Of a stretch of DNA of 64,000 bases, positions 1 to 64,000 are shown in pieces. The translations under genes were made by a program, and so were the position numbers. How positions within the stretch are numbered: the stretch's first letter is position 1; every line of letters starts with the position of its first letter. The DNA is from Parelaphostrongylus tenuis. Its lineage: Eukaryota > Nematoda > Chromadorea > Rhabditida > Metastrongylidae. Below the pieces are notes generated by a model. The model was not told the DNA's origin, searched no databases, and saw nothing but the letters and a program-made list of their open reading frames with translations. Location: NCBI GenBank assembly GCA_019055375.1, contig JAHQIW010000451.1, forward strand, positions 248,001 through 312,000. The letters run 5' to 3'.

Positions 1-19
1 CCAATTTTGCCGCTATCCT

Positions 20-345
20 CTCTGAACTTTTAGATAGAAGTTCTCGAAGCTCTTGGCGTTGATCAATCCCTGAGGGATACGCCATGCATTCGCCTTTAAT
101 TTTAACTCATTTGAGGTGATTGATTGCATATCTGGCCTTTACAATGACTCGTGATGGCCTTCGCTGCACCGAATCAGTGCTGCTCATCCTCTTAGACAAG
201 ACTGAGACCAATCTGGTACCAATTTACTGACACCGGAGGGATGGATGGCTTAATGAGCAATGAGCGCGAAGTCGAACCATTGACCTTGTGTACGACGCAG
301 AGCACCTCTAACCACTGCCCCACATGCGCTAACCTTTAGTTACTT
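20..345 (-). mobile_element. tRNA-derived SINE (family S1), minus orientation
   Basis: Read on the minus strand it starts with a tRNA-like head (GTGGGGCAGTGGTTAGAGGT, then a GGTTCGA B box) and continues into the same body as the SINE at 10449-10751, ending at the shared text around CCCTCAGGGATTGAT. It is a diverged copy with no clear target-site duplication. It is not a tRNA gene, because the acceptor stem is not kept. Confidence 0.75.
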
Positions 346-1525
346 CAGATAAATATTTCAGACATTATGTTAGTGACTTCGTTTAATGAATGAAAATTCA
401 AATTCATCTAACTGAATCACCAATATGATGATGAACCATAAGCCTGGTAAATACTAATAGAGTGATGAATTTAAGTAAGGATGAATTGCGGTATTCACAT
501 TTACGCTACGACGATTTTTGTAAAAAACATTTTAGGAGGATATCATGGTAACTATGACCTTCACAGAAGTTTTTTCTAATTGTTTATATTATATTACAGA
601 ATTAATCTGTTACACGGTATATTTCGTGGCTCTGATACGTTATAACAAACATCTTCTGAGCAAATGGTAGGTTATAGAAGTTTCTCGGAAGAAGCTTCAC
701 TCTCTACTCAGTAATACACAAAGAACTTCTTTACAGCAACCAGAGAAGCGAACTCTTTATAGGTTGCAGAGCACCTTTACAGCAGCGATGCGTTTATGTG
801 GCGGAAAACAGTAGTACATGATGAATGGTAGCAACAGGAGGAGGGTAGCACAACAGCAGCGACAACGTTGACCTAGCGCGGTGGTGGTTGGGGTGCTGAA
901 TTAGCATTGAACTCTCCAAGTTTTTCATCTCTCCGACTGCCCGGAAAACTGGTACGAGGCCTGCACGGGAGCTGCATACACCCTGCGATCTAAGTGGGAA
1001 AGCTCTATTTTAATTATCCGACAACTTCGGAGAGAGCTGACTCGATCAGCATTCAGCAACATGCATATAGAAGAGCGCGATCATCGAACGGTAACTGAAT
1101 TTAAACTCGAGAAGTTAGATGACCTTAGTGAATGAAGGCCGCGAGGAAACGAATAGAAAACATGAAAAGCTGGTATTCACACGGTCTGTGTGAAAGAGAG
1201 CCGTGTAACTCAATGGCATCGCACTCCACATATACCCATACAGCAATGAAATTAAGTCCTTTTCATAATTATGTAATGCTTATACAATGCCTCAAGTTTT
1301 CAGACAGCGACATGAAATTTATAGCCATCTCAAGCGTCAGCGAAGCAAAACTAGGATCCGTAAACATTGAATTAATTTTGCAAAGCACTCTGATAGGAAC
1401 TATGAAGAAAGCAAAAATAGGATCTGATGATCATATTGTTTAATGTCGGTCGTTATCAATGACCATAACGCAGACCACCTTTTTTGACATTATATGCTTA
1501 AGTACAGATCTCTGCCTACAACTAT
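346..1525. other. Unassigned stretch
   Basis: No recognisable gene. A 103-codon open frame at 1132-1443 (+) lacks convincing splice sites or family motifs and is probably chance. AT-rich non-coding sequence. Confidence 0.5.
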
Positions 1526-1529
1526 GGCA

Positions 1530-1765
1530 GAATATCTGATAGTCATTTTTGAGCCATGCATTTGGTCTGCAATGGGCACCTATGCAGTGCAATACACGTG
1601 TTTTGGCCTTCCAGCCTCGTCAGTAGCACCCTGGCTTTTCGTTCCTCGAGGACGAGGCTGGAAGGCAGAAAACACATGTAGTGTATTGTCATCACATGCA
1701 ACAGACCACATGCATGGCTCATAAGTAACAATCAGGCATATCGAAATTTGAGCGCGGTTTCAAAG
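1530..1765. mobile_element. Degenerate family A foldback with hammerhead-like arms
   Basis: Two arms face each other. The left arm reads on the minus strand as CTGACGAG, a short stem, then CAAAACACGTG; the right arm reads on the plus strand as GAGGACGAGGCTGG and AGAAAACACATG. The outer parts match other family A copies (ATGAGCCATGCAT against ATGCATGGCTCAT, and AAATTTGAGCGCGG at the right end). The invariant GAAAC is changed in both arms, so the ribozymes are probably dead. Confidence 0.6.
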
Positions 1766-2483
1766 AAACACTTGAAGCGAGAGCTCAGACAATATACTTA
1801 TGAAAGTTCATTCATATTAACTACACGATAAGCCGCGATCAGTACCCAGCAACTCTTTCCAATCATTTGCTTTTTCGACAAACTTGTATTTTGAAAATCC
1901 AAGCGATTGGGTAAACGAGATTTCTTCCACGAAGACATGGTGATATTTTGAATGCACTGTCTGACTTTCGCCACCGAACCACTGTCGGAAGCTATGAAAC
2001 CTAAATTTCGCTTGTGCCTTTTTTGAAGTTCAACTATTAAAGGATCCTAAAATGAGAGCAGCAATTTTGCTGGAAATCGAATAACGTGTAGTAACTGAAA
2101 GGTGGCCAGTTTGACCCCACCGAGAGTTTGAAGACTCACCATCTTAAAGTGCTTAAGAAAAGGATATTCGAAATGGGACACCTTTGTTCCAAAATATTAG
2201 TAAAATGTCTTTGATAAATGAATGAAACGTCTTGACAGAGCTCTTCGACGATTTTAGTGAGAATCTATTTAACCAGCAAACAACGACATTCACAAACAGA
2301 ACTAATAATTTTTCGAGCTGAAGTCGCATCCACGCGAAAAATTGGAGACTATAGTGGACAACTAATGCAAGACAGTGAATAGAATAAAAGAATTACTTTT
2401 CGGCGCACATTACGATTGATCTTGAATAGTAAATGTAACACATATTTTAGAAAAAAGGCATTCAATTGAATTCTTCATTGGTT
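1766..2483. other. Unassigned stretch
   Basis: No gene, repeat or RNA recognised. Confidence 0.5.
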
Positions 2484-2655
2484 GACCGCTTTTAGCGGTG
2501 GTATGATGTTTCAGATATACCCAGCGGTGAAGAGTGATGTGCAAATTTTTTGCGTAAGGTGGAATTCGAACACATATCTCACTCTATCCGGGAGCGCGTG
2601 CTCTAACACTGATATCTGAAACATCATGTTACCGTAAAAGCGGTCAAACAAAAAT
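2484..2655 (-). mobile_element. Foldback element with tRNA-like core (family S2)
   Basis: The ends are an inverted repeat (GACCGCTTTTAGCGGTGGTA at the left against TTACCGTAAAAGCGGTC at the right), extending inward through ATGATGTTTCAGATAT. The core, read on the minus strand, has a tRNA-like A-box/B-box layout with the B box in TTCGAATTCC. The same ends recur at 33.9, 34.2, 34.4 and 62.2 kb. Confidence 0.6.
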
Positions 2656-2789
2656 GAATTCAATTTGACCATTCATTACCCAATATTCGTCAGCTTGTCT
2701 GCCTTCAATGCCGATACCGACTACTCGGGCTAGCCGTGACGGTTGGCGGTTGGCAGATAGATGCGATGTAGCATAGAAAAAATGGTGTA

Positions 2790-2905
2790 CAGAATAGGCG
2801 CCGGTAGTGCAACGGGTTAGAACACGCTTTCCCGGATAGAATAAGATGCGAGTTCGAGTTCAGTCTGACGCAAAAGTTTTGTACATCACTTCACATCACA
2901 GGGTA
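2790..2905 (+). mobile_element. tRNA-like SINE copy (family S2)
   Basis: Contains GGTAGTGCAACGGGTTAGAA (A-box-like), TTTCCCGGATAGAA (anticodon-loop-like) and GAGTTCGAGTTC (B box), followed by the family tail TTTTGTACATCACTTCACAT. It lacks a consistent acceptor stem, so it is a tRNA-derived repeat. Confidence 0.6.
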
Positions 2906-3269
2906 TATCCAAAGACATTTAAGTTTGTCCAGAAGGGGCACCGAGGAGGATCATGTAGACACAGCTATCAACCGTAAATCTCTGTTTATTCAAGTGGAAT
3001 GGAAGGCGACAGTTTGATCTCCATACCTGGCAAAGAAGATCTTGAATTAGTCAGTTGAATGACGTAGTCACGCCTCGTGGAACTAAACGAAGCCCAGCCT
3101 CTTACAGTACTTTCGATATATTAGCAGTTGTCGAATGATTTACTGGCCAAAATTTCTATCGTGCCACTGGTTAATTGCGAGAATGCATCATGGCGGAAAA
3201 TTAGAGAAAAGTCTTCAGCAGTGAATGGCATTCTTTTCGTATATACCTATGAGAACTGAGTGGCGAGCA

Positions 3270-3500
3270 AAAAAATACGGTCTCAGGCGGGAATCGAACC
3301 CGCGTTTCATCCATATCGGAGACGCGTGCTACTGCCACGCACCACCGAAAGCACATCTGCGCCGCCACTCATTCCTCAACAGTGGTGGCGAAAACGTGCC
3401 TCGGTGGTGTAGTGGTACTAACACGCGTCCCCGTATGGATGAAACGCGAGTTCGATTTCCGCCTGAGGCCAGTTTTCGCTCACCACTCAATTCTCTTAGG
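3270..3500. mobile_element. Head-to-head pair of tRNA-like sequences (S2)
   Basis: The minus copy (about 3275-3352) and plus copy (about 3400-3475) face each other. The plus copy can pair GCCTCGG at its 5' end with CTGAGGC at its 3' end, a seven-pair acceptor stem. It carries GTGGTGTAGTGGTA and GCGAGTTCGATTTCC. The minus copy has an intact B box (GGGTTCGATTCCC) and a seven-base loop CCGATAT, but position 33 is C rather than T. The pair arrangement and irregular anticodon arms favour a SINE-like element over functional tRNA genes. Confidence 0.6.
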
Positions 3501-3590
3501 TATATACGAAACATCTTACATCGTGAAATGCAGCAAGAATACTAGAAATTTCGGGCATTCTTTCGTTATTGATTAGGGTCTTTGTGAAAT

Positions 3591-3923
3591 TTGTTTACAT
3601 TTCATACATTGGAATGCATGCTCACCACCATCAGGAATAGAGGTGGAGTAGTGCTAATTGAACTGGGCCAAGAGAGTGTATCCGTTTGTATGCAGAAGGA
3701 CAATTCATGGAAGGGGACTCTTTCAATTACTTCTGAATTACAGCGTGATAAGCTGTCAAACGTTGTGCTGATTTTAATATCGCTTGGTGTAGATAATGTG
3801 CTCGAACTATTCAATGTAAGAATTATGGACCTTAGGAGCCTTGATAGTGCAGCACGATTCATACATCTTGGAAGGCTATTGGTTGAGTTTGCACTTAATT
3901 CGCTTTTGCAAAGATCCTTGTGA
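3591..3923 (+). other. Unassigned 110-codon open frame
   Basis: An uninterrupted plus-strand frame with a protein-like hydrophobic pattern (for example LSNVVLILISLGVDNVLELF). No family recognised, and no clear acceptor or donor frames it. Could be an exon, a decayed element or chance. Confidence 0.2.
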
Positions 3924-3929
3924 TACCAG

Positions 3930-4545
3930 AATATTTAAGCCTTAGTGGAAAAGTGAAATCTAATTAATTTAACATTAAAATCGATTACCAAGAGTCGTTG
4001 GCGGGTCGACCACTATGCGCGCCAGACCAAATGAATACTTACTACCAAAGGGTCAAGCGATCACGATGCTTACAATAGTATCCCTACCTTGGGAGCTTAA
4101 TTTTTACGACACAAAGGAAGAGAAGATGATTGTAATTCGAGGAATAAGAATGTTCAATTTTTCGAGTGTGGCCATGCAACGTTTCTAAATGTTTATATTC
4201 AACGGTGACAACATAAACATTTTGCTAAATGGTGTGCGGACACATATATTCATGCCAAAGCTTTGAGGAAGGTTCAAATCTACGAGCTCAGTTGAGCGAG
4301 ATTATACAAGGGCAAAAAAAAAAACAAGACCACATCCACAGGAAGCGAGCGCGATACTGCAAACAAGTGTATATGTTCAGCATATTTCCATAATGCTAAG
4401 AGATGGAAAAGAATTGGAGAGTGTGTTATGTCGTTCTATAACATTTGGCACTGGGGCAATAAACACCAAATTTAATAACCGGAGGGAGTTGAGGTCGCGA
4501 TCGCTCAATACTGTATTTTTTGCGAACATTTTGGCATACGATTTG
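3930..4545. other. Unassigned stretch
   Basis: No gene or element recognised. Confidence 0.5.
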
Positions 4546-4549
4546 CCTA

Positions 4550-4990
4550 TGGTTGTTTTAGGACGGAGTCGTTGTGGAAGAAATCCGCTTGCTCCTCATG
4601 CACTAATAACGTGCAGGAGGAAGTGCTAGTGAAGCAGCGCACAAGATTAATGAGGCTTGAAGTGATGATACGGTTGCAGAAGAGACGGCTATGAAGTTAA
4701 TCGCAAAGATCAAATCTGGATAGAACAGTCTGGAGGATCAATCGTGCTCCGGCTGTCCACAGGAAACTCTATTAATCTTGCGCACCGCTTCAGTAGTATC
4801 TACCCTTACGCGTCTTCCGTGTATGAGTAGCGAGCGAATTTCTCCCCACGAAAAATTATCTTATTGCAAATGTAGAGAGGTTGTATACCAAAATATTCAT
4901 AAAAAAATGCGCAATCGAACGATACCAAAATCACGCATTTCTAATCACTTCTGGTCAAAAAATTTGATGTCTATTTCTCTGGTATCATAA
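4550..4990 (+). pseudogene. Mariner transposase relic, internally deleted
   Basis: Broken frames match the order of a mariner transposase. The N-terminal helix-turn-helix part comes first (LLLMHY, then DDTVAEET, then SLEDQSCSGCPQET), followed directly by the middle part with RISPHEKLSYCK and REVVYQNIHKK. Stops and frameshifts interrupt it and the catalytic domain is missing. The same layout is seen at 19.5 and 43.5 kb. Confidence 0.65.
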
Positions 4991-5534
4991 GTTACAGGAC
5001 AAACTAATGATAACATACGAATAGGAATTCGTCGTTTCCTGCATATTTGGTATGGTTTTTATGCTTTATTACGTAATTTACTACAAAATCGTAATAACAA
5101 CTAAGGAATATATACAAAGTGTTACAGAGATTGATCCCGTTTTTTTTGGCAAAACGGGGACCTATGTATTGTTAAAAGTCAAGGATATTGATCGGAAAAG
5201 CAAGTAAAAAACGTGAGAACTTTTGGGAGGTACGTAGGAAGAGAAGCTAAAACACAAAAGAAAATGCAACGACGAAAAGAGGAGTCAGAATGGGCATTAA
5301 AATAGCCCGATAGCGTTCATGTGCTGACGTTGGTCGATCCATGCGTAGCAAACAATAAGGAACGTACCAGAGAATCAGTTTCATGGTTATTTTGTACAAA
5401 AATTTGAACTTCTAAATATGATATGATTTTGTTAGATATCAATTTTACGCGTCATTGTGTTCAACTGCTATTTGTTTGCCTTTTTTTCCTGTCCCCCGCT
5501 TTACAAAGCCGAATATTAACTAGGTGTCTGTGGA
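4991..5534. other. Unassigned stretch
   Basis: AT-rich; nothing recognised. Confidence 0.5.
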
Positions 5535-7480
5535 ATGAGTCTGACATTTGTCAAGCTGATCAATATTCTTATTTCTCCTACATGAATTCCTTTATTCTTT
5601 GAAGGTCATTTAACTTGTGATCCTATAAAAAGTGGATGATAAAAATATACACACTTCACGGAGAGTTTAGATCACGATTTCAGCTGCATCTGTCAGTGCT
5701 GTGGTCCATGAGTGTTGTCGCTAAGGGAAAACTATCTATAATTGTTGCCATAAACCAGTAAGATAACGAATGTGTTAACATTAACGTGCCGTATTATACC
5801 ATAGCACTCATAGAACGATAATCAATTCCCTTCAGAATCATTCTTCTGCCCCCTCAAGTCCTCTTTAATCTTTTTTTATCTTGTAAAGCAAGTAATGAAA
5901 CGACGATCTTGATAAGATAGTTCTCTTAGTTTCTCAGTGGTAACCGACTACTGAACAAGTACTGATTCCAATACGACGTCATAATTATGCGGTACGTTAA
6001 GTGATGATCTCTCAATCAAAAAGATTTCGGAGAAGATTTTGAATCTTCATAAAGATACGGAATACATTTTTTTCCAAAATCAAAATGGTAAACTCTAACA
6101 CTCGGAAATGAACCTTGAAAATGGCCCTAACGAAAAACGTGGAATATTTCCTCTTGACATTAGATGAAAAAAGAGTCATACTCAAACTGTTATACATGCC
6201 AAAGTCAGCATATTTATCGTCATCATCATATGACGAACTCAGGAAAATGTCAAGTCTTTCAAAAGTGCACTTGTGCAAATCTCTAAAATTCTACCTCAAA
6301 TATCCAAAAAATCTCGTCATGTGCCATACTTCGGAATATCGTAAAGAACTTTATTCATTTCAAAATTGAGTTTACAGAAAAAACAAACAGTAGATGCAAA
6401 TTAAGCATTACAGCTAGATCAGTTTGCATTCAAAGTTGTACGCTAATAAATAATACAACGAGACTTCCGGGGGCTGTGCTATGACTCAAAAAAGGAGAAA
6501 GAAACGGGAGCAAGATAACATGAAAGCTTGTCAGTTTAATATAGAGACGGTACCTGTTTTTCCCGCCATAGGAATAAAACTAGGGGAGATAGTAAATAGA
6601 TCGAATCTGGATTCGATCACCATATTCCGCTCTTTAGCGATCTTCAAGTTCAGTCACTGTTATCATGATCACATCAGACATGCTTTGAGTAGAATTTATT
6701 TGCTCTGAGAACAATGGCGTCAAGCGCATCTCAGTTCGTTCCAAACATTACTAAATGGAACTTGGAGAGATCTGGAATCTAGAGATGTATGCCTACCAGA
6801 AACAAGCCGCTTCATTTTTCAAACGTAAATTTCACTGTCACTTTTTTTTTACGTCAGACCTCTTATTTCGAACACGGAATCGTTTGAACAAACGGGATTT
6901 GTCCAGCTGAAAGCATTAACGCCTCTCTCAATGTTCTCTTGGATATTCCAAATGAGTGACTCTTCTAATTTAGAAAACGACTTTCATTCGTCCCGGCATT
7001 TTCAACCAATATCAATTTCCGGAATAGTTAAACTAACACGAAACTAATATGTAGACACTGTCTGGCAAACCTTTCGACGTTTTCGTTATCTTCAGAGTCG
7101 ATTCGATTCAACTGTCCATTGTCCTTCGTCCACGTTGGGACTTCGTCTTCACTGTCGTTTGATTCGAACCTTCTTCGGCTCTTCTCCGCTTCGATGATAA
7201 TCCTCACTGACGAGACCCTCTTCCAGAGGATGGTTGCCATGCTAACTTTCGGCTAATAAACTTAATTTTGCTAACATTTCTAAACGCTTTCCTTCCAAAT
7301 GTGTTTGATTTCCAGATGACATTGTGCAAAACTGCGTGTCTTATCAATGACAAAAAAAATCAGTACTGTTCTATTATGGCGGCGCCACATGAGGACTTCT
7401 ATAAAAATGTATTTTTTGCTTTCGCAAAAGTTTCTGTAGTTTGTAGATAACTCAAAACAAATGAATTTCAATGGCATGTT
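5535..7480 (+). repeat. Left arm of a ~4.4-kb foldback
   Basis: The sequence recurs in reverse complement at 8680-9942. Matching blocks include ATGAGTCTGACATTTGTCAA at 5535 against the reverse complement near 9942, GCTGAAATCGTGATCT at 5700/9820, GATCAGTTTGCATTC at 6418/9670, and CTATTATGGC near the inner end. The left arm holds about 590 bases (about 5705-6290) with no partner in the right arm, either an insertion or a right-arm deletion. The arms are clearly diverged, so the structure is old. Confidence 0.75.
7060..7215 (-). repeat. Dispersed ~150-bp repeat (family C)
   Basis: Read on the minus strand it has CTCTGAAGATAACGAAAACG near one end and stretches such as AGTGAAGACGAAGTC. Related copies lie near 35.9, 53.0, 54.1 and 57.1 kb. 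The conserved end CTGAAGA...CGAAACG matches the CUGANGA and GAAAC boxes of a hammerhead ribozyme; this copy reads GAAAACG there. Confidence 0.5.
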
Positions 7481-7955
7481 TGATTTTTCAAATAATAAGA
7501 TTTTGATCCTCATTCGACGATTTCTCATTGAACAAAAGCTTTATTATAACTTATTTTTGATTTTTAGTTAGAGAAAATCTTTCCAATTATAACGATGTAT
7601 TCGGCTTTCGTAAGGGACTTCTTCGAGCTTTGTAACGACCGAAAGAATATTGGGTTTTACATTCAGTGATCACTTCTAGTCGGCTAAGGTGTGTGTACTG
7701 CTGTAATACCAAAGAGGAAACACATTTCCTTAATCAGAAAGACTTGTTCTATCTAATGGTAAAAATTTTGTTATAAAAAGATTTTATCAGGCGAGAAACC
7801 TTTAAATGTGAAACAAAATCTCATTCTGACTGATACAGCGTTACAGCCGAAACATCGACTGATGGTGATGGACCAGTGTCATAGTACACTATGCCATCAC
7901 CACTTACCACATACGCCTCCCTCCTTGCTATAATGCAGGGCTTAATGTGGGGCGG

Positions 7956-8003
7956 GGGTCACTGACGAGGAGGACGAGCCTCCGAAACACCGGTGTATGG
8001 CCC
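7956..8003 (+). ncRNA. Type I hammerhead ribozyme, unit 1
   Basis: Stem I GGGTCA (7956-7961) pairs with TGGCCC (7998-8003). The core CTGACGA (7962-7968) is followed by stem II GGAGG/CCTCC closing loop ACGAG, then GAAAC (7984-7988). Helix III is the palindrome ACACCGGTGT, and predicted cleavage is after GTA (A7997). All invariant core bases are present. Because helix III has no free loop, a two-molecule (dimer) fold is likely. Confidence 0.88.
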
Positions 8004-8230
8004 TGGCGTACCAACCTCGTTTTAGGCTAAAACCATTCTTCTTTTTTTTTTATTTGATTTTGAATGTTTATAACGAGTTTTTAAAAACAGTCGATTCAAT
8101 GGATTAGTTTTGGTCTACCAGCCGAAACATCGACTGATGGTGATGGACCAGTGTCATAGTACACTATGCCATCACCACTTACCACATACGCCTCCCTCCT
8201 TGCTATAATGCAGGGCTTAATGTGGGGCGG

Positions 8231-8278
8231 GGGTCACTGACGAGGAGGACGAGCCTCCGAAACACCGGTGTATGGCCC
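8231..8278 (+). ncRNA. Type I hammerhead ribozyme, unit 2
   Basis: Exact repeat of the motif at 7956-8003, displaced by 275 bases, with intact core, stems I and II and palindromic helix III. Confidence 0.88.
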
Positions 8279-8505
8279 TGGCGTACCAACCTCGTTTTAG
8301 GCTAAAACCATTCTTCTTTTTTTTGGATTTGATTTTGAATGTTTATAACGAGGTTTTAAAAACAGTCGATTCAATGGATTAGTTTTGGTCTACCAGCCGA
8401 AACATCGACTGATGGTGATGGACCAGTGTCATAGTACACTATGCCATCACCACTTACCACATACGCCTCCCTCCTTGCTATAATGCAGGGCTTAATGTGG
8501 GGCGG

Positions 8506-8553
8506 GGGTCACTGACGAGGAGGACGAGCCTCCGAAACACCGGTGTATGGCCC
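8506..8553 (+). ncRNA. Type I hammerhead ribozyme, unit 3
   Basis: Exact repeat of the motif at 7956-8003, displaced by 550 bases. Cleavage at two successive units would release a 275-nt monomer. Confidence 0.88.
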
Positions 8554-8679
8554 TGGCGTACCAACCTCGTTTTAGGCTAAAACCATTCTTCTTTTTTTTT
8601 GGATTTGATTTTGAATGTTTATAACGAGGTTTTAAAAACAGTCGATTCAATGGATTAATATGAAAAATAAAATGTACCT

Positions 8680-9942
8680 TTAGCATTCACTTGATTTGAG
8701 CTATCGATAAATTACAGAAACGTTTTTTTTATCAAAAGTAAAACACGTTCTCATCGAAAACCTCAAGTGACGCAGCCATAATAGAACATTAGCAAAAAAT
8801 CTGTAAAATTGTGAAGCATTCATCTGAAGTGTTAATAGCAATTAGGGAACCACTGTTAGAACATTCCTACGAAATCAAGTTTTCTTAAAGCAGAGAACTT
8901 CAGTTTATTCAATATCTTCAATATTACGTCATATGATGAGACATTCAGCGTGAATCCATACTTGAAAAATGCTCCGCCAATTTGACTTCAATAAACATTG
9001 CTGTAGGTGACCGAATACCTTATACAAAGATTCACGCGATGGTTCACCGATTGTTCAGTAGTACTGCCATCTTTCACCGATCATTGAGGGGCATTAATAC
9101 TTGCAGCTGAACAAATCCAGCTTGTTCAAACGCTTTCGTGCTCGAAATAAGAGCTCTGACGTAAAAAAAGTGGCAGTGAATTACACGTTTTTAAAATAAA
9201 GCAGCTTGTTTCCTGTAGGCATGCATCTGTAGATTTCAGATCTCTCCAAATTCCAATTAGTAATGTTTAAAACGAGCTGAGATGTGCTTGACACCATTGT
9301 TTTCACATCAAATAAAATCTACTCAATGCTTTTCTGATGTGATATATTTTCAAATGTATCTTCGAATTTTATTTCAAAATATCTTGATTGCATAGTTAAA
9401 TAGAAATCTAAGAGCGATTCATGGTAACAGTGATTAACGTGCAAATCACTAAAGAGCGGGATATGGTGATCGAATTCAGATTCGATCAGTTCACTATCTC
9501 ATCTACTTTTATTCTTATGGCGGGAAAAATAGATGTCGCCTCTGTATTGAGCTGATAAGCTCCTATGTTATCTTGTTCCCGTTTTTTCTCCTTTTTTGAA
9601 TCATAGGCCAACCTATCGAAAGTCTTATTGTATTATTCAATAACGTACAACTTAGAATGCAAACTGATCTGGCTGTAATGTTTGCTTTTTAATTGCTGCT
9701 TGCTTTTTTCTTTAAACTCAATTCTAAAATGATTAGAGCTCTCTACGATTCCAGAAGTATGGAACGTGAGGAGATTTTTTTGGATATTTGGGGTGGATTA
9801 GAGCACTTGACAGATGTAGCTGAAATCGTGATCTATACTCTCCATAAAGTGCGTATATTTTTGCCATCCACTTTTTTTTTATAGGATCACAAGTTAAAAG
9901 ATCTTTGGAGAATTTGATCAGTTTGACAGATGTCGGACTCAT
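8680..9942 (-). repeat. Right arm of the ~4.4-kb foldback
   Basis: Reverse-complement partner of 5535-7480, lacking the 590-base block. On its minus strand the inner end has CTATTATGGCTGCGTCACTT, and the left arm has the matching CTATTATGGCGGCGCC. Both open with an ATG-like start, which could be a remnant of an element-encoded protein, but the frames soon close. Confidence 0.75.
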
Positions 9943-10019
9943 GATACATATACATTTACATACGTTTATAGTGATACATTTACAAATATCGTAATTCTAG
10001 TTAATCCATGTTGAAATAC

Positions 10020-10433
10020 AATTACTGCGACAAGTGCGACCTCTCCAAGACTGCTTCATACCATCTTTGGCTGTATGATACTGTGCTTTTGATGAGATGA
10101 TAGCAGCCATTAAAAGATTCACTTTCATAGAATGCGCCGCCTATTTTGTTAATGAGAAAGCTTGCTCCATTGTAGCCAGTGATCCAACGGATCTGTTCTT
10201 CTCTATACTCTTGAAGGGTCATGTAAAGCTGCACCCTAGTGGGCCAAGCATATTCATAATCTCAAAATCCCCCAAGGTTTCTTACTAATTAACATGTTTA
10301 ACATTTCTCAAATACAATCACCACATTCTGCGTTGTTCAGTTTCGTAAAAAAGCAGGGAGACCACATACAATCTATGTGGAGGCAAGAATCTGTATGTCT
10401 CAGTTGAGAGGATAAGCACAGATTTGAGAGACA
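10020..10433. repeat. First block of the duplicated segment, copy 1
   Basis: Aligns in the same orientation with 48811-49260: ATTACTGCGACAA against ATTACTGCAACAA, TGTAAAGCTGCACCCTAGTG against TGTGAAACAGCACTCTAGTG, and CACATTCTGCG against CACATTTTGCG. On the minus strand both copies hold a related frame, here DYEYAWPTRVQLYMTLQEY and there DVEYIWSTRVLFHMTIQDL. This may be an exon of a gene in the duplicated unit; the family is not recognised. Confidence 0.55.
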
Positions 10434-10448
10434 TTATGCGTATCACTC
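10434..10448 (+). repeat. Target-site duplication, left copy
   Basis: TTATGCGTATCACTC is repeated exactly at 10752-10766, on the other side of the SINE. Confidence 0.85.
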
Positions 10449-10751
10449 GAGCGCATGTGGCGCAGTGGTTAGAGGTGCCCTGCGTCGCACACGAGGTCAA
10501 CGGTTCGATCTCGCGCTCATGGCCCACCAAGCCATCCATCTCTCCGGGGTCGGCAAATTGGTACCAGACGGGTCTCAGACTTGTCTGGGAGGATAAGCAG
10601 CACTGACTCGGTTCAGCGGGAGGCCACCGCGAGTCATTGTAAAGGCCAGATGTGCATTCAATCACCTCAAACGAAGTTAGAAATTGAAGTCGAATGCATG
10701 GCGCATCCCTCAGGGATTGATTAACGCCGAGAGCTTTATCCTTTTTATCCT
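10449..10751 (+). mobile_element. Full-length tRNA-derived SINE (family S1)
   Basis: About 300 bases. The tRNA-like head has GTGGCGCAGTGGTTAGAGGT (A box) and GGTTCGATC (B box), so an internal RNA polymerase III promoter. The body is shared with copies at 20-345, 26365, 27590 and 38590, and the tail has short repeats of TTTATCC type. It is flanked by a 15-base target-site duplication. It splits a segment that is uninterrupted in the paralogous copy at 49.25 kb, which confirms the insertion. Confidence 0.9.
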
Positions 10752-10766
10752 TTATGCGTATCACTC
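10752..10766 (+). repeat. Target-site duplication, right copy
   Basis: Exact second copy of TTATGCGTATCACTC. Confidence 0.85.
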
Positions 10767-12789
10767 ACATAATCAATAATGAACTCCAGTTTAATCCTCG
10801 AATTTACTCTACTCCGAATACAGTGGTAGCTGTTTTTTGGAATATCGCATAAACAGTCAGAGAGTATGCTTATTTAAGGAGAAAAACCTTGAAGAGATCT
10901 GGTTTCCATTCTTCAACGTTCGATCACACATGTCCGTAGGCTACCTCACAGAGCGGTATCGAACGCCATATAACAAGAATGAATTGATGTGCCTAAACAT
11001 GCCACGGACAGATACAAGCGTGCGCAATGGAGAATTTTTTTCTCTTGGGCGGGGCACGAGGTGTTAAATGCAAACATTATTCACACAATTAAACAGCTAA
11101 CGTTTCGGCAGGTCGCTCCGCCTTTCTTCTACCTGATGACGTGTATGGGTCTCATGAAGGTTTGGAAAATCTATAGAGACGACGTGAAAAGATTTTTGTT
11201 CACAAATTTCAGGTGGAAATTTATCTCAAATACAAGACCATATCACTCAATCGCCGACACTCAGGCTTATTCTAGGTATCATTTTACCACGTCGTAGACG
11301 TTCTGTTAAATCTCACAGAAAAGTATTCCTCTGGAGTAGTGCTTAGGCTCGAAGCAAAACTAAACGAGTAAGCACGGAGTGCAGTCGATCTAAGCAGTAC
11401 CTCCGTTTACATTGTTTTAATACTGCTCATCGGAGATGTGTTCTTAGGCTTTGTATCGTTCAACAAGTTGTACAATTTGGGTCGAAAAATCATGTGTATA
11501 ATACTGTAGAAATAATGAAGTGAGAACTGTTTATTTTAGGGCTTGATGTTCATTGCCTTGACATGCATTAGTTGTTGAGTATAACGAGTAACACTATATG
11601 CAACGAGGATTAATGTTGACCGGTACTGAAATTTAGGATAAACTGATAATGATCGATGCTTGTTCTATAGATAATTGTTGCTAAATAAACATTTTAAACA
11701 AAGATTAACAATATCATCGAAAGATTTCAAAAAATTTGGGTCAGAAATATTCAAGTTCTCCCAAGAAGTGCCTTACAAATTGAAGATTGTAGGCTCTGTG
11801 AAGGCTTATTACTACTACGTACTAATAGTTGACTTTTGAAATGTTCTTGAAGAACTCATACACTGATGATAATGTGTTACTGAATTCGACCTTTGCATAT
11901 TTTTTTATGGTCACAAGTTGTCTCCAGCATACAAATTTCGCTCTACAAATACCAACACACCCACTGTAAAGTTCAAGCGAGGGACTGTTCATTCAGAGCG
12001 AAAATGTGATCTTAATTCTCTTGGTACAGCGCACTAAAATATCAGTAAAAAAAGACAATTTAGTTTTTAGAACCTACACTTTTTGAACTATCTAACGATT
12101 ATTGAAAAATCTATTGGAAATTCAGGCATAAGCAAAAGCGAGGAACGTAAGGCACTCCAAAGGCAAAACGTAATTTTTGTCGCCGTTTTCACAGCGATCT
12201 CTATATCTGGTTAATGTAGTGTAGTGTAATCTCTATATCTTACACTTGCCATTCAATTTAGACACTAAGTTCATAATTAGAATCATCGTTTTTCAAACTA
12301 TCGATTAATTACTATGATTCGCTGATAAACCTTTGTTCGATGAAAAGACCATACAAACACGAATGCAAATCACACTGTGCACACCGAGGAAAAAAAACGC
12401 AATTTTCTCTCAGTTTCTACAACTCACCAGAAAAGCGATTTCGAAAATTAAGCATGCCATCGAAACCGCAATTTTCTCAACTACCAAAAAACTGCTTGAA
12501 GTCTAGTGAAAAATCTGTGCTCGATGAGAAAATAACGAAAGTGCGCGTGTAGCATGAGTGTAACACGTGGTCCTGAAAGGGTTGATTCATGATGGAGTGG
12601 TCTATTGATTGAAGCATTAAAGGAGATTGAGAAAACTCTATAAATGACGAATATCACATTAACTGAATAATCAGCTTTGTATGAAAGCCTTTTTGCTTTT
12701 CCTTTAGATTCAATGAGTGCACATTTTTGTTGCATTGTGACTGATTAAATGCAAATATAGAGTTTATTGCCACTTAAGGACTTTAATGC
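10767..12789. other. Mostly unassigned stretch
   Basis: The first ~65 bases continue the homology to 49255-49315. No gene recognised in the rest. One small hammerhead-like motif is listed separately at 11092-11145. Confidence 0.45.
11092..11145 (-). ncRNA. Small hammerhead-like motif, degenerate
   Basis: The minus strand reads AGAAGAAAGGCGGAGC, then CTGCC, then GAAACGTTAGC. The end matches the GAAACGTTAGCC motif behind the Penelope-like fragment at 51.9 kb. The CUGANGA box is not intact (GGTAGAAGA). Confidence 0.35.
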
Positions 12790-13444
12790 CTTCATAGCCC
12801 CCGCAGCAAATCCATATAATTAATATTTTAAAAGCAATGGAAATAGAATAGTTTTTTCACAAACTCTTCAGATCTTTCACTGGATACTTCACGTAGCATT
12901 CAACCGTGCAGAGTTCACATCAATCACCAATAAATCACTTACCGCAAAATAAACTGAGATCTGGCGTGAGATCACAAGTGATAGCAATGCACTCCTACCT
13001 GTGGCTCATCTTTGTATTGGAGGATAATATCCAAATGCTCCGGCAGTCTCACAAGCTGATGTTTCACATTCCTGTGCTGCATTATATCAGAATCTAATTC
13101 ATCACTAATCGGAGATAATGTTGCTGAGCTTTGGAACAAGTAGATTTCAAATAATCTTAACTTCTTTGAGTTTTGTCGTGGAGCTGTTGTTCATTTGAAT
13201 AGAAGGATCAATTAAAAGTTCACAATAATAAGACCTTGTGATGAGCCGAAAGGTTCATCGTTGTAGTGCTGCAGTGAAATTTTTTACCTGCACACTTCTT
13301 TCTTGAAAACATAATCTACCGTTCATGAACGCGACTAAGTTGAACACTAAAGGAAGAAGGTTTGAACGGCTGTGATCCACCAACACTTCTGATTTTTGTG
13401 ATCCCGATCAGCTGCTCCTCGCTTAGTGGCACTTAAGCATGGCG

Positions 13445-13513
13445 GATGGCTACCGCCAATATCGTTATGATCGCTCTTCTCGCTTTATTATTAACCGTTT
13501 CAAGATCGTTTTA
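13445..13513 (+). CDS. Signal-peptide exon of a small secreted-protein family, copy 1
   Basis: Frame starting MATANIVMIALLALLL, a short polar start followed by a hydrophobic run, as in a secretory signal peptide. The paralogue at 55606-55674 reads MATTSIVMLALLAS in the same frame and length (22 codons to a stop), with several synonymous differences (GCT/GCC, CTT/CTC). That supports coding. A splice donor probably precedes the stop but I cannot place it; GATCGT and ACCGTT are weak candidates. The 140-codon frame starting six bases upstream is a shadow. The mature protein is unknown; a later piece may be at 14734-14961. Confidence 0.5.
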
Positions 13514-13624
13514 AATCTTCTGTGTCTCGACACTCTATTGATCCGGAATCACAGTGTTCTCCTCATTGTATGCATCCCAGTACTTCTAGCATTCAATTGT
13601 TCAATTGTCTTCTTCTTGTATGAC

Positions 13625-13795
13625 TTCTGGTTGAGCGAGTGTCCAAATCTCGAGGATAGCCTGGCTGTGGCGTTTCATAAGGCGTTATTGTTGACTGCCG
13701 GAGAAAGTTGGGGGAGGAGGGTGAAGCTCGGCTTCGCGCCGCTGCGAAGAGCATCGCAAGCGCTCGGCCATGGTGCCCCAATCTGCTGTGTTAAT
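13625..13795 (+). repeat. Dispersed repeat shared with 20.2 and 28.2 kb
   Basis: Shares TTCATAAGGCGTT...GACTGCCGGA...GTTGGGGGAGG with 20195-20340 (CATAAGGCGTTCGTATTTGA) and with the minus strand of 28140-28270 (GACTGCCGGAAAGTGTTGG-like text). Nature unknown. Confidence 0.5.
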
Positions 13796-14733
13796 TTTTC
13801 AAATCATAAGGTAAAAAATAGAAATCCCGATGTTGATCAATCTTTAGAGGCACCGCTGTGATCAACATCGATTAGAGCTGATGCAACTAGAATTCTCTTA
13901 TAATGACATACGATAATCTATCAGTTAGTCAGATGAGCTTATTTTGATCTTGTCAGACTTGCATTACACTAATTTGCTGGCCATGGGGCGATATAAACTT
14001 GGTGTGTACGAGAAAGTGATCAAAACACCTGCCAAGATTGCATGGAACAAGTCCTTCACCATTGCACTATCCAGCACAGAAAAACAACCTGTTGTTACAA
14101 AAATGAGGTTTGTAATGCGTCAGTGAACTACAATAAAGGACCACATGCAATGAATACCTCTCATGACGGTGCAAAAGAATTGAATTCCTGCTGGTAACTT
14201 GTAATTCATTGAGCAGGTTACTTTGCATCCATGAAATTTCTAGAGAAAATTCTTTGGATTGAATAGTGACTAAAAATTTGAAAGCTTATTTCTGGAATGA
14301 CAGATATTGATGAAGGCTCTACTAGCGCATGGATAGAAAACCATCTTTCTTGAGGATAGTATTCAGACAAACTAGAAAAAGACTGGAAGAGTGCTACAAA
14401 AAACTGTTTTGATAAAAGAGTTATCAACTGACTTTTGCATCATTGTGAGTGGTCGGTTAATTTTTTTTTCCTATCTCTGTTTTCGATTTCGGCCTAACGC
14501 AATCTCCGAATCAACTAGTAGGAAGCCCGGCCGAGGATTTGCCCCAAAATCCATTTCTCGGAAGTGAGTCATGAAGACCTGCAAAAGCCTCCGCAAAGTT
14601 ACGTCAGGAAACCGAGGAATATTATGTGCACGACAAGCAATGTACCATTTGAAATGTTTTGCAATGTCTGAGGGCAATTCGTCATTTGAGATCAAGATGA
14701 TCATTTTGTGCAATTGCCACTCCCTACAGATGG

Positions 14734-14961
14734 TTGACAGGAGATTTTGCACAACTGCTGCTTCAATTTTCAAAAACCCACTTTATGAAGTTTGTCCTTT
14801 GGCTTAGAAAAAGAGTGTTAGTGGACGTGAGCAAGCAAGCTCTACATATCAAACGTCAAGTATTCGAATCCAGAATACTTGGACTATTAGAAGCCAATAA
14901 GATCGTTATGCTATATACCAAGGGCGAATTACCAGAAATCGGCTGTGACGACCTGTTGTGA
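14734..14961 (+). CDS. Probable exon of the duplicated secreted-protein gene, copy 1
   Basis: Open from after a possible acceptor (CTACAG, ending near 14729) to TGA at 14961. It aligns over about 75 codons with 56451-56681, with at most a one-codon length difference. Shared residues include KQ..H..RQ..E.R.L..LE.N.I...Y.K.E.....GC, ending in LPEIGC here and VLDNGC there. About a third of residues are identical. No family recognised. Kept reading frame in an otherwise indel-rich alignment argues for coding; orientation agrees with the upstream signal peptide. Confidence 0.4.
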   Translation: MTGDFAQLLLQFSKTHFMKFVLWLRKRVLVDVSKQALHIKRQVFESRILGLLEANKIVMLYTKGELPEIGCDDLL

Positions 14962-14965
14962 CTGC

Positions 14966-17730
14966 TTAATGTCTTAGGCTGATACGTAAGCAAGTGTGAA
15001 TTCCAAAAGTTAAGGAAGACTCATCCTTTAATGTCGCAATTGTTTATTGTGACGAACAGCTGCGCCTCGTATCGCCTTGTTGAAATAACGTTAGTTAAAA
15101 AACATAAAAATGTTGAAAGATTCGATAATTTCATACTCGACTTTTTTGAGACCTTGCTCAATACAGTACGATTTGACTATGTATTTTTGAGCCTTCTTTG
15201 AGGAAACATGAAGATATTATAGAATCTATCAGCTTTGAGCAATCGACCATTAAACATTACAATGCCCGCTGATCTTGTCACCGGACATATAGTAGTGCTA
15301 TGTTATCTCTGCAGTGTGTGAAGTGGAATTTTCATTTTACACGCGGCAATGTAACATGTACGTCGTCCATTCCTTTACATGTGCACGTTCCCTCCCACGA
15401 AAGATTAGCTCACACGTAAGCACCGTGCAGCTCACGAGTTTGGAAAGCCAGTACGTGTGTTGCACTGTATAAGTGCTCATAAAAGGCATCACAAAAATCT
15501 CAAAATTGCATAGTCAGAATCGACAACATTTTTTGGAGACCTCTCACACCAAATAAACGTAAAGCATAATTTGTTTGATGCGAGTATGACGATTTTGACA
15601 TTAACAGCACATCCCAGCTCGTGCTGAGCCCTAATAATTGAAATACAAATAGTTAAAATTTACGGATGTTTGCCTAGAGGAGACAAATCTCAGCAACGGT
15701 AAAGAATGGTTGAAGGCACTTTTGATTTTCTGAGCGCTATTGCGTTACATTTGTTCAATTTTTGAATGGCACTCTACAAAAATTGCCGTTAGGCAAAACA
15801 TTCTACACAACTGTGAAACATCCAGACCAATTTATACGGATTGAAAAAGTTCCGCTACCAAATTCGATAGTTGCTGAACAAGGATATCCGATTTATTGGA
15901 AATCTTTACTACTACGATAGAGAATTAAGCTCTTGGCGTTTTTTGAGGAGAATGTCATAAGTTCGACTTTAGCAAGAATCCGCAGAGGTCACTCTAAAGT
16001 GATTTGTGGTGGCTCATCTATGTGTGCAGGAAGTGCTGCTATCAACGCAAACATGCCGGTTACTACCATGACGACCTCGGTTGAATGAAAGGCTTATTAT
16101 GCTTTAGCGGGATCGAACTAACGACCACGTGTGTGTAGGACTACGACCTACGCTCAGAATGACACCTAGCGTGCATGGTAATCAGAAAGAGCACCCTCAT
16201 ACGGTCTAGCTAGAATTGTTGGCTTAGATAGCAAAGAGAGAGCACCACTCTCTTCTTCGCAAAAAATTTTGAACAGATCGATGGCAGTATTACTCAACCT
16301 CTTGCTTAATTTTAGGCGAACACTCCGTATATCTAGCCGTTAGCAAAAAATAAAGTTCATCGTCGGTCATGCACATGAGCACACAGTTAGAGATGCAAAA
16401 TAAGAGAGTTAATGGACTCAGAGACATGCAGTTATTGACCTGCGAAAGTCTTCGCTATTTTTCCAAGCTAGTAATGATATACCGGCTCCTTCAATACATC
16501 TGTGTGAGGAAAAGGTTTCAGTTATGGGATATCGAGAGCTGAGGACATGAATCCGTCACCTTTGCCTTTCAATTGAGCTGGGTACTTGATCCATCAAGTA
16601 ATAACTCAAAAAATCGGCTTTCTGTAGATTGTGGCATCAATAATTAACATGTGTAAATCCCATGAACTAAGTCTTTTGAGCTGACACAAGGCTGATATTA
16701 GCTGCTGATATGATTTATATTTGATGCTTCAACGATTTTCAGTCCTATAAAACCTGGACGTACTTTAGCTAACCTTAGACACGTCAATATTTCGTTCACA
16801 ATAAACAGAATTATATAAAACGTTCTTTATTTTAAGCAAAATTTGCGCTAGATTGGTATTTTTCTCTCAAAGTTAGTGACTAATGCTTCGGCGATTTCGC
16901 TCCCTCAAAGCCATCCCTCTACATTTAAATGAAAGGTCACCTTTTTCCCGTTCTTCTCATACACTTTGTCTATGTTTTTTCATGCGGACACAAAGTGGTC
17001 TACTCATTCCCTCTATGTATTTGTGACCAAAACTTTTACAAGAGATCATATCTCATATATAAACTCGCACAGTCTCCTTTTCTGCCATTAGGACATATCA
17101 CGCAATTTCTTGCTTTACAAAGACAGCTGTTCAGGCGGTTCCGAATCAGTTGGCAAGTAACGTGTTAGATAGAATTTCTAAAAATCCTGCAGTATCTCAG
17201 ACCATGTTTTCAAGACATTTTCAATAGCGGCGTTCATTCGTTCGATATAAAGGGTAGTTTTTCGAAGCCATCTTCTTATTTGAGCCTGACATATTGATGT
17301 TTTCGTTATGGGACTCATTCCTCCTTTCCACTCTACTACCAGTGACTGTTCCCACGTAACCATTTGAGGTGGCTATTTTTTGTGCCAAGCGTAGTGATCC
17401 TTTTCTCTCTTCTCTCCTGCACAGACACCTGTCGCAGTTCTGTACATGTTTTGGGTTAGTGTTCCTTTGTGAGTAAGAGATGAGCAGACGTGATGAACTA
17501 GTACGCTGTTCTTATATTGCCTCCTATAACAGTTCGTAATGTAGTCACTTCCAGAAACCTCTGTATGAGTTAGAGAATGGAGGGCAATTATCGGTCTTTC
17601 TCGTACGAACTTTGTATACTGTGACTGTCCATTTACAGGCTCAATAAGCAGATGCCAAAGCATTGAGCTATGATCGATATTAGAGAAATGTCTACTACTG
17701 AGTACTAGTTAATATATTTTCAACAAAACA
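14966..17730. other. Mostly unassigned stretch
   Basis: No gene recognised in about 2.8 kb. It contains a tRNA-like sequence near 16095 (listed). Open frames at 16929-17168 (+) and 17178-17663 (-) lack recognisable motifs. Confidence 0.45.
16095..16190 (-). mobile_element. tRNA-like repeat
   Basis: On the minus strand a tRNA-like arrangement ends with the B box GTTCGATCCC, preceded by TAGTCCTACACACA in the anticodon region. Probably a decayed tRNA-derived element. Confidence 0.4.
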
Positions 17731-17734
17731 ACTG

Positions 17735-17835
17735 CCAGTAAGGCAACTGGTTAACACGCGTCTCTGGAAAGGAAGAAATGCAGGTTCGATTACCGTCTGA
17801 CGTCAAAGTTTTGCACATCACTCAACATTATTGGG
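17735..17835 (+). mobile_element. tRNA-like SINE copy (S2)
   Basis: GGCAACTGGTTAACACGCG, a TCTCTGGAAAGGA loop region and CAGGTTCGATTACC (B box), then the S2 tail TTTTGCACATCACTCAACAT. Confidence 0.55.
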
Positions 17836-17849
17836 TATCAATAATCAAT

Positions 17850-18110
17850 CAGAAATCATTTTATTTGACAGCCTTTAGCGTGTTAACAAGCTTCAATATA
17901 CCCAATGATGAAGAGTGATGTTCAAGAACATTTGCGTTAGCTTGGATTCGAACCCACATTTTACCCTATCCGGAGGGCGTGTCGGTAGTGCAGCGGTGCA
18001 ATTCGCGCCCACGGATATGGGTGAAATCTGGGTGCGAATCCCAGCTAACGAAGAATGTTTTTTCGCATCACTCTTTATCATTGGGTATGTTGAAACATAA
18101 TATCATCACT
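17850..18110. mobile_element. Foldback pair of tRNA-like S2 units
   Basis: The minus unit (B box as GGATTCGAACCC on the plus strand, 17943-17954) and the plus unit (GGGTGCGAATCCC, 18030-18042) are joined head to head. Outer ends are inverted (AATATACCCAATGATGAAGA against TCTTTATCATTGGGTATGTT). Same design as 34415-34650. Confidence 0.65.
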
Positions 18111-19514
18111 GGAAATAGCTGTTAAATAACAAGATTCCTTGTCCATCATGTATTTTCCAATATTCATGCCATGGAAGTCGTCCACTGAAAGTCACTTCAT
18201 CGCTCACTGTTCACATGGTATGCGATCATGTGTGTACTGTTCATGTGGAATGACGGAAGATTATGATGTATTCATTTTGTGATTGTTATGACACCGAACT
18301 ATAAGAAAGACGATTTTTGAACATTCACATATCTGCCTAGTTGCAGCAACAAGAGGAAAAAAATTCACAACAAGAACGGGAACTGTGTGGCAAAGCTAAG
18401 GAAATGGACGGAGTTTTATACTTTCTCGCTAAATGCGAAAGCGCAAATTTTGCCGGCAAAAATTGTGCTTGCTATTTGCTTTATTAATCAGAAGATTAGG
18501 TATGTAGTACAAAATTTTACTAAAATTAATCCGAAAGAGAGTACAAAGAGAGGGATGAAAGTAAAAATTCATAAGGAAATTATATTTGTCGCAACTGAAC
18601 AATGCTTCTAGATCATATACCCTTATTAAAAATGTCTACAGCTTCGTGGGCGAGATTTGCTAGCCATTTTCTCTTCCATGGCTTAGGTGTGGTTTGTCCA
18701 TCGTGACCTCATGTTTTGCGTGCTCTACGTCCCGCGTCATTTCGAGTGTTGAATTGGGCGGAATTCGCTGTTTCGCCATGCTATCTTCGAGCATCAGCCG
18801 TTTGTATCTGTTGAGATTTGAGTTTTCTCGAGAACAGCTCTATATCTTCTATGTTACTCACTAGTTATTGTGACTTTGATATCAGTACAAGCTATGAGGG
18901 CTTTCGCTTATTTTTTAAAACTTCTAGAACTATGCAGCAATAATCAGACATTGCTAAAGTAAGAGCGGCTATTTTACAAGATTCATATATCAATTTTTTA
19001 TAACTTTGCGAAAGAAATGAAGAAATATTTGACACCCGCCAAAACTACAAGGGCTGTTTAACAAAATTTCTCTTTCAGTGTGAGACACGAGAGAGCTTAA
19101 ACAACGTAAGTTAAAAGGCACTAGTCTATCAACTTACACAACAGGGGCGTATTTCGTTGTTGGCTTTTGCAATTGGGCTTTCAGCAGTTCAAGATTACAC
19201 GCATATTTTTCCATCGCAGCTTTTTGCAATAAAAAGTCTTCCAATGAGTTTTTTCTTTGAAAAATTGTTAGGCGGGACAAATTTTGCCCATGATGTCTGA
19301 CGTTTCTTTGTTTTAGATACTTTTATGGTCTTTTTAATATCCGTCTCCACAGTGTTTTTTCACTGTGCGGATCTTAGTACTTTTGCTAGGTGTAACAAGC
19401 TTGTGCCGTTCTGCCTTTTTTGTTACTACTTTTGCAACAAAATTGCATAATTTGATATCGTTCAATTGAGCAATTTCTGGTGAACATTTTGCTGTACCAC
19501 TTGTCTACTCTTGT
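18111..19514. other. Mostly unassigned stretch
   Basis: No gene recognised. A short perfect hairpin, CACAGTG-TTTTTT-CACTGTG, lies at about 19350-19370 and recurs in similar form near 26975. Confidence 0.45.
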
Positions 19515-20140
19515 TTTAAAATGGAAGCGTCTTGGGAACAAATCCACTTGCTACTCATGCACGATTGGCGCGTAGGGAAAAACGCTAGTGCAGTGGCTCG
19601 TAAACTTAAGAGCTTGTGCTAATGATACGGTTGCAGAAAGAACGATTGGAAAGTGAATCGCGAAACTCAATGGTGGACAAAACAGTCTGAAAGAATAGTG
19701 GCGCTGGAATCGCCCATGGGAAGTTGATATTCAGGCTGCCGTTGAAATGGTCAAAGAGGATCCTTTAATGACATGCCAAATGCTAATCGAAAAGTTCGAT
19801 TGTTGTTTAAAGACTATCACTAACATTCTGCATGGAGTGCTTGAGTTTTGAAAAAAGTCAGAGTGGGTGTCACCCAAACTGACCATCGTCCAAAAGCCGC
19901 CCATACTGCAACTATATCATCACTTCAAGCTCCATTAGTTTTACGCGCTACTTCACTAGCATTTCCCCTTACGCGCTATTCATGCATGAGTGGCAAAAAA
20001 AATTGCTTCGAAGACTCTACATGTCGTGGCAATTATAGGCAAGTTATATATCAGAATGTTCGCAAGGAAATTCGCAATAAAAAAGCATCAAAATCATTTA
20101 ATTGTTTTGCAGCTATCATAATAAAAAAATAGAAGTGGCA
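19515..20140 (+). pseudogene. Mariner transposase relic
   Basis: Order of fragments: EASWEQIHLLLMHDWRVGKN (helix-turn-helix start), then QAAVEMVKEDPLMTCQMLIE, then WVSPKLT, then QVIYQNVRKEIRNKKASK. These correspond to the N-terminal DNA-binding and linker parts of a mariner transposase (WVPHEL-type motif). The catalytic D,D,D part is absent and stops are frequent. Confidence 0.65.
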
Positions 20141-20194
20141 CAAGCTTTTTACACAACCTTCCAGCATTCAATCCTTTTTTCTCTCCTTCCTTGA

Positions 20195-20340
20195 CGGCTT
20201 AGATAACTGTTTGAGCGTGCTGCTTTGCAATCTCGAGGCTAACCTGACTTAGGAGCTCCATAAGGCGTTCGTATTTGACTGCTGGATAATGTTGGAGGGC
20301 TGGGGTTGGCCCCACGCGCGCGCGGCGCCCAGATTGGGTA
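20195..20340 (+). repeat. Dispersed repeat shared with 13.7 and 28.2 kb
   Basis: Contains CATAAGGCGTTCGTATTTGA and GATAATGTTGGAGGGCTGG, matching 13625-13795 and the complement of 28140-28270. Nature unknown. Confidence 0.45.
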
Positions 20341-21510
20341 AAGGTTAAGCTACTGGCTAATGATAAAGTACTTTTACTTTATGCATTGATGAAGTGCACT
20401 GACTGATATTAAAATATCTTTCTGACTGAATGCGCTTTTGATCTATATCATTTTTCTATTTTGAAAACTTCCCAAACTATGGAAGAGACGTTGGTTGGTG
20501 CAAAAAAAATTACGGTTTGATAACGTGAATTCAAAATGGATTCAAAGCAGCAGAGTCAACTCGCCACATCAACGCATTTGGTCTAGAATCTGCTAAAAAA
20601 ACGCATATTACAGTTGTGGTTCAGTAGTTCTTCAAAGGAGATGCATCCCAACACTACATAGACCGCAATTAGTTCTTCACCTACTTCATCAGAAGTCGTG
20701 CGAAAAGCATTCTTCAAAGTTGATCCTCTTAAACTACATGAAATTATGTAAGAATCGACCAATCTACCACTCTCGTTATTTGAAGCAGCCTACAAAAGTA
20801 ATTGCTGTTTCAGCACAGTGTGGAACCGCGATTGATTTTGCACCAACCTAGTACTGTACTGATTAAATACAAAAGGCGAATCAAGCAAACATTTTGCAGC
20901 AACGTAACAGTAATTTACATGAGTCTAGACAGTATATGCGAATCACATATGGGTACATATAATAAACCATATATCAAACGTACCTTGGATTCACAATGAC
21001 TGAAAGTACTACTGCTAATATTGCCAAAACACACCAGATGTCGAGGTTCACTGCAACTTATGAATACATTTTTTTTGTGATTGAAATATTTTACAAAAAG
21101 TGAACTTGGTTGGAACAAAGAAATCATCAACGTTGTTACATATCTATATGACCAGACAAGAAGCCCATATTATCATAAACTGTGCGAAGAATCCTGACAA
21201 GTTTTAGCTACTCCGCACTTTAGCCTTGTGCACTTGATTGCAAATTTTGGCGCATGGCTAGCCATCACGGATTGTGGAGTTGCAGGCAAATGATAGTAAA
21301 CTTTATTACGTGACTAACATTAGGGTGCGATAAACAGTTTAACCACAAAAATACTAAATCCGGACAAATTTTGGAAACACGTTGTACCTGGTAAGCACTT
21401 AGACACAAATACCTTTTTTGAGGCGCTTGCATACGCACTACACTATCGAGCATGCTATGGCGATCTTTCAGTCGTGTTTTAACCAGTACATACATATAGA
21501 AACTATTCCA
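20341..21510. other. Unassigned stretch
   Basis: AT-rich; no gene recognised. The remaining C-terminal exon of the transporter gene (minus strand) might lie in 20-23 kb but was not found. Confidence 0.4.
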
Positions 21511-21514
21511 TGAA

Positions 21515-22010
21515 TACCTTTTTTCGAGTGTTTTCTTAAGACCACAGCTGAAATTTCAATATGGCAGATAATCATATTTGGGCCACGCATGTCATAGGAT
21601 CTGTTAAATGGGCTGACTCAAAGAGCCCGGTACACGTGTTTCAATCATGACGGTCTCGTCAGTTGAGCAGTTAACCTTCGTCTTTAGCCAATTCAATTCA
21701 AGCCAAGAGCAATCGAGTGTGTAACACTGTGCGTTCGGCGATAATTTCACCGGACATAGAGTGCAAAATGTTGGTCGTTGCCTACTCTTAGTACGGGGGA
21801 CCGAGAGCCTTGAGAGCACTGGCTAAAGACGAAAGGTAACTGCCTGACTGGCAAGACCGTCAAGGTCGAAAAATAGATCTAAACACGTATCGGGCTCTAT
21901 AAGTTAGCCCATTCAACAGACCAGATGACATGCGTAGCTCAAAAATGATTATCTGGCATATCGGAATTCGAGCTGTGGTCTCAAGAAAACACTCGAATAG
22001 AAAGGTATAA
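21515..22010. mobile_element. Family A foldback element with hammerhead arms
   Basis: Inverted arms run from TTCGAGTGTTTTCTTAAGAC at the left to GTCTCAAGAAAACACTCGAA at the right. The left arm carries a minus-strand hammerhead (21625-21668). The right arm has the same region but with extra bases between GGTCGAAAA and the ACACGTATCGGGC end, so it is broken. Confidence 0.7.
21625..21668 (-). ncRNA. Type I hammerhead ribozyme, family A
   Basis: Minus strand: GCTCAA, CTGACGA, a weak stem II region, GAAAC, ACGTGTA, CCGGGC. The CUGANGA and GAAAC boxes and the GTA cleavage site are intact. Stem I has two A-C mismatches next to the core and stem II is poor, so activity is doubtful. Confidence 0.55.
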
Positions 22011-22014
22011 TATA

Positions 22015-22275
22015 CTAATGATAGCAGCCAAAAGCAATCGAGTGTACAACACTGTGTGTTCGGTATTAATTCCATGGAACATGAAGTGTAAAATGTTCGT
22101 CATCGCCTACTTTTAGTACAGGGGACTGTGCGCCTCGAGGGGATTGCCTAAAGACGAAGGGTAACTGCTCGACTGACGAGATCGTCGAGGTCAAAACACG
22201 TGTATCGGGCTCTATATGTCTGCCCATTTGATAGACCACGTGACATGAGTGGCTCAAAAAATGACTATTAGGCAT
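22015..22275 (+). mobile_element. Partial family A element (right half)
   Basis: Begins with the family A centre (ATGATAGCAGCCAAAAGCAA) and ends with CATGAGTGGCTCAAAAAATG. It carries a hammerhead-like motif at 22167-22210: GCTCGA/TCGGGC stem I and intact CTGACGA, but AAAAC in place of GAAAC, a change of the invariant G12 that should abolish cleavage. Confidence 0.6.
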
Positions 22276-22279
22276 ATTC

Positions 22280-23205
22280 CATGAATATTTCCTATTTCTA
22301 TATTGTCTAAAGTTCCTAGATTGAATAGATTTACTTAAACCTTTGAATCAAGATGTAAAAAAGAAAGAATGTTAAGTTTCAAACGACCTTTCCTACAAAC
22401 CTTTCTATTTCACTCCCATTACCTTTTCCTTGATCCGTTATCTTCGCTTTTACATGAACTTTAACTCCAAGCTGTTCCCACAACCTTTTCCTCAATGTAA
22501 CAGCATCGCCTTCCCATGCAAGACATTTTTTCCTTTCACATCCAAGCGTGCACTTGCAGCTTCTTGTGCTCTAAACTTTCTTTCCGATCGGTTGTAGCCC
22601 TGTAACCTTTTGCGCTTTATCAGATTATGCCTTCGCCTTCGCTCCCTATATAAGCGCAAACACCGCGCCCACTGAGTAGTCTGTGAATTCCATAGCTCCA
22701 GTGTTCCCCTGTTCCAGTTATTCACCCTTTTCGTTCATATCTATCCAGTCAACTACACATCGTTAGACTGCTGTTTTATTGCTATTAATGCTATAAACAG
22801 TTATAACACAAACGTGAGCTCTCCGTGCTCACGTAAAAAGACCCTCGTGGTGAATTAGTGCAACTCGATCATTCTGCTTCAAGATAGTAATTATTGTGTG
22901 CTAAAGACCAACATGCAACTCAGCTTTTTCCACTGAACAGCCAATAAGGGCTAATGCATAACACTTTGAAGAAAAATATTCTTTGAGTTTGGTGGCCTAC
23001 TTTAGCTTTCTTCAACGTTTATGCAGACCATTCGACAAGATACAGAATTGTAATGTGGAAAGCATCATACGTATTTCAGAACTATAGCTTGGCAATATTG
23101 CGTAGCTTTCACGTTGGTATCGGATCAAAGAATTCATTTTAACTTGTATGAAGTGTCGTATGTCTTAACGTTACTAATGTATTTACTGTTTATATAATAA
23201 AAGGA
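22280..23205. other. Unassigned stretch
   Basis: A 77-codon minus frame at 22492-22725 is rich in Arg/Lys but has no recognisable motif. Possible downstream intron or 3' region of the transporter gene. Confidence 0.35.
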
Positions 23206-23212
23206 AACTAAC

Positions 23213-23313
23213 ACTGCCAGTTGCCGGCTATTGACATTTCATGGAATTCGTAGAACAACTCAAATCTTTTGGCTGTTTCAAACACAAAGTACGTAGCGAA
23301 CATCCATAGTTGA
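23213..23313 (-). CDS. Transporter exon 11
   Basis: QLWMFATYFVFETAKRFELF, then YEFHEMSIAGNWQ. It follows LMLSG as SAQ(V/I)FG..FT follows in FLVCR proteins. Acceptor TTTTTTGCAG, phase correct. Donor GTTAGT is likely; otherwise a TAG stop comes at once. The exon for the last helix was not found. Confidence 0.8.
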
Positions 23314-26300
23314 CTGCAAAAAAGTGAGTTTACACAAACTTTTTTCCAAAGTGTCACATACTTAGAAAAAACGGACACTGACAGTAATTGAACTATTGTT
23401 ATCAGGACTAACAATGAACGAATTAAGGTTTGGACAATTACGCTAAATTGAATTTTCCCTTAATTTTTTCGCATTTCGACACTTTTGTTCATTCAATTGC
23501 TATTAACATTATATGCCGTTCTCTTAGATAGAGCGAAGGTTGCGATCGAAAAAGTCGGTGAGGTCAGTTTTGAGCAGGGTCAAGCCTTTGAATAGTTTCT
23601 CCCGCAAGCTGCTTCAAAGTGTTGAGGAGATGACAATCCGATGAAGCAATATCAAGGCATACGGTGGATGTCGCACTGTGATCTAGTTCAGTTCCATTAG
23701 ATTGTGGCCAATCGACTTTACAAGGTGAGTTTGAGCGTCGTTCAAGAAGAAGGGAGTGATGAGTCGTTTCGGACGCACTTCTCGCACTGCTGCAGTCATT
23801 TTCGGGCACTGCTCCCTGCAAACGTCAGCACTGATTGTCTACTTGGTCAGGCATTTCGAACATTTCCATAATCTGCCAACTGCAGAAAACCGAAAGCATA
23901 ATCTTTCGAGCTTGGAACTTGAGCTTTAGTTAGGCTGACGGATCTTTGCCGCGAAACAGCCGGTAGGCGTAGCGCGCGCGGTTCTCGTAGTAGACTCAGG
24001 GTCCATTTTCAGCAATAATTGACTTGAGAAAGTCTTCTCTTTCCCGTCACAGCAAAAGAGTTTTGTTGTGGCCACATGTGCAACGTGGTCGTAGTCGCTC
24101 AATGCATAAAGTTACCATCAAGATATCAACTTACGGTCGCTTATTTAATTCAGGTGGCGAGCGATGGCGCTACGGCTGTATCCAAGCGTGTGACCAAAGC
24201 TACTAAAACATTCTCTAACTTATCGCAGCCTTTTGGCAATACCTGACTTGAAGTAGAATATAACTGAATATATTAACGGTGCAAAAGACTCTATGAGACA
24301 GGCTAATATAAGAATACAGGCCATTAAGCGAGAACTGATCAAGGTAACACTTTTCCATCAATCATATATCACTGCAGTGATATTCGGTGCAAAACGCTTC
24401 CTTGATAACTGCCACTGCAACTTACATCCTTTTTATCTGGAGGACACATAGAACATATTAATCAATAAATGTATCCACAAAACAATCTGCCCACAACGTT
24501 CATAGAAGCCCTGGTATGTTCTCATGACTTTTAAGGCCTTACAGAGGGAATGTTCTAATTTCATTTAATCCACACTCATGACGTGTTTGGCATAATCAAT
24601 GACTGTTGCTTTTTCATGCGCGTTGGAAGACAAGGCTTCATACGTCACGTACAACTTTCTAAAGCTCAAAACAAAAAATAACGTGAGAAGTTAGAGTGTG
24701 TCGATAAAGTCGAGTTTTCTCCTGTATACTCGCTATGGCACAACCGCCCTGCCCATCACTCCGCATAAGGTGCAAGGTTATAGAAAAAAACTAAACCAGC
24801 ACCAGGTACGGCCCAGCGGTATAAAAAGAGTTCGACATCTACACCGAGCAGGTGAACCATTATTTCAGTGCTGCCGTTTTCATATAGTTGTCATTCTTTG
24901 TATTGCGCACTACCGTGTTTTTAGCTACTAGGGCTATTGTTCTTTTTAATAATGTTGTCATGTATATGATAGTGTCCTTCGCTTTATTCTCTACCGTGGC
25001 TCACTCTCTTTCGTAGCAGACACTGAGGCGTAATTCACTATTTACCATAGTTCACTCTTTACTGTCTCCATACGATAATTATTCATAGTATTACATACTC
25101 GTGAGTTGCCGATACTATTTCTTATTGCCAACGTTTTGATAATGTTGTTAGGTAGATGAAGGTTCAATTATCCGAGTTTGAGACTCGAGCGGCATTCAAG
25201 AGCCCTGCATGGTCCCTTCTTCACTGTGGTACGGAACTTTCTTTCTATTCTTCTTCTTTCTTACTTTCTCAGTTTTGTACAAATTATCCAGTTGGTCAGA
25301 TCAAAATCCATACTCAACAAGGAGAAATGTAACTGTCGACAAATAATTTTCTTATCGAAATTGCCCCGTTTCACGCTTTATAAGATGACCTTGCCAGTGT
25401 AGTGGAGAGTAGTTTAGTTGGGTTTTTACCGCCCAGCGGTATCACTAATCTAGAATATTATAGCTGTTTAGATTAGTGAAAGTCTACTGTCATTGGGTAG
25501 ACGCTTTTTCTATATTGATCTGACTGCACAGAAGGTCCACGCATTACGCTTCATTATGTAGCCAACGAAAATAGTTTAGCATGATCGATTATCGGAACGA
25601 TCATATATTCTAGGTACTCTTCACATATAATTTTCTTTCATTTGGTTCAATAGTCCACCTCGAAGAAAAGGTTTCGTAAATGTAGTGTACCTACTGATGC
25701 CGTAACCGCAGGAAAACATTTGCTATTCATTTTCGTAGCTACTTGTGCGAATCGTGGCTAAATTTTCTCAGAATCAGCTGTTTTCTTCATTTTCGATTGC
25801 AAACATTCAAATCAAGAAAACATTAAGAACAATGAAATTTCTGAAACACACCCGCTCAGCATCAAAAGTCCTGATGACGTGGCCTCATAGATAGGGAATG
25901 TTGTTTCCACTCCCATTTCTGCTCCAATAACCATTTGCGGAATTGAGAATGCACCCAGGCCTGCACAAGCCAGCATCAAAATCACTGAGTCCCCTGCTCC
26001 AGACCATTTACGGCGAAGCCACTCAAAAATGTAATACAGTGTAAAGAAACAAGTTAATCTAATGATAAAACCAATTGATTAGATTCGATTAGGAATGGCC
26101 TATTAATGAGAAAATAGTTAAGTAGTGGAGGAGAATCGTTACAAAGAAGGCAAAGAGTAGTTTTTGGAATAATGGATACTGAGGCGAATGTGGTAGATAG
26201 ACAGAGATCAAGAACATGGAAGAAAAAAGGAAACATGACTCAACAGGATTAGTGTCAACCTTTATTCGTTCTTCTGCTGAATATCATTCATTAAACCTAC

Positions 26301-29300
26301 CTTATCAGTAACCCCATTTTATCAAATTATTGAGATCTATATTCTACATATTTCTTATCCTAATCCTTCAATGGCAAATAGCGCAGTGATTAGAGGTGGT
26401 CTGCAATATGCACGTGACCATCAGTTCAATTTTGCGCTTCAGAATCATCAAGCCTTCCGCCTTCATAAGAAAGATACGTCTTGTCTTGGAAAACAAAAAC
26501 TTGAGTGCATCCATCGGTAGGTCACGGCAAGCCTTTATGTAGAGCCAGACACGCATCACGATAGTTGGTTAGGTCAAACGCACAACTCATTCCGCAAGAA
26601 TTATCGAACTTCCAATGTTTTATGCTTACCTATCTTTCGATTGCCTTTCAACATAACCCTTTAGTGTACCACGTGGCCACTTCGATGCACGTCCCCGCTG
26701 CGTTGTGTTTCGAGACTTAATTTAGTGGCACGTTCTCTAATCAAAATTTGATGCTTGTTAGGTGAACTCGGGTTACGAGGTAATATATCATTACCAAACG
26801 ATGAAATATCATTTAACAAACTTCTACAGGGTTTTTTTTTTGGTAAGGACAGCACCAATGTGTCCTAAAAATCATGACGCTTTGACGAGAAAAAAAGCTC
26901 ATGAGAGTTAACGTAATTACACTGACCTATTCCTTCTAAACTTTACTTTTAAGACACTTTATTGATCTATCTTCATAGTGTTTTTTTCACTGTGCGGATC
27001 CCACTTTCTCAACACTGACTCCGCGTTTCGTCTTCATGAACGCCCACAAAGTACTGAGTGATAGAGTCCCCTTGCAAACTCGAGGTTATATTTATTTGAG
27101 AGCTTGAAAAGTGTAGAAGCTGATACCAGGTTTTGCTTTTGGAGACGATTCCATACTACGCTGAAATACTAGAAAATAATTTCCTTGCTTTTGGACTAGA
27201 TAGCTTGTTCTCTTAACTTCAGCGAGAATTTATTGGCACGCATCAGTAAAACCAACACTCTAGGAATAAATATATTGAGCGTAAAAGAGATCATATATAG
27301 GAAATACGTAGTTTTTGCATAAATCATCTTCACATACCTAAAAAACCTGATAAGCACCACCATTACAAAAGCACCCATTTAGATTGTGACTCAGGAAGAC
27401 ATTCTCTAAATGTGCGACATCTAGTAAGATGTTTTGTAAAGGTAATTTCGATGTGCAGTCGTAAATGCCTCAACAGAGCACGCAATCATGACTGGAGTGT
27501 TGCCTCAAAAAAGTCACATGTTTGTGCCGTTTATTTTGCTAACATTTTACTGAGACTATAAATGTTATGCTGAAAATAAAACATAAGAGAAAAAGCTCTT
27601 GGCATTGTTCATTTCCTGAGAGATGCGCCATGAATTCGTCTTCACTTTAGACTTCGTTTGAGGTGACTGAATGTATATCTGACCTTTACAATGACCCACA
27701 ATGGCCTACCGCTCTTTCAAGTTATAACTACTTATCCTCTCTAACAAGCTGATATCAGTTTGCCAACCCCGGAGAGGTGGATGGCTTGGTGAGCCATAAG
27801 TCCGAAATCGAACCAACGATCTTATGTGCGATGTGGAGCGCCTTTATCTGCGCCACACGGATTTTCGAGATATGGTCATAGCAGACATCAAATGGATAAT
27901 GAGTAACCAGTATCTATGATACGATAGAATGAACTTTGTTCTATAATTTTATATAAGTAATAGCGCATAAAGTGCACTAATAATTGAAAAAGAATATCCA
28001 GACTGTTGGTGAAAAGGCATCTCAAATAGTGCGCCGCATCATTCTTGACAAACTCTTCATTCTTCAACAAATCATAATTGCTGTGATGACTGTTGACTAT
28101 AGCGTAGAATAAGAGTATATCGAACCCATAAGATCCTTATTGTATTTTTTATTGACGAAGTGCAAACGGTTAATGTAGTCCTCCAACACTTTCCGGCAGC
28201 CAACGAACGCTCTATGGAACGCCGCAAGCACGCTACCCTTAAGACTGCAAGGAGACTCGCCGAACCAGTATTCTACGATTTTAAAAAGAAGATGAAAAAA
28301 CGAACTGAATGCTAAAAGCACTGGGGTTCGCACAACGAAGAAAGAAACACTGTGAAGACGAATCAGTGAAGTGTTAAAATGTGTGTCATTGCGATGTTGC
28401 AGGAAAGTGAATTGATGTTGACATAAGAAGTTCTTCGTAGGTTATTCCAGTACAGCCTTCCATAATTTAGGAAAAGGCAAAACGTTGCAAAATGGAGTGA
28501 AAAAGTCTCATAACTGCTATCTGAGCCAACTTGTCATGTGGTCTATTGGGCTCTTGTGCGGCCTGGTACACGTGTTTCAACCTTACGGTTTCGTCAGTCG
28601 GGCAGAGCCCTTCGTCTTTTAGCCAATCCTCTGTAGGTGCTCCACTCCCCACGCTAAGAGTTAGAGACAACAAGCTATCTACAGTACACTGTTGTCAAGT
28701 GAAAATCATTAGAACAGCAGCAATATCAGCCAAGAGCAATCGAGTGATAAAACTGTTGTTCTAGTGATTTTCACTTGACAGCAGAGCGCTGTAAATCGTT
28801 TGTCGTCGCTAACTCCTAGTGTGGGTGCTGGAGCACCCACAAAGGAATGGCTAAAAGATGAAGGTTCTGCCCAACTGATGAGACTGTAAGAATGAAACAC
28901 GTGTATAGAGCTGCACAAGAACCCATTTGAGAGACCACATGACAAGCTGGCCCACGTAGCAATTACGAGGCATGTTGAAATTTGAGCGTGGTCTTAAGGA
29001 AAAAGCACTCGAAAAGAACAGTAGAAAGGGGAGCATAGAAATTTTTCCATACAGTGATAGGGAAAGATCATCACGGCAACAGGAGTATGTGAGACGAGGG
29101 ATGTTAAGCATTATGTAAAGATTAGCACACTGAATTTTATCCTTAAAAACTCACAAATCTTGTGAATATGACCGTGGAAGTGAAGCAAACCCAGCAGACA
29201 CGAGCTATCTCCTTGAATTTTTTTGTATAGTCCGCTATGACTCCGCAAATCAAAGCTCCTACTACTCCAGCTACAGCTGCCAAAGACATCGGATAGCTGG

Positions 29301-32300
29301 AAATATTAAATCAAGATGGTTTCTTGCCCAATAATGAGTAATAAATCAGTGTGAATTACGTACTTACACTTACCCATAAAGACTATAGCCCTGCTCGGTG
29401 GTAATGTCGTGCATAATCACCATAAATCCCCATAATTCCGAGAAAGCCAGACCGAAGGTAATCATCTGGATCAAGAACTGCTTGTTTCTATAAACTGGTT
29501 TTTCAAGTTGATTTCCACGGCCTCCAAGGCTTATGTTAATACATAAATATATAAGGCAAGCATGATTGAACAGTGGCAAAGATGTGCACCGAATTTCACT
29601 GGCTCTCATTAGCAATAGTTGGTGAGTATGAAAAGCCTTTAGACATAATACATGTGGTTGTGTTTAGCACAGGAAAAAGCTCTGGCGTGAAGATTAGCCC
29701 AAGGTCGGCACTTACGGTTAGTTCAAGCGTAATTATATGCAATAACTTAATATTGCGTTCAAGTATTTCTGTAAGATCTTTTCCGACCTGATGCACATCA
29801 TGATGGACTTCCAAAATGGTGGCGCGCCAATCGAGTGTTTTGCTGAGGACGCAGATGGAGGTGTTGGTGGTGATCCTTGACGGACGAAGAATGATAGGAA
29901 AAACGTCACCGCAGTTAGTAATGCCATAACAGCATTCTAAAGTATTTCGCTTATGCCATGAAACACTTAATAATAGAACACAACATTTCACACTTGCGAT
30001 AACGAAACAGGGAAACGTAAGACTATGGTACTAGAGCATTCCTTAAGCGCATTCCAAAGCTGCACATGCTAAGATACTTACTGAAAGGCCCTTTTCACCT
30101 AGTTTTTACTTTGGCACTTTTACCACTTATACCGCTGCTTATGAATTCAGATTCTATCTGGATTAGTTAGCTATTCGAAGATATGTTTTCCACTGATGTC
30201 ATTAATACATCAAGTGTTGCCCAAAAATAGAGCGTACTCTCTCCTAGAAAGCCGAAGGAGTCATTGCAGATAAATATTTGGTGATATTCAAAGATAAAGT
30301 TAAGCAAAACAAGGCCTAGTGCCTCCCAAACAAGTGTTCTGATAACTCGTAGCAGTTCCATTATGGTTTTTTTCTGTTAAAGGGCACGGGGTGGAAGAGC
30401 GACAGCTCTAGCTGGACAAGAACTTTTCATAAGAGTGTTTTATTAGTCACTCGAAAGCTTGAATCTCTGGCTACAGCGCTGTTTTTTCCTTTTTGAAAGG
30501 ACCCTTTACAATGCTGTAGCATTTATAATAAAATTACATTGCACTTTGGTTGCGTGCCTTCACTATTACTTCGCTAGATGCACGAAAAGCATTTGGAATT
30601 GTGAGGAATGTTTGTATAATTAAGGCTACACGTTTTTTTGTGGCTTTGTAATCAAAGCGAAAGGAAAATTTTCAATCAAATGGCAAAGACTGCACTTCAC
30701 ATGTGAGTCGCCTTCGCGATTGCGGAAATCCGCGTTGAACTTGCGGCCATACCCAGCCCAGACACCAGTCGTAAAACAAATACTCGCGTGTGTAAAGCTC
30801 TGTCTTATTTCCTCTGTTACATTGTAGTGAACGGTTGCTCCAGAAAATAAACACAGCGTTGGAATGAAGAAAACTTCCGCTACTGAGTAGTTGCGTATAA
30901 TTCGAACGGAGAGTTCTGACCTGGGAGAAATATGCGTGGGTGAAAAAATTTTCTTTCTCCTGCAAAGTAATAGAAAGGCTTTTTCAAAACGGTCAGAGAG
31001 ACGAGTTCTTCAAGCGCGGCATTGATTTGTTGCGTGAGAGATGGCGAAAATGTGTTTAGGCTGATGGCGAATGCTTTGAATAATTTGCTGGGCGATTTTG
31101 AACGCTTCTGCTCCAAAAAATTGATGTTTGATGCTCTTGTATCGAAACTTACGAAATGACCCAATAAAATGTATGTGAAACTATTCAGTTTCATAACTGC
31201 AGTTTTTTTATAACCTTGAGTGGGCATTCAACTAGACAAATGCAAAAAAAAACTAAAAAAGCGCTCTTTTCTAACGGTAAGTTTATTCTAGTGCGTTTTT
31301 AACACAGCTAAGTGAAAATGGGTTGACTTACGAAGCTGAATATACGCCAAGTCGCTCGATCTAGGTGATTGCTGCCATTGAAAAACAATGATGGAGTGAG
31401 GGTGCCAAGAACCACTCCCAGAGGGTTTGCTAAACAATAAATGAACTTGTTGCGATAATTTTGATGCTATCAATATGTAAGTTTCACATTACCTATAAAA
31501 CTAAGCGCGTTAGCGAGAGAGCGCTGATCTCCCGGAAACCAAATTTCGGCCACTTTAGGCGGAAGCACGAGATAGAATATTTGTGTCGTCGCAGCGATTG
31601 TTGTGCCTAAATTTTTGTTTTTCAAACTGAATGTTAAGTTTACAAAAGCTGTAAAAGACATTCAGATAAGATGCAAAACTTCGGGTTCTCTTCTCTAATG
31701 CACACATATTTTCAGCTTTTTTGGAAAGCGCACTTTCTGCTTTTTCCACATTTTAGTGGTTATTCGAAGTTCGAGAGTTTGGTCGGTGCATCTTGATTCT
31801 GAAGTGGCCCATTTATTGCGCTGCAACAGTAAAAATAAAATTTTATTTCTCATTGAAGAGTTTTCAACGGACAAAGCTTTTCTAGCAGACTTCTAGCAAC
31901 CAATCGATAACACAAATCTCAGTGATTTCAATGTCATGCTTCATTTCCAGAAGGAACATTCGATGCGTTGTTGCAGCCAGATCAGCTTTAGGTTTTGGAC
32001 CTGGTGCGCATTTATTGCCGGCTAGGATGTTTATAATGTTCCGAAAGCGCGGTGATTTGATTCACTATTGTAAAATCACATCCACATACCGGAACAAAAT
32101 CCCCTGCAATGTGTGAAATGCGACTTTATTTTCCGTATCAGAGTGCAATAAAAAAGTATTCTAAAAAAAGGAGTATACCATCAAAATCGTTGAGATTGAA
32201 GCTATGGAATGATTACTGCAAACTTAAGTCTGAAAATTCTATCTCTACACGTTCATGCGCTTTTCGTGCATCTAGCGCAGCGAAGCAGTAGTTGAAATCT

Positions 32301-34349
32301 GTAACCGACGTAAAACAAAATTTTAGTTTGAATTTGACAGCGTTATGAAAAGGTGTTATAGGAAACCGGCTGCCTACTGCGCTAATCAGAGTTTTGAGCT
32401 TTCGAATAATTACTAAAACTTTTATTAAAATAAGATAACACGGTGGGTGTCTCTTTGAATAAAGTATCGCTTATGATGCCATGTATTATCAATTTTTCTC
32501 CATATTAGTCCGCGTATTTATATGAATAATGCTACAATGATACGTTCAGGCTCTGCGAAAGGCGATCGCGCGGAAACGTCGGCCAATAGTATACAAAAAG
32601 ATCCATCGATCTTAAAAGAGGACGATCGATTGAAAAGTGAGACCACCCTTCCGAAAGCTCAAGATAAAAGTTCTGTTCCTAAACTATTCTTTTTTTCTCA
32701 CTCTCATGAAAAAAACCTATTTAGGGAATGGGGTCGAATATTCATTGATTACCGTCTATGAAAAAAATAGCCTTTTCTAAGTCGACATCTTAAAATTTTA
32801 GAACAAGATATTAGTCGTTCATATTAGCAAAATGATAAAATCAATTTCGTTGATAGGTAGAAACGAATAGAACATAAAAGAGTTACTGAAGCATGAATTG
32901 CGAATCAAATCAAAATAAGCGCACTGCTTACCACAGGTCTGTTACAAGCTTTGATTCAAACTGAACTAAATGAAGCGGTACCAGTGTGCAGTAAAACAAC
33001 TCGTAAAGTGGAGTCATCTATCCACGGAATTGACGAAACCATTCGAATCAACGATCCAAAAAAATTCAGCGTTGTCCCGCACATAATCTGGTAATACTCC
33101 AATTATATGAATGATCATTGTGATTTTTTGAGCTTTACTGTTTTTCATCACCCTGAATTCATTTTCGTTAGAAATAGTAGGCTAATAACTGACCGACAAT
33201 CGGATGCCGTAGTTGTCTGTGACGTACATACCTCCGATACCAAAGATGACAGCTACCAGCTGAAAATTTTTGTAGAAAATTGCGTTCACAATAACAGCGC
33301 TCATTTATATTGGCGTAGTGATGCTTGAACAATCTATACTGCAGGTTTGATCAGCAGAGACTTACGATATAAACCATTGCCTCAGTTTAGACAACACTGG
33401 CCACTCACTCTTCTATCAAACGCGCTCAAAATATAGAGCACTTTCGACAACCACGTGACGATATAGAATCTCTCCAGCACGAAGTAATGACCATTTTCAA
33501 ATCTGAAGCTACTTGCCTATTTTCGTGCTTATTTTGCGAGTATGGTATATGCTGTGCAGCTTTATGACCAGGTGAGATGTGCTCTCGTGCTATAGAATCC
33601 AATATATCGTTTATATTTGCAACTGCCGTTCTTCTTTCGGAAATTTTCATAGCGTGAATTTGTCATCAATCTGCTCAAAGCTTCAGCACTGAGTACACTA
33701 ATCAATGCGATAAAATAATGTAGCTTTTTTAGTAGCATAAGGCTCTATACTTGATATGTAAATTATATAATATACATGTTTGTGGTATATATAGTGCAAA
33801 TGCTCAGTATATGTATAAAATATATGAAGTGGCTCTATATTATAAAAGTTCTACTTGTTATATATATACATATATATATATATATTTAGAATGATCAAAC
33901 AATTCCTTTTTTATCTAACCGTTTTTGACGGTGTTATGATGTTATGGATACAGTCACTAATGTAGAGTGATGCGCAGAACTTTTGTTTGAGGCTGGACTT
34001 GAACCCAGATTTGCAAGCGCGTGCTCTAACCCGTTGCATTACCGAAGCTTGTTTTGCCACCACTCGTTTTAAGCTACGAAGCATCTATCTTTCTACGCTG
34101 CCACGCATCTATTTGTCAGCAACCAGCCGTCAATGGTTTGGCCCAGGTAGTCGCTATCGACATTGAACCCAGTCCTGTTGACAGATATTAAGTACTGAAT
34201 GATCAAACAGAATTCTTTTCCTTTATTATTCAACCACTTTTAGCGGCAGTATGATGTTGTGAACAAAGCCTATGACGTAGAGTGATCTGTAAAACCTTTT
34301 GCGACAAGCGCGACTCGGATCAGCATTTCGCCTTATCCAGGAGTCCTGA

Positions 34350-34383
<34 letters not shown>

Positions 34384-36292
34384 GAATATATACGTATATA
34401 TGTATATTAAATCAGACTTCATTTTATTTAACCGCCCCTTGCGGTGGTATGATGTTATTGTGAACCCAATAATGTAGACTGGTGTACAAAAACGTTTGCG
34501 TCAGCTGGGATTCGAATTCAGATTTCATTCTTTCCGGGAGCGCGTGCTGAGCATGCTCAGGAGCATGCGCTCCCGGAAAAAGTGAAAGCTGAATTCGAAA
34601 CCCGACTGACGCAAATGTTTTTGTATACCGCCCTACATTATTGGATTTATATATAGATTGTTTGATACCAAAGCCCTGCTCCATCGCAATAATGTTTGAG
34701 AATAGAAGAAGTGATAACCTAGTGGAATATTGCTCGGATTTGGCGTCCAATGGAACAGATTCTCAGAATTCACAACACTGCGCAAAACATTACTGGAACC
34801 ACACCACAAACTAATACCTGAAATATCTGGTTGCTAATGTAGCTGGCGCGGCACTCACTACCATGACAGTAGAACTCGTCCACCTCTTCGGCTACAGTGG
34901 TGAAGCTAATCCACAACTAAATGAAATTCCTAGGATGGAAAAACTTAAGTTCAAGTTTGTACTACAAACGCTACTATACTGATTTGAGCATTTTATGAAC
35001 TGCAGATATCCCTCAGCGGGAGCTTTGTTCGGTCAGATGGCAATCTTGACTCGTCCCTAGGGGTGAATAGGAAAATCGAATCAAAAAATTAGAGACCAAG
35101 TGTATGTTCATGACGCAGGTGGATTTTGAGATTGGAATTCGTCAACGATTGAAAATCAAGGACCTGTTTTGAACGCCAAGCTATCGAATATGAAGTAGAT
35201 CTGACATGACAAATAATATGAGTACCGGCGCCGATATGAGATGGTTGAGTGCTATTGCTCGGGAAAAAACACGTTCCCTCGAATATTCCCAAAAAAATCT
35301 GTGCACGGGATTTCACGTTCCAAAAAAACACGATTATTAGTTGACTCGGTTAAGAAGGTTCAAACGTTTAACTTTCTTCCTGAACAGTTGCGTTTCTGCC
35401 CACTACTCACAGTTCTATTGGATGCTTTCATATGAAATTATCAGAATTGTTCCTAGTTCAAGCGATCGCGCCAGGAACTTAAGCATCGTCGTTCAGCAAG
35501 AGAGACCTTTACCCTACTGCACTGCACTTGTAAGCCAAGTTATTGATTTATTTATAAATAATTGCCATTGCTATTACTGATATCTCAAAACTGATAGCAC
35601 AATACACTATACTACTATTATCTACGTACTCATTTCCTATTTTCTGCTACATAGGTATCAATTACAGCACTGTTTGAATTTCTTCCGCAAAATTTGTATA
35701 GCGACTATGGCAAAAAAATATAAAGTTTTTGGTAATTCAAAAAGACAAAAACACCCAGAGCAGGCATCATAACTCAAAAGATGATAAAAAAAATTCCACT
35801 TCTTTTAAAGTTTGCTATAGTTATTCCTTTTATGAATCGGCTGGCGTTTCAACATTTGCATCTGACGTTTCAACATCTGCATCGTCCGCAAACCCTTCGG
35901 TGAAAATCTACTCTACTCACCGGCGGACAAAGAAGACGAGAACGTCGGAACATTAGCCGGATAAAGATTCTCATCAATGTCGCAGCATTGGTATAGTCTT
36001 GAAGAAAGTTTTGCCTCTTGGTAAAACCATGCTCACGGGGAAGGCAGTTCAAAAATATTCATGCCATTGTAGAACTGAGAATTGAGATAAACAAGTACCG
36101 AACATGGAACTACTTTACCATTGCATTGGATAGCGCCAATAGACAGCACACGGAAAGCACAAGCCATCTGGTTCGGTAGACACGGTATGGTTTATCGAAA
36201 GAGGTCGTGTTGACATACCGCGCCTGCGGGATAGCCCGGGAACGCACACCGGTCAGGCCTTTCACCACCTGAAATGATCTGCTGAACATCAC
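23213..36292 (-). CDS. FLVCR/SLC49-family MFS transporter gene (exon span, introns included)
   Basis: Eleven exons on the minus strand encode a twelve-helix major facilitator protein of the FLVCR-like (SLC49) family, plasma-membrane or organelle transporters of small molecules; members are linked to haem and to choline/ethanolamine movement. Diagnostic stretches are YRTRWLVLSVCCLLALSNAM (helix 1), AEIWFPGDQRSLANAL (WF..ER-type loop after helix 4), SPPTPPS (central loop), YPMSLAAVAGVVGALICG (helix 8 region) and TTFPIYEATSSGLLMLSG (the family's TYP..E..SSGLL signature). About 460 residues are accounted for, near the usual family length. Splice phases match at every junction from exon 1 to exon 9; one small exon between 29155 and 26058 and the last helix are not found. 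Introns hold SINE, mariner, S2 and family A elements. The exact substrate cannot be read from sequence. Confidence 0.9.
23490..24240 (-). pseudogene. Mariner transposase C-terminal relic in a transporter intron
   Basis: Minus-strand frame at 23564-23821 reads VCLDIASSDCHLLNTLKQLA, which matches the mariner catalytic motif PD.APSDYHLF with the last Asp context kept. Following sequence has decayed PHRFF-type text. The N-terminal half is not recognisable. Confidence 0.6.
24245..25845 (-). other. Intron 10 of the transporter gene
   Basis: Non-coding between exons 11 and 10; nothing recognised apart from the mariner relic at its left. Confidence 0.5.
25852..26058 (-). CDS. Transporter exon 10
   Basis: LTCFFTLYYIFEWLRRKWSG, then DSVILMLACAGLGAF and TTFPIYEATSSGLLMLSG. 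Helices 9-11 region with the TFP..EATSSGLL signature. Acceptor ATCATTAG, donor GTGTGT. Its start phase needs a preceding exon ending in phase 2, so a short exon between 26.1 and 29.1 kb is missing from the model. Confidence 0.9.
26365..26570 (+). mobile_element. Degenerate S1 SINE copy in intron
   Basis: Head AGCGCAGTGATTAGAGGTGG and body pieces (CATCAAGCCTTCC, CTTGTCTTGG, TATGTAGAGCCAGACACGCA) follow the order of 10449-10751. Confidence 0.6.
26575..27585 (-). other. Intron sequence of the transporter gene
   Basis: No element recognised except a hairpin near 26975-26995 (AGTG-poly T-CACTGTGCGGAT) similar to one at 19.35 kb. The minus frame at 27196-27378 looks like a membrane helix and would end in the needed phase, but a stop sits directly before it with no acceptor. 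Confidence 0.4.
27590..27865 (-). mobile_element. S1 SINE copy in intron, minus orientation
   Basis: Complement of the S1 body: AAGCTCTTGGCATTG, TCCTGAGAGATGCGCCATGA, CAATGACCCACAATGGCCTA, ending in a tRNA-like head. Sense orientation relative to the host gene. Confidence 0.7.
28140..28340 (-). repeat. Dispersed repeat shared with 13.7 and 20.2 kb
   Basis: The minus strand carries GAGCGTTCGTTGGCTGCCGG and AAAGTGTTGGAGG, matching the two other copies. In an intron. Confidence 0.45.
28561..28603 (-). ncRNA. Type I hammerhead ribozyme in the sense strand of an intron
   Basis: Minus strand: GCCCGA, CTGACGA, stem II AACC-GTAA-GGTT (perfect, tetraloop), GAAAC, palindromic ACACGTGT helix III, cleavage after GTA, then CCAGGC. 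Core intact. Stem I has two mismatches. The strand is that of the transporter pre-mRNA. Confidence 0.7.
28869..28911 (+). ncRNA. Type I hammerhead ribozyme, family A, weakened
   Basis: GCCCAA, CTGATGA, GACTGTAAGAAT, GAAAC, ACGTGTA, TAGAGC. Core boxes intact, but stems I and II are largely mismatched. Antisense to the host gene. Confidence 0.5.
29155..29296 (-). CDS. Transporter exon 9
   Basis: YPMSLAAVAGVVGALICGVI, then ADYTKKFKEIARVCW and STVIFTRF. Helix 8 with the GA.I.G...D.TKKF.E loop seen in FLVCR proteins. Acceptor TTTCCAG, donor GTGAGT, ends in phase 0. Confidence 0.92.
29374..29487 (-). CDS. Transporter exon 8
   Basis: NKQFLIQMITFGLAFSELWG, then FMVIMHDITTEQGYSLYG. Helix 7. The start at TTTATAG is chosen because only this acceptor gives the phase left by exon 7. 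Donor GTAAGT. Confidence 0.88.
29788..29936 (-). CDS. Transporter exon 7
   Basis: NAVMALLTAVTFFLSFFVRQ, then GSPPTPPSAS and FWKSIMMCI. Helix 6 followed by the large cytoplasmic loop with the PPTPPS motif of the family. Acceptor ACTTTAG, donor GTCGGA, phase 2. Confidence 0.92.
29937..31331 (-). other. Intron 6 of the transporter gene
   Basis: Non-coding. A 115-codon minus frame at 30880-31227 and a 64-codon one at 30167-30361 have no splice logic or family match and are left out as genes. Confidence 0.4.
31332..31429 (-). CDS. Transporter exon 6
   Basis: NPLGVVLGTLTPSLFFNGSN, then HLDRATWRIFSF. Helix 5 (GN.LG...GFLLPP-type) and loop. Acceptor TGTTTAG, donor GTAAGT, ends in phase 0. Confidence 0.9.
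31493..31606 (-). CDS. Transporter exon 5
   Basis: TTIAATTQIFYLVLPPKVAE, then IWFPGDQRSLANALSFI. The PPKVA..WFP..QR motif is typical of FLVCR proteins. Acceptor ATTTAG, donor GTAATG; phase joins exon 4 correctly. Confidence 0.92.
   Translation of the reverse strand, partial: AQQSLRRHKYSISCFRLKWPKFGFREISALSLTRLVL
31710..31925 (+). repeat. Dispersed repeat shared with 62.7 kb
   Basis: Shares CTTTCTGCTTTTCCA..., ATTGCGCTGCAACAGTAAAA and ACAAAGCTTTT with 62680-62890 (CTTCTGCTTTCCAACA, TTACGCTACAACAGCAAATG, ACAAAGCTTTT), in the same order. Nature unknown. Confidence 0.5.
32982..33087 (-). CDS. Transporter exon 4
   Basis: IMCGTTLNFFGSLIRMVSSI onward to LLHT plus one base; helices 3-4. Acceptor TTACCAG, donor GTACCG, phase 1. 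Confidence 0.88.
33194..33259 (-). CDS. Transporter exon 3
   Basis: 22 codons, LVAVIFGIGGMYVTDNYGIR then LS. Helix 2 and the conserved D.YG.R loop of the MFS fold. Acceptor ATTTTCAG, donor GTCAGT, phase 0. Confidence 0.88.
33845..33895 (+). repeat. (TA)n microsatellite
   Basis: Alternating TATATA with minor interruptions, directly before an S2 element. Confidence 0.85.
33905..34135 (-). mobile_element. S2 tRNA-like foldback copy
   Basis: Left end ATCTAACCGTTTTTGACGGT and TTATGATGTTATGGATACAG; core B box read as GGACTTGAACCC on the plus strand. In intron 2 of the transporter gene. Confidence 0.55.
34205..34345 (-). mobile_element. S2 tRNA-like copy
   Basis: End sequence ACCACTTTTAGCGGCAGTAT, then GACGTAGAGTGATCTGTAAA and a decayed core. 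Confidence 0.5.
34346..34408 (+). repeat. (TA)n microsatellite
   Basis: TATATA run with TG and GAA interruptions between two S2 copies. Confidence 0.8.
34415..34650. mobile_element. S2 foldback with head-to-head tRNA-like units
   Basis: Inverted units meet at the palindrome GAGCATGCTC-like centre (34545-34575). The left half reads CTGGGATTCGAATTC, the right GAATTCGAAACCCGACTGA. Outer ends are GAACCCAATAATGTAGA against CTACATTATTGGATTT. GGGAGCGCGTGCT against AGCATGCGCTCCC marks the anticodon-side region. Confidence 0.65.
34818..34916 (-). CDS. Transporter exon 2
   Basis: 33 codons, LWISFTTVAEEVDEFYCHGS and onward to SYISNQIFQ. The loop carries two Cys. Acceptor ATTTAG, donor GTATTA, phase 0 both ends. 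Corresponds to the first extracellular loop of FLVCR proteins. Confidence 0.85.
34920..36115 (-). other. Intron 1 of the transporter gene
   Basis: Non-coding; includes a family C repeat fragment at about 35918-35963 (AAAGAAGACGAGAACGTCGG, AACATTAGCCGG). Confidence 0.45.
36119..36292 (-). CDS. Transporter exon 1
   Basis: Encodes the cytoplasmic N terminus and helix 1, ending SNAM before donor GTAAAG, phase 0. Start uncertain: an ATG at 36292 is in frame, but TCATTTCAG at 36269-36277 is a perfect acceptor, so the exon may begin at 36268 through cis- or spliced-leader trans-splicing. Confidence 0.88.
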
Positions 36293-36439
36293 TTAACTAT
36301 TTCTCACTTTTTTTGAGCGCTTTCATCAACTCTCAGGTAGTCCAGTCTTATAAAATGTGCTACATGCAGAACCTGTAGCCTAGTATTGCCATCAGTATTG
36401 GTTAGTATTACATTAGTATTATTAGTACGTCTTAGGATC

Positions 36440-36662
36440 GGATTTCGGCCTTTACGTCATCCGTGAGCGGTTGGTTGACTTTTTTTCCTATCTTCTGATT
36501 TCGGCCCAACATCATCTCCCAATCAGCAAGTAGGAAGCATAAGTAAGCAAGTACGTCAGTACATTTGTATTGCTTTGCTTTCACAAAGGGAGTGAGAACC
36601 CCGAAACCTACGCATGCTAATGGCGTAGCAAACCTCAAAAAACGGCTAAATTTAGTCTCTGT

Positions 36663-36706
<44 letters not shown>

Positions 36707-36870
36707 TATTCTCCCACATTATCGAGCTAATAAGAGATTAATAAAAACATTTATCATGCTAATGTTTGTGCGCCTTCACCTTTCAAAGCTGATCCTACCA
36801 TATCATTCACATTTTCAATGACCTTGATTTGTTCGACATGCTAGAAGCTCTATCTGAAAAGAGATCAGTA
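36440..36870 (+). repeat. Outer left arm of a ~2.7-kb foldback, with (TA)n
   Basis: From about 36575 it matches 38850-39115 in reverse complement: ACCTACGCATGCTAATGGCG, TTTTTATTAATCTC-type text, GTTTGTGCGCCTTCACCTTT, TACCATATCATTCACATTTT and GACATGCTAGAAGCTCTATC. A TA run (36667-36707) sits at the same place in both arms. The first part (36440-36540) also resembles 14460-14530 (TTTTTTCCTATCT, GATTTCGGCC, GTAGGAAGC). Confidence 0.7.
36667..36707 (+). repeat. (TA)n microsatellite
   Basis: Perfect TA run inside the left foldback arm; produces a spurious I-Y repeat frame on the minus strand. Confidence 0.9.
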
Positions 36871-36991
36871 AATATACCTTATACTTCGAGTGTTTTCTTT
36901 GAGACCTCGCTCAAATTTCAATATATCTCATAATTCTTTTCATCATTATTTGAGCCAACATGTCATATGGTCTGGTAAAGGCTCTTGTACA

Positions 36992-37034
36992 GCCCGAGAC
37001 ACGTGTTTCGTCCTTACAGACTCATCAGTCGGGC
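36992..37034 (-). ncRNA. Intact type I hammerhead ribozyme, family A left arm
   Basis: Minus strand: stem I GCCCGA paired with TCGGGC (six perfect pairs), CTGATGA, stem II GTC-TGTAAG-GAC, GAAAC, palindromic ACACGTGT helix III, cleavage after GTC. All invariant positions present. It lies about 700 bases upstream of transporter exon 1 on the same strand. Confidence 0.9.
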
Positions 37035-37305
37035 AGAACCCGTCGTCTGTCGATCTTTTCATAGTCAGTTCTCTCGGGAGCGCCACACTCCTTATATATA
37101 GTTATCGACAACGTACGCTTTACACTCTATGTCAGGTGAAACATTCCCCTAACACAGAGTGTTGTGCACTCGATTGCCCATTGGCTGGTACTTTTATCAT
37201 AATTATACCTTTATCTCGAGCGTACGTCGTCGATAACTATATATAAGGAGTGTGAAGCTCTCGAGAGAACTGACTATGAAAAGATCGACAGACGACGGGT
37301 TCTGC

Positions 37306-37348
37306 CCGGCTGATGAGTCTGTAAGGACGAAACACGTGTCTCGGGCTG
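37306..37348 (+). ncRNA. Intact type I hammerhead ribozyme, family A right arm
   Basis: GCCCGG/TCGGGC stem I (one G-T pair), CTGATGA, GTC-TGTAAG-GAC stem II, GAAAC, ACGTGTC, cleavage after C37342. Mirror copy of 36992-37034. Confidence 0.9.
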
Positions 37349-37439
37349 TACAAGAGCCCTTACCAGACCATATGACATGTTGGCTCAAATAGTGATGAAA
37401 GGATATATTGAAAATTTGAGCGTGGTCACTCGAGATAAA

Positions 37440-37790
37440 GGTATCTCATAATTATTATCTGAGCCAGCATGTCATGTGGTCTGTTTATGGGCTCTTGTAC
37501 AGCCCAATACACGTGTTCCAACCTTACAGTCTCGTTAGTCGGCTTAACGGCAGTGTAGTGTAAGTCGTTGGTTGTCGCTTACTTCTTTATAGGGAGATTA
37601 GGGGGTCCCGAGAGGACTGGCTAAAGGCAAATAGTTCTGCCCGACTGACACGACTGTAAGCTTGTATCGGGGTGTACAAGAGCCCATTAACAGATCGCAT
37701 CACATGTTTGCTCAAATGATAATTATGAGATCTACTGAAATTTGAGCGTGGTCTTATTAAAACACTCAAAATGGAAGATATATTGTTACA
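37440..37790. mobile_element. Second family A foldback, ribozymes decayed
   Basis: Arms TGTCATGTGGTCTGTTTATG and TTAACAGATCGCATCACATG. The left motif (37502-37544, minus) has CTAACGA and GGAAC in place of CUGANGA and GAAAC. The right motif (37636-37670, plus) has lost GAAACACG. Both should be inactive. Confidence 0.7.
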
Positions 37791-37799
37791 AAAATGCCA

Positions 37800-37945
37800 G
37801 CCAAGAGCAATCAACTGTCGAAAATCGCCGATCTTGTGATTTCACTTGACGGCAGTGAAGTGTAAGCCGTTCGTCGTCGCTTACCTCTCTATAGGGAGAG
37901 TAGGGCTTTCCAGAGGATTGGCTAAAGATAATTGTAAGATCAATA
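37800..37945 (+). mobile_element. Truncated family A copy
   Basis: Starts CAGCCAAGAGCAATC, continues TGATTTCACTTGACGGCAGT and GAGGATTGGCTAAAGA, and stops before the hammerhead. Confidence 0.6.
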
Positions 37946-38589
37946 ATTGTCGTTCAAGTTGGCGAAAGGAATATTTTCAAATATTATGTGCTAAAAGCAA
38001 ATTTTTGAAATATCGCCTGATGAAAGATATATTCCATCACGAAAAATTATATTGGATGTCAGCGCCACAACAACCACCATACAGGAAGTGGTTTTACACA
38101 CCAAGATTAGCTCATTCGAGTGGTACACCATCGACTCGATGAGACAAAAACCACGCACATGATGACAATAAACGGTTGTGACCCATGGACTCAAAATAAT
38201 ACAATACTCTAGAAGGCAATTGCAGCGAAACGTTGCCCAATCAAATGTAAGAAACCTCGTGTTAGGTCATTAATCTAGGATCAGATGAACTGTAGGGGGA
38301 GTTATCTTGGAAGAAAGTCGTGCTTGCAAGTGGTAGTGATGTAAAAGAGATTTGCATCCTACTGACATTCAAAAACAGAGATGCAGCTGCATTGCGATGT
38401 GATTTTGATAATCATTTAAGTTAGACACATGTTGCGTCTAAGCGACTTAGTAACTGAAAACAGTCATTAGCGATTAAATCGCATGAGATGTCAGGCTTAG
38501 AAAAGAGGATTACTGGCCAAGTATTTATGAACTAAGATTTATTCGAGCGAGGACAGCAACAAGGTATTGTCTGTAACTGAGCCAGTGTT

Positions 38590-38750
38590 AAAGTAAAGAA
38601 TAAAGGATAGAGCCGTCGGGTTTGATCAATCCCTGAGTAATGAGCCATCATTTATCTTCAATTTTTATTTTGCGTGGGATGATTGAATGCAAATCTGGTC
38701 TTTACAATGACTCGAGGTAACTTCAGACTAAATCGAGTCAGTGCTGAGCA
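38590..38750 (-). mobile_element. S1 SINE 3' fragment
   Basis: Complement of the S1 3' half: GATCAATCCCTGAGTAATGA, GATTGAATGCAAATCTGGTC, TTTACAATGACTCG. The tRNA head is missing; it is inserted in the family A/foldback element. Confidence 0.65.
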
Positions 38751-38835
38751 CATGACATGTTGGCTCAGATAATATGTATGAGATATATTAAAATTTGAGT
38801 GTGATACAAAACATCCGAAATAGAAGGTGTAATTA
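38751..38835 (+). mobile_element. Family A end fragment
   Basis: CACATGACATGTTGGCTCAG, TTAAAATTTGAGTGTG and AAAACATCCGAAATAGAAGG match the outer end of family A arms. It is the partner of the left end at 36880, just before the outer right arm. Confidence 0.6.
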
Positions 38836-38839
38836 TTGA

Positions 38840-38997
38840 TCTATTCATAGATAGAGCTTCTAGCATGTCGATAAACTAAGGTTATCAAAAATGTGAATGA
38901 TATGGTAGGATCAGCTCTGAAAGGTGAAGGCGCAAAAACATTGGCATGATAAATGTTTTTTATCAATCTCTTATTAGCTCGATAATTCGAGGGAATA

Positions 38998-39049
<52 letters not shown>

Positions 39050-39130
39050 AAGGAGACATTTTAGCCGTTTTGAGGTTTGTTACGCCATTAGCATGCGTAG
39101 GTTTCGGCGATCTCACTCGTTTTGTGAACA
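38840..39130 (-). repeat. Outer right arm of the ~2.7-kb foldback, with (TA)n
   Basis: Reverse-complement partner of 36575-36870, including a TA run at 38999-39047. Confidence 0.7.
38999..39047 (+). repeat. (TA)n microsatellite
   Basis: Perfect TA run in the right foldback arm. Confidence 0.9.
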
Positions 39131-39134
39131 CTAT

Positions 39135-40500
39135 AACATTCTCAATAGCTTGTTTTTGTCGTACGACGCAATACTGTGTAGGGCGTCATCAATCTCGGCT
39201 TCTACTATATGAAAAGTGATCCAAAAGGCGAGGTAAGTAATGTCAAAATAAATGTTTTAATGAAAAAGTTTCTACTTTCTTCATTTTTAAGTTCATAAAT
39301 AGATGACGCGAAAAAGACATTGATCCTTTTCTAATACAATAAGATTCATAATCTACTCTGCGAATTGCAACAATTTTTTCATTTGATTCTTTGTCTCATG
39401 TTCATCCTCCACGATAGTTTTTTAGCATTTCGTGTGTTGCTTAGACTTTTGAAAATTTCGTCTTTTTTGTGAATTTCGTCCCGATTACTCCAAGGTGGCC
39501 GAGATGAGGTTTTCCTGAGATTCAGTTGATTACTTGCAAGCCAGTTTTGAAAGGCGTCAACACGTTTTCGGCAATTTAGCTATGCATAGAGGAGCGAAAA
39601 TAAACCGGCTTATTATCACTAACAGTTAAGAATCAATGAAAAATTTCACTGAAAGAACTTTCATTGAAAAAAACTTCCGTACCTTAATTTTATTGGCTCA
39701 AAAAAAGAAAATATTAGAAAAATATAACAATTATAGTTCTTTTCGATTGAGTTCATGTATAAACTTTGAACATTCACCGTGTGTTAAGAGATTTTTTCGT
39801 TCAACTTAATATTATGACAGACACACCAATGGGATACCGCACTTATACCATTCAGATTTCTTTCGCGCTTGTTCATTGTAAAGTGTAAACGGTTGACAAA
39901 TATCAACATGACATGCACTGTGTAGTTTCATCTTTGATGAGCTATCAAATTTCTCGTTAATTCCAATTATTGTGTTGACTTTTTTGTATTATGTGGAAAG
40001 AGGGTACGTAAAAATGAAAGATCGTGTCGTCATATTTGAATGATAAGGTAGAGAACTATTTGACGAGTTACTTATTTATTCGTTGCACTATTTGAAGACG
40101 ATTAATTGTTGACAAAAAAGATAAGCTTACTTTTTCATTACCGGCACAAATTTTCAACCTCAAAGAACAGTACGTTTTCTCTTTATTTCTAGTGCTTAAG
40201 CTAGCCTACTGTTGAGATGGTCTCTTAGTAAATTGTAGCAATAAAAATTAGAATTATGCTCTACACTCGCTCGCTCTGTTTTCGCGCGTATTTCCAATTC
40301 TCTCTCCGTTTCGTGGAGACTTTTAGTTTTTATGATAACTGTAGAAGAACTTTGTAATAGGCTTAGGCTTCACATATTTTAAATCTGAAGCTAATAGCTC
40401 CTAGCTGGGTAACCAGCTAGTGAACCTAAGCTTGAGCCTATCATCCTAAGCCTGAGCAACCAGATACATGAAGAGCATCTAGAATTTTTTTGGCGAATGA
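39135..40500. other. Unassigned stretch
   Basis: AT-rich, no gene or element recognised. Confidence 0.5.
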
Positions 40501-40507
40501 AAAACCC

Positions 40508-40602
40508 TACACACACAGACACATACACACACACAAACATAGACATACACATTTACACACACATACACACTCACATACACACACATACACACCCATTCAC
40601 AC
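40508..40602 (+). repeat. (CA)n-rich microsatellite
   Basis: Imperfect ACACAC/ACATACAC run; gives a spurious T-H repeat frame. Confidence 0.9.
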
Positions 40603-40604
40603 AG

Positions 40605-41320
40605 AGACAAGAATGCGCTCCGAGTGTGAACTTTAATCATTTTCGGCTGCTACAACGCATACGAAGTCCTATTGAAAGGCCAAATACACTAGTGAAGTCT
40701 ATATTTCAATTTGAATGACTACCAAAAGTCTAGGGAAAAATTTCTCCGGCGAAAAATGCGCTCATCGCGCTGAATGTGGAGCATAATTTTATTTTTAATT
40801 GTACAAAACGTTGAAAGACCATTTCAAAGAAAAAGTAGTGCATTGTCGATATCTGAGTTATCTAATGGTCTCTTAGACTACAGAAGTAGCAGAAAGTGCG
40901 TGGTCCTCTAAAGGTTGAAAATGTGGTGCCGAGAAATGTAGCGGGATAATTGACAAATATGAGTGGAATATGAATAACTTTACGACAGCATTGAAGGTTT
41001 GATGACATTTCGGAAAATGACCTTCTCGCATACATCGGGTTTTCTCATAAAAGAGGAGGTTTTCGGAGTTAGCATTGACGCTGTAGTACAGAAAGCCTTA
41101 CTAAAATCTCTTCTATCATATTTTACCACTAATTGGCAATGAAATCTCCTTCAATGGCTAAGAATCTAAAATCCATAAAGAAAAACTACCTTATTGCCAT
41201 TGCAACGCGTGCCACTCGTCGCGCGATAAATCACTGTAGCAGTCGAGAGGATAAGAAACGTTAAAATACCTAGTTTTTGGAACAAACATCGAGGAGGTTT
41301 GCTGATACATGACAGGACTT
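40605..41320. other. Unassigned stretch
   Basis: No gene recognised; possibly intron of the weak minus-strand gene at its right. Confidence 0.4.
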
Positions 41321-41322
41321 AC

Positions 41323-41447
41323 ACTGAGTTGTGGCTGCCCATCGATGGAATCAATCAGTGCTTTTATCTTTTCAGACAAGTGGGGTATCAATTCATTATC
41401 CCCGAAGAGATGAAAGCTGCGGTGAGCCTTAAGCGCACGGTCAAACA
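41323..41447 (-). CDS. Candidate exon, unknown protein
   Basis: Minus-strand frame with FHLFGDNELIPHLSEKIKAL, then IDSIDGQPQLS, ending at an excellent donor (GTAAGT). The 5' limit is unclear: acceptors CTTAAG and ACCGCAG are both possible, just after the GT/CA repeat. Amphipathic and protein-like, but no family recognised. May belong with the exon-like pieces at 42.8, 44.6 and 46.2 kb. Confidence 0.35.
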
Positions 41448-41454
41448 ATTGACC

Positions 41455-41571
41455 ACGCGTGTGTGTATTTGCGTGTGTGTATGTGCGTGTGTAGTTATGT
41501 ATGTATGTGTATGTGTGTGTGTTTGTTTGTGTGTGTGTAGTGTGCATGTGCGTGTGGTGTGTGTCTCTGTC
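41455..41571 (+). repeat. (GT)n-rich microsatellite
   Basis: Imperfect GTGTGT run with ATGTAT and TTTG variants, directly beside the candidate exon. Confidence 0.9.
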
Positions 41572-41574
41572 GTC

Positions 41575-42740
41575 GTAACGTCTGTGTAAATGTGCACGGC
41601 ATCCGAGTGCAAAGTCACATATTGCTCATATGGAGTTTGGGAAGAGCATTCGAGCGACCCAGTTGACAATGTTGGTTTGGACAAGAAGGAGCATCACCAT
41701 CACTCCCTTTTCCATGAATACTTTTGAAACAAGAGGACTAATGGCAATGTTGACTTAACTTCCCATTAATAAACGCTTTAGAAAAAGTAGTTGACGCGAA
41801 TCATACGCGTAAACAAAAAAGGTGGTACGTATCAAATGTGGGTGTTAGTAAACTCAGCAAAATGCATCTACTTTTCAACGAATGAGTGGAGATTCTAATG
41901 CCATTGCGTGTTAGTGAAGTATCGCAATATAAAAAGAAACATCTTCAAAATTTTCTTTTCATTGTTCCCTCCAAAATAGGTTTCAAAAGCCAAAAGCAAC
42001 TTTTTACCGGAGGTCTAGTCAGAGCGCAAATAGCAGTTATTTCAGATTCTTCGGTTTCTGCCAGAATAATGGTGAACTAGTAGTTTCGTCAAAGCGATTG
42101 TTGGAAAAGTTTCCCTGCTGTCGTGGGATGATGTTGGACGACGATATGTTTTACTTAGACTAAAGTGCAACGTCTCCATCACACCGCACCAATTTGTCAC
42201 ACTTCTAACTTACTTAAAGAGGTTGCTTACTTGAAACTGTCAAAATCGAAACTTCTATTTATCTTCAATGTCAGTTTCAGAAAAAAACAGTAGGGCTATC
42301 TTCTTAAAGTTTGTCATCGCTTTCAGAACCAGAAAAATTGCTTGCATCTAACACTATTGATCTAGTAAAAACTCGAACTACCGACTCTACGAACGTCGGA
42401 ACAATAATTAATCTATGTAAATCTCATAAATCCCCTTGTGGAGGTGATGCGAGATTGCTGTCTGTTGGCATTATGATTCGATATCAATATCTATCCTTAA
42501 AAGGGCTATAAAAAGCAAGAGCAAAAATTCACCAGAGAATGGGTGAAAAAGGTAGTAGGCGATTTAGATTGCTTACTAATCCGTAAAATAATCATTAAAC
42601 AGCCTGCCCAGGTATAGTAGCTCATAAAAGAAAGTGAGCTAGCTACTTTAACTGGTGTACAAGAGTCCACTAATCACTGAATGTTCAAGTCAGGCCAACT
42701 GCTATGTAACTGAGCGAGCCGACAGATTTGATAACAACTC
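41575..42740. other. Unassigned stretch
   Basis: A minus frame in 41580-41684 (STGSLECSSQTPYEQYVTLH) could be exonic but runs into the microsatellite. A short family A-like piece (GTGTACAAGAGTCCACTAAT) is at 42655-42675. Nothing else recognised. Confidence 0.3.
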
Positions 42741-42742
42741 AC

Positions 42743-42853
42743 TACTGCTTGATGTCGAATTTTGTTTACTCTCTATTTCAATGATTTCTTCAAAAGACTG
42801 TGCGTTTGCGATGCCCTGAGGTGAGGATACGATGAGGGTGAAATTCATTCCCC
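42743..42853 (-). CDS. Candidate exon, unknown protein
   Basis: GMNFTLIVSSPQGIANAQSF, then EEIIEIESKQNSTSSS, between a strong acceptor (ATAATCCTACAG) and donor (GTGAGT). Protein-like composition; family not recognised. Its start phase does not fit directly to the exon at 44617-44677, so another exon would be needed between them. Confidence 0.35.
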
Positions 42854-43509
42854 CTGTAGGATTATGAAAAATAAGAGAAGGCTGGACTACTTTACTATAT
42901 TTTCGAATACGCAAATCAATGCCACCATTATACCTTTATGTCAGCTGAATGATAAGTCCTTTTTAAAAGGCGTTGAAAACTCATTTGCTACTTGTAATAG
43001 TTCACGAGCTGCAAGATGTCTTTTGCTTAGAAAAGAAAAAGAAATGTGATGGTACCAATTTCGTAAATTCCAAGAGAGATGATCCTTTCACAGATCAATG
43101 TCCAATGAGGCACTTTCATTTTTCTCTGCCAACCGTATTAAGGCTTCTGCTCAAGTTTGCTAAAGCATCGCCATATGTGCATCATCTACTGATTACGGTA
43201 GCTTACTCACTTTTCCTTCCAAATATCATTCGCTTCCTCATCTCATGTTGGTATGAACTGTATTGCAATAAAATTAGGCTTTACACAGACATCTTTCGTC
43301 ACTTCTGTTCTTGATAATTATAAATTGCTGTGAAAGCAGTGAGAGTATGTGATTACAGACTTTACACGGTTTCAAATAAGTCTAATAGTTGAGTACGCTG
43401 AGTTTGCGATGTGCTCTAATTAGCTATTATTTCAATTTATATAAACATTGTCCTGTGAAGAAAACACAAACCGATTTGCAAAAAGAATGTTTTTCGTAAA
43501 GCTTAAGCT

Positions 43510-43770
43510 AGGGATAACAGTCTGGAGGACCAGTCACGCTCAGGCCGTTCATAAGAACTTCCACTAATCGTGCCCGCCTCTTCACTAGCATTTTCCCCTA
43601 GGCGTCATTCGTGATGAGTAGTAAGCAAATTCGCTCCCACGACAACTCCATGTTTGGGCAAATATAGGGAAATTGTATACCAAAATGTTCACAAGAAAAT
43701 GTTCGATTGAATATTGTCAAAACTATATAATTTTAATTACTTTTGATTAATAAATTTGGCGTATATTGCT
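43510..43770 (+). pseudogene. Mariner relic with the same internal deletion
   Basis: SLEDQSRSGRS-type text (AACAGTCTGGAGGACCAGTC) leads directly into the segment with GGGAAATTGTATACCAAAAT, as at 4550-4990. Frames are broken. Confidence 0.6.
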
Positions 43771-43904
43771 ATAGTGCCAAAACTTATGGAACCACTCATT
43801 ACGTTGGGCTTTGCTATTCAGAGCAGTACTTAGATCAAATCTTTGATTAACGGAAAAGCAGTACAAACTGTAGTTTTATAGAGCAGAGAAAGGTAGCAAA
43901 GGAG

Positions 43905-43995
43905 CTGCAGAAGTGTAGTGGTTAACATGCGCCTCGGTGAAAATAAAACATGGGGCCAACTTCCAGTGAAGTTTTGAAGCCTTGCTTATCACGCA
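43905..43995 (+). mobile_element. tRNA-like repeat (S2-related)
   Basis: AGTGTAGTGGTTAACATGCG and a decayed B box (GGGGCCAACTTCC), then GTTTTGAAGCCTTGCTTATC. Confidence 0.4.
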
Positions 43996-44189
43996 GCAGC
44001 TTTGCATATACAGTTATAACATTATATCAACGCTATAAAAAAGGTGAAAATGAAGGAAATCTGCAGATCAGAAATCCCCAATAGCCGACAGCTGAATTGG
44101 GTTCAATACCATATGTGCTTGCCAGAAGCGATAGTTGCTGGCAAGTTTGATACTTCATAACACACAAAAAGTTATAGGCAGAGCAAGGG

Positions 44190-44295
44190 CCTAAGTAGTG
44201 TAGCGGTTAGCACGCATTTTTGGTGAGAGTCAAACGAGGGTACAGTTTCCATCTGTTTCTCAAACTTCTGCGTGTCACTCAGCATTCTTGGATTT
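44190..44295 (+). mobile_element. tRNA-like repeat (S2-related)
   Basis: AAGTAGTGTAGCGGTTAGCA and ACGAGGGTACAGTTTCC, then CTGCGTGTCACTCAGCATTC, the usual tail of this group. Confidence 0.45.
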
Positions 44296-44616
44296 TGTAG
44301 GCTCATTTGAAATTGAAGTAAAAATCCTCCGTCACTGAGTTTATCAGCAGGATGATCAACGTTCAAAAGTTTTTTAAGAAGAAAAAAAATTCTTCCAAGT
44401 TGTTTTGCTACAAAACCGGCAATAGAAATCATCAATATCAAACAACCTGATTTTGATTGTAGGCAATTACTCAAATATTAAGGTTAAACGGTCCAATGTC
44501 GACAGTCGCATGTTAAGATGACAGTGCCATGACCTCTAGTAGTAAATCTCTACATCAAGACAAAAACTACTTGCGAAAGCGATGTTCAAACACAAAACAA
44601 AAATTGCGTGACTCAC

Positions 44617-44677
44617 CTTCTCAATGCATGATAGCGCCATTTTGACACCACTACTTTTGCTCGAAACCCAGGATATC
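44617..44677 (-). CDS. Candidate exon, unknown protein
   Basis: ISWVSSKSSGVKMALSCIEK, 20 codons plus one base, between a canonical acceptor (AAGTTTCAG) and donor (GTGAGT). The pattern GVKMAL..IEK resembles the first helix of periplasmic-type ligand-binding domains, but this is too short to assign. Confidence 0.4.
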
Positions 44678-44699
44678 CTGAAACTTTCTTATTATTATT

Positions 44700-46065
44700 A
44701 TTGGTCTTTTGTTTAGATCTAAATGATTTAGGAGAGGATAACACGACCATTTGAACATAAGCAAGAGATCTTAAGAAGTGCTCTAAAGATTATTGGCAAC
44801 ATAAAATAAATGTATTGTCTGTTTCTAGCAATCTTTTCTTGATATTACAAATATTATCATTATCACCATTTTCTATTACTTTCCTGCGAACATGACTACC
44901 TTCATATGACGGGTTATAGAACTGGTCCCTCACCTAGGTTATCGTTTTCTGTAGTTAAGCATCACTGAGGTAATCCTCTCCAGTTGGTCTCAGAACTGCA
45001 TCGTGAATGCCTCAGTGGCAGACATGCTGCCTGATCTTATCAAAATCGGCCCTGTCATTTCGTTAAGGCAGAGGTTTTGCGCGGGTTGATCATTCTGTCC
45101 TCTCTAGCTGGCGCACGCCTTTCAGATAAAGGGAGACATACATTTGCATTCACGCGGATGTGTGCTAGAACGTACTCGAATTCCATTCTATACGCCAATT
45201 AGATAGAATCCTCCAATAAGGTAGTTGGGCAGTGAGTGCGAGGTGCGCCGATTCAGGTGCACCATCGTTAAAGGTCTGAATTCTATGTCAAAGGATACAC
45301 CTCCTCTTAAACATATTGTTTTCGTTAACACGAAAAAAGTCTAGCACGAAAGTCAAGCAGAAAGTCAAGAAGAAGAAAGTCGTAAATCGCGGATCTTCTG
45401 AGCAACTAGAGACACCGTTCACATTCCATTCATGTCTACAACGAGAACGTGTTTGAGAAATTCTATATATTTAGAGGGGTTGTATAAGAAAAATCATACC
45501 ATAGTCATAATCAGTAGTGGTTAATTTGACCTACACATTTATCTTTTTCATGGAGGGAGAGAAATGTATTTAGTCCATCGTGACAACGAAATTCAAAAAC
45601 ACGAAAGTCTTCTTGATATAATTTTCACGTGAAATCTTCCACTGAAATTGATATCATCGTGGCACTTTTTTTCTCGTTCTAGACAATCAAGAAAGTAGGA
45701 ATACAAATGTCTGAATGATAAACCCTTCAATCTTATTACAACGTGAAAACACTTTTTCTAGGGCCAGCTCCTTAAACTAAAAAATTCTATCGGCTTAAAT
45801 AGAAAGAGTAGCACTGGCCAATCTAACACTCAACTACATCTACACAAAAATAATATTCTAGGAGTTGAGTAAATTGCGAGTGCTAACTCAAAATCTCACG
45901 AGCTCATACTGACTTGATACTAAGAAATACGACATGATATGCATTACTTCTCGTATTTCATTCAACTTAATGTATGCACACCATCTATGAAGACGGTTGA
46001 AATAATTTTATGCTGGATCAGCTTCCAACTGAGAATTTTTTCCATCTTCATCATGAATACCGTTG
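44700..46065. other. Unassigned stretch
   Basis: The part 44930-45310 is less AT-rich and, on the minus strand, has broken frames with pieces such as LNEMTGPILIRSGSM. It may be a decayed retroelement, but I cannot assign it. Confidence 0.3.
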
Positions 46066-46068
46066 AAG

Positions 46069-46215
46069 TTAGTCATGCCGAATTTTTTTATCATCCAAAA
46101 AAGTCATGTTAATCGCACCCACATGAATCACAGGAAATATGCTCGTCGCAGGCAATCTGGATCCCAGCACGACGAGGGACGAAATTACAATCCATGCACT
46201 TCCTAACCTTGTCAT
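46069..46215 (-). CDS. Candidate first exon with signal peptide
   Basis: Starts MTRLGSAWIVISSLVVLGSR, a convincing secretory signal (hydrophobic IVISSLVVLG, small residues before a likely cut near PATS), then IFPVIHVGAINMTFLDDKK. Stop at 46069; a donor such as GTGCGA within it would join it to the exons at 44.6 and 42.8 kb. It could be the start of a receptor or secreted protein. Linkage is inference. Confidence 0.35.
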   Translation of the reverse strand: MTRLGSAWIVISSLVVLGSRLPATSIFPVIHVGAINMTFLDDKKIRHD

Positions 46216-46264
46216 GAATGATCCATCGTAAAGTAACGGAAATTGTGAGGAATATAGGCGCACT

Positions 46265-47865
46265 TACGTGCACACTTCCTTTAGAAGAAAAACTCTATAG
46301 AAGAGGACCGTAAAGACAAAAACAAGTCGAAGTTACTAAAGTAAAGAGAAGTTGTCCCAATATAGTCGACACTCAATCGAGTATGAAACTAGGATGTCCG
46401 TACTTTGATGTCGGAGTAAAGTAGTTTTTGTTTACACGACCGTAATCGTAATTCCTTGCGTCGATCCAAACGCTTTTCCTATTTGATTTATTTCCTCAAA
46501 TTCATTAGATTGAAGATCTCTAAACATTTCACTTGTTACTTCTGCCAATGCTTGAGGATTTCGTTTTTTTCATAGAATACTGACCATGGTGGCTCTCCAT
46601 GCTTTCCGATAAGTAGCCCAACAAGGGTGTTTCTTAGGGCGCCTGGTTATCAATGCCGTAGGGGAGGAGATCAACCAGCACCCTGTCTATCTCTGTTTCC
46701 TGACGCCGTATCAGTAACCAATGCGCCACTTAACCTTTATCATAAACACCTAATGCTTTCTATTCTGATGGAAAGAATGTTGTTGGAATACTCTACTCTG
46801 ATCACTCCCAGAATTAGATTGAGATGTCCTTAATGCGGTGAATAATTGGAAAGATTGGAAAGATTGGAATTGGAAAGTGTGTATTGTTGGAAAAACTGGG
46901 CAGTGTGGAATATAAAACGACGTAATCGACACAAAATTATTGAAATATAAATTAATGACGTAGAAAGTGTAGACCGGACCAATAAGGGATTTGAATATAT
47001 CATGCATAATGCAGGCAAATTCGAAGCGGTCGTCACGAGCGTGTGTGGGATCCACCATATGAAAAATGAAGGATCAAATGAGGAGCAAAAGCGATGAACT
47101 AGAATTTTTGGTAGGTCGGCTGTCTACACCAAACTAAGTCGACCTGTGAGCTAATCACGTCGTCAATTCTACGCCTCTTAAAGTAGCAATTATAAATCGT
47201 CATCGATACTTGTGCATCAACATCAAAAGACCGGCATTCAGGTGATTCGAGATGCTGAAATCGACAGGAAATTTGAAATAAACAACGTTTCCTTTTGTCC
47301 CATCAATAACATGCAATTGCTGTGGTGTCCTTCTAAAGAAAAGAGCCTAATGAGATAGTTGAGTGTAAAACATCCTTGAGATTTTCGAAATTTGTGTTAT
47401 TGAGCAATAATAATCACTCAAACTCTGCGGAAAAATCAGAAAACTTGTTTTTTTAAGGGTTGAAACAGGGTGCGCACTTGAAAGTCCTTTTCGAAAGCCA
47501 CTGTTAACAGTATAAATGGCAAGATATGCTATCGCTTTGATAATGAAAACTTGAAGAAAAAGCTTTGTGTGGCCAAAATTACTTGAGGTAAAACATTGTT
47601 TTTTTTTTGTTGCAGCGTATCAAAAATCCTATGTTTATTATCGAATCACTCGTGATTTAGGCTATCGGATATCTACTACAACTTTAAGAAAAAAAAACAA
47701 AAATGCGTTTTTTCAAGGGTTCAAATCAAGGTGACAAAAAGTGTCGTTTTTCTCATGACAGCGCAGTGTAAAAAAGCAGTATTTTAATCAGTAATTGAAA
47801 GTAGTAAAATGCTGTTAATACATTCTGCGTCAGTTCAAAAAGGCATTTAGGCAGGGCACACGAAA
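46265..47865. other. Mostly unassigned stretch
   Basis: Repetitive text at 47430-47770 (two copies of a motif with AAGGGTTGAAACAGGGTG or AAGGGTTCAAATCAAGGTG, echoed at 63350 as AAGGGCTCAGAGCAGGGT). Short GATTGGAAA repeats at 46850-46880. No gene recognised. Confidence 0.4.
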
Positions 47866-47869
47866 CTAT

Positions 47870-48330
47870 TAGGTTGTGCAGAAAGTTTTGAGAGATTTTC
47901 GAAATGCATTTTTGACACCTTGGCGTCGTCTTCTATTGACGGTTCATATATTGCACCAAAAATGAGTATTTGAAATATTGATAGTAATAAAATACAGCTA
48001 AAATTGTCAAGTTTAAGTATGAAGAGATGAACGGCTTCGAAGTTCTTCCCTACCCTTTCCCCCTCCCCCCCCCCCCCCCCCCCACATCCAGACGTTGCTT
48101 AATACAGTTATGGGCGACACTTTACAATGACCGTCAGTTTGAATCGTTCAATGAAGTTGAAGAGGCATGCCAGGAGTTTTCGATCCGAAGAACCGCATTG
48201 GTACTTTGACCAGATTCTGAATCTTGCAAAACGATAACATGATGTCTTAGGCAATGATGGTCTATACTTTAAAAAGTGGACGAAACTTTCAATAATTTTC
48301 CTAGAAACTTTTGCTCAACCCTAGGTTGAA
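47870..48330 (+). mobile_element. Internally deleted mariner with both terminal repeats
   Basis: Left end TTAGGTTGTGCAGAAAGTTT and right end AAACTTTTGCTCAACCCTAG with GTTG are mariner-type inverted repeats. Inside is only the transposase C terminus: GFEVLPYPF (mariner WEVLPHPPYS), a poly-C run at 48066-48083 in place of the PDLAPSDYH catalytic stretch, then TLYNDRQFESFNEVEEACQE and, after a frameshift, HWYFDQILNLAKR. A non-autonomous, dead copy. Confidence 0.8.
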
Positions 48331-48334
48331 AGAT

Positions 48335-48810
48335 GTTATACTAGAATCGTAATGCGCACATAGACATGATAGAGGTGACATCACGTTGATTTTACCAAAA
48401 CCAGCCACAATCCTTTTTCGTATTGAACTATGTGCGTGGTCTCTCTTGAATGAACGGTAGCCAAGGAAAAACAAACGGTGAGTGCTCAATGAAGTTGTTT
48501 GCTAGGCGAATACGATTTCAAAGAGTTATGGTGAATAAATAGTGTAATAAGAACTTCGTATCTGCCCATTAAGAAAGCAGTGATTTATTTGATCAGCGAC
48601 AATGTAAACAGAAGGTCAGTCCTGGAAGTTGCTTATTGATTTTCAACCAGTAAACTCTCCTGGTCGCCTTCTTATCGCTGGTTAATTAATCACTGTATTA
48701 CTGATATTACTCTCTCAGTGCTAATATAACTGTATTGGTGCGCCACTTTCTTTCCGCAGTGATATGTTACTTAGTTTATAGTGACTTCCTTATCTATGCT
48801 AGAAAAAAAT
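48335..48810. other. Unassigned stretch
   Basis: Nothing recognised. Confidence 0.5.
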
Positions 48811-49315
48811 TACTGCAACAATGCGTGTGAACTTTATAAGAAGTACTTCTCATTAGCTTCGGCATTATGTATTGTGCTGTGTTTGTCAAGAGTTAAGCAG
48901 CAGTAATTAATAATATTTACTAACATAAGATTTGTCCCGCTAACATCGTCACTAGTAAAATTCGCTCCATAATAGCTAGCTAGCATTTCAGCGGATCTGA
49001 TCTCCCCCAGATCTTGAATCGTCATGTGAAACAGCACTCTAGTGGACCAAATATATTCGACATCCTAGCGAAAAACCCCCAAATTCTTTTCGACACCATC
49101 ATGTTGGACAATCTCGTGAACATTCATCACATTTTGCGTAGTCCATTTTGTAGGAAATTAGTGCGGCCACATTTATTCTATGTGGGATGATGAGTTCGCG
49201 GTTTCAGGTTAAAGGATTAACGAGAGATTTAGAGGACGTCATGCGATACACTCGTTTGAACAATGATAGACTCCAGTTCTCGATCTCCGATTACTACTCT
49301 ACCGTTGATAGATAG
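48811..49315. repeat. First block of the duplicated segment, copy 2
   Basis: Collinear with 10020-10433 plus 10767-10830, without the SINE. On the minus strand it holds DVEYIWSTRVLFHMTIQDLG and AEMLASYYGANFTSDD, related to the copy 1 frame (EYAWPTRVQLYMTLQEY, GYNGASF). Function unknown. Confidence 0.55.
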
Positions 49316-49744
49316 ATAAATAGTTTTTTTTTTTCTAATCTATTGAATGAACATCTAAAATATGTCAGTGCTCTCTAGAAAAACACACGAACAACCGGCC
49401 TCTATCTCGCGACGTTTTAAAACACGCGGTTGCTGACATCTAAGATATGCAAAGCGGTTTCATTTCCCGCTTGAGGTCGAACGTTTTGCAAACCGCTCAA
49501 TACCCTTAGATATATATTTATAGCATCATAAATAGCTTAAAGGTACTAAAAGTAGAAAATTCATATAGTTACACAAAAGTGAACATATGCTCTATTTGAT
49601 AAAAGCAATCTATTGATAGCTTTCGTGGAGATGGTCTACTCGTGGCGCACTATCAGCATGGACACATAAGGAAAGCTCACGCATAGAAATGATCATATGA
49701 TAGCATGTTTTGAGCTTTGCATGATGTCTGGTATGGCACATACA

Positions 49745-49793
49745 CAGTACTAATGAAGAGCCTGGAAAGACGAAACAGACCTGTCTAGTACTG
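49745..49793 (+). ncRNA. Hammerhead-like motif, divergent
   Basis: CAGTACTA (49745-49752) and TAGTACTG (49786-49793) pair perfectly. Between them are AATGAAGA, a short stem region, GACGAAAC, AGACCTGTCT (able to form AGAC/GTCT as helix III) and GTC at the expected cleavage place. The CUGANGA box reads CTAATGA, and the long stem I competes with it, so activity is unlikely. Downstream TTTTTGAGCGTGATCTATAA resembles family A ends. Confidence 0.35.
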
Positions 49794-49799
49794 TATAAG

Positions 49800-50225
49800 T
49801 ATCATGCCAGACTTCTCTTAAGGCTCAGAAATTTGTCATATTGTCAAAATATTATTGTTTTTGAGCGTGATCTATAAAAGCAGTCGAATGAAGAGATATA
49901 GAATTAGTCACTCGAACACATGAATAAAGCAGTCCTTCACAATAGACGTATGAAGACGACAACCTGATTGCAGTTGCACTAAAGACAACTGAGCAATCGT
50001 CCTTGATGTTGCACAACACAATATCTGTCACATGAAGACGCAGTAGATCGCTTTATGATTAGTATTCTCAAAAAAATTCATATGAAGGAAATTCGTGATT
50101 ACAACTATGCACACAAAAACATGCCTTGCTCGCCCTCCAAGTCAGAGGGAAACAAAGCAAGCTCTGTCATTCGACAGTGACCACGGATATTTTTGTAAGA
50201 CAGCAAAAACGTAAGTAAGCCAATG
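49800..50225. other. Unassigned stretch
   Basis: A short stem CCCTC...GAGGG followed by AAAC at 50130-50150 recalls hammerhead stem II plus GAAAC, but the rest is missing. Otherwise nothing recognised. Confidence 0.35.
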
Positions 50226-50229
50226 ACTT

Positions 50230-50770
50230 ACCAAACTTCGAAAAAGCTCAACACAGTCTCATAAATTTTATCGAAGTTTTGAAACGAAGTTTCAAAAAAC
50301 AGTCAATTCAAGGGTAATGTTTATATAATTAATGACAGCTCGTGCCTGTCACTGTGCAATGACACAGGCAATATTTCACGTTTTCTGTTCTCAACATACT
50401 GTCAGCACGTTCCCTACTAAGTGGAGTGACTAGTGAAGTGTGGCTATAATGAGGGCGGGCAAGACTGCCAAAACTGAAGTAGGCTAGTGACATGTCGAAC
50501 CTTGAAAAGGCTCAAAACATTGTCGTAGAATATATCGAAGTTCTGAAACAGGATTTTGAAAAACAGTCGATTCAAGGGCAATGTCTGTATAATTAATGAC
50601 AGCCGAGTGTCATCTACTGGAAATGACATGGGCAACATTTTACGTTGCCTGGTCTCAACATACTGACTTTCTGTCCCCCACTAAGTGGGATTGTACCAAG
50701 GTCTAGCACGAAATTTCCAAAAACAGTGAACTGAGGGGCGGACAGAGATGTTGTAGTGATTCCAAGCACA
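50230..50770 (+). mobile_element. Two diverged tandem units related to family B
   Basis: Two units of about 280-300 bases share TCGAAGTT.TGAAAC, AAAAACAGTC.ATTCAAGGG, TATAATTAATGACAGC and TCTCAACATACTG. The AAAAACAGTCGATTCAA and GGCTATAATG.AGGGC pieces match the 275-bp units at 7.84-8.66 kb. The hammerhead region is deleted or unrecognisable here. Confidence 0.5.
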
Positions 50771-50854
50771 TTTATCTGATTTCTAATGGGACCACATGAC
50801 AGCACAGACAATTTGTTCAAAAAAATGCTATTTCTTATGAAAGTGGATTACGTC

Positions 50855-51130
50855 CAATATTGCTGAGTGATATGCAAAAATTCCAGACGCCGAACGGGAT
50901 TTGAACCCGCATTTCACCCTTTATAGGAGTTAATGCTAACCATTTCACACTATCGATTGGTTCCTGACATATAAATACAAATTGTTTCGAAGAAAGAAGG
51001 ATGGCGGAACGGAGAGCCGGTAGTTCAATTATTAGCACGCGCCCCGGGGAGAGTGAAATGCGGGTTCGAGTCCCATCCGCCGTTCAAAGTTCTGCATACC
51101 ATTCAACAACACTGAATATCATCTGTGACG
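50855..51130. mobile_element. Foldback pair of tRNA-like S2 units
   Basis: Minus unit with B box GGGATTTGAACCC (plus-strand text, 50894-50906) and plus unit with ATGCGGGTTCGAGTCCCAT (51059-51077). Outer inverted text is CAATATTGCTGAGTGATATG against ATACCATTCAACAACACTGA. Confidence 0.6.
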
Positions 51131-51424
51131 TCACACGACAGCTGAAAGCGGTTGGTAAAGAGATTTCTAGTTAACTTTTTCATTGTATAACATTCAATAT
51201 TCATTGCAGAACTCTATCTGCATCAAAACGATCCTCAAGTCTAATACGCATACATCTTTCAGGCTTTATACTAACTTTATACAGATCAGATATACAACCA
51301 ATTTGTGATGTTCATCATTACGATTCCTTTTTCACTTAGCAAAACGCTTTGAATAGACTGTGAAAATGATAAGATTTAACTAGGGAGAATCACAGAGATA
51401 AGGAGATTGCACGAGTTCGGGTAC

Positions 51425-51742
51425 AATATAATTGATTTCGTGCACAACATGCGCTGAAGAATATATTGGTGAGACGAGAAGACCACTTTGGATCCGCGTC
51501 AAAGAACACTTACGTGGGAAGGACAACAGCAAATCAAGTGAGCCTTTAGGGGAACACAGGGACGAAAAACATGGCGATACAGACTTTGATGTGGCAGTGA
51601 AAATCCTGGGGCAAGAATCAAAAACAGTTAAAAAACCCATGAGGCCTTTCGGATAAACCACGAACGACCGCAAATGAATAGGAGGGGGAAATGCCTGAAC
51701 ACAACAAGTGTTATGGCGCCTTATCTCAGATTCACCTTCTAG
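51425..51742 (+). pseudogene. Penelope-like retroelement 3' fragment: GIY-YIG endonuclease
   Basis: Frame 51432-51656 reads LISCTTCAEEYIGETRRPLW, IRVKEHLRGKDN and later LGEHRDEKHGD, a GIY-YIG nuclease domain with the Y-IGET, R...H and E...H residues usual at the C terminus of Penelope-like elements and their nematode relatives. A frameshift near 51650 moves the tail (INHERPQMNRRGKCLNTT) to another frame, ending at TAG 51742. The reverse transcriptase part is absent. Confidence 0.75.
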
Positions 51743-51907
51743 TCTAAGTGCGGTTTATTTCATAAATCATGTCACACTGGACCAGTCTTGAAATCAAGAG
51801 AGATGGGGTTTTCTAGAATGACTAGACTGTTGATTATATTCTATTAGATTTTTGATACTTGCGAATGATTAACCGAGTAATCAGAAATGGTGTGATTTAT
51901 ACGACTA

Positions 51908-51943
51908 GGCTCTGACTAAGGCGTTGCCGCCGAAACGTTAGCC
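51908..51943 (+). ncRNA. Small hammerhead variant behind the Penelope-like fragment, copy 1
   Basis: GGCT (stem I), CTGACTA (consensus CTGANGA, one change), stem II GGCG-TTGC-CGCC, GAAAC, GTT, AGCC (stem I). Helix III is reduced to the palindrome AACGTT, so only a dimer could form it. Such minimal variants are known with Penelope-like elements. The G8-to-T change probably kills this copy. Confidence 0.55.
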
Positions 51944-52037
51944 ATTGAGGCTTGGGAAAAAGAAGAAATTATCAACCTCGTGCAACTTTTAAATAAAGGA
52001 AAGGATAGACTAGGAAATTCCCTAGACTAAACTAGAC

Positions 52038-52073
52038 GGCTGTGAAGAAGGCGTATTTGCTGAAACGTCAGCC
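52038..52073 (+). ncRNA. Small hammerhead variant, copy 2
   Basis: GGCT, GTGAAGA (C3 changed or shared with stem I), GGC-GTATTT-GCT, GAAAC, GTC, AGCC. Same layout 130 bases downstream of copy 1, consistent with the repeated ends of Penelope-like elements. Both are followed by AATAAAG-type text (AACTTTTAAATAAAGG, AGCTTAAAATAAAGAA). Confidence 0.5.
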
Positions 52074-52149
52074 ACAAGCAACCAAGAAGACTCATCGACC
52101 GAAAAAAGGACAATCGGTTGGAGAAAAGGTACCAATCTCGTGAAGCTTA

Positions 52150-53025
52150 AAATAAAGAATAATTCTTAAGCTACTCTTCTCATTTTCACACTTTTATATC
52201 ATTAACATGCCGAGGTCTAAAGAAAGCATTGAATAAAATCATCTATCGTGGCTATAATCCCCCACATCAAAAGTACACCTGTACGCTGTTTGCTGTTGTT
52301 GTTCGTCGTTATTATCTGCTCTTAGTGAAGTACTACGGTAAAAGAGTGAGTCAGGACCTTTTGTTCCAACTGTATTTATCTCTATTTTTTCTGGATTATA
52401 TTATATGAAACATTTGCCTTATATTCAACATAGCTCATATTGGATAGTGTCAAGAATCGTCAAATAAGTATTAACTAGTAGTCATAAAGGGTTTTCTTAA
52501 CTCCAAAAGACCAAAAGCACATTATATGAAGGTGTAAGATATGTTCCTTGCACGGCTTGTTATCATATTTATTGTTCGAGTTCAGGAACTTGCATCCGCT
52601 TCGTTTTCTTGCAATCATCTTCCACAAAAGTCTTTAAACATTTCAAGGGCTGCACCGGCTTCTATTTGAGGAATGAGTCTTCTTTGAAAATGTCGTGAAA
52701 AAAGTTAAGTCGATTATTCTTGTAGCTACTAAGATTTCCTAAAAAGTGGGAAAATGTCGATATAAATCAAACACATTTGATTAATATTATTAACGATATT
52801 CTTCTTGAAGAATGACGTGCATTTCACATTTTGCAATTAGGGCGTCAGAAGTTGAAAAAATTCGCCTTCGAGATTACGCTATATTTATCTTACACGGCAT
52901 TTTCTCTAACCATCTAGTATTTATCATAAACTGTTGTTAACTGAACCTGTAACACGAAGATGTAAAGAACAACTTTATTTGACCGTTTCGTGCTCTTTTT
53001 TCGAAACCTTTTCGGTGTAAGATTC
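52150..53025. other. Unassigned stretch
   Basis: Nothing recognised. Confidence 0.5.
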
Positions 53026-53029
53026 TACT

Positions 53030-53115
53030 TGATCAAACGACGACGAAGACGAACGACTGGGGCAATCCACTTCAATCAACGATTCCGAATAGGACGAAAC
53101 ACGGTGAAACGTATG
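53030..53115 (+). repeat. Family C dispersed repeat fragment
   Basis: CTTGATCAAACGACGACGAA, GACGAACGACTGGGGCAATC and AGGACGAAACACGG align with 57105-57220 and the complement of 7060-7215. Confidence 0.45.
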
Positions 53116-53119
53116 CTGA

Positions 53120-54110
53120 ATAGTTTTGTTTCAACATTTTCGCTCTACAGAGTCAATTAATAGAGTATATGTGGTTGATCAGTGATGCCAAAAGGTTGGA
53201 AATTATTTAGTAATCGCTTTTATCTTGAAGACCATCGGCATGGATAAGCGTCACTAGGGAGCTTATGTTGATAAAAGTACTTCTAGAAAAATTGCCGCTT
53301 ACAGTACTTGAGAAGCCTTTGATACTCAATAGGGCAAACATGCAACATGTTGAGAAAAATGCATAGATTCTGGTATTTCTTTTATTGATCAATAAGCGTT
53401 AATTTGATTGAGATTACCCAATTTCAAATTGGTTATTAAAAAGGATTACATTCTTGCAGCTATGGAATAACCTTTGCTTCTTCTTTTTTTCATCTTCAAC
53501 TATAAACTCCAGAGGCACTTGATTAAACTGCAGTCTAGAAAACGTTTTGTGATTTTTTTCAATCTAATATTATTGTTTGATGGTGATACTCTTCAACAGC
53601 CGCAGGGCCCTGGTTTGACTCGAACACGACAATTGAAGTTTCGCATATTTCCGAGGACGTAAAATTGCTAACAGATTTGCCTAAGGTCAGCGTAGCCCTT
53701 ACAAAGCATAGGAAGTAGCACCTGGTTATGGATACATCTTGGAATTCTACAAAGCGGTCACTGCGAAGTTCCAGAAAAGAATCTACTCGACTTGGTGCTC
53801 AGCGATGTTCATAAGAATTCCAGGAACACCCTGACAGCAAAGTGAACCTACGTGAAGATGGATAATTGAACATGGAGAATGAATCAGATGTCATAGTTGC
53901 GTCAATCTGTCAATCGTCTCATTTCTTTTTCCAGAATCATTTTTTCCATCAAACTTGTTTCTTACTGAAATTTTGCAGTAGAAACTGCGTATGTTCATAG
54001 AAGAATGATAGCAAATTTTTCTGATTTTCAGACTTACTGGTCAATCATATGTTATTCGTTGATTCGGCCAGTTTCACGAAATTTTCTAAAATTAATTTCG
54101 TTTGTTCAAC
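53120..54110. other. Unassigned stretch
   Basis: No gene recognised; frames are short and AT-driven. Confidence 0.5.
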
Positions 54111-54116
54111 GTTTAG

Positions 54117-54262
54117 ACACGTTTCGTCTTCTTCAGAGCCAAGTCATTCGGGCCAATGCTTCACAGTCATTCGTCCAACGAAGACTAGAACGAGGAGGAA
54201 CGACCTTTAAGCAGTGGTTTGCATCAACTGGCTCTGAAGATGACGAAACGTGTCAAAACGAT
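54117..54262. repeat. Family C repeat with inverted hammerhead-like ends
   Basis: The ends are inverted: GACACGTTTCGTCTTCTTCA at the left against TGAAGATGACGAAACGTGTC at the right, each carrying CTGAAGA and CGAAAC boxes plus GTGTC, the left one on the minus strand. Stem II is almost absent. Confidence 0.5.
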
Positions 54263-54365
54263 GGCTAAAATATTTTTTGAGTAGTTCGTGAAATTGACTC
54301 AATCAACAGCGAAGACATTCATATGTACTGTACTTATTGACGAGTAATCATAGAGTTGTTATTAT

Positions 54366-54410
54366 ACAATTTAATATAGCAATTAACGTTTCGGCGAATT
54401 CCACCTTCTT
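54366..54410 (-). ncRNA. Small hammerhead-like motif
   Basis: Minus strand: CTAAAGA, GGTGGAATTCGCC (stem II), GAAACGTTAATTGC. CUGANGA has one change (G5 to A). Similar to 51908-51943. Confidence 0.35.
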
Positions 54411-55605
54411 TAGGACCTTAAGAGATGAAGTTGGCTGCAACCTAGGCAATCAAATACCTCCATGACCAGGGCAGAAAACCATGAAATCAACATTTAACCG
54501 CATTAGAAATAAAACAACTTTTACGAGCATTTCAAGTCTTCCACTGAATACTACACGTGCGGCCCATCCGTTCAGAATTCACACTTTACCAACAAACCTT
54601 TTCCACAGCAAAACATTAGCTTGATATCTTGTGTAAGATCATAAGGGATGCCAAAGAAATTTTACCTGCGCTTCGTCTCTAGATTGTAGGAATTATCCAG
54701 AATGTTCTGACAACTTTACACGCAGATGTCTTACATTCCTGTGCCATATTACATCGAAATTAGAAACTTTATTGATCGAGGATAATGTCACTGAGCATTC
54801 AAACATGTAAGTCACAAATTGCACTGATTTCCTAAAATTTTGTCGCGCAGCTGCTGCCCATTCGGAGATATGAGGACCAACTGGAAATTTTCAATGATTA
54901 GACTTCGTAGTGAACAAAAAGGTCCATATTTTTGGTGATATTAAGAACTTTTCCGTATACTTTTTATAAAGTCTTTTTCGAGTTTGATATTGCAGTTGGT
55001 GATGTACGTACATGACACTTTCGCTCGTCTCAACAATACCACGCACCCCTTTTTTCATTGTAACAAATGGGGAACATGCCAGACTACTTGTCAAGTGCAA
55101 CAGAACGAGTCGACACCTTTTTTTTAAGTCGATGCTTTGCGGCTGTTATCATGCAAATATTACCTTACATTTAATTACTTTTAGAAAACCCAGTCATAAG
55201 ACAACGATAAATTCCACAAAAAGTGGTGCAACACGTAATATTCATCTGACGAACGCTGTGGCTTGATCTCCTTTGCATTTAGTAGCAAGGGGAGTGTGGT
55301 ACTGATTAAACGGGCAAAACCGTTGAAACGCATGAGCACCATTAACATGCAGTAACGAGCCTTAAAAAGTCTTAGTAAAAAGTGTGTGGAAATTTATTGA
55401 AATTTTTAGAAGCAGTTGAATGAAAAGCAGTTATTAATATTTTCTTCAGATATATTTCTTGCCTGAAAACATACTTTACCGCCCCAGAAAGCCACGTTTA
55501 CCGCTTCCGAAAAGACTGAGAGTTAAATGGCTATGATTCACTAACGTTTTTATTTTTGTGATCACGGCCAGCTCCTCCTCGTTTGGTGGCACCAAAGTGT
55601 CGCGG

Positions 55606-55674
55606 ATGGCCACCACCAGCATCGTTATGCTCGCTCTCCTCGCTTCATCGACAGCTGTTGCAGGATCGTCCTAA
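55606..55674 (+). CDS. Signal-peptide exon of a small secreted-protein family, copy 2
   Basis: MATTSIVMLALLASSTAVAG, a textbook signal peptide with an A-V-A cleavage motif, then SS and a stop. Same start, frame and length as 13445-13513. Because the frame closes at once, a donor before the stop is expected (GATCGTCC is a weak candidate). A later exon boundary may be at CACCAC/GTGAGT (56005). Confidence 0.5.
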   Translation: MATTSIVMLALLASSTAVAGSS

Positions 55675-56450
55675 ATCATTGTCGTATTCAAAATAAAAAA
55701 TACACGATAGAGAGCTCATTGTTGATCTTCCTCTAGAAACGCCACTTGTGATTGACTTCTATAAAAGCTGATTTGATGAATTTTCTCCAAACAATGAATA
55801 AGGGTGTCCCATCGATTAATCAAGTCAGCTTATTTTCATCTCATCACACTAGTTTGACACCAGTTTGTCGGCCATATCGAGAAGTGAGCTTGGTTTGTCT
55901 GAAACAGTGATCATAGCAGCGGCCAGATGTGCATCGAATATATTTTTCTACCGTTGTGCTATATGCTGACTCAGGAAGCTAAGGTGACACAAAAGGCGAA
56001 AAACACCACGTGAGTGAACCATGAAAAGAACCATATGCAACGGTTACCATTCATGGTGTTGTTAAGGAAGGTGTTCAGATATTCAGATAGAAAAATCTAT
56101 GATTAGACAATTTTGTATTGATAATTTTCCAATACAAATATTCTTCTTAATCAGATAAAGACTAGGAAATCAAAACTTATTCTTGAAAAGATGTATGTAA
56201 AAAAACTTCTAGTAGCGCAAGGACAGATATTAATGACGTGGATGTTGCCAAAGCCAACTGAATAACGCAGAAGAAGTGCTGCAGAAAGTAACACCTTTGA
56301 CAAAGAGCTGTTAGCGGGTTCACCCTGATATTGGACTTTTATAGAGGTTCGCATAACTTAGTATCGGAATTTACAAACCGGAATTCCACAATAGAAACTC
56401 GTCATTTGCAAAATTAAGATAGCATTCAGAACAATCATTACTGCATACAG

Positions 56451-56681
56451 ATGGTTAGTGGAGAAGAACGCACTGGACTCCTGCTCCGAAGTTTAGAGAG
56501 CCATGTACAGCTGCTCTTTGCCATGAAAGGAATGAGTGCCAGTGGAGTTCGCAAACAATTTCCGCATTTTGTACGCCAATTGATAGAAAAGAGAGCACTT
56601 GAGCCATTAGAACAAAATAGAATTTTTGTGCAGTATATCAAGGTCGAAGTACTAGACAATGGTTGTCACAAGCCGTTTTAA
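56451..56681 (+). CDS. Probable exon of the duplicated secreted-protein gene, copy 2
   Basis: Follows an acceptor-like ATACAG. Reads LLLRSLESHVQLLFAMKGMS, VRKQFPHFVRQLIEKRALEP and KVEVLDNGC to a TAA. Aligns with 14734-14961 with at most one codon of length difference. No family recognised. Confidence 0.4.
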   Translation: MVSGEERTGLLLRSLESHVQLLFAMKGMSASGVRKQFPHFVRQLIEKRALEPLEQNRIFVQYIKVEVLDNGCHKPF

Positions 56682-56699
56682 CTGTTTCCTACCATCCGC

Positions 56700-57100
56700 A
56701 ACCACGTGAGCAATTGTTAATTCTAAAGATTGACAAAATAGGCACTTTCCATATGAACGCCGCATTGCTAACCCTGAGAAACAGCTATGCATCGTGTCGT
56801 CTTGATGGAATTGGATTCTATATAGGTGGACGCAGTTGAAAAATATTTCTGCCCCACTAAGTATAGGAAGTTCTCCTGTGACTATAAAATTATTTTATAA
56901 CCCCATGTTCGCCATTCCACAGAGATAGGCTTACAAGTTGCAATATAATAGTGGTAGATTTGGAAAAGACGTAAGGTAATAGTAATACAGATAATACTAG
57001 TCTATATCGACCTCGACTATGCCATACAACGACAGTGATGCTATAACACTACAATGAACTCAGCGGTTACTGATTAGGCGGTTTTTACTTAGATTCGACT
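56700..57100. other. Unassigned stretch
   Basis: Nothing recognised. The final vWA exons of the neighbouring gene may lie here or further left but were not identified. Confidence 0.4.
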
Positions 57101-57104
57101 CGAT

Positions 57105-57220
57105 CGACAACGAAGGCGAGCACCACAACGAGAACGAACGAATGTGAGCAATCAACTCGAATCACCGGATCTGAGAAGATGAAGACATCGGGACGTTAGC
57201 CGAACAATATTTTTTAAAAC
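57105..57220 (+). repeat. Family C dispersed repeat
   Basis: CGATCGACAACGAAGGCGAG, ACGAGAACGAACGAATGTGA and GGGACGTTAGCCGAAC. The GAAAC box reads GGGAC here. Confidence 0.5.
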
Positions 57221-57549
57221 AATTTCGTTTTACAGGCTCAGTCACCAAAGGATATACGACTGACTGGTTCGAAATACCGAAGATTGAAGAAGAACCGCTT
57301 TTAAATCACTAAATTTGGATTTTCTCGCGAATACGCTAGAGGAAATGTGTTCTAGAAAACAAAAGATGTCACTGGGACCAACTCGAATATCTTCAGGAAT
57401 GACGAGAGCTAATTTTTTTTTTCTGAAAAAAAAACAGAACGGAATAGGATTTATTGTTTCTATGACGGGTTAAAGCATGATGACGACTTATGCGTGATGA
57501 TCTTTCTTTCATGCTGTTTTACTCTTATCCTTAATGCAATTTGAACCAC

Positions 57550-57732
57550 CTGTGAGTATCCGTCAGTGAAGACAACGATAACTTTCTGAGCATTCTTACG
57601 CGCTCCGTGTTTTGGATTCGAGAATTCTTTGATAGCGTGACGAATAGCTTCACCGGTTCTTGTCGTTCCTCCAGTTGTTTCTTCATTATGAAGGAGCTCC
57701 CTAAACACTTTTCTGCGCCTCTTTCTGATCAT
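57550..57732 (-). CDS. vWA gene, vWA domain exon
   Basis: KVFRELLHNEETTGGTTRTG, then EAIRHAIKEF and NAQKVIVVFTDGYSQ. GGTTRTG carries the MIDAS Thr and VVFTDG the MIDAS Asp of a vWA domain, so metal-dependent ligand binding is possible. Donor GTGGTT after YSQ. The exon start within 57700-57732 is uncertain. Confidence 0.8.
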
Positions 57733-60700
57733 CGGTTATTGAAATTGAAAATAGTCTATTTTCCTTTCCTTCCTGATTCAAATCAAGCACCTCTAATTAG
57801 TGAAATTATGTTGAAGTGCTTGATTTATGGAACAAAATCAATTCGATAAGCTTTTTCGAACTTTTCGAAATCAACTTACCCTCTGATAAACAGCTCAATT
57901 CCTAATTTGATTCTACTATGGAAGTGCTAAGCATGGATAGACGTGGAATAACTGCTCTCATTTTATCAATTTTGACTATAATAGTACCTACTCGATGAGG
58001 TTGTCTTTCCTTTTGTGCTTGTCAAGATGGAAGAGGGTTTCTGTGCGCCCTGGTCCGGAATATCTTATGAGTGCCACCTAAACATCTTTATTATATCTAT
58101 CTATAAATTAATCTGAGAATTAACCAGTAAAACTGCGAGTCGTTTTATTTGGTAGATGAACGACACATTATTTTGCTAAGTAGTTTTGAACTTTATCCAA
58201 TCTAAACACGAATGGTCAAAACGAATTCACGCCACCAAATACTTTAGTTCATTACAGACTCTAACTTGTTTCACTACGCGCACCATCAATCCAATCTATT
58301 CCCTCCACAAACAATGAAGATTTTTTAAGCCTCTTAATTTGTTCAAATTCGCTCATCGAGTGAACAGTGATAACTGTAACTCAGCTTGGCAAAATGTGTT
58401 GAAACGTCTTACCCGTACGGCATTTGATGCTATCGGTAGCTTTCCCACAGTAGCAGCAGCCACATCCAAGTAGCTGCAACGAGGTATTCCATTATTAACT
58501 CGAGCATTTCAAATTCTTTGCAAATGAAATTCAAATAAACCTTAGTAATGTAATAATAGCACTATAACACGAACTGTTTACTATTATTTCCATTGCTGTC
58601 TGAGAAATCCATAAGAAAGATCACGTCGGCGACACAACCTTAACTTATTCTTTGTTACTAAGGCTGTATTTCTGTGTTGAAGAAAAAATCTGGAGAGAAA
58701 TCTGCCAAGTAAATTTTCGAGACAAGTGGGAATTATTGCAATGAAGATCTTGATAAGGACTGAACTAGCGAAAATTATGAATGTACTCGACGTTCCTCAC
58801 AAACTTTGAGATGAGAGAGTAGAGTAGTGACAAAAGAGGCATCAGTAATGCATTGGGCTAGAGCATGCGCTCTCAGATAGGGTGAATGCGGGTGCGAGTC
58901 CCGCGTGACACAAAGGTTTTGCACACCACTTTACATCACTGGGTATGTTTACAAATTTGAGATGGTTGCATCATTTTCGTACTAAACTAACCCTGGAACA
59001 TTGAAACAAGTTCTTGGTAAGGGCACGCGCAGTTGGCGGATCGGATAAATAACTATTCATTTCGCTTTGTTTTCTCTATTGACTCCTCTTTACATCGCCC
59101 TTTCACACTGTTAAGGCAGAGCCTAGAGGTTCTACATTTTGCTCATATAATGCGATCTCATAGTTTTTTCAATATCAAGAGTGACTGTTAGCACTGTTTT
59201 TTTCATGTCAATACAGATTTTGAATAAACTTTGTTCTCGAATAAATTTCAAATACTTTGAAAGGTATCTTGTTGTCTCATAATTATTGAATGAATCTAAT
59301 ATCATATCCCTGCTGTCTAGAAATCGAAATTAGTAATTCCAGTAGATATAGGTGAAAATTAATATGTTCATCTATGAGCACTAATGTACTATTTCCAGCG
59401 CTTCATAGTCGCGGCATACCGATTGGGACACGCTGAGTTGTAGTAGTAGGTTTTGTGGTCGTCGTAATTCTTGATGCAATGGTGATTCGAGTGGTGGTAG
59501 GTCTGAAACATTGAGCACTATACTGATCAACAGTTATGAAACTGAAGTATTTTAGAAACGTCTCTCTATCACTGAGATTATATCTATCCACAAGCAGTCT
59601 ATTAGACTTTATCGAACTAAATTTTGGTCTCGTTCATACCGAGCGATTCCGAAAAGCTCACAAGAATTCCTTATTTGACTGCTTTTCAACAGTGCCATGA
59701 TGCTACAACTACACACGCAGTAATGTTGAGTAAATGCAAAATTTCAATTCGCGGGCGGAAATCAAACCCGTACTTCACCCTTTTTGGGGCTAGTGATAAC
59801 CTAATGCACTATTAGGTTACTTGGTTACTAACAGATCAAAATCTTGTATTGCAGAAGCAATAGCAAAACAGGGGCTTCTATTTGTAGTCTTTCGATTGAA
59901 GCTCTTAGCAGATTCTAAGTAAAAAGTACAATCCGAGTATACTCAAACATGTCCACGCACTCAAACATGAATATGTTTATTTACAGTGAGAAAATGGAAC
60001 TGAGTCTGGCGTACCCCAAATAATGATTTTATCTCTCAATTCAGTCGTAACTTTTTTTACCTTGCCGTCAACGTCCTAAACCCGGTGTGTGTTTCCACAA
60101 TACGAGATGTTGGTGGTGGAGTGACGACCGTTCTCAATTCTTCTTTCTGCTTGTCTTTACGCCGGAAAATTGGACGAACTTTTGGACCAGGGATACTAAC
60201 TGGTCTGAATAAGCAACTGATTTGAATAAATAGTTAAAACTCGGAGAGAAGAGATATCTCGCGTTTGCTTTTCCCTTCGGTACATATAGAAATTTTGGTA
60301 AACTTCATTTGGAGTTACATGGTACGGAGATCCATTTATTTAATATCGAAAATTATCCTATCTATGAAAAAAAGGACAATCTGTGAACAGTGCACTCCGA
60401 TGAACATTTTAGAGCTGATGCAATGTTTTCAAGACACGTTTCTTATTATAAAAAGCATCCTATGATTTTCGCGGAAAAATGGCCCAATAAAGGCGTCATC
60501 AAGAACAGTACGAATTCGCGCTCTTCTAGAAGGGACAGTCGTGGTTCTAATCCATCCCATACACATCAGGCTCCTAAGTTTGCTCGCCCTTTTCTCGAAA
60601 CTTCTTGAGATTGTACTTCACATCCAATCACTAAGCTATATTTTATCCTAGTTGAAACAGTAACTATTTTTTACAAGTGGATTGAAACAGTAAATCATCA

Positions 60701-61534
60701 ATTGCCGTATTTCTACCCAGTGTTCCTCATCTGTTGATCAAGAACTCAACAGCCAAAAATTTACCTTGTCGTCGTCGCTCTTGGAGTGGTTTTCGAAAAT
60801 GGCAGTGTCACACGATACGTGCTAGTTGAAAGCTGTTGCTGATTGAGTGGTGAACGTCGTTCAACGTTCAATACGCCCTTAAAAAATTCCTTTTGTCATC
60901 TCATGTAATTAATCAATCCCTACCCGTTCCAAAGCAACCATCATTTCATGTGATCAGTCATCTACTACATAGTGTAGTTTCTTCTTACACTGTCATATGC
61001 TATAGCATATTGACAAGTTTGAGCCATACGTAGTACACTTTTTGACTACTGAATTTATATGGATCTAAATTCGCTACAACAATCCCATCGTTGAATAAAG
61101 TTAGTATAAATAAAGTAGTCAGTGTATGTCGCTCTATAAAAATTCAAAACTTCAGGATGACCACCCTTCTGTCAACTTTAAGAGATTTAGCGCTGCTCGG
61201 TGGCGTCTGTACGGTACATAGCTCGCTAGTTAGCCATCTTACCAAGTCTTCCTACTTACATAGTGAAGAACGAGTCTTAGAAAAGGTGCTTTGGAAGAAA
61301 AACGGAAGAATATATTCTTTTATCCTTTTATTCCTATATTCTCAAGTATCAAAGCTCTTTCCATAGTTGAAATTTTTGCTGATTATTGGAAGTTTCACAT
61401 GGTCTCATACCTTGTATCACTTCTTTCAAACTACTATGCTGAGCACTTTACGATAAGTCTTTACCTGCTGCCTTGCATCGCATGCGATAAGATCGTGGAA
61501 AGATTTGCCATCTTTTGCGAAAAGTTCGTTGAAT
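57550..61534 (-). CDS. Gene with Thr/Pro-rich linker and vWA domain (partial exon span, introns included)
   Basis: Minus-strand exons: 61465-61534, 60765-60877, 60061-60204, 59420-59502, 58413-58473 and 57550-about 57732. The first four join in perfect phase, the Arg codons at two junctions being completed across introns (AG/A). The product has a polar segment, Ser/Thr/Pro-rich linkers likely to be O-glycosylated, a Cys-rich stretch and a vWA domain, as in secreted or cell-surface matrix proteins of nematodes. No signal peptide, MIDAS DxSxS exon or C terminus was found, so the gene is incomplete here. Specific identity is unknown. Confidence 0.7.
58413..58473 (-). CDS. vWA gene, Cys-rich exon
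   Basis: LLGCGCCYCGKATDSIKCRT: five Cys in 20 residues. Acceptor CGTTGCAG, donor GTAAGA. Phase conflict with 59420 under its best donor, so an exon may be missing. Confidence 0.5.
58830..58960 (+). mobile_element. tRNA-like SINE copy (S2)
   Basis: TGCATTGGGCTAGAGCATGC, GCGGGTGCGAGTCCCGC (B box) and the tail TTTTGCACACCACTTTACAT. In an intron of the vWA gene. Confidence 0.55.
59420..59502 (-). CDS. vWA gene, Thr-rich exon
   Basis: PTTTRITIASRITTTTKPTT, then TTQRVPI. Acceptor TGTTTCAG, donor GTATGC (phase 1). An alternative donor GTCCCA would leave phase 0, which fits the next exon better. Confidence 0.65.
59735..59830 (-). mobile_element. tRNA-like repeat (S2)
   Basis: The plus strand shows the complement of a B box (GGAAATCAAACCCGTACTTC) and the usual TTTCACCCT-like region of S2 minus copies. 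Confidence 0.45.
60061..60204 (-). CDS. vWA gene, linker exon 2
   Basis: PVSIPGPKVRPIFRRKDKQK, then EELRTVVTPPPTSRIVETHT. Acceptor TTATTCAG, donor GTAAAA, phase 2; exactly 47 codons between split codons. Confidence 0.7.
60765..60877 (-). CDS. vWA gene, linker exon 1
   Basis: GVLNVERRSPLNQQQLSTST, then YRVTLPFSKTTPRATTT. Acceptor TTTTTTAAG, donor GTAAAT, ends in phase 2. Confidence 0.6.
61465..61534 (-). CDS. vWA gene, upstream exon
   Basis: FNELFAKDGKSFHDLIACDA, then RQQ. Acceptor TTTGGCAG, donor GTAAAG, ends in phase 0. Earlier exons probably lie at higher coordinates. Confidence 0.55.
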
Positions 61535-61539
61535 CTGCC

Positions 61540-62050
61540 AAATATAGGAAAGCTTAACCGACAAATGAATGCATAGAATATTATTCACATTAATCCAATG
61601 TAAATTAATACGGCAGTCCAATAATTTGAAAAAGGACTATTTACAGCATTTGTGTAACTAGTAACTGACACTTTAAATTTAGTTCAGTAGTAAGAAATAT
61701 AACTGTAACCAAGGTTTCAATCGATTTATCCAAGTGCTTGTTTGTTTGCAGGCTTTCGCAGATCTCAGTCTTTTCCTTTTCACCTTAATGCTTCAAATGG
61801 AATAAATAAAGAGCTAAAGAAAGAAAAAATAAAATAAATTATACCTTTCCGTTGTCCGTACCCTTTTCGACCCCTCAAGTAAAACGCAATTTCTAGGCTT
61901 TCTTAAAGTTTTGTAATCGCTTGATAGGTGAAATTTTGAAAAAGTTGGATGGTGCATTTCATTTTCAAAATAGCTACATTATTATGCTGAAGCACCAGAA
62001 ATAAAACTTTGTCCCTCTCAAACATTTCTCGCCAACAATGCTATTTCTTT
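61540..62050. other. Unassigned stretch
   Basis: Nothing clear; the text near 61980-62030 resembles parts of the repeat at 31.8 and 62.7 kb (TTATTATGCTGAAGCACCAG). Confidence 0.35.
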
Positions 62051-62054
62051 GAAC

Positions 62055-62225
62055 TTTCATAAAGTGATCTGTAAGAATCCAATAATGTAGAGTGCACCCT
62101 TCACGGCTTAGCACACGCTCCCGGAAAGATCTGGGTTTGAATACCGGCTGACGCAGGTGTTTTTGCGCACCACTCTACGTTATTGGGTTTATTATAAGAT
62201 CATACCACCACAATACGCGGTCAAA
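62055..62225 (+). mobile_element. S2 tRNA-like copy with TIR-like end
   Basis: AATCCAATAATGTAGAGTGC, core with GGGTTTGAATACC, tail TTTTTGCGCACCACTCTACG, then the end TACCACCACAATACGCGGTC, complement of the GACCGC...GGTGGTA end at 2484. Confidence 0.6.
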
Positions 62226-62269
62226 AAAAGGATTCTGATTGATTTGTGTGAATGCTTAAAGCCTTACCG

Positions 62270-62545
62270 AGGTTGTTAAGTCAGAGCCGTACACGTTTAT
62301 CGGAGGCATAACCTTCTTCATCAGTGGCCCACGCCCCACAGAGCCCTACTTTGTAACAGGAGGGGAAGGGATGAGATGTATGTAGTGGTTGCACAACGTA
62401 CAATGACACAGTCTTATCGCCACTTTTTCAATCGATGGACTGCGGCTGGTAGATACGAATTGATCCATTTCATCGGCTGTTTTTGATGTGCTTTTTAATG
62501 TCTATAGCGCGGTTTCAGAACAGTCGACGGGTTTCAACAACTTTC
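62270..62545 (-). mobile_element. Single diverged family B unit
   Basis: The minus strand follows the 275-bp unit in order: AACAGTC-type end, GTGTCATTGTAC, CATCTCATCCC...CCTCC, GTGGGGCGTGGGCCACTGATG, then GTGTACGGCTC and ACCTCGG. The hammerhead region has CTGATGA and stem I GGGCCA/CGGCTC, but an insertion turns GAAAC into GATAAAC. Confidence 0.55.
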
Positions 62546-62679
62546 GATAGATAAAATCCCAAGGCCTTCTATGATGTATTTAGTTTTTCAAAAAAATTTG
62601 TTGCGCTGTAACAGCTAAAAGAAGGTTGGGTTTAGTAAATTCAGATCACTTTCGTCATTCGCACCTTTGTTCGATCACT

Positions 62680-62890
62680 TGACAATAACGCGCCTTCTGC
62701 TTTCCAACAATTATCTAGAAGCACACATCTAAAGATTTCAACGGTGTACTTGCTTTCAGTATGGCTTTATTATTACGCTACAACAGCAAATGTAAGGCTG
62801 TGTTTCTCATTACATATTTTTCGCTTAACAAAGCTTTTGCTATTAACGTTTAGCAATCACTCAATTGCTTAAATCTCGTCGATTCCATTG
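62680..62890 (+). repeat. Dispersed repeat shared with 31.7 kb
   Basis: See 31710-31925. Confidence 0.5.
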
Positions 62891-63392
62891 TAATACTTGG
62901 TTTTTAATAAGAACTCTTTAGTGCGCTATAGCAGCTGAAAGAATGTTAAGTTTAGCTCAACGCAGCATTGACATCAGAACACATATTGGTTTGCTGGTAT
63001 GTGTATAGGGATATCGTAACATGTCCGCTAAGGTACCCCTGCTTTTTCAGTGCCAAATTTGCGAAACTCAATCTTTTGTCGATCGCTACGGCCCAACAAG
63101 AAGTCGCCTTCAAAAGCCAACTACATTGTTGGAATCAGCAAGATTTAAGCTGTCGAATAATCAGTGAAAGTCTGAAAGGAAAAGTTTTTGGTTAGCGAGA
63201 AATGTTTGAATGAGAAACATAATCTTACTTCTGCTGATATAGCGCAATATCAAAGCCATTTTGGTAATACATTTCACCATTCAAATTGTTTTAATTTGAA
63301 CTATCAAGTGACTACTCAAACTTTGCAAATAACCAAAAAACGTTTTCTTCAAGGGCTCAGAGCAGGGTACGGATAACGGAAAAGTACCACGT

Positions 63393-63412
63393 ATATATAT
63401 ATAGTATATAAA

Positions 63413-63450
<38 letters not shown>
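63393..63450 (+). repeat. (TA)n microsatellite
   Basis: TATATA run with AGTA interruptions. Confidence 0.9.
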
Positions 63451-63452
<2 letters not shown>

Positions 63453-64000
63453 GCATGATATATGTATACTGAAAATTTTGCGTATCCAGACGAAAAGCGC
63501 GATGCATATCCATAGATTTCAAACCCAAAAGTGCGTGCCTAACGCAACATTAGAGATGCCCGTCAGTAATGTGGACAAAGTTATAAATGGTTTTACCCAG
63601 AGTGGGCCAATGAAGCTTCCGGTGTCGCTAGATTGGTGCCAAATTTCTCTTGGACGAGCTAGCTTCATTTCACAAACGATTGATCTTGCTTATGATGAGG
63701 ATCCGCGATTGCCTTAGCACGGTTGTTCCCAAAAGAGGTACGAACTCGACTAGCATTTGATAACATTCGTGTAGAATATGAAAATTCCGCAATCAACAGT
63801 TAAGCTCACACACTGATTGATCTTTGACTGATTATGAATGAGGGAAGATCAATTGAAGAACAGATGAGGCCACTTCATACTGCGTATGAATATGGTCATG
63901 TAAAATAAAAATGACTAGGAAAAAATTAGCGATGTGCCATATGAGGCAAAAATGATTAGGAAAAAAATAGCAGGACAATTTTAGCAATCAGTTGTTGTGC
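63451..64000. other. Unassigned stretch at window end
   Basis: A 79-codon plus frame at 63478-63717 (ending LAYDEDPRLP) has no recognised family. Nothing else seen. Confidence 0.3.

Follow-up and report, generated by a model that had tools for sequence, protein, structure and literature searches.

A hammerhead-bearing tandem array in the nematode Parelaphostrongylus tenuis is probably a retrozyme copy, likely mobilised by Penelope-like elements

Introduction

Why would three nearly identical 275-bp units, each bearing a hammerhead ribozyme motif, stand in tandem inside a foldback element of a nematode genome? The question is raised by one locus in a 64-kb stretch of Parelaphostrongylus tenuis DNA; this whole stretch is called the window throughout. 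The original prediction, made from the letters of the DNA, regarded the locus as a retrozyme-like array, the transcripts of which would self-cleave into RNAs of unit length, held that it had amplified recently and proposed a search of the full genome for the unit. Here we describe what the array consists of, how its relatives are inserted across the genome and which enzyme may have placed them there.

Results

The array and its hammerheads

The array, and a second hammerhead-bearing element of the window that is separate from it, have the following parts:

7844-8657, plus strand: tandem array (TRF: period 275, 3.0 copies, 99% matches)
7844-8118, plus strand: putative retrozyme unit 1, 275 bp
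8119-8393, plus strand: putative retrozyme unit 2, 275 bp, 3 substitutions relative to unit 1
8394-8657, plus strand: putative retrozyme unit 3, which stops at unit position 263 (u263), in P1, the preferred 3' end zone of genomic copies
7955-8004, plus strand: type I hammerhead 1, predicted cleavage after A7997 (u154), helix III palindrome at 7987-7996
8230-8279, plus strand: type I hammerhead 2, predicted cleavage after A8272
8505-8554, plus strand: type I hammerhead 3, predicted cleavage after A8547
8042-8051, plus strand: poly-T tract of unit 1; it falls within u181-u230, where other copies have their second preferred end (P2)
8317 (T8, unit 2) and 8592 (T9, unit 3), plus strand: poly-T tracts of the later units
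36938-37400, no strand assigned: inverted element of 463 bp; both of its arms have a minimal hammerhead, at 36992-37034 (minus, cleavage site 36998) and 37304-37346 (plus, cleavage site 37340)

Three near-identical tandem units, as originally described, are indeed what TRF returns; between units 1 and 2 there are differences at only 3 of the 275 positions. The claim that the period is exactly 275 holds for the step from the first copy to the second and fails past the poly-T tract of the third, where unit 3 has one T more than unit 2 (offset +1); unit 3 also ends about 12 nt early. The G+C content of the unit is 45%, that is, below 50%.

Nothing in the array appears to encode a protein. No open frame longer than 64 aa overlaps it, and a six-frame Pfam profile search of 1-14999 found no family above cut-off, so none in or beside the array; neither the open-frame list nor this search shows a frame or match combining reverse transcriptase (RT) and GIY-YIG there. 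Two translated frames of the unit had no match in the protein collection, and no relatives of the array were matched in phages, viral contigs or prokaryote genomes, where seven loose pattern matches in viral contigs contained no hammerhead by structural scan. Besides the units themselves, no direct terminal repeats were seen in the array. A Pol III promoter within the unit was considered and rejected: there are A-box-like matches, but the B box is absent, and each unit has runs of T8-T10, which would stop Pol III.

Scanning the two strands for the structure (core CUGANGA/GAA/UH, stems of at least 4/3/3 pairs) detected five type I hammerheads in the window: besides the three of the array there is one inverted minimal pair. 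The array hammerheads have stems of 7/5/5 pairs, whereas in 120,000 random windows of equal dinucleotide make-up stems of 6/5/5 or longer turned up in 4 motifs and stems of 6/4/4 or longer in 37; the strength of the array motifs is thus far beyond chance. Of the anatomy first proposed, the complete core, the five-pair stem II and helix III stand, and the helix III palindrome is ACACCGGTGT as stated; stem I, given as six pairs, has one more, a G-U pair, making 7, and is followed by a G-G mismatch. Loop II reads ACGAG. The Rfam model Hammerhead_1 (RF00163) did not report the array at E<=1, nor the first unit at E<=10, and it does report the minimal inverted pair at 37 kb. We suppose that the miss is owed to the loopless five-pair helix III and to the A at the cleavage site.

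A dispersed family of recent copies

The proposed search of the genome (481.5 Mb, 5,105 contigs) for the unit revealed a dispersed family. At least 169 unit matches came from 40 scored candidates out of 1,632 in a first look, and the exact 42-nt ribozyme occurs 154 times genome-wide (reversed control, 0), counts that may be somewhat high since near-identical places in contigs C3322 and C3323 suggest that the assembly may hold both haplotypes at some sites.

For closer analysis we used 40 loci, namely the window copy and the 39 further best-match loci listed, a sample that is not random and that, consisting of best matches to the window's unit, is biased towards young and intact copies. Units diverge by 1.4% within a locus on the same strand, 1.8% across strands and 2.2% between loci; 31 variants occur in every copy of a locus that covers the site, including 20 seen on both strands, and 151 are private to one copy. 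Recent amplification, as claimed at the outset, is borne out by the roughly 2.2% distance between loci, for these best matches to the window's unit.

The ribozyme sequence equals that of the window in 60 of the 129 covering copies, in 34 loci, while 34 of the 129, all from locus C951, have one change in the GAA core; outside C951 the identical share is 60 of 95. When C951 is set aside, the mismatch rate is 0.9% in the ribozyme against 1.9% elsewhere (1.6% excluding the poly-T), a value that ranks 51st lowest among 275 windows, which points to moderate constraint on the ribozyme. C951 itself (L020/L021, 1931-11380) is the longest array, made mostly of 274-bp units in mirror image, with flanks that are mirror images too. 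That all 34 of its ribozymes are core-changed in the longest array means either that arrays can grow without the ribozyme or that this one is an assembly product; C951 is a real duplication or an assembly hairpin.

Insertion anatomy

A run of units on the minus strand is followed by a run on the plus strand in 28 of the 40 loci, the opposite order is found in none, and 12 hold one strand only. The same order recurs in 12 of 12 adjacent opposite pairs among the exact ribozymes listed, 6 of these 12 loci overlapping with the 28. In L043, a one-strand locus by count, a short opposite piece is visible by eye.

Minus-then-plus order implies that both outer ends of a two-strand locus are RNA 3' ends. 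Such ends concentrate in two zones, the limits of which were set after inspecting the ends: P1 (u244-269) holds 33 of 68 where 6.4 are expected, with 17 at u262-264, and P2 (u181-230) holds 31 of 68 where 12.4 are expected. One end in P1 is combined with one in P2 in 25 of the 28 two-strand loci. None of the 68 lies at the cleavage end (u150-158), the nearest being at u144 and u161. The 5' ends are spread along the unit (KS P 0.08). Direct repeats of at least 10 bp, with a median of 12 bp, were found at the ends of 28 loci (null, 0.5% of 774 mismatched flank pairs), and no flanking repeat of 10 bp in the other 12. Runs exceed one unit in all 40 loci (48 of 68 runs), which calls for a template that is circular or multimeric. 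As judged from these scars, insertion looks like a process target-primed from both target ends on circular or multimeric RNA.

The window copy and its foldback

5524-9953, no strand assigned: inverted-repeat (foldback) element around the array
5524-5563 with 9914-9953, 5594-5708 with 9794-9913, 6281-6936 with 9079-9803, and 7364-7493 with 8658-8791: foldback arm pieces, 72-83% alike where aligned

The copy in the window has units on one strand only, with its 3' end at u263 in P1, no inverted half and no target-site duplication (TSD), its best direct repeat being 4 bp. The contrast between near-identical units and a diverged foldback, noticed at the outset, is real, in that the arms reach the 72-83% likeness given above while the units are nearly free of differences.

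Of the 39 other loci, one has pieces of the foldback flanks (L045:1-240), and its retrozyme lies over 1.3 kb from them. There (L045:90-105), 11 bases separate the last match to the left flank, at about 7841, from the first letters of the right flank, ATATGAAAAATAAAAT, which match exactly, and the array is absent; the 11 bases are absent from the window at the insertion point (7837-7843 and 8658). This array-free comparison, which consists of one related foldback copy about 71-76% alike, indicates that the array entered a pre-existing foldback beside the inner end of its right arm. The foldback thus appears to be an older element in which the array landed, and the insertion seems to have lost about 9-11 bp of target rather than duplicating it. 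The foldback as a cause of amplification was rejected, its flanks recurring in that one other locus without the array at the matching place.

Penelope-like elements of the same genome

A search for the GIY-YIG domain, which by itself is not specific to Penelope-like elements (PLEs), matched in 150 of 150 scored candidates (1,723 in a first look), with open frames of up to 902 aa. RVT_1 and GIY-YIG lie in one frame in both elements tested (L068 and L069), one of which has a 320-bp direct terminal repeat (99.7%) while the other is preceded by an inverted partial copy.

Neighbouring PLE copies on opposite strands within 5 kb form 20 pairs, all of them minus then plus (match list read by eye). Nineteen pairs entered the analysis of ends, the twentieth, L069, serving as the reference. 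Of the 19, 17 have one end at reference position 386-390 and 17 have the other at 339-355, with 16 showing both; flanking direct repeats of 12 bp or more are present in 12 of the 19 (null, 0 of 356). The two ends are 31-47 nt apart in 16 PLE loci and 37-77 nt apart in 25 retrozyme loci. To judge by their scars, PLEs and the retrozyme thus share the minus-then-plus order, a preferred pair of ends and a duplication of about 12 bp, and differ in part in spacing. It is this likeness that makes PLEs the likely mobiliser of the retrozyme, in a comparison that covers the PLEs of the genome.

A 3' motif common to PLE and retrozyme, ACAGTCG, near both ends was not significant (P 0.03-0.08; in an earlier test 268 of 500 shuffles reached the score), an in-register hammerhead alignment of the two 3' regions was likewise not significant, and the structural scan found no hammerhead in PLE loci L060-L069. 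By eye only, an irregular hammerhead-like stretch can be seen in the PLE tail. Separately, the PLE locus L106/L107 (C4986) has both ends at one position and mirror-image flanks like those of C951.

Predicted folding of the RNA

Compared with 200 dinucleotide shuffles, the minimum free energy of the circular monomer, -81.2 kcal/mol, has z -3.7, and that of the minus strand has z -2.3, so the retrozyme RNA is predicted to be highly self-paired, as metazoan retrozymes are. For a single ribozyme, folding favours a non-hammerhead structure, pairing CACUG with CGGUG, by 2.5 kcal/mol, and for two copies the minimum is a double hammerhead (-50.7 kcal/mol against twice -17.7). In monomers the hammerhead helix III has a probability of about 0.01 and the competing pairing one of 0.48-0.77, while in a longer two-unit transcript helix III between the units exceeds 0.92. 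When the two-unit stretch is shorter, pairing in stems I and II of the first unit falls to about 0.44-0.59; with three units in the transcript, the three possible unit pairings take about one third each. All of these dimer and monomer folds are predictions, since the nearest-neighbour model has no tertiary contacts. What they suggest is a dimer switch, whereby tandem RNA would cut and the monomer circle would stay closed.

Other features of the window

The inverted element at 36938-37400 has its hammerheads in minus-then-plus order, like retrozyme loci. With 28507-28969 and 37440-37756 it forms one inverted-element family, two members of which are 463 bp long. Both arms of every member have a minimal type I hammerhead, the minus-strand one first, intact in 36938-37400 and decayed in the other two. 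These elements are possibly PLE-derived; no convincing TSD was found at the window's three palindromes of this kind. Elsewhere in the genome, L056-L059 represent another hammerhead family detected by Rfam, two of the four loci lying inside an inverted repeat of about 452 bp.

The Pfam gene search covered 20 open frames and six frames of 1-14999, 27001-41999 and 45001-59999. Above cut-off it found an exon with a von Willebrand factor A domain (VWA) at 57538-57711 on the minus strand, overlapped by a VWA_2 match below cut-off; the other matches in the searched regions were three weak ones below cut-off (SAP30, DUF7340 and mariner HTH). A palindrome at 3235-3511 contains two tRNA-like sequences in opposite orientation. 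A dispersed repeat lies at 47-330, 10450-10736, 27585-27814 and 38594-38746, and the copy at about 10.5 kb resembles two proteins annotated as hypothetical in Parelaphostrongylus tenuis (Strongyloidea), with 80-83% identity over 41-43% of the query. This match lends indirect support to the nematode host named in the original prediction.

Discussion

The dispersed copies, their target-site duplications, the runs of more than one unit, the low G+C content and the absence of coding sequence agree with the retrozyme-like nature first proposed. We consider it quite probable that the array represents a genomic copy of a nematode retrozyme, non-autonomous and of the non-LTR kind, mobilised by PLEs, with self-cleavage, circles and the RNA itself deduced from the DNA. 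Read-through transcripts would cut themselves, chiefly where two units join by a 10-bp helix III into a double hammerhead, and the 275-nt monomer, whose ribozyme is predicted to mispair, would be ligated into a circle. The two 3' ends left by a staggered cut in the target would then prime reverse transcription on the circle, one in P1 (mostly at u262-264) and the other in P2 (u181-230), and each would copy its way round, often more than once, until the two met at a variable junction. The enzyme would most likely come from the PLEs of the genome, some of which have long open frames and leave much the same scar. A broader proposition is that animal retrozymes are inserted by a PLE reverse transcriptase, two-ended priming at two zones of the circle with a stagger of about 12 bp giving back-to-back arrays, and that a loopless helix III makes cutting dimer-dependent and protects the monomer circle from re-cleavage; taken as a whole, it could in our view equally well prove right or wrong.

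The same retrozyme could conceivably have been mobilised by a LINE, for example of the RTE or CR1 type, with twin priming producing inverted 5' parts. Inversion by twin priming is a LINE product known for L1; two-strand copies are more frequent here (28 of 40) than is known for L1. The PLE copies of this genome, moreover, share with the retrozyme the order of strands, a fixed outer end with a second end 31-47 nt away, and 12-bp TSDs, and thus, even though PMC4918200 interprets Nematostella hammerhead repeats with 15-bp TSDs as LINE-like, we regard a LINE as distinctly unlikely to be the mobiliser. Another reading concerns the template, which might be no circle but a multimeric transcript that genomic arrays yield and that stays uncleaved, making the ribozyme dispensable for insertion. 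Multimers would also give rise to runs of more than one unit, and the C951 array with its changed ribozyme core fits them; intact ribozymes nevertheless prevail (60 of 95 outside C951 identical to the window's, besides the 154 exact copies), and the RNA of animal retrozymes is reported to be largely circular (PMC7229834). We therefore think an uncleaved template unlikely.

Finally, gene conversion or unequal crossing over inside a foldback transposon could have amplified ordinary satellite DNA, the array being the outcome and its hammerhead a relic. Tandem units in a foldback whose right arm begins where the array ends are what such a process might leave, as is the long C951 array. The copies, however, lie at many sites with TSDs and preferred ends, the foldback flanks accompany just one of the 39 other loci and there without the array, and the foldback arms are far more diverged than the units, all of which makes a satellite origin highly improbable.

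How does a PLE-mobilised retrozyme of this kind compare with known systems? As described by Cervera and de la Pena in 2020 (PMC7229834), metazoan non-LTR retrozymes share with it the type I hammerhead, non-coding tandem units within 170-400 nt, low G+C content, TSDs longer than 4 bp (here at least 10 bp in 28 of 40 loci, and not in the window's own copy) and PLEs in the same genome. What sets the present family apart is the minus-then-plus arrays with two preferred end zones, its nematode host (neither the word 'inverted' nor 'nematod' occurs in the main text of that paper) and the loopless, five-pair palindromic helix III, predicted to need dimers, as well as the failure of Rfam Hammerhead_1 to find the ribozyme in the window. 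A need for dimers is reported for amphibian repeats and not for most invertebrate ones, according to PMC7761336, which also reports minimal hammerheads in PLE terminal repeats. With the amphibian (newt and axolotl) hammerhead satellites the family shares a weak helix III; theirs is dimer-dependent in published assays, as PMC7229834 relates, whereas here the dimer need is predicted, the unit is 275 rather than about 330-350 bp, and helix III is loopless with five pairs. PLEs encode RT and GIY-YIG, while no coding is detectable in the retrozyme, whose hammerhead is fuller. Plant LTR retrozymes are likewise hammerhead-processed non-coding retroelements and, according to PMC4918200, are larger, with type III hammerheads in their LTRs and 4-bp TSDs; a retrozyme of the plant LTR type was rejected, the array hammerheads being of type I and the median TSD 12 bp.

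Taken together, we argue that the array belongs to a known kind, the metazoan retrozyme, and that its apparently new features are the insertion scar, the resemblance of this scar to that of PLEs and the predicted dimer switch. No description of nematode retrozymes was found among the papers and passages listed in a literature search. Given that Rfam Hammerhead_1 misses the array, annotation pipelines relying on that model may overlook such families. What silences the ribozyme in circles is left open in the available text of PMC7229834, and a predicted fold in which only tandem RNA forms the ribozyme bears on this silence. Likewise, the 2020 review PMC7761336 describes metazoan retrozyme repeats as being without a conserved motif that would reveal their autonomous partner, and a single genome in which retrozymes and PLEs leave a largely common scar bears on who that partner may be.
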